DNA from: a virus
Length of the DNA stretch: 29,125 nucleotides
IMG/VR virus record: IMGVR_UViG_3300036770_000791
Coordinates: 1-29,125 of that record
Reading direction: 5' to 3' (one strand)
The notes beneath the pieces were generated by a model. That model worked only from the letters and a program-made list of their open reading frames with translations, searched no databases and was not told the DNA's origin. This document shows, one piece after another, positions 1 through 29,125 of this stretch (positions within the stretch are counted from its first letter, which is position 1; every line of letters begins with the position of its first letter). The translations under genes and the position numbers were made by a program.

Positions 1-2
1 TG

Positions 3-1193
3 TGCCCTCTGTCCATCATGCACGATGCGTGGATGAACGGTATCAGTAAGAGTGTTATTCATCGCAGTGCTATCGTGGCGCATCATCAGCAAGCAGTGCG
101 GCGTATTGAGATGGTGCAGGGGGACTACGAGTTTGTCATCATTAATTATGACGGACTGAACCTGATTGCTGATGAAGTTAAGGCAGACGGAAGGTTTGAT
201 CTTATTGTTGTAGATGAAGCGAATGCTTATAAAAATGTGAGCACTCGCCGGTGGAAAACGCTCAGTAAGTTACTTACACCGCAAACATATCTGTGGATGA
301 TGACTGGCACTCCTGCTTCGCAGTCTCCGCTTGATGCGTATGGCTTAGCTAAGCTTGTTAACCCAACGGGTGTGCCAAGTTTCTTTACGGCATGGCGTGA
401 TAAGACGATGAATAAGATCACGCAGTTTAAGTGGGCTCCCAAAAAGCAAGCCGCTCAACTTGTGTTTGATGCGCTGCATCCTGCAATACGTTATACAAAA
501 GAAGAATGTACTGACTTGCCGCCTGTGCTTGTTGAGACACGTGACATACCGTTGACGCCTCAACAAAGAAAATACTACATGCTGCTTAAGGAACTTATGC
601 TAGTGCAGGCTGCGGGGGAAACAATCACAGCCGTTAATGCTGCGGCAGGGGTCAGTAAGTTATTGCAGATCAGCGCTGGTGCAGCGTACACAGACGGTCG
701 AGAAGTTGTGGAGTTTGATTGCAGCCCACGTCTGTCCGTGCTCATGGAGGTGCTAGAAGAAACGAAACGCAAGGTGCTGGTGTTTGCCCCCTTCAGGCAC
801 AGTATTGACACAATCCATAACTATCTCAACAAGCACGGTGTTGCTAACGAGTTGATACATGGTGACGTGTCGGTAAAAAAGAGAACAGATATATTCAAGC
901 GTTTCCAGACTGAAGACGCTCCGCGTGTTCTGGTGATTCAGCCACAAGCTGCATCACATGGGGTAACGCTGACTGCTGCGGATACTGTCATCTTCTGGGG
1001 TCCAGTGATGTCTGTTGAGACTTATAAACAATGTATCGCTCGTTCAGATCGTATCGGACAGGACTCAACCAAGGTGACCGTCATTCACCTACAAGGCAGT
1101 GACATTGAGCGCAAGATGTTTAAGGTGTTGGAGGAGCGTGTGGACGACCACTCCATGTTGATAAAACTTTATGAATCGGAGGTTGCACGATGA
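3..1193 (+). CDS. SNF2-family DNA helicase/ATPase, C-terminal part (5' end cut by window)
   Basis: This is a superfamily 2 helicase of the Snf2 type, expected to translocate on or remodel DNA during phage replication or recombination. The reading frame is open from the window edge: the codons before the first ATG (18) read CPLSI, matching the family's CPxSL motif Ia, so the true start lies upstream. Counting from that ATG, motif II is VVDEAN (residues 64-69, Asn in place of the usual His), motif III MTGTP (95-99), the helicase C-terminal lobe begins near KVLVFAPF (252-259), motif V is HGVTLTAAD (314-322) and motif VI is IARSDRIGQ (340-348). The Walker A lysine should be in the missing part. 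It precedes other replication genes. SNF2 helicases occur in many large and environmental phages. The family call is firm; the exact role is inferred. Confidence 0.9.
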   Translation, partial: CPLSIMHDAWMNGISKSVIHRSAIVAHHQQAVRRIEMVQGDYEFVIINYDGLNLIADEVKADGRFDLIVVDEANAYKNVSTRRWKTLSKLLTPQTYLWMMTGTPASQSPLDAYGLAKLVNPTGVPSFFTAWRDKTMNKITQFKWAPKKQAAQLVFDALHPAIRYTKEECTDLPPVLVETRDIPLTPQQRKYYMLLKELMLVQAAGETITAVNAAAGVSKLLQISAGAAYTDGREVVEFDCSPRLSVLMEVLEETKRKVLVFAPFRHSIDTIHNYLNKHGVANELIHGDVSVKKRTDIFKRFQTEDAPRVLVIQPQAASHGVTLTAADTVIFWGPVMSVETYKQCIARSDRIGQDSTKVTVIHLQGSDIERKMFKVLEERVDDHSMLIKLYESEVAR

Positions 1194-1210
1194 CAGATTG
1201 CATGTATAAT
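1183..1210 (+). promoter_or_regulatory. Sigma70-like promoter ahead of the coiled-coil/SSB-like genes
   Basis: A perfect TATAAT (1205-1210) lies 16 bp downstream of TTGCAC (1183-1188), in and just after the last codons of the helicase gene. Transcription would begin about 1217, ahead of an AAAGGAG ribosome site (1224-1230) and the ATG at 1238. The -10 box is ideal but the -35 box matches consensus only in TTG. It would give the downstream replication genes their own transcript. Confidence 0.5.
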
Positions 1211-1237
1211 CTTTGACATAACAAAAGGAGAGATGAT

Positions 1238-1636
1238 ATGGAACAAATTCCAATGGACAAGTTGGCGCGTGTGTATCTCAAGATACGTTCGCGTATTCAG
1301 CAACTTACACAGCAGTACGAGTCTGAGGTTGAAGAACTGAAGGCGCAGCAAGATGAAGTCAAGACTGCGCTCAAGGATCAATTGATGGCTCTTGGAAGTA
1401 AGTCGGTGCGAACCGACCAAGGAACTGTGATCTTGTCTACCAAGACACGGTATTTCACACAAGACTGGGATTCATTCAAGCAGTTTGTTACGGAGCATGA
1501 TGCGCTCGATTTATTTGAGCGGCGTATTCATCAAAGCAACATGGCAAAGTTTCTTGAAGAAAATCCTTCTCTTGTACCCCCCGGTCTTAACTCTGATAAA
1601 GAGTATGACGTATCTGTAAGGAAACCTACTAAATGA
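1238..1636 (+). CDS. Coiled-coil protein of unknown function
   Basis: A 132-residue protein not assignable to a named family with confidence. Residues about 15-52 form a charged, Gln/Glu/Lys-rich helix likely to make a coiled coil. A short beta region follows (KSVRTDQGTVILSTKTRYF, 55-73), then a mixed domain ending VPPGLNSDKEYDVSVRKP. This layout, helix then 'degree of oxidation' style beta strands, resembles phage proteins of the Gp157 and host-nuclease-inhibitor kind, but I see no diagnostic motif. The start is set by GGAG at 1227-1230, 7 nt before the ATG; an out-of-phase ATG at 1233 is not used. Its stop overlaps the next start (ATGA, 1633-1636), so it is probably translated with the SSB-like gene and works near it in replication or recombination. 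Confidence 0.8.
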   Translation: MEQIPMDKLARVYLKIRSRIQQLTQQYESEVEELKAQQDEVKTALKDQLMALGSKSVRTDQGTVILSTKTRYFTQDWDSFKQFVTEHDALDLFERRIHQSNMAKFLEENPSLVPPGLNSDKEYDVSVRKPTK

Positions 1637-2541
1637 GTAACGTAACAGTTTTTAACGCAAACAAAGCCCCTGCATTTGCTAAGTCGCGTGGGCTGTCCAC
1701 CATAGCTAAATCACTTACTGGTGGTGGCGGTGCGAGTGGTAAGAACATCTCCATCAAAGGCGGTGTGTTTCGTTTGATTAGCGACGGTAAAGAGATCGCT
1801 GCGATTGATGATCGTCACCTTGACGTTGTGGTTGTTGCTGCTGCCCCCAAGGTTGGGCGTACGTTTTACATGGGCAAGTATGAGGAAGGTAAGACCACAT
1901 CTCCCTCGTGCTGGTCTGCTGACGGTGATAAGCCTGACGCATCGGTACAAGAACCACAACACGCTAACTGTGCGGACTGCCCCCAGAATATTCAAGGTAG
2001 TGGTGAAGGTACAAGCCGTGCCTGTCGTTTCTCTCAGCGTATTGCTGTGGTGCTTGCTAATGATGTTGAGGGTGATCCCTTGGCGTTGTCACTTCCTGCC
2101 ACTAGTATTTTTGGTAAAGAAGTGAATGGCGACATGCCGCTCCAAGCTTACGCACGTTGGCTGGCTGCACAGAACATCAACCCTGAAGAAGTTGTCACGC
2201 GTCTGCGTTTTGATACCAAGGCTGCTGTACCCAAGCTTTACTTCAAGACCATGCGTTGGCTGACTGATGAGGAGTTTGCGTCAGTGACAACCCACATGGA
2301 AGCACCTGCTACGCAGAAGCTTGTGGTGATGTCTTTCCCAGCGCAGCAACAAGTCGCTGCCCCTGCTGCACCGCAGATCGAGGGCTCACGTCCTAAAGCC
2401 GCAGCTAAGAAGAAAGCTGAAGTCGTTGAGGATGCAGGTGATGACGAGCCTGAAGTGCGCAAAGAGTCAGCCCCTACTAACGCAGTACCCAAGAAGTCTG
2501 GGATTGCTGCTACTGTAGATGCTTGGGATACCGACGACTAA
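1633..2541 (+). CDS. Probable single-stranded DNA-binding protein with four-cysteine cluster
   Basis: A 302-residue protein. The N-terminal half is beta-rich (NISIKGGVFRLISDGKEIAA near 38-57, then LDVVVVAAAP). It carries C93, C113, C116 and C131 in a spacing suited to one zinc ion, with CADCPQN in the middle. From about residue 235 it becomes Ala/Pro/Lys-rich and disordered, and it ends in an acidic aromatic tip, DAWDTDD. An OB-like beta core plus flexible linker plus acidic tail is the plan of phage and bacterial SSBs, and T4 gp32 also binds zinc inside its DNA-binding core. Function is inferred from layout and from position between helicase and primase genes, not from a recognised SSB motif. 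Starts at an ATGA overlap with the previous gene. Confidence 0.7.
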   Translation: MSNVTVFNANKAPAFAKSRGLSTIAKSLTGGGGASGKNISIKGGVFRLISDGKEIAAIDDRHLDVVVVAAAPKVGRTFYMGKYEEGKTTSPSCWSADGDKPDASVQEPQHANCADCPQNIQGSGEGTSRACRFSQRIAVVLANDVEGDPLALSLPATSIFGKEVNGDMPLQAYARWLAAQNINPEEVVTRLRFDTKAAVPKLYFKTMRWLTDEEFASVTTHMEAPATQKLVVMSFPAQQQVAAPAAPQIEGSRPKAAAKKKAEVVEDAGDDEPEVRKESAPTNAVPKKSGIAATVDAWDTDD

Positions 2542-2547
2542 TTAACA

Positions 2548-2563
2548 GGGGGCGCAAGCCCCC
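2548..2563 (+). terminator. GC-rich hairpin with GNRA loop between SSB-like and HTH genes
   Basis: GGGGGC (2548-2553) pairs perfectly with GCCCCC (2558-2563) around a GCAA tetraloop. It begins 6 nt after the stop of the SSB-like gene and ends 9 nt before the ATG of the HTH gene. Only two T follow, so it is not a full intrinsic terminator. It may act as an attenuator, a 3'-end stabiliser of the upstream mRNA, or a block on ribosome access to the HTH gene. Confidence 0.5.
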
Positions 2564-2572
2564 TTACACACT

Positions 2573-2851
2573 ATGCCCTACTCTGAAAAAACCAAAAACG
2601 TAGTTAAACACGCCCCACGTACGCTCGGCTCGCGCCTCGGACGATGGGCCATACACCGAGACTTCTCTGTACTACGTATTTCAAAATTTACGGGTGCGAC
2701 AAGGCAGACAGTTTATAACTGGATGTCAGGCGTGGAGGTAACCCCAGCCTACCGCTCACGTGTACAGGAACTTATTAATATTCTTGAACGGCAACCAACA
2801 GCCGACCAAGCATGGAGACAGATATGCGAGGACTACAACCTACAAGCATGA
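2573..2851 (+). CDS. Small helix-turn-helix DNA-binding protein
   Basis: A 92-residue basic protein with a Cro/CI-like helix-turn-helix at about 33-52: VLRISKFTGATRQTVYNWMS, with the recognition helix at RQTVYNWM. The N-terminus is rich in Lys and Arg. A further helix (TPAYRSRVQELINILE, 57-72) may allow dimerisation. It could be a transcriptional regulator of the phage or a DNA-binding accessory factor for replication. The ATG has no clear Shine-Dalgarno sequence; the 6-bp hairpin sits directly upstream, so expression may depend on RNA folding. The end overlaps the next gene through ATGA (2848-2851). The fold call is good; the target is unknown. Confidence 0.8.
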   Translation: MPYSEKTKNVVKHAPRTLGSRLGRWAIHRDFSVLRISKFTGATRQTVYNWMSGVEVTPAYRSRVQELINILERQPTADQAWRQICEDYNLQA

Positions 2852-3006
2852 CAGACTCAGAGCTGTTGAACTACTGTGAAATAAACTGGGAAGAACTTGA
2901 ACCTGACTATTTGAAAGAGTTGATACGACGTATGGCGCGATATATGGAAACGCACATGCCTGATATTGCTGAACCAAAAGACGGACGCCAGTTACCCCTG
3001 TTCTGA
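2848..3006 (+). CDS. 52-aa acidic protein ending in sliding-clamp-binding-like motif
   Basis: A small acidic protein (MTDSELLNYCEINWEEL...) of unknown family. The start was chosen at 2848 because this ATG overlaps the stop of the HTH gene as ATGA, giving 52 residues; in-frame ATGs at 2812 and 2824 would overlap the HTH gene more deeply. A helix with LKELIRRMARYMETHM lies in the middle. The extreme C-terminus is QLPLF, close to the bacterial beta-clamp-binding consensus QL[SD]LF, and it sits where such a peptide would be fully exposed. This suggests it contacts the host DNA polymerase III clamp, either recruiting the replisome or interfering with it. That role is inference from five residues plus location among replication genes. 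Confidence 0.65.
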   Translation: MTDSELLNYCEINWEELEPDYLKELIRRMARYMETHMPDIAEPKDGRQLPLF

Positions 3007-3020
3007 CCTGTGGAGTCTTC

Positions 3021-5891
3021 ATGCAACCGCAAGAGTTTTTGGCGGCGGTACTCCCATCGACGGGTGTGTACTGTGTTGCCGAGCTAACAAGTAAAAAGAA
3101 AGAGCATGTTTTTGCAACGAACTTAGGAGAGTTTGAGCATGTCGTAGATAAGTGGGTTAAGGACAGACGGGACGTTTACTTCGCGCTCGCTACGTTTAAA
3201 GAGGAAGGAAAACGCACGGCGAAGAATGCAGAGTACATACGCGCTGCATTTTTGGATATGGACGGCTACGAAACCAAGCGCGATGCAGCGGAAGCGCTTG
3301 ACGTGTTCCTTGAGAAGACAGACCTTGCACAGCTAGGCCAGCCACTCGTTGTTGACTCAGGGGGTGGGCTTCATGTGTATTGGCCGTTTACTGAAGACAT
3401 TCCGATTGATGTATGGAAACCTGTTGCAGAGAACTTAAAACGGCTGTGCGCTCAAGAGAACATGCGTATCGACAACACCGTGACTGCGGATGCAGCGCGT
3501 GTGCTGCGCATACCGGGGACGGTCAATTTTAAGCCTAAGTATCCTAAGCCCCGTGCTGTGCGCATCATGGTGGAGGCAAAGCCCAAGGCGTTTGACTTTG
3601 CTACGTTTTCTGGACAACTTATTAAGAAACTAAACGGCCATGCCTATAGTCCCTTACTGGCGCAGAAGATTGAGATTGAAGGCGAACGACCTAAAGGCGC
3701 ACGATCAGAAACATCCGTTAAATTGTTTGACAATTTGCAAAGCGAATTTAAGCTTCTGTGGATTAAGACGATTGAAGGCACGGGTTGTAAACAGCTTGAG
3801 TACTACAAAGAACACGCCAGCGACGACGGCATGGAACCAATATGGCGAGGCTTACTATCTTGGACAACGCGTTGTACAGATGGAGGTGACTATGCGAGCC
3901 GCCTTTCGGAGATGCACCCGTATGACGAAGATCGTATGCGGCAGAAGCTGCGCGAGATTAAAGGCCCATATCCGTGCGTCAAGATGGATAGCGAGAATCC
4001 GGGCGTTTGTACAAAGTGCCCGCACTGGGGAAAGATAACCAACCCGCTTGCTATATGCCGTACTTTGGCAACAGATAACACTGAGAAACACATTGAGATA
4101 CAGGATGAGGAAGAAGTAGTACCGTTTCAGATTACTCGTCCTGCACCTCCTCGTGGATACAGCTATGGTGCAAAGGGTGGCATCTTTGCAGACAAGACGC
4201 TTGAGGATGACGAGGGGAAGAAAACTAAGAAGTCCGTCATGATTCTTCCGTACACGCTGTTCGCGGTGGACATTCTCAAACAGCCAACAGGCGAGCACGT
4301 TGTACACATGGTCGCTGAACGCGACGACGAATACCACGACATACTGATCAATCAAAAGTCAGTAGTCAGTAAAGACGAAACCGTTAAGACACTTGCAGCC
4401 CAGAACATCATTGCATCAACAGGTTCAGGCAATGACAAAAACTTGTTTGAGTACGTGCGTGGGTGTGTAGAGAAAGCTAGCGTATCTCAGCAACCGCTCA
4501 TTATTCCGTCGAATTATGGGTGGCAGTCACACGACCGACTATTAACAGGACACAACGCGCCCTTTGTGCATGGTGGCATGGTGTACCAGAACGGTGTAGC
4601 GCGTCGAGTGCCTATGCCTGATCTTCAGAACATCACGACTAGTATGCGCTCAATGGGCTCGCTGGACGGGTGGAAGAACATCATTCAGGTGCTGATTGAT
4701 AAAGGGCTCGATGAGATTCTGGCTATGTTGTGCGTGGGGCTCGGGTCACCGTTCATGGTGTTTAGCAAACTGGCGGGTATGACATTTCACTTGGGGTCTA
4801 CGGAGTCTGGTACGGGTAAGTCGTTGGCGTTACGTTTAGCAGCAAGCGTGTGGGGGCATCCCGATCACTTCCGTGTCAGCCGCTCTACGTCAGACGTAGC
4901 CATGATTCACCACGCAGGGATGCTTGGTTCAGTGCCACTCATCTCTGATGAGATTACCGTTAAGAACAGGCGTGACTTTGAATGGTTCCCTGCCATGCTG
5001 TTTGACTTCAGTGAGGGTAAGGGCAAAGAGCGTATGGAGTCAGGCGCTAACAAAGAGAGGATTAACACCACGGCATGGTCACTGCTTGCACTGATGGCAT
5101 CGAACACTCACGTGGTGGACTACATGACGGGTAATCGCAAGCATTCATCAGAGGGCGAGCTGCGCCGTGTACTTGAGCTGACACTCACAAACACGTTGAC
5201 ATGGGATGATCATGAACGAGAAGCCATTGTGTCGTTGTCTCAAAACTATGGTGTGGTCGGTCCGCACTATGCGCAATGGCTATCAAAACATGCGCTTGAG
5301 GCGCAGAAGCTATACAAAAAGATTGAGAAGCACATACGCATGGACTTTCGATCTCCAGATGATGAGCGTTTCTGGACAGCAGGATGTACGGCGTGTGTTG
5401 CGGGGGCTGTTGTTATGGGCAGTAAGCATATGGGTATTGTTGACTTACCTGTAGAGCGCATCATGCGTGTGTTCCGCAACCTAGTGTTTAAGAGTCGGGA
5501 GACTGTGCAGAGCAGCAAGCGCACGGTTGAGGATGTACTCAACAGCTACACACGAGAGTTTTACGGTAAGTTTGTTGTCATCAAGGCTGTGGACGGTACG
5601 CTCGCTGCAACGCTCGGTGATGGTGGTGTGATTGATGAAACCATATCTCGGTCTGAGATAGCAGGGCGTGTGGAGCACGGACTGACGCCGGGGTACATTG
5701 ATTACGTGATTGAGGAAAACTTACTGAAGTCTTACTGTGCGTCCATGAGTTTTGGCTACAGCGACTTTAGGAAACAGATTGAGAGGCTATACCGTGTGGG
5801 TTACGGTAAGACCGACTTGATGAAGAAAACCCGTGGGCCACAGATGCGCGTCAATGCAATCCGAATCTCAATGCCAGAAATCGAAGACTGA
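3021..5891 (+). CDS. Primase-helicase: AEP primase, cysteine cluster, P-loop ATPase
   Basis: A 956-residue replication protein that should both prime and unwind DNA. Residues 1-205 show archaeo-eukaryotic primase signatures: the metal-binding pair D79/D81 in AFLDMDGY, SGGGLHVYWP with H118, and the DAARVLRIPGTVNF strand (157-170). A candidate zinc site follows (C319, C330, C333, C346). The C-terminal ATPase resembles the DUF927/superfamily 3-like helicases fused to phage and plasmid primases, with Walker A GSTESGTGKS (592-601) and Walker B VPLISDEI (638-645); arginines near RRVLELTL are candidates for the arginine finger. GGAG lies 5 nt before the ATG. It is the last large rightward gene. The order primase, zinc, helicase parallels T7 gp4 in function but uses unrelated folds. 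Confidence 0.92.
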   Translation: MQPQEFLAAVLPSTGVYCVAELTSKKKEHVFATNLGEFEHVVDKWVKDRRDVYFALATFKEEGKRTAKNAEYIRAAFLDMDGYETKRDAAEALDVFLEKTDLAQLGQPLVVDSGGGLHVYWPFTEDIPIDVWKPVAENLKRLCAQENMRIDNTVTADAARVLRIPGTVNFKPKYPKPRAVRIMVEAKPKAFDFATFSGQLIKKLNGHAYSPLLAQKIEIEGERPKGARSETSVKLFDNLQSEFKLLWIKTIEGTGCKQLEYYKEHASDDGMEPIWRGLLSWTTRCTDGGDYASRLSEMHPYDEDRMRQKLREIKGPYPCVKMDSENPGVCTKCPHWGKITNPLAICRTLATDNTEKHIEIQDEEEVVPFQITRPAPPRGYSYGAKGGIFADKTLEDDEGKKTKKSVMILPYTLFAVDILKQPTGEHVVHMVAERDDEYHDILINQKSVVSKDETVKTLAAQNIIASTGSGNDKNLFEYVRGCVEKASVSQQPLIIPSNYGWQSHDRLLTGHNAPFVHGGMVYQNGVARRVPMPDLQNITTSMRSMGSLDGWKNIIQVLIDKGLDEILAMLCVGLGSPFMVFSKLAGMTFHLGSTESGTGKSLALRLAASVWGHPDHFRVSRSTSDVAMIHHAGMLGSVPLISDEITVKNRRDFEWFPAMLFDFSEGKGKERMESGANKERINTTAWSLLALMASNTHVVDYMTGNRKHSSEGELRRVLELTLTNTLTWDDHEREAIVSLSQNYGVVGPHYAQWLSKHALEAQKLYKKIEKHIRMDFRSPDDERFWTAGCTACVAGAVVMGSKHMGIVDLPVERIMRVFRNLVFKSRETVQSSKRTVEDVLNSYTREFYGKFVVIKAVDGTLAATLGDGGVIDETISRSEIAGRVEHGLTPGYIDYVIEENLLKSYCASMSFGYSDFRKQIERLYRVGYGKTDLMKKTRGPQMRVNAIRISMPEIED

Positions 5892-6108
5892 CCCAATCAT
5901 CCCGTGGGAGCATATCCCACGGGGAGGTGGCTTCTTCATCCCTACGCTCAACCCACAACAAACGATTGAGCAAGTCTTTCGCTCAGCAACTGAGCACCAT
6001 ATCTTTTACGTCAAGCACACCACGTGCATTGTCAACGGGCGGCTAGGCGTTTATTTTCAGAGACAGCAGCTATCATATCCTTGGCAAAAGCAATCCGCTC
6101 AGCCCTGA
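5854..6108 (+). CDS. Small phage protein with IPRGGGFFIP motif, convergent overlap with giant gene
   Basis: A short ORF overlapping the end of the primase-helicase by 38 nt and the 3' end of the opposite-strand giant gene by 77 nt. The core, IPWEHIPRGGGFFIPTL, then an amphipathic helix and NGRLGVYFQRQ, looks like a compact beta-alpha-beta phage protein: Gly-rich turn plus FFIP, and a closing RLGVYF strand. I have an impression of similar small phage ORFs but cannot name a family. ATG 5854 gives 84 residues; a GTG at 5833 would give 91. No Shine-Dalgarno sequence is clear, and the extreme C-terminus (after about 6065) looks unconserved. The DNA for IPWEHIPRG contains a 9-bp palindrome, so the region may act as RNA structure instead. 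Confidence 0.5.
   Translation: MQSESQCQKSKTDPIIPWEHIPRGGGFFIPTLNPQQTIEQVFRSATEHHIFYVKHTTCIVNGRLGVYFQRQQLSYPWQKQSAQP
5901..5923. promoter_or_regulatory. 9-bp perfect hairpin at the convergent transcription junction
   Basis: CCCGTGGGA (5901-5909) pairs perfectly with TCCCACGGG (5915-5923) across a GCATA loop. It begins 10 nt after the stop of the primase-helicase gene. No T-run follows on either strand, so it is not a canonical intrinsic terminator, though it could pause polymerase or protect 3' ends of both converging transcripts. Confidence 0.45.
5981..5995. promoter_or_regulatory. Second small hairpin in the convergent junction
   Basis: GCTCAG (5981-5986) and CTGAGC (5990-5995) form a 6-bp stem with a CAA loop, 37 nt past the stop codon of the giant leftward gene. 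No T-run follows. It may help end the leftward transcript; it could also be coincidental coding sequence of the small ORF. Confidence 0.3.
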
Positions 6109-9100
6109 TCTCATCAAGCTCTTTGCGCTTTTGCGCAGGGGTCATGCCCGGATCTTCACGCACGATACGTTCTTCCTTGGCAAGATCACCCATTTTTTTC
6201 TTGAAGCGCCCTGCGTCTTTAGTCAGGTCAAGCAGGTACTCATTTTCTTTGTAAAAGATGTCTGCGTCTGCTTCACGTCCTGTGGCTTCAAGTTCCTTGA
6301 GCGTACGCTGGCGTTGCTGAATGTCATACACCTGCTCATAGGCGAAGTTGATAAGGCCCGTTGCGTCTTTAGGCTGGAACAGCCCACCAATCAGAATCGT
6401 ACCGCTAGCGCGTGTCTCAGGTTTAACCTTGGTCGGCTCCTCAAGCACAGGGTTAGCCACACTCATCAGCGCAGGCACAAGCCCACCGAAATATCCGCGC
6501 ATCAGGTGGTCAATCTCGATGGGAGACAGGCCGTATTCTTTAGAACCAACAGTGACTGTGGTCATCTTGCTGAGCAGCTTGGACACTTCTGTGGTGTTCT
6601 GGCGCACACGTTCTGCTTTGGTCAAATCAAGCTCACGCTCACTCTCAATCGCCCGTCCACCAAAGAAGGAGTAATTCACAGCAACTTCAAGTGCTGGCTT
6701 GATGAACTGCGGCAGTCCAATAGGTATGCTGTTAACGACCATTGACTTGAGCGCAGGGATGTTTTTCTGCAACGTTTCATCTGTGGTCGCCATGTTGTAC
6801 ACCATCTCTGGCAGCGACTTAAAGATATAGCCAAGTTCAAACGGAATGGGTACGCGCAGAGGCTCACTGACACCGGGGATATATACAAAGAAGTTGTTGT
6901 ACTTCTCATCAGCCGGTGCGTTCTGATACGCCTCATCGTCCTGCATCAACATGGCATAAGCTATGGCAGTAGCGGCAAGCATCGCGCCACGTGTCATTAA
7001 CTTCTTACGCACATTGAGTTGATCCTGCCCATACATCTTGCCAGTGAAAGCGCGGTACACCACGTCCAGACCTTGTATCTGTGCGTTCATGAACGGCACT
7101 AACATGCTCAGCATATAAGCTGTTGGGGAGTACCCACGCCGTCCGAAGTTCATTGACTCCAGCGCACCGAGGGTGGCTTCCATCTCCGACATACCTTTGG
7201 CACGGAAGTCCTCGTACAGTGTCATACGTGTGGCAGCATCTGCCTTCATCGACAGCTCGTCCAGACGTGCAAGCTGGAAGTTCAGGGTCTTGCCGCCTTT
7301 AGCCAGATCACGCAGCAGCTTCGCCATATCTTCTGACGAGCCTGTAATAGTCTGACCACCAAACACTCCACGTTTTTTCAGTATCTCCTCAACATTGCTT
7401 GTGCCTTTAACCATTGAGGGGAACTGTTTGATTGCCGAGTACACAGGCGTAATGTCAGCGCCAGTCACCAACGCCGCTGCACTGGTATCCCGCACAATCT
7501 GACGCAACATATACACAGGGTTACGAGTAACAAACTTACGTAGTACCTGTGCTGGACCTGTAAACATCCGTGCCATAAACGGCAGCGTCATTGATACGCC
7601 CTCAAGCCCTTTGACCAAGATACTTGCGTCAATGCCAAGCTCGTCAAGCTTCTCCTCGCTAAGCACGGCTGACTGCGTTTCTCCGTTAACTTTAAAGCGC
7701 ACGACGTTCGGACCTTCAGGCTTAGCGTCAGGCTTAATCTCAGCAAACCCCAGCGCTTTGAGCGAAGTTGCCACACGGCTTGACGCTAAGTTGCGCAGGG
7801 CCATGTCCGTCAGGATGGTGGTGTTCTGAACCGAGCTGGTAAAGAAGTCAACGATGTGCTCGTTCCCACCAACAAGTTCACGTAGGTACGGCTGCTCTTT
7901 CAAGCTGCCAATATTGATGGGCACATCTTCTGTACCAATGCTTAAGAACACCTGTTCCTTCTTCTCATCAACACGGTAGAAGGGGATGTAGTCTTTGGTA
8001 GCGTTGAGTGTTTTTGCAAGATCTTTGGAAATAGCGCCCGTAGCCTCAAGGAAGTTGATGAGGTTCTTGTTGTACTCGTTGTATTGAGTACGTGCTTTTT
8101 CAAAGGCGTCTTTGATCTCAGGCTTGGAGTTGATGTATGCGTCAACGTCCTTCAGCATGTCCACCGAGATACCCCCCTTGGCGGGATCCGTATTAAAGTT
8201 CAGCTTGCGCAGCCCCACGCTTGGGTTGTTCTTAGCGCGTTGGTGGGCCATGTAGGTTGTAAACAAACGGTTGGCAGCGTCAGCGTCAATGCCTGACTCG
8301 CGCAAAGACTCAGAGATCTCGCGCAGACTTACGCCAAACCCAGCCTCTGGGATGAACTCCATACTGCCGTCAGCTTTGGGGCGCTGCACCATCTTCATAC
8401 CGCCGTGGTTGACCACAGCAGACGTAAAGTTCATGCGCTGGTCGTGCATCCGTGAGTAGTACACAGCCTCAAACATCTGCTGAGCTTGTGCCAGTTCGTT
8501 GTCCTTGGCGTACTTGAGCACTTGCTCAAGCGGATCTAGCCTGTCCACAAACCGCGCTCTAAACTCTCCACCACGCAGGGTATTTTTTAACCGCTCAACA
8601 ACACCTTGCTCAGCGCCCGTGATTCGCTGAACAGTGTCCGCAACATTGGCAGGCATATCAGCGGGGTAGTTGACCGAGAACAATACTTTAGGCGTTGTGC
8701 CTTTTGTGCCCAGTACGTCTTTAACACCTTCTTTAAGGTCACTTACTTCTGCGGCTGTAAGGATTTGCTGGTTTTTATCGTAGAAGTTAACGTAGTTAGC
8801 AGCTTTTGCGCCTTGGTGTTTATTGCCTGCAATTCCGTAAGACCAGAGTAATTCAGCCGTTGCTTTTTGTAATTGAGTGTGTGCCGCCCCTTCTCGAAAA
8901 TACGGGTCTTTTGCAGAAGCAATAATAAGTTTTTTTCGATCACTAGTGCTGCTTTTGGAAGCACTACCAAACAAAGGCTGTTGCGCGTATAAATACGCAG
9001 GAAATAAATTTGCAGCAAATAAACGGTTGTTTTCTTTGTCAAGCAATTCTTTTAACATGGCAGCATCTTCAGGATTCGCCAAATCATTTAACAACGCATC

Positions 9101-12100
9101 AAAAGAGTTTTGTACGTGTTTGGATTGTTCGCTTAGCGGTTTTTCTAGTTCCCAGTATTCATCTTCTTTACGCTCACGAATAACGCGTTTTAGATACGTG
9201 ACAGGTTTGTTTTGAATCACTTCGTATTCAAACGAAAAATCTTTTAAAATATTGTACAGCTCTTTAAAAGATATATTGTTATAAGTAGTAATACTTGAAC
9301 GCTCTTTTAGTTCTCTGAACAAAGCATTAACAAGCTCAGTTTTGTCGTTTGAAATTAAAGCATCGTATAGATCTTTTCTTTTATATTCCTTCCCAAACTT
9401 AACAGCTAAAGCAATATAATCTGAAATCTCGTCAGCTATTTCGCTAATAACATTTGATTTATTGCGTCTTTCACGATTTTCAACGCTAAGAGTATTTAGC
9501 CAATTGTCAAATGCCTTGTCTCTTATGGCGGACAGCTCTGCACGCGTTTTTCCATTAAATTTAACGCCTGTCTCTTTATCAAATTTTATTTCGGGCGTAC
9601 GGGCTATTTTTTTCTCTAATTCTTGTCTAGCATAACTAAGCGCAGTCCCCGGTCTAGTAGCCGTGTACGTGCCCCACATATACGCTTGCATACCTTCGCC
9701 AGTGCCCATGTATGAATGGTCGAACTCTTGGAACGTAACCCCCGTGCCATGCCATTCACCACGCAGTTCAAAATCAGCAGCACCGTACGCAAAGTCCACA
9801 AAATCTTGCGCGGTCATGTTCTTAATTTGTTTGGCAAAGTCAGGCCCAAGCAACTTGCCAATAATCTTCTTGAAGTTCTCGTACAGGCGGTACAAGAAAC
9901 CTGCGACTGGGCCTTTACCTTTTTCTGTGGGGTTAACGCCAGCTATAACAGCTTCTTCTACAAAATAAGCAAGTATCTCGTCATCACGTGTTTCAACATC
10001 AGGTGTTTCATCTGCAAACGCATAATTAACGCGCTGCATGGCTGCTTTAGCAATCTTGGATTCTTGTGATCCGTCGCCACGCTTAGCCCAAGTCTCAACC
10101 TGATTAACAAGCGCTTTGTATTGCGCATCGCCCAACATATTACGGAAGCCAACGTGCGCACCTACCTCATGGAGGAATACCGCAAGCTCTTGTCCTTTTG
10201 GGATATTGCTGGCGATTAGATACACTTCGCCATACGGTGTTACGAAACCACGAGCGTCAGTTGGGACGTTGTAGTATTCGCCAATGTTTTTCCCAAGAGA
10301 TTTAACGTCAGGGTAAACGTATACGTTTTTGTTATCCCAATCGGTTACTAAGGGGAATGCCCCTTGAATAACTTTACGAACCTCTGCAACCGTCGTTGGG
10401 TTTTCTACCTGCCCACGTGACTTCAGGATGCCCTTGCGTTCAAAGTACGCCCTTACGCTCTGCGCTTGCGGCACATTTTCAAGCTCAGACATATGCGCCA
10501 TTGCATTACGTCTTGCATCGCGCAGAGCACGTGCGTATTCCGCACTCTTAAACCCATAATCTTTAGCTGCCTTCTTAACATCAGGCGCTGAGTAAGACAT
10601 GGCATCAATTTCATATTGCAGCTTGGCTGCTTCTGTGGCCCGTGTCTTTGGCGTACCTTTTGGCTTGTTAAAGTTTTCATCAATGATGGCAGCAATACGC
10701 TCGTTAGAAGCATTAATCAAGGTTTGAATTTCCTTGATGGCTTCCAGACGATTGTCTTTAGCCGTTATGAGCGTGTCGCGTAGTGGTCCTTCAATTTTAG
10801 TTTTCTTACCTTTTGCAGCAAGCGCTTTATCGATGGCTTTGATCTCGTTTTTGTATACGCCTACTTGTGCAGCAAGCTGTTCTTCAGAAATGCGGGGGAT
10901 GGATTTATCTGCACGTACCGTACCCATCCTAGCGTTTTCAAGTGCTTGGGCAAGTTCAAGCGCCTGAAGGTCAACATTGCCGCCTGTGGCCTCAAATATT
11001 TCTTTTTGCTCAAGCAGTAATTTCTTTGTCTTACCCAACCGAGCGCGTTGTGCGCCTTTGGCCTCGGCAATTTGTTTATCAATATCTTGAATACGCTGCT
11101 CGTATTTTTGTTTTTCCTTTTCGGTAGCTTCTTGAACTCTGCCAAGCTGTGCTTTCTCAAGCGCTTCTAAATTAAACGGCGCAGCAGTAATGGGTTGCAC
11201 ATCAAGACGTTGAACAGGTTGATCTTGCAGTATGGCAAGGTCTTGCCGAAGCGCTTCCATTTTGCCGTAAAGCGCAGCCATCTTACTTGTAGCTGGACCT
11301 ACCTTATCTTGTTCTCCCTTCTCAACTTGTTTCTTAAGCTTGGACAACTGACTACGGATGTTCTTAACTTCGCGGTCGTACTTCTTCTTAAGCTCAATCG
11401 TATCTTCGTCAGTTTCAACGACAACGTCCTTACGTTCAACTTTTGTTCCCGGTAACCCAAGACCAACCTTGACGCCAACTTCAGCTTCTTTAGTTTTAGC
11501 GCGGAGGTCGGCTATCCTACGTTGCGTAGTTTCAAGTATTGCGATATTGCGTCGAGCAATGGCTTGAGGTTGTGCAGCTTTACGTTCGGCCACACGTGTT
11601 TCTTTTTCTGCTTGAAGCGATTTAAGTAATTTTATTTCAGCTTGCAAACGCTTGTTTACAGCAACTTCAGCGTTTGCTAAAAGTTTATCCTCCGTAGCCG
11701 GGGACGCTTCTTTAATCTCATTTCTCAAAGCTTCTAAGTCAGAACGCAGGTCTGCAAGATACGCGTCCGCTGCTGCACGGTCTTTATCAGGGATATAGTA
11801 TTCAGCGCGGTTTGCTTTCTCAACAATCGACTTGTATTGTTTTGTTTTAGCTGCAAGTTCTTGTGACACAGCTTGCGCAATTGTTTGAAGATCCTTTAAC
11901 CCTTCTGCATTGATGCGCTTGATAGCATCTTGTTGCACCTGTGCAGCAGTCTTTGCAACATCTTTACCTATTTCGGTAATTAAGCGATCAAGATTTTTTT
12001 CTGAAGTTGCGTCAGCAACTTTTCTGTCCTCAACAACAGTTTCAATTTTTCTCTTAGCGTCGTCTAATTGCTTACGCATATTAGAAACTTTTAGCGACCC

Positions 12101-15100
12101 AAGAAAACGCATAAACGCTTCTGGGGTTTTACGTATAGTTGCGCGAGGCTCAAGTAGTTTTTCAGGAAACAATTCTCTTTGTGCCCCGCCAACTTCTGGC
12201 GCAGCAGGTACTTCTTCTTTTTCCTCAGCAGCAACTGCTGCTTTACGTGGTGCAGGCTCAATCCCCGGCAGCGTAAACTGCTCACCGGGAATAAACGAAC
12301 GAGCTGGACGTGCCTCACGTGCCAACGCTTTATCACGAATCTCTGCAAGTTCTTCTTGCGTCACAAATAGCGCACGTGCAAATGGACGTGCTGCCTGTGT
12401 GCCAGCCTTCATATCAAAAGCAAGCTGCTCGCGGGTGATGTTCTTACTGGGTGTAAAGCGTGGTAATTCTTGTGGCCTACGGCTTTCTTCTACAACTTTT
12501 TCGTAACGTGCGCTACGGATAACTTTGCCCTGCCGCATCACAGCAGGCTCGACAAGTATTTCAGACACTTTACGGGTCACAGGGTCGTACTCTTGCGCCC
12601 GGATCATCAGCTCGTCCATCTTTTTGGCAAGCTGTTTAGTTAACGCATTGCGTTCTTCAGGGGTAACTCCACGCACCCCTTCTGCACGTCGTGCAGCATC
12701 AATTTCATCGATAGTATTAGTAATGTAGTTGTTACGGTACGTTACAGCTTGCTGAAGTGCATCTTTACGTTTTGCAAGTGAATCTTTCTTAAACTGTTCA
12801 AACGTAGGCATCATGTATTCCTGCCCACGCGCTGCGGCTTCTTCAGCCATTGACGATACGTAGTAACGATACCCGCGCTCAGTCTGCCCTAGTTTTGTCT
12901 GACGTAACTCATCAAGGGCAGAAGCAAAATTACTAAACTCCTGATCCTGACGACTCTGTGCATCTTTAATAGACTCACGTGCTTTTGCCCCGCCAACCTT
13001 GACCTTGGCTTTAATCTGCTCAATTTCTGTATCACGCTGAGTAACTGTTTGCAGTGCAGTGTCATATCGTTGTTGTGCTGCGGCAAGTTGTTCTTCGCTA
13101 GCTTCAGGCTGCGCAGTGAGCGCGTCAAGTGCTGTCTTGGCTTCTTGTGACTGCTTAACTGCCGCATCACGTTCCTTCTGAAGCTTGGCTATACGCAGTG
13201 CGTCATCGCCACGAACTAACAACTCCTCAGCAGGTGCCCCGAGATCTTCAACGCGCTTCTCAGGTTGATTCCGTTTGAGCGTGTCTAACTCATTGATTCG
13301 TACCTGTGTAGCAAACGCCTTCAAACCATCAGGCGTAAACGTATTGTCAGGCGTTACAAGTTGCTTATCTTCTGCAAGATAACTCTGTAATTTCTCACGC
13401 TCTTGTGCAATACGCGCTTCAATCTGATCAATAGACTGAAGCCCCAGTGACTTCTTTACAAGCGGCGATAGTTCACCTGTACGAACAGCGTCCATATACT
13501 GGGCACGTTCTTCGGGTTTTGTCAGCCCTAGTGCACGGAGACTTACAGGACTATCAAGCGAACGCTCCACACGCTGGAGGGCAATGTCTTCAGTTTCTGC
13601 CGAACCCATCATGAGCTTGGCTAGTTGTTTTACATCACGGCGAGCTTGTTCTTCCGCAGCACGTGCTTCTTCCCCACGCATCTTTTCTTGGCGCTCAGCC
13701 ATGCGCCCTTCCAAGGTTTCTGCTGTCTTAACGGGGGGCAGCTCTGCTTGATAACCAGTGTCAACTTCTTCTGCTGTACGTTCTGCACGTCTGGTTGCTT
13801 CAGGGTATGCAAACCCTGCTGGCGTTTCCATGAACAGTTGTTCACCACCAACCTGCGGTGCTTGCGCTTCAAGCCGCTGACGTTCAGCGCGTAGCGTTTT
13901 AATTTTCTGCGCAAGTTCTCCAGCCTTTTGACTTTCGCCAAGCTCGGCTTGCTTTTGCATATTCTTGAGCAGCTTAGCTTCTTCAGCCTGTAGTGCCTTG
14001 AGCGCTTCCATCGGATCAGGCACAGCGTTAATAGACGCTAGCTGTTCTTCAATCTGTTTACGCCCTTGGATTAATGGCGATAGTTGCTGGCTCATTGCCG
14101 CAACAGCATCCACGTCACCCGTCTGCGTAGCCTGTGCAATTTGTTTTTGGTAATCCTCTATTGCGCGAGATACACGCGCATAGTCTTGCTGTAACTCTTG
14201 GGTTTCTTGTGTGCGATCTACAACAGGCGCAGGAGCCTGCATTTGCGGCCCTGTCACAGCAGCTTCAGCTAAATCTAAAGCTCGTTGGTCCGCAGCAAAC
14301 AGAGGCACCCCTGCTTCTTCTGCACGACGTTGGCGGTCTGCAAGCTCTGCCGCTTCAACTTTGCCCCTTTCTTCTTCAGCACGTCTACGTGCAACTTCTT
14401 GCTTTATCTTTGTTTCAGCCCGTGCCTGTTCACTACCACGCTCAAAGTATCGACCTACTGGAGATATAGCGCCGCCCAGCACTGCACCGCCAATAAAACT
14501 GTCCACGTACTCACGACGTGCGTCAGCGTCTGCAATCTTTAAGCCAGCTTGTAAACGCTCAATAAACTGCTGGCCTGTTTCTGTAACACCTTCAATCCCG
14601 GCAGTACGCGCACCTGTCGCAGCGTAGTCTGCAAGGACACGCTTATATCCTTGCTTAGCTATTTCTTTAGCTTCGGCTTCTGTAAGTTCTTTACCAACGG
14701 ACTTAAATAAGTTACGGACAAGTGGCAGCGCACGGAAACTAACCACATCAAGCGCAGCTTGCGGCACAGCCGCAATAAAAGCAGTTGCCCCACTGGTCTG
14801 CTCTAGCCCCGCGTTGGGATCAGTACGTTTGACTTCTTCAAGCTGCCTTGCAAGGTTTGATCCTGTGAATTGCGCGGCAGAGGTAAGCCCTGCGGCTGTA
14901 CCGGCAGCTAACGTACCAAGCGTTAATCCACCAACAACAGGAGCGGCAGCGGCAGCGGCGGGTAAAGCAAGCGTAGCCCCGGCAGCGGCAAGCGGCGCCG
15001 CCATATAGGGTAGTGATCCACCTAGCGTTTCTTTAAACTTTTCAAAAGGAGCTTCGGTCCAACTTTTTTCCGTGGGCCTATATATGCGTTGTGCTTCAGC

Positions 15101-15346
15101 CTCACGCTCTGCCTGATACTTCTCTGCTTCAGGCAAACCCATCAAACCTAGTTTACCCGCTGTAAGTGCTGCCTGCCCTTTTAGTGATTCAACGCCTGCT
15201 TTAAAAGCAGGTAAAAATCCGCTTTCGCCTTTAGGTCCAAACTCAGGGTATTTGGCAATAATACGGCGCTTAGCTTCTTCTGGCGTTACGGAATCCGGAA
15301 TGTTTTCAACCAGCGTTCCGTCGGGTAAGCGTATGGAATAAGCCAT
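6032..15346 (-). CDS. 3104-aa giant multidomain virion/polyvalent protein
   Basis: Likely carried in the virion and injected with the DNA. Residues 1-36 (SIRLPDGTLVENIPDSVTPE) form a small beta/alpha domain seen at the start of large phage proteins. A Gly/Ala-rich hydrophobic stretch lies near 113-165 (possible membrane insertion), then long Lys/Glu/Gln coiled coils span about 290-1420. Near 1726 is FLHEVGAHVGF, an HExxxH metallopeptidase-like motif. About 1863-2188 resembles the ADP-ribosyltransferase-like region of phage polyvalent proteins: an HGTG start, GTGEGMQAYMWGTYTA, KPLSEQS, and a closing GI-G...NYVNFYD. From about 2590, TRNPVYMLRQIVRDT and PFMNAQIQGLDVVYRAF match my recall of polyvalent-associated domain LPD38. 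Last gene of the leftward operon, 2 nt after the 537-aa gene, with no clear Shine-Dalgarno. Enzymatic roles are inferred; no lytic transglycosylase motif was recognised. Confidence 0.88.
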   Translation of the reverse strand: MAYSIRLPDGTLVENIPDSVTPEEAKRRIIAKYPEFGPKGESGFLPAFKAGVESLKGQAALTAGKLGLMGLPEAEKYQAEREAEAQRIYRPTEKSWTEAPFEKFKETLGGSLPYMAAPLAAAGATLALPAAAAAAPVVGGLTLGTLAAGTAAGLTSAAQFTGSNLARQLEEVKRTDPNAGLEQTSGATAFIAAVPQAALDVVSFRALPLVRNLFKSVGKELTEAEAKEIAKQGYKRVLADYAATGARTAGIEGVTETGQQFIERLQAGLKIADADARREYVDSFIGGAVLGGAISPVGRYFERGSEQARAETKIKQEVARRRAEEERGKVEAAELADRQRRAEEAGVPLFAADQRALDLAEAAVTGPQMQAPAPVVDRTQETQELQQDYARVSRAIEDYQKQIAQATQTGDVDAVAAMSQQLSPLIQGRKQIEEQLASINAVPDPMEALKALQAEEAKLLKNMQKQAELGESQKAGELAQKIKTLRAERQRLEAQAPQVGGEQLFMETPAGFAYPEATRRAERTAEEVDTGYQAELPPVKTAETLEGRMAERQEKMRGEEARAAEEQARRDVKQLAKLMMGSAETEDIALQRVERSLDSPVSLRALGLTKPEERAQYMDAVRTGELSPLVKKSLGLQSIDQIEARIAQEREKLQSYLAEDKQLVTPDNTFTPDGLKAFATQVRINELDTLKRNQPEKRVEDLGAPAEELLVRGDDALRIAKLQKERDAAVKQSQEAKTALDALTAQPEASEEQLAAAQQRYDTALQTVTQRDTEIEQIKAKVKVGGAKARESIKDAQSRQDQEFSNFASALDELRQTKLGQTERGYRYYVSSMAEEAAARGQEYMMPTFEQFKKDSLAKRKDALQQAVTYRNNYITNTIDEIDAARRAEGVRGVTPEERNALTKQLAKKMDELMIRAQEYDPVTRKVSEILVEPAVMRQGKVIRSARYEKVVEESRRPQELPRFTPSKNITREQLAFDMKAGTQAARPFARALFVTQEELAEIRDKALAREARPARSFIPGEQFTLPGIEPAPRKAAVAAEEKEEVPAAPEVGGAQRELFPEKLLEPRATIRKTPEAFMRFLGSLKVSNMRKQLDDAKRKIETVVEDRKVADATSEKNLDRLITEIGKDVAKTAAQVQQDAIKRINAEGLKDLQTIAQAVSQELAAKTKQYKSIVEKANRAEYYIPDKDRAAADAYLADLRSDLEALRNEIKEASPATEDKLLANAEVAVNKRLQAEIKLLKSLQAEKETRVAERKAAQPQAIARRNIAILETTQRRIADLRAKTKEAEVGVKVGLGLPGTKVERKDVVVETDEDTIELKKKYDREVKNIRSQLSKLKKQVEKGEQDKVGPATSKMAALYGKMEALRQDLAILQDQPVQRLDVQPITAAPFNLEALEKAQLGRVQEATEKEKQKYEQRIQDIDKQIAEAKGAQRARLGKTKKLLLEQKEIFEATGGNVDLQALELAQALENARMGTVRADKSIPRISEEQLAAQVGVYKNEIKAIDKALAAKGKKTKIEGPLRDTLITAKDNRLEAIKEIQTLINASNERIAAIIDENFNKPKGTPKTRATEAAKLQYEIDAMSYSAPDVKKAAKDYGFKSAEYARALRDARRNAMAHMSELENVPQAQSVRAYFERKGILKSRGQVENPTTVAEVRKVIQGAFPLVTDWDNKNVYVYPDVKSLGKNIGEYYNVPTDARGFVTPYGEVYLIASNIPKGQELAVFLHEVGAHVGFRNMLGDAQYKALVNQVETWAKRGDGSQESKIAKAAMQRVNYAFADETPDVETRDDEILAYFVEEAVIAGVNPTEKGKGPVAGFLYRLYENFKKIIGKLLGPDFAKQIKNMTAQDFVDFAYGAADFELRGEWHGTGVTFQEFDHSYMGTGEGMQAYMWGTYTATRPGTALSYARQELEKKIARTPEIKFDKETGVKFNGKTRAELSAIRDKAFDNWLNTLSVENRERRNKSNVISEIADEISDYIALAVKFGKEYKRKDLYDALISNDKTELVNALFRELKERSSITTYNNISFKELYNILKDFSFEYEVIQNKPVTYLKRVIRERKEDEYWELEKPLSEQSKHVQNSFDALLNDLANPEDAAMLKELLDKENNRLFAANLFPAYLYAQQPLFGSASKSSTSDRKKLIIASAKDPYFREGAAHTQLQKATAELLWSYGIAGNKHQGAKAANYVNFYDKNQQILTAAEVSDLKEGVKDVLGTKGTTPKVLFSVNYPADMPANVADTVQRITGAEQGVVERLKNTLRGGEFRARFVDRLDPLEQVLKYAKDNELAQAQQMFEAVYYSRMHDQRMNFTSAVVNHGGMKMVQRPKADGSMEFIPEAGFGVSLREISESLRESGIDADAANRLFTTYMAHQRAKNNPSVGLRKLNFNTDPAKGGISVDMLKDVDAYINSKPEIKDAFEKARTQYNEYNKNLINFLEATGAISKDLAKTLNATKDYIPFYRVDEKKEQVFLSIGTEDVPINIGSLKEQPYLRELVGGNEHIVDFFTSSVQNTTILTDMALRNLASSRVATSLKALGFAEIKPDAKPEGPNVVRFKVNGETQSAVLSEEKLDELGIDASILVKGLEGVSMTLPFMARMFTGPAQVLRKFVTRNPVYMLRQIVRDTSAAALVTGADITPVYSAIKQFPSMVKGTSNVEEILKKRGVFGGQTITGSSEDMAKLLRDLAKGGKTLNFQLARLDELSMKADAATRMTLYEDFRAKGMSEMEATLGALESMNFGRRGYSPTAYMLSMLVPFMNAQIQGLDVVYRAFTGKMYGQDQLNVRKKLMTRGAMLAATAIAYAMLMQDDEAYQNAPADEKYNNFFVYIPGVSEPLRVPIPFELGYIFKSLPEMVYNMATTDETLQKNIPALKSMVVNSIPIGLPQFIKPALEVAVNYSFFGGRAIESERELDLTKAERVRQNTTEVSKLLSKMTTVTVGSKEYGLSPIEIDHLMRGYFGGLVPALMSVANPVLEEPTKVKPETRASGTILIGGLFQPKDATGLINFAYEQVYDIQQRQRTLKELEATGREADADIFYKENEYLLDLTKDAGRFKKKMGDLAKEERIVREDPGMTPAQKRKELDEIRAERIAFAKDMIAAVSENKRLAAR
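8830..9660 (-). other. AT-rich segment inside the giant gene, within the ART-like region
   Basis: This stretch is markedly AT-rich: 9241-9300 holds 13 G/C of 60, while 8401-8460 just outside holds 34 of 60. It encodes about residues 1895-2172, the interior of the ART-like region, and is richer in Lys, Asn, Ile and Tyr than its surroundings. The frame is unbroken. It suggests separate acquisition of this module. Confidence 0.6.
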
Positions 15347-15348
15347 GT

Positions 15349-16962
15349 TTAGATATTGCCAAAATTAATGACACGTTGTCCAGAGGCGCCCGTCGCCCCA
15401 CCAACATACTGCTTCTTCCAATCAGCATAATCAGGAAATGGTTTGTCGCGTGTTTTGCGATCTTCCATATGGGCTTGTCTAGCTTTATTGTACTCACGTA
15501 CAAGTGTATCTTCGTCTAGCCCACCAGCAGCTCCAGTGCCACGTCTCATTTGCAGTATGTCAGTAATTGGTTTGCCCGTCTCTTTTGCAATCATCTGCAA
15601 TGTACGGAACTCCGGAGGCGGCATTTTGGCAACACGTTCCTGTACATCAAGTGAAGCCTTAGAAATAGCTTTTCTAGTCTCATCGTCCATCGTCTGCCAT
15701 TTATCCTGCATCGCAAGACGCACCGCTTCACGACGTTCAATAGACGCAAGCTCCTTTTCCTTCTCCAACTCAGCAGAAGAACCTTTAACCAACTCAATAG
15801 CTTCCGCACGACGCGCACGTTCAATGGCAGACTGCATCTGGTTCATCGCCATCTTATAGGTGCGATCTTCTGCACGTTGCGCTGCCACATCTTTGCCCAA
15901 CGCCTGTGCAGCCGCACCAATTGCTCCTTTACGTGGCGCAGCAGCATACGCACCCAATGCGTTCGCTAAAGCACCAAGTCCAGCAGACTCGCGCTGTTTC
16001 TTGTATTCCTCTTGCATTTCCTTAAGACGCGCTTCTTCTGCTTCACCACCAAGTCCTGCAACACCCATTTCTTTAAGCGCGTCCCGTCGTCCTTGGATAA
16101 TGTCTTTTAAACTACGTTGCTGATATTGCGCAGGTAAAAATTGAGCCAATGGGTCAGTTCCGGGGGCTGCATTAGCCTCCATCATTTGATTTTGAATTAA
16201 CTCTTCTGGTGAAATAGCAGGAACATTTGGCCCTGTCGGTAACGCGGGTTGTGCCCTTTGCCCACCCAGAGCGCGTTGGGGGGATGGTGTAGCGGCGGAG
16301 GGGGGTGCTGGGCGATTACGGAAAGTAAAATCAGGTCCAGATATATCTTGAGTATAAGAGGGCATACTTGCAGCGGGAGCTTTTGGAGGAGGTGGAACAT
16401 TCCCTAACAGCCTTGCACGAATGCCGTTTGCTCGTCGTATTTCAGACGGTGTAGCGGTACCTTCTGCAATTTTCTGTTCAATTTCTCGCAAAATATCGCG
16501 CTCATCTTTTGAGCTAGCGCTTATAAGTGATTCGCCAAACAACGAGCGATCTTCAGGGGGACGCCCTGAAATATTCATACGCGGTGCTCCCCCAACCAAA
16601 CTGCCGTCAGTAAGCCCCTGATAACGCTCAACACGCCCACCATCTTCAAAAGCAACAATCCCCCCACTAGCAAACCCTCGCTCCATGTTGGGCGCGGGTA
16701 GTGAAGCTACACCTTGCATTTGCGGAGGTGGGGCTGGAGGACGAAAAGCTTGTTCAATACCTTGCTTAACAGTGGGTTGTTGTTGCGGATTTTGTTGCAT
16801 AGCAGCAGATTGTTTGGCATCTTGCTCCATCTTTTTTCGACGTTGCAATTCACCCAGCGCAATGTAGGGCGGCACCTCGGGGTTGGTTCCGTTGGCATAC
16901 TGCATAACAGCTTGAAGGGGCATCCCCTTCAAACGCTCAGAAATTTGAATAAGGTTAAGCAT
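15349..16962 (-). CDS. 537-aa probable internal virion protein
   Basis: A 537-residue protein of unknown function, probably structural. The N-terminus (MLNLIQISERLKGMPLQAVM) is a short helical segment, then a Gln/Pro-rich linker. Around 94-125 is GFASGGIVAFEDGGRVERYQ, a glycine-rich 'GGIVAFxDGG' motif common in environmental phage structural proteins. A Pro-rich linker follows (about 187-245), then a charged helical region (RLKEMQEEYKKQRE to the AEAIELVKGSSAELEKEKEL segment) with an AGLGALANALGAYAAAP hydrophobic patch. It sits between the 29-residue-repeat protein and the giant protein with 2-nt gaps on both sides, so it is likely made with them and could form part of the injected inner core. 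No enzymatic motif seen. Confidence 0.8.
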   Translation of the reverse strand: MLNLIQISERLKGMPLQAVMQYANGTNPEVPPYIALGELQRRKKMEQDAKQSAAMQQNPQQQPTVKQGIEQAFRPPAPPPQMQGVASLPAPNMERGFASGGIVAFEDGGRVERYQGLTDGSLVGGAPRMNISGRPPEDRSLFGESLISASSKDERDILREIEQKIAEGTATPSEIRRANGIRARLLGNVPPPPKAPAASMPSYTQDISGPDFTFRNRPAPPSAATPSPQRALGGQRAQPALPTGPNVPAISPEELIQNQMMEANAAPGTDPLAQFLPAQYQQRSLKDIIQGRRDALKEMGVAGLGGEAEEARLKEMQEEYKKQRESAGLGALANALGAYAAAPRKGAIGAAAQALGKDVAAQRAEDRTYKMAMNQMQSAIERARRAEAIELVKGSSAELEKEKELASIERREAVRLAMQDKWQTMDDETRKAISKASLDVQERVAKMPPPEFRTLQMIAKETGKPITDILQMRRGTGAAGGLDEDTLVREYNKARQAHMEDRKTRDKPFPDYADWKKQYVGGATGASGQRVINFGNI

Positions 16963-16964
16963 AG

Positions 16965-19226
16965 TTAGCCACCATAGTACGTAAACCCGCCAGGACCGGA
17001 TGTTCCCCCAAGGCTTTCAAGCGAAGTGCCTGAAAACAAATCGCTGATGTCAAAACCAGCATTCTTTAAGTTTGCTGCAATCGACGCTAGCCCCGCAGCA
17101 TTCTGAAGTGCGCTTGGGCCTTGTTGATAATACTGAGACGTAGCGATAGGGAGCCCCTGCATTAAACTTTGGCGCAACTTAAGCATTTCCATAGGATACT
17201 GATACTGTTCACGTTGAAATTCTGCTCTGTCTCTATCAATAGCAGCTTGGCGAATAGCTTGTTCTTGTGCCCCCATACCGTACATGGCTTGTAAACGAGA
17301 AATATCTCCAGCCTGCCCTTGGAGCCCTATATCTGCCAAAGCACGATTTGCAGCAAGCTGTCGATCAAGCGCGGATAGCCCGAGCTGTGCCTGTTGCTGC
17401 TTTGCCTGTTCTCCCAAGCGTTGTGCTTCCAAGCCATACTGTGCTGTTTGCTGCGCAGACGTCATACCTTGTTGGGCTCCAAACTGACGAGATTGTTCAC
17501 CTAAACGCAAACCTTCTAAACCATACTGCGCAGCCTGCTGTGCAGCCGTCATGCCTTGTTGCGCACCAAACTGGCGCGATGCTTCCGCAGCACGTTGAGC
17601 GTCGAGTCCAAATTGCGCAGCCAATTGTGCAGCCGTCATGCCTTGTTGCGCACCAAATTGTTGTGCTTGTTCTCTAGCTCTTGCTGCCTCTAACCCTAGC
17701 TGACCCGCTGTTTGTGCAGAACTTAATGCTTGCGCTCCTGCTGCTTGACGTGCAGCTTCCTGGGCTGTTAATGCTTGTAACCCTAACTGCGCTCTTGTTT
17801 GAGCTTCTTGAGAAGTTAATCCCGCACCAAATTGTTGTGCTTGTTCTCTAGCTCTTGCTGCTTCTAATCCTAATTGGCCCGCTGTTTGAGCAGATGCTAG
17901 TGATTGTTGACCTGCTGCCTGACGTGCAGCTTCCTGGGCTGTTAATGCTTGTAACCCTAACTGCGCTCTTGTTTGAGCTTCTTGAGAAGTTAATCCCGCA
18001 CCAAACTGCCCAGACTGTTCCCTAGCTCTTGCTGCCTCTAACCCTAGCTGACCCGCTGTTTGTGCAGAACTTAATGCTTGCGCTCCTGCTGCTTGTCTAG
18101 CTGATTCCGTTGCTGTTTGAGCTTGAAGCCCAAGTTGAGCGGCTAATTCAGCCGACCGTGCACCAAGCCCAGCACCAAACTGACGAGATTGTTCTCCAAG
18201 CTGCTGTGCTTCAAGTCCTTTTTGTATATTTAATTGCTGCGCCGTAGTACGGCGAGCTTGATCACGTTCAAATTGTTGTTGAGCATTTAAGAAAGCTTCT
18301 TGCTGCCCTTTGCCGTAAATATCCCCCAATTGCGTAGCAAGGTTGCGATTAAGTTCAGCTTCTGAAATAGCCTGACGTGACCCTCCAAACGATCCAGCTT
18401 TTGCCATACGAGCGGCATTTTGCATCCGAGTGATGTCTGCCTGCCTACGAGCTTCACGCAACTGTGGATCAATAACTCCTTCTGTATAAGGAGACATATA
18501 TTCTTGAGCTTGCGCTTGTCCGAATTTTTCAGCAGTAGCTCTTTCTGGGGTAAACGTACCCGCTTGATAAGCCGCTGGAGCTTGATAATTTGAAGTAACC
18601 GCATTTGCTTTATACAAATCCCCCGGAGCTTGATAAGTGCTTTGAATATTTGTTCCCGTATAAGGCGCAGTTCCTTGGTATGTAGATCCTATAGCCCCAG
18701 CTTTATACAAATCCCCCGGCGCTTGATAAGTGTTTTGAATATTCGTTCCCGTATAAGGCGCAGTTCCTTGGTATGTAGATCCTATAGCCCCAGCTTGATA
18801 AATATTGCTAGGAGCTTGATAGCCACTTTGAACGTTTGTGCCTTGATACGCAGTCGGCGAGGTAAAGCCGGACGTAAAATTTCCAGGAGTAAAAGCTGTG
18901 GGGGCATTAAACTGATTGCCAAAAGTACCTGCTGTATACGCAGCGGGGGCATTAAATTGATTGCCAAAGGTGCCTGCTGTATATCCTGAACTAACACTAG
19001 TAGCAGGAGTCTGTAAATTTGATATTGCCGTTTGTGTACCTGTCGGAACCGTTAACGATCCTATGCCCGTAAGCGCTGTAGTTTGGGGGGTGGTAAACCC
19101 TTCCGATAACGGTTTGTCGTACGAAGTGTATGGCAAATTAGCAAACGCCTCACCTTGTTGAAGCAAGCGTTCAACATAAGGCCCAGCCCATGAAGATAGC
19201 GTTGAAGATACAGTTGAGTCAGCCAT
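16965..19226 (-). CDS. 753-aa repeat protein, probable inner-core/ejection protein
   Basis: A 753-residue low-complexity structural protein with two repeat regions. The N-terminal third has Tyr/Thr/Gly beta-type repeats (AGTFGNQFNAP twice; a 31-residue GAIGSTYQGTAPYTGTNIQ unit twice). A conserved-looking segment, YMSPYTEGVIDPQLREARRQ then AKAGSFGGSRQAISEAEL, follows at about 240-300. Next are nine consecutive 29-residue Ala/Gln-rich helical repeats (FGAxxGMTAAQxAAQxGLxA type), then a helical C-terminus ending GPGGFTYYGG. GAGGT lies 4-5 nt before the ATG, and 2 nt separate it from each neighbour. Long Ala/Gln helices and position after tail genes suggest an ejection protein forming a tube or core, comparable in place to T7 gp15. 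Function is inferred. Confidence 0.82.
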   Translation of the reverse strand: MADSTVSSTLSSWAGPYVERLLQQGEAFANLPYTSYDKPLSEGFTTPQTTALTGIGSLTVPTGTQTAISNLQTPATSVSSGYTAGTFGNQFNAPAAYTAGTFGNQFNAPTAFTPGNFTSGFTSPTAYQGTNVQSGYQAPSNIYQAGAIGSTYQGTAPYTGTNIQNTYQAPGDLYKAGAIGSTYQGTAPYTGTNIQSTYQAPGDLYKANAVTSNYQAPAAYQAGTFTPERATAEKFGQAQAQEYMSPYTEGVIDPQLREARRQADITRMQNAARMAKAGSFGGSRQAISEAELNRNLATQLGDIYGKGQQEAFLNAQQQFERDQARRTTAQQLNIQKGLEAQQLGEQSRQFGAGLGARSAELAAQLGLQAQTATESARQAAGAQALSSAQTAGQLGLEAARAREQSGQFGAGLTSQEAQTRAQLGLQALTAQEAARQAAGQQSLASAQTAGQLGLEAARAREQAQQFGAGLTSQEAQTRAQLGLQALTAQEAARQAAGAQALSSAQTAGQLGLEAARAREQAQQFGAQQGMTAAQLAAQFGLDAQRAAEASRQFGAQQGMTAAQQAAQYGLEGLRLGEQSRQFGAQQGMTSAQQTAQYGLEAQRLGEQAKQQQAQLGLSALDRQLAANRALADIGLQGQAGDISRLQAMYGMGAQEQAIRQAAIDRDRAEFQREQYQYPMEMLKLRQSLMQGLPIATSQYYQQGPSALQNAAGLASIAANLKNAGFDISDLFSGTSLESLGGTSGPGGFTYYGG
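17397..18179 (-). repeat. Nine tandem 87-bp (29-residue) repeats in the 753-aa gene
   Basis: The segment divides exactly into nine 87-bp units, each coding 29 residues with no insertion or deletion. Two unit types alternate at first (FGAGLTSQEAQ... and AAGAQALSSAQ...), giving a 174-bp superrepeat: 17747-17831 and 17921-18005 are identical over 85 bp. The last three units are of the FGAQQGMT type. Recent duplication is likely for the superrepeat. Confidence 0.9.
18608..18793 (-). repeat. Two adjacent 93-bp direct repeats
   Basis: Positions 18608-18700 and 18701-18793 differ at three bases and code a 31-residue Tyr/Thr/Gly unit (GSTYQGTAPYTGTNIQ core). Near-identity including third positions points to a recent duplication in the N-terminal part of the 753-aa gene. 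Confidence 0.9.
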
Positions 19227-19228
19227 AA

Positions 19229-22200
19229 TTACCTCGGTATAAATTTAGCAGGATTTATTTGTTTTCCCTGTTTTTTATTGCCTGTTCTTGCAACGCGAAT
19301 GCGATCCATCATCTGGTACAACACTTTAGCTCCAGCGTTGGAATTACCGTTACCTAAATGGCTTACCACATCGGCAGGAATCACAAACTCACCATCACTA
19401 AGTGCAGCAGGGCGTCGTCCATCAATACTGGCAGGAACTTTATCAGCCATACCATCTGAATGTCCACCTAAATACCTTGGGGATAGCGTACGCCCACCCC
19501 GCGTCATTGCCAATCCAGCGAGTCCACCTTGGTTATACCCAGCCACAATGTCATCAATTAATCCACCCGAAGCACCGCCGGGAGCGTTGATTGTTTTACC
19601 GCCCAAGTTATAAACAGTACCGCCATATTGCTGGGCGGCTTGGTCGGCTTCCTGCTGCGTGTCGTACCAGGAATAAGTTGGCGTTCCAGACATGCTTGGC
19701 GTTCTGACAACAAATTGTCTTGTGACGTCTCCAGCCATTTGCGGGGAGAGTGTTGCCAAGTTCTCCGATGTTGCGAGATCAAGTCCGAGCTTTTGTGCAA
19801 GTGCTTGAGATGCTGCAAGGCTATCCGTGGCTCCTGGCCCTTTTTGCGCGGCAAACGGATCTTGCGTCCAGTCGTATGCGGCGCCAAGCTTATTTGCGGC
19901 AATGTCAGCAAAGTTAACACCGTGGCCTGATCCGGTGCCAGGGTAAAGCTGTCCAGGCTTATAGTTAATGCCAGCAGCGTCAAGTTTTTGACCTAACGAA
20001 CCAATGCCGCCGAGGTTGATGCCAAACTCATTCGCATTTTTGTAAAGGTCCTCGGCACTGACAATACTTCTTCTCAGCCGATTACCCTGAGGGTCGTAGT
20101 ACCCAAGCTCGCCATCTTCCATGGATACGCCATAACCGCTCTTGGGGTCTCGGTAAATATAAGGGTTACCTGTCTTGGCAAACCAATCCTCATCGGCCAG
20201 AGGTGGCGGATTCTCGTAAGCATACTTGGCGGCAGCGGCTTCGGCGTTAATGCCCTTCATGGTCTCGTTAAGCCAGTTGGTGTCCTTGCCGCCGTAATAG
20301 TTTGCTATGTCACGGTTCCACCAATCGTTGGGGAAGGCAACCTTTAGTGCTTCGACGTTGTTGAGGAATCGATCCTTGCGAAGCTGCTCTGACCGCAACC
20401 CTGCCTGTGCATATTCTTCGGCTGTCATTGGGACGACATTCTCAGATACGCTTTGGGCAATGTCGGCCACTGAGCTTGGTATCGACTTAGGCTCTATAGC
20501 GGGTTGGGCCGTCTTGACGGTATTAGTGACGCCTGGGACGGCTGTTGATGCCCCCGCAACAAACCCTGCTCCTTCATATCCTGCCGGAGGTGTATACGTG
20601 ATTGGCCCAAAACGCTGAAAGTACGGATCTTCAAAATAATCGTAGTCTTTTGGCGGGGCAGTATATGTACGTGATGCAGTCCACGGCTGCTTTAAGTTAG
20701 GGTTATACCCCGCATCGCCTTTGCCTTCTCCACCAATATTTTTAAAGATTGAAGGAAGTGCAAGTAAACCAACATTAACTTCGCACTTCCCCGTTTTAGG
20801 GTTAAGTGAGTATCCAGTTGGACACGTTTCTGGTTTTGGCTCACATAAACCAGTTGTGGGGTTGCGTACTTGTCCTTCTGGACATGATGTTGATTTAGGC
20901 GTCTCACATAAACCAGTTGTGGCATTGCGTACTTGTCCTTCTGGACAAGTAACAGGCGTATCAATAACAGGCGTCTCGCACAAACCCGTTGTGGCATTGC
21001 GTACTTGTCCTTCTGGACACGTAGACGTTACAGTAACACTAGGCCTACAAAGCCCTGTATCAGGATCGCGTGTTTGTCCTTCTGGACATGCTGTTGATTT
21101 AGGCGTCTCACATAAACCAGTTGTGGGGTTGCGTACTTGTCCAGCAGGACAAGTAACAGGCGTATCAATAACAGGCGTTTCACATAAACCCGTTGTGGCA
21201 TTGCGTACTTGTCCTTCTGGACAAGTTTTTGTTGTTGTAACTTCTACTTTAGGCGTCTCGCATAAACCCGTTGTGGCGTTGCGTACCTGTCCTTCTGGAC
21301 AAGTTTTTGTTGTGTCGTCTGTTACAACAGGCGTATCAATAACAGGCGTTTCACATAAACCCGTTGTGGGATTGCGTACTTGTCCAGCAGGGCAAGTTTT
21401 TGTAGTTGTAACTTCTACTTTAGGCGTCTCACATAAACCCGTTGTGGCATTGCGTACCTGTCCTTCTGGACAAGTTTTTGTTGTTGTTGTTGTTGTGGAT
21501 AAAATAGGCGGATTAACAATATCTGTGTCCCCGGTTAACGACGTCCCTTTTACAACTACCGAGTCGTTTCCTAAACTACTGAGTAAAGAGTCATTCCCCG
21601 CAATGATGTCCTGAATTAATCCATCATCATCAAAATATCCGGGTATGAGGTCTTCTAGCTCAGTATCACTAAGTTTTGTACCAGGAACTTTTACATTACT
21701 GAGCGCACCGCCCACAAAACTAACTGCGGAATTACGTAAAACATCTTGAGCATCGCCCCCAGCAAGTGCCGTTGTTACCCCTGAAGTAATACTACTTTGA
21801 ACTCCGTTTAACACACGGTTTGCTGTTTGGGGGTTTAGATCTAATCCAAGCGTTTCATCTAGGCTGTCAACAATTGAACCGGCAACATTTTGAATAACTG
21901 GTCCTGCTATTGCGTTAAACGCAGTCCCACCGATTGTAGCTATCGCAGCTTTAGCGCCGTCCCCTCCAAGAAGTTCAGCGGTGCCTGCATTAACCGCAGA
22001 AGCTACAAGTGTTTTAGCAACAGTTACCTCAGCCCCCGTTAAACCTAACTGAGAAACAATCTGATTTGTAACGGCTTCTGTTACAGGCTTAGTTATTAAA
22101 CTTGTTGGATTTGTGATGATATTAGCTGCTTCACCAACAGTAAGATTTGAAGCAAGTGACCCAAGCCCTGCTTCTGCGCCTGGCACTGCACTCGCCGCTC

Positions 22201-22696
22201 CAGCACCCTCACCCAACGCGGCAAGTCCACCACTACTTGTTGCTGAAGATCCTAATGAACTTAATACATCACCTGCGCCTAGTGCAGCACCAACAATACC
22301 TGCGGCTTGTAACCATCCTTGTGCTTCTGTAGGATTTGGCGAAGCTAAACGCGTTCCCATAGGTTGACCATACGCGTCATATGCCTGCACAACGTACTTG
22401 TCACCTTGCACACCAACGACTTGTTCGGTAACAACGTCCTCGCCTTTATCAAGCTGCCGGATACCTCGATCCGTTCCTATGGTGCGTTCTACATATCCTG
22501 TAAGCATAGTGCCCAGTGGAATACCGGCATCACGGAAATATTGATGAACTTTCTCAACAGGAAAACCCGTAGCCTGCGCAAGTTCGTCATCCGTAACCCC
22601 AAACTGTTGCGCAGCCGCAGCGATTGATGCAGGGCTGTCAATGTTAGATATTACGTAGTCACGAATAGCGTTAAGTTCTTCAACAGAACGAGCCAT
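19229..22696 (-). CDS. 1155-aa virion protein with ten cysteine-pair repeats
   Basis: A 1155-residue protein of unknown function. The N-terminus (1-55) looks like a small helical domain (SIAAAAQQFGVTDDELAQAT). Residues about 125-320 are Gly/Ala-rich and hydrophobic, possibly membrane-active. Residues about 405-640 hold ten repeats of the type CPEGQVRNATTGLC (C-x12-C) joined by Thr/Val/Pro linkers, 20 cysteines in all. A Tyr/Trp-rich region follows. Residues near 1075-1135 carry GGHSDGMADKVPASIDG and LSDGEFVIPADVVSHLG, a C-terminal block I recall from many environmental podovirus-like genomes. It is 2 nt from both neighbours. Paired cysteines suggest a disulphide-stabilised rod exposed outside the cell, or metal binding; neither is shown. 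An ejection or tail-associated role is inferred from location. Confidence 0.82.
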   Translation of the reverse strand: MARSVEELNAIRDYVISNIDSPASIAAAAQQFGVTDDELAQATGFPVEKVHQYFRDAGIPLGTMLTGYVERTIGTDRGIRQLDKGEDVVTEQVVGVQGDKYVVQAYDAYGQPMGTRLASPNPTEAQGWLQAAGIVGAALGAGDVLSSLGSSATSSGGLAALGEGAGAASAVPGAEAGLGSLASNLTVGEAANIITNPTSLITKPVTEAVTNQIVSQLGLTGAEVTVAKTLVASAVNAGTAELLGGDGAKAAIATIGGTAFNAIAGPVIQNVAGSIVDSLDETLGLDLNPQTANRVLNGVQSSITSGVTTALAGGDAQDVLRNSAVSFVGGALSNVKVPGTKLSDTELEDLIPGYFDDDGLIQDIIAGNDSLLSSLGNDSVVVKGTSLTGDTDIVNPPILSTTTTTTKTCPEGQVRNATTGLCETPKVEVTTTKTCPAGQVRNPTTGLCETPVIDTPVVTDDTTKTCPEGQVRNATTGLCETPKVEVTTTKTCPEGQVRNATTGLCETPVIDTPVTCPAGQVRNPTTGLCETPKSTACPEGQTRDPDTGLCRPSVTVTSTCPEGQVRNATTGLCETPVIDTPVTCPEGQVRNATTGLCETPKSTSCPEGQVRNPTTGLCEPKPETCPTGYSLNPKTGKCEVNVGLLALPSIFKNIGGEGKGDAGYNPNLKQPWTASRTYTAPPKDYDYFEDPYFQRFGPITYTPPAGYEGAGFVAGASTAVPGVTNTVKTAQPAIEPKSIPSSVADIAQSVSENVVPMTAEEYAQAGLRSEQLRKDRFLNNVEALKVAFPNDWWNRDIANYYGGKDTNWLNETMKGINAEAAAAKYAYENPPPLADEDWFAKTGNPYIYRDPKSGYGVSMEDGELGYYDPQGNRLRRSIVSAEDLYKNANEFGINLGGIGSLGQKLDAAGINYKPGQLYPGTGSGHGVNFADIAANKLGAAYDWTQDPFAAQKGPGATDSLAASQALAQKLGLDLATSENLATLSPQMAGDVTRQFVVRTPSMSGTPTYSWYDTQQEADQAAQQYGGTVYNLGGKTINAPGGASGGLIDDIVAGYNQGGLAGLAMTRGGRTLSPRYLGGHSDGMADKVPASIDGRRPAALSDGEFVIPADVVSHLGNGNSNAGAKVLYQMMDRIRVARTGNKKQGKQINPAKFIPR
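20776..21476 (-). repeat. Ten Cys-pair coding repeats carrying phased DNA palindromes
   Basis: Each unit codes CPxGxxxxxxTGxC with linkers of changing length, spaced about 63-93 bp. In most units the DNA for TCPEGQV or TCPAGQV is a hairpin of the form ACTTGTCC-4 nt-GGACAAGT: perfect at 20931-20950, 21135-21154 and 21207-21226, nearly so at 21003, 21285, 21378 and 21456. The antisense strand therefore also reads CPSGQ and stays open. Confidence 0.85.
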
Positions 22697-22698
22697 AG

Positions 22699-23337
22699 TT
22701 ATTCGACCCCTGAAACAAACGTCACGGTGACAATAACCGAAGGTATTGCTGGTCTAGTCGGTGATGTGCCTGCGCTATAAGCTTCAATCCGTGCACTGGT
22801 ATTTGATGTCCGCCACATAAGCTGGACATAATCATTTGTAGCAAGATCAAGAAGTAAGTTTACTGTCCCTACCGTGTGATACGGATCTCCTGCGCCTTTA
22901 CGCTGTGACAAACCAAACCTTGTATTTGACTGATCAACATCAGTACCATTAACACGAAACCAAATATCAATATCTTGCGCTGCGTTGTCATCATTAGATA
23001 ACTGTACACTGAATTGCACGTTGTAAACACCACTTTGCGCTACTGTGATCTGGCTACTATTTTGAACCGATACACCGTTGCTAAGCGAAGATGAATTTAA
23101 TGTGATGGCGTAAGCAGTAGTTGTGCTTGCTGCCGACTGATCTGTTGTATCGTAAAAATTACCGTAAGGCAACTGAAGATATTGCCCACCATCAGACCCA
23201 AAAAGCGAAAGTAAATTTTTATTAAGCTGGTTAAAGTATAAGCGCAAGACATTATTAAACTGTTCCTGATAGCCAGACTGATACTGCCCCGGTGCAAGGG
23301 GTAAGTTTGGAACCGCAGGTTGTCTGAGGAATGTCAT
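22699..23337 (-). CDS. C1q/TNF-like jelly-roll fibre or adhesin protein
   Basis: A 212-residue protein. The N-terminal 50 residues (LPLAPGQYQSGYQEQFNNVLRL) include an amphipathic helix that could attach it to the tail and trimerise. The rest is all beta: SSQITVAQSGVYNVQFSVQL, IDIWFRVNGTDVDQSN, VNLLLDLATNDYVQLMW and a final VIVTVTFV strand. This strand order and the GVYxVxFSxQ motif match the C1q/TNF-like jelly roll used in bacterial and phage surface-binding trimers. It overlaps the tail hub gene through ATGA (23334-23337), so the two are probably made together, and it may be a second receptor-binding or tail-tip decoration protein. Fold call fairly good; target unknown. Confidence 0.72.
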   Translation of the reverse strand: MTFLRQPAVPNLPLAPGQYQSGYQEQFNNVLRLYFNQLNKNLLSLFGSDGGQYLQLPYGNFYDTTDQSAASTTTAYAITLNSSSLSNGVSVQNSSQITVAQSGVYNVQFSVQLSNDDNAAQDIDIWFRVNGTDVDQSNTRFGLSQRKGAGDPYHTVGTVNLLLDLATNDYVQLMWRTSNTSARIEAYSAGTSPTRPAIPSVIVTVTFVSGVE

Positions 23338-25439
23338 CGCTGCCCATCAATATTGACATCAATTCGTGGTGCACCAAGCTGCCACGTTACCCCCAACCCA
23401 TCAGACTGAGCTTTCATAATCATTTGGCGACCACGTATGCGGGTGTATATGATGTTTGTAAACTGTTCAATTACTGCGGTTGATGTGCGTGTAACACCTT
23501 TACTTGCGGTCTGATTAAATCCAGACCCCGAACCATTCATACCGTAAAGCGTCATCGTAAGCTGTGGAGAAGCCGTACTAGAACCTTGAAAAGTCACATC
23601 GGGCAACATGCGCCATACAAACCCAAAATTCTGCCCATCTTCAATATCAAATTCGGCAGACTCAATATAAGCAATAATTGGCTCCAATGTACCTGTCGTA
23701 CCGTCGTCAACCCCTAATTCGTGACTGACTAGATTGTAGCTGTAAGTCGCTGCTTGTGGATAGTCCCGCAACCCTGAGTCAATCCAAGCCGTACGCCCAA
23801 GTGAGCCGTAATACCAAACATCTTCTAAGTAGTTATACACCACATAAGAGTCAACGACTGTTGAATCAGCGGAACAGTAAAACCACCAAATTTCATTAAA
23901 GCCTTCGTTAGTCCCTGCAAAAACTTGTTGGTTTTGAGCAAGATTAATATCGTTAAAGACATGCCTGCGAAGATCACAACGCAACGTCTGCACCCGACCG
24001 TCGTAAACGTAAAACTTATCTACACCCATCCAGTACACCCGCCCAGAGGCAACAGCCTTAGCGTTTTGCCCAACAATTGAAATATTATCCCCAAGGATTT
24101 GTGCAGCCCAAACATCAGGTGGCCCAACATACTGCAAGGAATAAAGCGCAGAATCTGTCCAAACGACAATTTCCTGACGTGTTTGCAGTGCAGTGACAAT
24201 CTCAGAACCGTTTGAAAGACGTATAGACCCTGCCTGATTTGTAGCCGCAGGTGCCCAATCAACCACAGACTCCTGATCTGACCAGCGAATAAGCATGGGA
24301 TCAAGCGTTCCCGATAAATATTCATTCGTACCAAAGCACAACACAAACCGATAGATGTCAGACACCACAATATAATTTTGCTTAGTCGGCACTCCTAATG
24401 CACCTGCCATAGTGACGACATTTACTCCTCGATTTGAAAATCCCGAAGTCACATCCCAGTAATACAGCCCGCCTCCACGAGGGCCAAACACAAGATCTTC
24501 ACCAAAGTTTTGAGAAGACCAAATACGCAGTGCATCTTCGCTTGTAGCACTTAACCCCCAAGTACCTGAACCCCAAGTACCTGAACCCCAACCTGTAAGT
24601 GGGACTTCAATTGCAGGGCCAGTATTAATTTGATAAGACGCTAAGACAGCCGAGCCGCCATAAGTCCCGGCAGCAAGCACAGAAGGCGTTGTGATAGAAA
24701 AGGTATTAGAAGTCAAATAGGTGATTTGAAATTCAGCATTGAGTATGGAGGCATACGTTCCTGTAGCCCCGCTAAAAGTTACAAAATCCCCATTGAGCGC
24801 ACCATGTGTTGTAGCTGTCACGGTAACGGTTGTAGTGCCATTTGCTGTAAACGGATCTGTACCTAGCGCATAAGTGTTGATGTAATACTCAGCGGAAACT
24901 GATGCACCCCCACCCCCCGTGACTGTCGATGTTGCTGCTGTGGTGACTGTAATGACGTAGGCGTTTGCGTTTGTTACAGATGTGATGACGTGCCGAGTAT
25001 TTAATTCATCAGCAGGCACACCTCCAACGGCTGTCGCTCCCGAGAAATAAACCAAATCTCCAGCCTGAGCGCCATGCGCGGTGTCGTTAACCGTAACTGC
25101 TGTCGAAGTATTGGTCGTGTCAAAAGGATTAGACAAGGTTGTGGTGTAGTTCCGCTGCCTTATGGGAGTAATATCAACATACTGCCCACCACGTTCGACA
25201 TAAAACTTTAGGTTGGTGCCTAAAGCCATTAAGTTTTCAAACCCAAGCGTTACCCAGTTCCATAAAGAACGGCACACGCCTAAAAACGTATTAACAGAAA
25301 TACGCTGCCACCCACCGATTTTCTCAGGGGTGCCTTGACGGAAACGTACTTTGTCGCTGATATACCAACCGTTCTCGTTTGTATAGCGAGTATTTTCTTT
25401 GTTGACCCCTGGCTTTAAAAGTAATTTTTTGAGTGGCAC
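23334..25439 (-). CDS. Beta-rich tail hub/stabilisation protein
   Basis: A 701-residue structural protein. The N-terminus (LLLKPGVNKENTRYTNENGW, then KVRFRQGTPEKIGGWQ) and C-terminus (IIYTRIRGRQMIMKAQSDGL, GVTWQLGAPRIDV) fit the P22 gp10-like 'phage stabilisation' and tail hub type, with repeated strands suggesting a propeller (IVVWTDSALYSLQYVG; KFYVYDGRVQTLRCD). P22 gp10 is about 470 residues; the excess is largely two related beta inserts at about 100-185 and 196-270, each with THGA-x2-GD-x-V-x-FSGA. A GSGTWGSGTWG microrepeat follows near 284-295. It starts with GTG at 25439, backed by a strong GAGGTGA site overlapping the endolysin stop. A portal-proximal tail role is inferred. Confidence 0.75.
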   Translation of the reverse strand: MPLKKLLLKPGVNKENTRYTNENGWYISDKVRFRQGTPEKIGGWQRISVNTFLGVCRSLWNWVTLGFENLMALGTNLKFYVERGGQYVDITPIRQRNYTTTLSNPFDTTNTSTAVTVNDTAHGAQAGDLVYFSGATAVGGVPADELNTRHVITSVTNANAYVITVTTAATSTVTGGGGASVSAEYYINTYALGTDPFTANGTTTVTVTATTHGALNGDFVTFSGATGTYASILNAEFQITYLTSNTFSITTPSVLAAGTYGGSAVLASYQINTGPAIEVPLTGWGSGTWGSGTWGLSATSEDALRIWSSQNFGEDLVFGPRGGGLYYWDVTSGFSNRGVNVVTMAGALGVPTKQNYIVVSDIYRFVLCFGTNEYLSGTLDPMLIRWSDQESVVDWAPAATNQAGSIRLSNGSEIVTALQTRQEIVVWTDSALYSLQYVGPPDVWAAQILGDNISIVGQNAKAVASGRVYWMGVDKFYVYDGRVQTLRCDLRRHVFNDINLAQNQQVFAGTNEGFNEIWWFYCSADSTVVDSYVVYNYLEDVWYYGSLGRTAWIDSGLRDYPQAATYSYNLVSHELGVDDGTTGTLEPIIAYIESAEFDIEDGQNFGFVWRMLPDVTFQGSSTASPQLTMTLYGMNGSGSGFNQTASKGVTRTSTAVIEQFTNIIYTRIRGRQMIMKAQSDGLGVTWQLGAPRIDVNIDGQR

Positions 25440-25442
25440 GGC

Positions 25443-25910
25443 TCACCTCATCAACGCAGCTTCTGCCGCACGGCGGCGGGTAAGTCCGGGGAGGATTCTG
25501 CCGTTTGCTTTATTCCACAATAGACACTGATCGGCTGCACCATCCCAATCCCCCGCATCAATACGCTTCTTGAACGTGGAAACCCGATAGTTCCCTAAGC
25601 CACAATTGTATGCCCAGCTTGTCACTGCGGCAATGCGTCGAGGCAGAGCGGTTGCTAACTTGGGTGAAAGCTTTAATAGACCGCGAACGAAGTACTCAAC
25701 ATGGTGGTCAAGCGCATCCTCACATTGCTGAATTGTCCAAATAGTTCCCGGCTGAATCTCTGGTCCTGTAGCACCCCAACCGATTGTCCAAGGATGCCCA
25801 CGAGTACCGGGATCGGGATAAGCCGTCACACGACCATCAGGCAAACGCTTTGCCAAACCCTCAAAAGGCTTAATCAGTACATCCTTGCAAAGCTTCTTGG
25901 CCTCATTCAC
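25443..25910 (-). CDS. Endolysin, GH24 (T4-type) lysozyme
   Basis: A 155-residue muramidase that should cleave peptidoglycan between N-acetylmuramic acid and N-acetylglucosamine at the end of infection. The catalytic glutamate is E17 in KPFEGLA, followed by AYPDPGT (D33) and HPWTIGWGAT (T42), the Glu-Asp-Thr triad of T4-type lysozymes. The C-terminal GLTRRRAAEAALM is the usual closing helix. There is no signal peptide, so release depends on the neighbouring holin-like protein. Length is normal. The start is GTG at 25910 in a GTGA overlap with the holin-like gene; no Shine-Dalgarno sequence is evident, pointing to translational coupling. Confidence 0.93.
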   Translation of the reverse strand: MNEAKKLCKDVLIKPFEGLAKRLPDGRVTAYPDPGTRGHPWTIGWGATGPEIQPGTIWTIQQCEDALDHHVEYFVRGLLKLSPKLATALPRRIAAVTSWAYNCGLGNYRVSTFKKRIDAGDWDGAADQCLLWNKANGRILPGLTRRRAAEAALMR

Positions 25911-26392
25911 GATTTGTTGTACTTCTCTATGCTTCTACCGACGAACCAAAAACTTATAACCATTGAAAACAACCCAAAATCATCTTCATCCCAAACCTTG
26001 CTTACGACTTCCATCCAGTTCGCGCCCGTCTCAAACGCCATAACAAGCGCAGCCGCTTTGACTGCCGCATACATAAAGAAGAGACTCCAAGTAATGCCCG
26101 GACGAACAAGGGCTGAGATAGCAGCCACAAACCAACCCGCTGCCTTAGCCGTTTCAGCTTGCTCTTGAAACGCAGCTTTGATCGTGTCCATCTGTTGAAT
26201 GGAGTAATCAACATACTTCTCCTCCATCTTAAACTCGCCTCGCATCTTCTCAAGGTCGGTCTGGAGTTGGAACATGGACAGCTCGTGTTGGCGTTCGTTC
26301 TTCTTATCTAAGAACTTCAATACTTCCGGTGCAAGCCTGAACAGACCACCAAAGATGGAACCAAGCAAGCCACCGGATAGTAGGTCAAACAT
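25907..26392 (-). CDS. Holin-like membrane protein (GTA-type three-TM)
   Basis: A 161-residue protein with hydrophobic segments at about 4-20, 84-120 (two, broken at LVRPGITW) and 138-152, and a charged helix between (30-80, KKNERQHELSMFQLQTDLEK). The pattern 'SALVRPGITWSLFFMY' plus terminal FWFVGRSIEKY matches my recall of the three-TM holins described for gene transfer agent release. It should permeabilise the inner membrane so that the adjoining endolysin reaches the wall. It starts in a TAATG overlap with the 56-aa gene and overlaps the endolysin by 4 nt, a typical lysis pair. No separate spanin gene was recognised in this cluster. Confidence 0.78.
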   Translation of the reverse strand: MFDLLSGGLLGSIFGGLFRLAPEVLKFLDKKNERQHELSMFQLQTDLEKMRGEFKMEEKYVDYSIQQMDTIKAAFQEQAETAKAAGWFVAAISALVRPGITWSLFFMYAAVKAAALVMAFETGANWMEVVSKVWDEDDFGLFSMVISFWFVGRSIEKYNKS

Positions 26393-26562
26393 TATGCTGA
26401 AACGTCTTCTTTAGGACTCGGCACGGGCAGTTGAGGAACCGCTTGCTCTTTGATCTTCTCCACCAATGGTGCGATCTGAGCATAGGGCATGTTTCCTAGT
26501 GCGCCCATCACTGCATTCACTTCATCCAGCGTAAGCTCTAATTTGATCTGTACAGGGTTCAT
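26392..26562 (-). CDS. Small protein of unknown function in lysis/tail cluster
   Basis: A 56-residue protein, MNPVQIKLELTLDEVNAVMG and so on, with one helix-rich core (LDEVNAVMGALGNMPYAQIA) and a Pro-rich tail. The ATG at 26562 is preferred: it overlaps the upstream stop as ATGA and has GGAG six nucleotides upstream; a TTG at 26574 would give 60 residues without such support. Small proteins of this sort occur beside fibre and lysis genes in environmental phages. Function unknown; a chaperone or minor virion role is possible. Confidence 0.75.
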   Translation of the reverse strand: MNPVQIKLELTLDEVNAVMGALGNMPYAQIAPLVEKIKEQAVPQLPVPSPKEDVSA

Positions 26563-26882
26563 GCTTGGCTCCAAGGAATCGGGAGCGTGACCACCGGCGG
26601 GTTAATAAGATTGTCTATCTGTGTCTGCACTGCCGCCTCGGTTGCAGCTTTATCGACACCATTGGCCCAAATCCAACCAAGCACGATGTCTAAAGTGAGG
26701 TCTTGATAGGGGATGAAGGTCGTTCCCTGCCTCACGGGTAGTGAGCAGGTTGAGTAGACCGAGCCGTTGTAAGTGCCATCAGTGCCGTTGCACGTGTAGT
26801 GCACATTGATAACGTAGTCCTGACCTTCAGGGGCGTTGGGTAGACAATTTAGGGCTGTCACAACCCAGTTAAACGTAGTCAT
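26559..26882 (-). CDS. Small phage protein of unknown function (MTTFNWVV family)
   Basis: A 107-residue protein. The N-terminal two-thirds is beta-rich (MTTFNWVVTALNCLP, YVINVHYTCNGTDGTYNGSV), and the C-terminal part is helical (LDIVLGWIWANGVDKAATEA, then QTQIDNLINPP). I recall proteins with this 'NWVV...CNGTDGTYNGxVYxT...INPP' layout in many tailed phages; they may belong to DUF7936, but I cannot confirm the name. It overlaps both neighbours by 4 nt and sits between tail fibre and holin genes. A fibre-associated role is possible. Confidence 0.78.
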   Translation of the reverse strand: MTTFNWVVTALNCLPNAPEGQDYVINVHYTCNGTDGTYNGSVYSTCSLPVRQGTTFIPYQDLTLDIVLGWIWANGVDKAATEAAVQTQIDNLINPPVVTLPIPWSQA

Positions 26883-29125
26883 GGTTGGGTTCCTTCAAGT
26901 TGAGCGACACGCTGTCGCAGGGATTGGATTTCGGCAATGAGAAGCGGTACAAATGAGGACACGTCCATCTGTTGGTACTTAGGATTTCCGTCATCGTCTA
27001 CAGCGTCTTTTTCACCTGTTACTGCATACGGAGCCAATGCTTGCGCCTCATGTGCCACCAACATTGGACGGCTTTGTGTTGCGCCCTTCATCTTGCCTTC
27101 GTAGACCTTTAGCGCATCAATGATTGCACCCGAATCGGTTACAGAGCCAAGGATGTCTTTTGCTCGGTAGTCGGAAGTGGTGTTGTAAGCGACTAAACCG
27201 CCAGTGCGATTGTATGAAATTGACCCCCGTTGCGTTGCCGAGGTTTCAGAGAAAAACCGCGCCCACACATTGTCGCCACTTGTGTTGGTGGACCACATAT
27301 CACAACTATATTGCGGATTTTTAATTACAAGAACCGGACTGGTTTCCGTAGTTTTTGCAAAAGTTACTAAAGCAAGATCAACAACAGTTCCGTCGTGTAC
27401 GCAAAAACTCCCCCCGCTCGTGATGCGGGCGCGTTCGGTGTTGTTGGTGCCAAAACGCAATGCGGCGTTGTAGTAGTTGTTAAGATATACGTTGTCGGTT
27501 GTGCTATCTGTAACGATTTGAAACCCATTGGCGTTCGCCGCCGCAGAACGAACAAGCACGGCGGTAACACTTGCGCCAGTCCCGGCCGCCAAGTCTAGCT
27601 TCGCCCCCGGCGAACTCGTCCCAACCCCCAAATTCCCACTCGCATCCAGCGTCATCGCCTGCGTGAAGGTGATCGCATTGCCTGCGGTGCCGGAGGCTGC
27701 TGTGAACCATTGATGGGCGCCATTGACTTGACCATAAGTAGCAGCATGAGCGGAAGTGATGTATTTGTTTGTTCCGCCCGTATCGTTGTAGTAATTTGAC
27801 CCAAAGAATGAATCAGCAGACCCGTTGTTGTATATGACTGTGTTAGAAACTTGCAAAGCCTTAAATGAGGCGTTCCAAGCACTCGGCGTCACCCCTAAGC
27901 CGAGGTTGCCGGAGGAGTCGATGCTCAGGCGGTTTGTCCCGCCAATAGCGATTGAAAAACCATTATTGGAAACTGCCGGAATATAGTTGTAAAAATCAAC
28001 CGTATTGCCACCAGCCAAAGAACCATTGAGTCTTAGGTTTACAGTACCTGCCGTATACAACTCTAATTTTGCCCCAGGCGAACTCGTCCCAATCCCCAGC
28101 CCTGTGGAGGTGAGGCGCATGGCTTCGGAGTTGGCAACTCCAAACACCATCGGAACTGCGGCTTGGTCGCTCCATACTTCAAAAGCATCGGCTCTTACTT
28201 GAATATATCCAGTTCGTGTCCCAGACCCGTTCTGAAAGCGAACCAATGCGTTGGCATTGTTAATGTTTAAGCCAGTAGATGTCGTTCCAAGTTCAGTTCC
28301 ATTAAACGTCAGCGCAGACCCACTCGTCGCAACCTTGCTGCCATCCAGATACAACACACCGTTGGCAGTGCCGCCGTTTAGTGTGACAGTGCTCGATGTT
28401 GTAAGTGTCGTGAAGGAGCCTGCCGCTGCTGTAGAACCACCGATAGTAGTGCCATCAATCGTGCCACCGTTAATGTCCGTCGTGGTCAGCACAGAAGACG
28501 CAAGGGTAACGACCCCCGTCGAGTCTGCAATAGAACCAGCAGCCGTACCGTCCTTGGCTTTGATGTTGGTGACTTCAATGTTGGTTGCGTCAAGTGTCGT
28601 GATGTTTAACTGGGCTACCCCAGACACGTTATTAGAGTCATCAATCGTGACGCCACTGCTTTGTAAAATCTCACCTGTCGTGCCATCAAACCGAGCAACA
28701 GCATTATCAGTCGCAGTACCCGCACCAACCACGCCAACAATCACATAATCCGTACCATTAAAGGCAACGACACCCGTTTGTCCGGGTAAAAATGTCACGC
28801 CCGTCTGCCCAGAAGCTTTGATAGTTAAGCTGTACGTTGCGTCTGCATTAATGATTCTGTATGAGCGATTGCTGCTTGGGGCTGTGATGGTGGAGTTGAC
28901 TGCTAACGAAGATACTTTGATCGTTGCATACTGTGCAGACCCTGCGGCAATATTAGTCGCTGAGGAATCCCCTAGCGTGTTTGCAATCGTTAAAGCCCCA
29001 GCCGTAAAGTTGGCGCTGGTTAATGAGTTCATCCCTGCAATCGCAATATCCATGTATTGCGACAGCCCATTATTAGTTGTATCGCCCCAAGTACCCGACT
29101 CCGTACCCGTGACCGGGAGGGGAAG
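26879..29125 (-). CDS. Tail fibre with C-terminal S74 intramolecular chaperone (5' end cut by window)
   Basis: A receptor-binding fibre. The frame is open to the right window edge: codons before the ATG at 29053 read GTESGTWGDTTNNGLSQY, a typical fibre N-terminal attachment segment, so the start lies outside. The shaft is Gly/Thr/Ser/Asn-rich with repeated beads such as LGIGTSSPGAKLEL, LGLGVTPSAWN and LGVGTSSPGAKLDL. The last 98 residues match the peptidase S74 chaperone: SDYRAKD (catalytic Ser627 and Lys632 counted from ATG 29053), then LVAHEAQALAP and a final coiled coil LIAEIQSLRQRVAQLE. Such domains trimerise the fibre and then cut themselves off before the Ser. It leads the visible part of the operon. 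The fibre and S74 calls are firm; the receptor is unknown. Confidence 0.9.
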   Translation of the reverse strand, partial: LPLPVTGTESGTWGDTTNNGLSQYMDIAIAGMNSLTSANFTAGALTIANTLGDSSATNIAAGSAQYATIKVSSLAVNSTITAPSSNRSYRIINADATYSLTIKASGQTGVTFLPGQTGVVAFNGTDYVIVGVVGAGTATDNAVARFDGTTGEILQSSGVTIDDSNNVSGVAQLNITTLDATNIEVTNIKAKDGTAAGSIADSTGVVTLASSVLTTTDINGGTIDGTTIGGSTAAAGSFTTLTTSSTVTLNGGTANGVLYLDGSKVATSGSALTFNGTELGTTSTGLNINNANALVRFQNGSGTRTGYIQVRADAFEVWSDQAAVPMVFGVANSEAMRLTSTGLGIGTSSPGAKLELYTAGTVNLRLNGSLAGGNTVDFYNYIPAVSNNGFSIAIGGTNRLSIDSSGNLGLGVTPSAWNASFKALQVSNTVIYNNGSADSFFGSNYYNDTGGTNKYITSAHAATYGQVNGAHQWFTAASGTAGNAITFTQAMTLDASGNLGVGTSSPGAKLDLAAGTGASVTAVLVRSAAANANGFQIVTDSTTDNVYLNNYYNAALRFGTNNTERARITSGGSFCVHDGTVVDLALVTFAKTTETSPVLVIKNPQYSCDMWSTNTSGDNVWARFFSETSATQRGSISYNRTGGLVAYNTTSDYRAKDILGSVTDSGAIIDALKVYEGKMKGATQSRPMLVAHEAQALAPYAVTGEKDAVDDDGNPKYQQMDVSSFVPLLIAEIQSLRQRVAQLEGTQP

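What the first reader, a model, noticed from the sequence alone, without database searches (positions are those of the whole stretch)
6032..15346. 3104-residue giant protein combining several effector-like modules
A 9.3-kb gene joins a small N-terminal domain, a hydrophobic segment, over 1000 residues of coiled coil, a metallopeptidase-like motif, an ART-like region and an LPD38-like C-terminus. It ends the late operon after other putative ejection proteins, so it may be injected with the DNA to modify host proteins at the onset of infection.
Basis: partly seen in the sequence, partly recalled or inferred. Interest (0 to 1): 0.75.

Follow-up and report, generated by a model that had tools for sequence, protein, structure and literature searches.

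The report
Giant ejected phage protein, swappable modules
This environmental phage carries a 3,104-residue, cysteine-free protein that is very probably shot into bacteria with the viral DNA; it joins a built-in metal-dependent protease, an exchangeable toxin-like enzyme and a large delivery domain, and belongs to a known class whose cutting points may now be testable.

Summary
The gene is real, intact and on the minus strand (15346 to 6032). Domain calls mostly hold. LPD38 is certain (94.7 bits, cut-off 27). A zincin-like HEVGAH domain and an ART-like domain are supported through relatives, though both miss the Pfam cut-offs. The protein is a "polyvalent protein" in the sense of Iyer et al. 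2017 (PMC5512222), so the kind is known.

What relatives add. (1) The roughly 880-aa C-terminal core recurs in at least 586 IMG/VR stretches; all 64 dereplicated homologues carry HExx(x)H upstream of it. (2) The zincin is repeatedly exchanged between three classes on the core tree but never missing. (3) The ART is an optional, fast-evolving cassette (dN/dS 0.35-0.50, against 0.04-0.11 for core and zincin). (4) A five-residue junction motif matches the zincin class: FS[RKV] in 17/17 HEVGxH and 0/44 others. I propose, unproven, that it is the self-cleavage site. (5) The giant and both upstream neighbours lack cysteine, as do the ejected proteins of N4, T7 (gp15, gp16) and P22.

Ejection is well supported indirectly: an LPD38 protein was found in JC1 virions by mass spectrometry. 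Host modification by the ART and any protease activity are inference.

The parts
6032..15346 (-). Giant polyvalent-protein gene, 3104 aa, no cysteine
   Evidence: ORF scan and translation; composition
14327..15346 (-). Conserved N-terminal module, residues 1-340 (E..TE..Q..ER.QAGL signature)
   Evidence: Alignment A5 of 12 homologues; found in 49 of 64 dereplicated giants
14852..15013 (-). Gly/Ala-rich hydrophobic stretch, residues about 112-165, candidate membrane contact
   Evidence: Hydropathy, conserved in A5; inference for membrane role
10547..14326 (-). Long charged coiled-coil-like region, residues about 341-1600, variable in length between relatives
   Evidence: Composition; poor conservation in BLASTP map
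10412..10426 (-). Degenerate upstream border motif LKSRG (residues 1641-1645); relatives have xFSRGxP here
   Evidence: Alignment A6; 14 of 17 HEVGxH proteins have [FLY]S[RKV] here, this one does not
9782..10411 (-). Zincin-like domain, residues about 1646-1855
   Evidence: A2/A6 alignments; hhalign to the other zincin classes and, through them, to N4 vRNAP C1
10154..10171 (-). HEVGAH (residues 1726-1731), invariant HE.G.H
   Evidence: lies in a predicted helix
9977..9979 (-). E1790, invariant, candidate third zinc ligand on a following conserved helix
   Evidence: ligand role inferred
8717..9781 (-). ART-like cassette, residues about 1856-2210 (H1866, Y1894, NYVNFYD 2184-2190)
   Evidence: PF18760 sub-threshold; A3 alignment; related L041 passes the PF18760 cut-off at the A3-matched site; cleanly absent in L015
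8672..8686 (-). Junction motif VLFSV (residues 2221-2225), candidate cleavage site or cassette border
   Evidence: L and S invariant in 25 of 25; FS[RKV] in 17/17 HEVGxH and 0/44 others
6035..8671 (-). C-terminal core, residues 2226-3104, alpha-helical, no PDB match
   Evidence: A9 alignment of 61; AlphaFold2 pLDDT 80.9, pTM 0.77; Foldseek PDB none at E<=0.001; BFVD TM 0.88 to LPD proteins
6425..6937 (-). LPD38 (PF18857), residues 2804-2974
   Evidence: hmmscan E 9.5e-27
15349..16962 (-). Upstream neighbour, 537 aa, cysteine-free; candidate co-ejected protein
   Evidence: 23 of 23 homologues cysteine-free; role inferred
16965..19226 (-). Second upstream neighbour, 753 aa, cysteine-free; candidate co-ejected protein
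   Evidence: 41 of 43 homologues cysteine-free; role inferred

Best explanation
The gene encodes a phage polyvalent protein packaged in the head and ejected through the tail with, or just ahead of, the DNA. The N-terminal module and the large LPD38 core form the constant delivery chassis (inferred from conservation, gene position, cysteine exclusion and analogy with N4 virion RNA polymerase). The zincin between coil and core is an obligate part of the chassis that most likely cuts the chain at short linker motifs ([FYL]S[RK] before the zincin, xLFS[RKV] before the core), freeing the effector from the chassis once the protein has been delivered or is being matured (inferred; no cleavage has been seen). 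The ART-like cassette is the variable payload and most likely ADP-ribosylates a host macromolecule at the start of infection (inferred from family knowledge). Shown here: modular architecture, obligate but exchangeable zincin, optional fast-evolving ART, class-matched junction motif, cysteine exclusion, fixed genome slot.
For: LPD38 E 9.5e-27. All 64 dereplicated homologues carry HExx(x)H, 59 at the expected distance from the core; only 5 such motifs in 126,343 other residues, and those belong to the remaining proteins with longer inserts. On the core tree the zincin class changes 19 times, with at least 9-12 changes per class forced by starred branches, and a zincin is never absent; neighbouring classes are homologous (hhalign E 8e-12 and 2e-12). 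Junction motif FS[RKV] in 17/17 HEVGxH, 0/44 others, 9 of 9 independent contrasts, p 0.004; xFR in 24/29 HExxGH, 1/15 HExxH and 0/17 HEVGxH. The same motif lies 84-92 aa before the HE in giants with other cores (L054, L056, L073, L074, L075) and in phage Y7. ART cleanly absent in L015, at least 10 changes of presence on the tree, dN/dS 0.35-0.50 against 0.08-0.11 (zincin) and 0.04-0.10 (core). Cysteine: 13 in 171,143 aa of giants, 52 of 64 with none; primase homologues 14.2 per 1000; N4 gp50-52, T7 gp15/gp16 and P22 gp7/gp20/gp16 have none. Papers link cysteine loss in N4-like vRNAPs to passage through tail and periplasm. LPD38-bearing JC1 gp69 found in CsCl-purified virions with 51 unique peptides.
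Against: No virion proteomics for this phage, whose morphology is not known. N4 vRNAP, with a homologous zincin, is packaged uncut, and its structural study saw no degradation, so zincins in such proteins need not cut themselves. The junction motif was noticed after looking at the data, and the homologue set leans towards near relatives of the window. The window's own upstream motif is degenerate (LKSRG). ART and zincin fail the Pfam cut-offs. Foldseek found no PDB match for the zincin/ART model, though the model was run as one 603-aa piece of moderate confidence.
Confidence: 0.6

Rival explanations
1. The zincin is structural or regulatory rather than self-cutting (as C1 of N4 vRNAP may be), and the junction motif is only the edge of an exchangeable gene cassette or a linker strand that travels with it.
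For: N4 vRNAP is packaged unprocessed (PMC5512222; PMC12633501). Motif and zincin class always change together, as hitch-hiking would also give. The junction motif is predicted as a short strand of low confidence.
Against: In the HEVGxH class the motif sits at both ends of the zincin(-ART) unit and stays put whether or not the ART is there. HE..H and the candidate third ligand E1790 are invariant in 25 rows, as expected of an active metal site.
Confidence: 0.35
2. The zincin is itself an effector that cleaves a host protein or envelope component after ejection.
For: Metallopeptidase effectors are known in conflict systems (discussed in PMC5512222). The zincin class is exchanged often.
Against: It is never lost and is under strong purifying selection between close relatives (dN/dS about 0.1), unlike the ART beside it.
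Confidence: 0.2
3. The giant is a virion structural or tape-measure-like protein of the tail that stays with the particle and is not delivered.
For: Late-gene position; long coiled coil; morphology of this phage unknown.
Against: Cysteine exclusion shared with proven ejected proteins; same genome slot as N4 vRNAP; homology to polyvalent proteins; an ART cassette would be pointless outside the cell.
Confidence: 0.1
4. ART-like and HEVGAH regions are chance resemblances inside a helical structural protein.
For: Both are below Pfam cut-offs in the window protein; no PDB match.
Against: Signature residues conserved across 25 relatives, cassette cleanly present or absent, profile links to bona fide zincin and ART-PolyVal regions.
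Confidence: 0.05

Closest known systems
Phage-type polyvalent proteins with LPD38 (Iyer et al. 2017, PMC5512222)
   Same: LPD38, HEXXXH-type zincin, ART-like domain in one late-gene-encoded giant chain; injection and self-processing already proposed there
   Different: Obligate zincin slot next to the roughly 880-aa core, repeated zincin-class exchange and the class-matched junction motif were not found in the parts of that paper read
DarB-like protein gp69 of Burkholderia phage JC1 (PMC9144972) and BcepMigl gp69
   Same: C-terminal LPD38, late position, cysteine-free (BcepMigl), JC1 gp69 present in virions
   Different: 4515-4658 aa; JC1 gp69 has lytic transglycosylase, methylase-helicase and LPD3 matches instead of the coil and ART
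N4 virion RNA polymerase gp50
   Same: About 3,500 aa, cysteine-free, last late gene converging on replication genes, membrane-spanning N-terminal part, zincin C1 homologous through the HExxH class (E 3e-14) followed by a large helical C-terminal domain without known fold
   Different: Carries an RNA polymerase instead of coil and ART; C2 shows no detectable sequence homology to the core (E 0.15, reversed controls 0.37-0.59)
T7 gp16 / P22 gp16 ejection proteins
   Same: Last and largest of a set of ejected proteins that are cysteine-free (T7 gp14 has one cysteine)
   Different: Much smaller; comparison here is by cysteine content and gene order only
T4 Alt
   Same: Works like: head-packaged ART that modifies host proteins at once
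   Different: R-S-E type ART, separate protein, not a polyvalent chain (PMC5512222)

Membership tests
Polyvalent protein (Iyer 2017) | Several biochemically unrelated domains in one chain | tested here: met
   Zincin-like, ART-like and LPD38 in P0001; zincin and ART rest on profile links through relatives
Polyvalent protein (Iyer 2017) | Phage version encoded among late virion genes | tested here: met
   Late neighbours; syntenic in relatives, primase homologue in 48 of 52 loci
Polyvalent protein (Iyer 2017) | Delivered into the host with the DNA | not testable with these tools
   Indirect only: cysteine exclusion, JC1 gp69 in virions
LPD38 (PF18857) | Score above curated cut-off | tested here: met
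   94.7 bits, cut-off 27; 12 of 12 full-length relatives match
ART-PolyVal (PF18760) | Score above curated cut-off | tested here: not met
   14.7-16.8 bits, cut-off 31.2; a relative, L041, passes with 36 bits
ART-PolyVal (PF18760) | H-Y-D active residues | tested here: inconclusive
   H1866, Y1894 and D2190 invariant in 5 close rows; assignment of the third residue (N2184 or D2190) not settled
Zincin-like MPTase | HExx(x)H plus downstream Glu in a following conserved helix | tested here: met
   HEVGAH and E1790 invariant in 25 rows; helices predicted as expected; zinc binding not tested
MPTase-PolyVal (PF18818) | Profile match | tested here: not met
   No match at E<=10
N4-type virion RNA polymerase | Single-subunit RNA polymerase domain | tested here: not met
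   No polymerase family matches in Pfam or PHROGs
N4-type virion RNA polymerase | C2-type C-terminal domain | tested here: inconclusive
   hhalign E 0.15, near reversed controls
Phage ejection protein | Cysteine-free | tested here: met
   0 of 3104 residues; control proteins of the same phages mostly contain cysteine
Phage ejection protein | Present in the virion and lost on ejection | not testable with these tools
   Needs virion mass spectrometry of a cultured relative

The most novel reading that the evidence does not exclude
The short junction motifs are self-cleavage sites matched to the resident zincin: HEVGxH zincins cut at FS[RK], HExxGH zincins at xFR. Phages swap zincin and cut sites together while the delivery core stays, so the giant is a self-unpacking carrier whose payload cassette is freed from the chassis.
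Probability: 0.3. Interest if true: 0.7.

Novelty: new member of a known kind. Interest (0 to 1): 0.5.

Why it matters
Self-processing of polyvalent proteins was proposed in 2017 without naming cut sites. A class-matched motif at fixed positions gives concrete sites to test. The obligate zincin beside a swappable ART also separates chassis from payload in a family with at least 586 IMG/VR occurrences, and cysteine exclusion plus gene slot gives a simple way to spot ejected proteins in uncultured phages.

Tried and rejected
(1) Foldseek of the zincin+ART model and of the core against the PDB: nothing at E<=0.001, uninformative for the former because it was searched as one mostly helical piece. 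(2) Sequence profiles A2, A3 and A9 against PDB chains: no meaningful hit. (3) Homology of the core to N4 vRNAP C2: not detectable. (4) N-terminal module against N4 NTD: not detectable. (5) Unsupervised motif search at the junction mixed two class-specific motifs and shifted register; replaced by class-wise counts. (6) An FS-type motif generally enriched within known DarB-like proteins: counts do not exceed shuffles; only its position before the zincin of Y7 stands out. (7) Promoter and terminator scan: within the range of shuffled sequence. (8) tRNA genes: none.

Full report
Observation. The 3104-aa ORF is intact on the minus strand, 15346 to 6032. It is the last gene of a minus-strand late block (tail fibre, holin, endolysin, structural proteins) and meets plus-strand replication genes head-on. 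The window is a 29,125-base IMG/VR record, a possible fragment, so host and morphology are unknown.

Architecture. Pfam finds only LPD38 with confidence. The HEVGAH region has no PF18818 match and the ART region is below the PF18760 cut-off. Relatives settle more. A core-based search brought 20 loci at first, then at least 586 matching stretches in IMG/VR but only 3 in 84,980 GTDB species genomes, so this is a phage-borne family seen mostly in environmental viromes. Aligned homologues share the N-terminal 330 residues and the last 880; the middle varies. L015 passes from zincin to core with only about a dozen residues between them: the ART is a clean insert.

Zincin slot. In 64 dereplicated proteins every one has HExx(x)H, 59 at the expected distance before the core, while only 5 occur in 126,343 other residues, and those belong to the other five proteins with longer inserts. 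Nine of the 64 came in through zincin or ART queries; the other 55 were found by core similarity or in annotated phage records, so the result does not depend on that bias. Three classes exist: HEVGxH, HExxGH and HExxH. On the core tree they interchange 19 times, with at least 9-12 changes per class forced by starred branches (quick tree, so counts are approximate). Neighbouring classes are homologous by profile, and the HExxH class matches N4 vRNAP C1 at E 3e-14 against about 0.5 for reversed controls (the HEVGxH class alone does not, E 0.06). Iyer et al. already described HEXXXH variants.

Junction motif. L and S of xLFS are invariant at the cassette/core border in 25 HEVGxH-class rows. FS[RKV] occurs there in 17 of 17 HEVGxH and 0 of 44 other proteins, in 9 of 9 phylogenetically independent contrasts; HExxGH proteins have xFR in 24 of 29. 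A second copy lies 70-120 residues before the HE in 14 of 17, against 10 of 460 background windows. The same spacing (84-92) recurs in giants with other cores and in Pseudoalteromonas phage Y7. The motif was found post hoc, so I treat the proposal as a testable idea, probability 0.3. Both motif sites fall in low-confidence segments of the zincin/ART model.

ART cassette. Between the window and its three nearest relatives the ART has dN/dS 0.35-0.50, the zincin 0.08-0.11 and the core 0.04-0.10. Fast evolution and repeated gain or loss (10 changes) fit a host-facing payload. Other proteins have other inserts at the same place, such as a second ART-like type (L055, L058), a HEVQH domain (L151) or an unrelated segment of about 650 residues or more (L127, L129, L137, L145).

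Ejection. The protein has no cysteine; across 64 giants there are 13 in 171,143 residues, and the gene just upstream is cysteine-free in 50 of 51 cases, while primase homologues have 14.2 per 1000. Ejected proteins of N4 (gp50, gp51, gp52), T7 (gp15, gp16; gp14 has one) and P22 (gp7, gp20, gp16) are cysteine-free, unlike most other virion proteins of the same phages (exceptions are N4 major head protein, P22 scaffold and P22 tail needle). Published work on N4-like phages ties this to passage through tail and periplasm (PMC3915230, PMC3715699, PMC2784036). The LPD38-bearing gp69 of JC1 is in purified virions with 51 unique peptides (PMC9144972). The genome slot equals that of N4 vRNAP and is kept in the lineage: a primase homologue in 48 of 52 loci, typically convergent 100-160 bases downstream.

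Core. AlphaFold2 gives pLDDT 80.9 and pTM 0.77; no PDB match at E<=0.001, but BFVD matches to other LPD proteins reach TM 0.88 and include transglycosylase- and RelA/SpoT-bearing giants and E. coli phage PTXU04.

Judgement. A new member of a known kind. Interest lies in the obligate, exchangeable zincin and the class-matched junction motif, which make the 2017 processing idea testable.

Noticed in passing
window 19229-22696 (-): 1155-aa late protein with repeated TCPEGQVRNATTGLCE units (20 cysteines, CBM_14-like, E 1.6e-10), in contrast to its cysteine-free neighbours.
   Followed up: partly
L127, L129, L137, L145, between HExxH domain and core: An unrelated insert of about 650 residues or more with PWCT(G/A) and GDF(Y/H)IYYENG-like motifs occupies the cassette position.
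   Followed up: no
L151 residues about 2022-2436: A different cassette with a second HEVQH metallopeptidase-like motif replaces the ART.
   Followed up: no
L084:4058-11331: The giant gene is split into two ORFs: the N-terminal module alone (468 aa), then coil, zincin and core (1952 aa), about 8 bases apart; natural fission or frameshift not resolved.
   Followed up: no
window 6035-8671 (-), model mcddbf8e94a07: The 880-aa core is predicted with good confidence yet matches no PDB fold; N4 vRNAP C2 was reported as equally unmatched (PMC12633501).
   Followed up: partly
L035 residues 5888-13762 ORF aa 758-794 and L075 6245-13954 ORF aa 793-830: Weak sigma-70 region 4 / HTH-like matches inside giants with the same zincin but another core.
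   Followed up: no
window 1633-2541 and 1238-1636 (+): Small genes beside the helicase are conserved through the lineage (44 and 43 of 52 loci); the 132-aa one matches a PHROG called minor head protein although it sits among replication genes.
   Followed up: no
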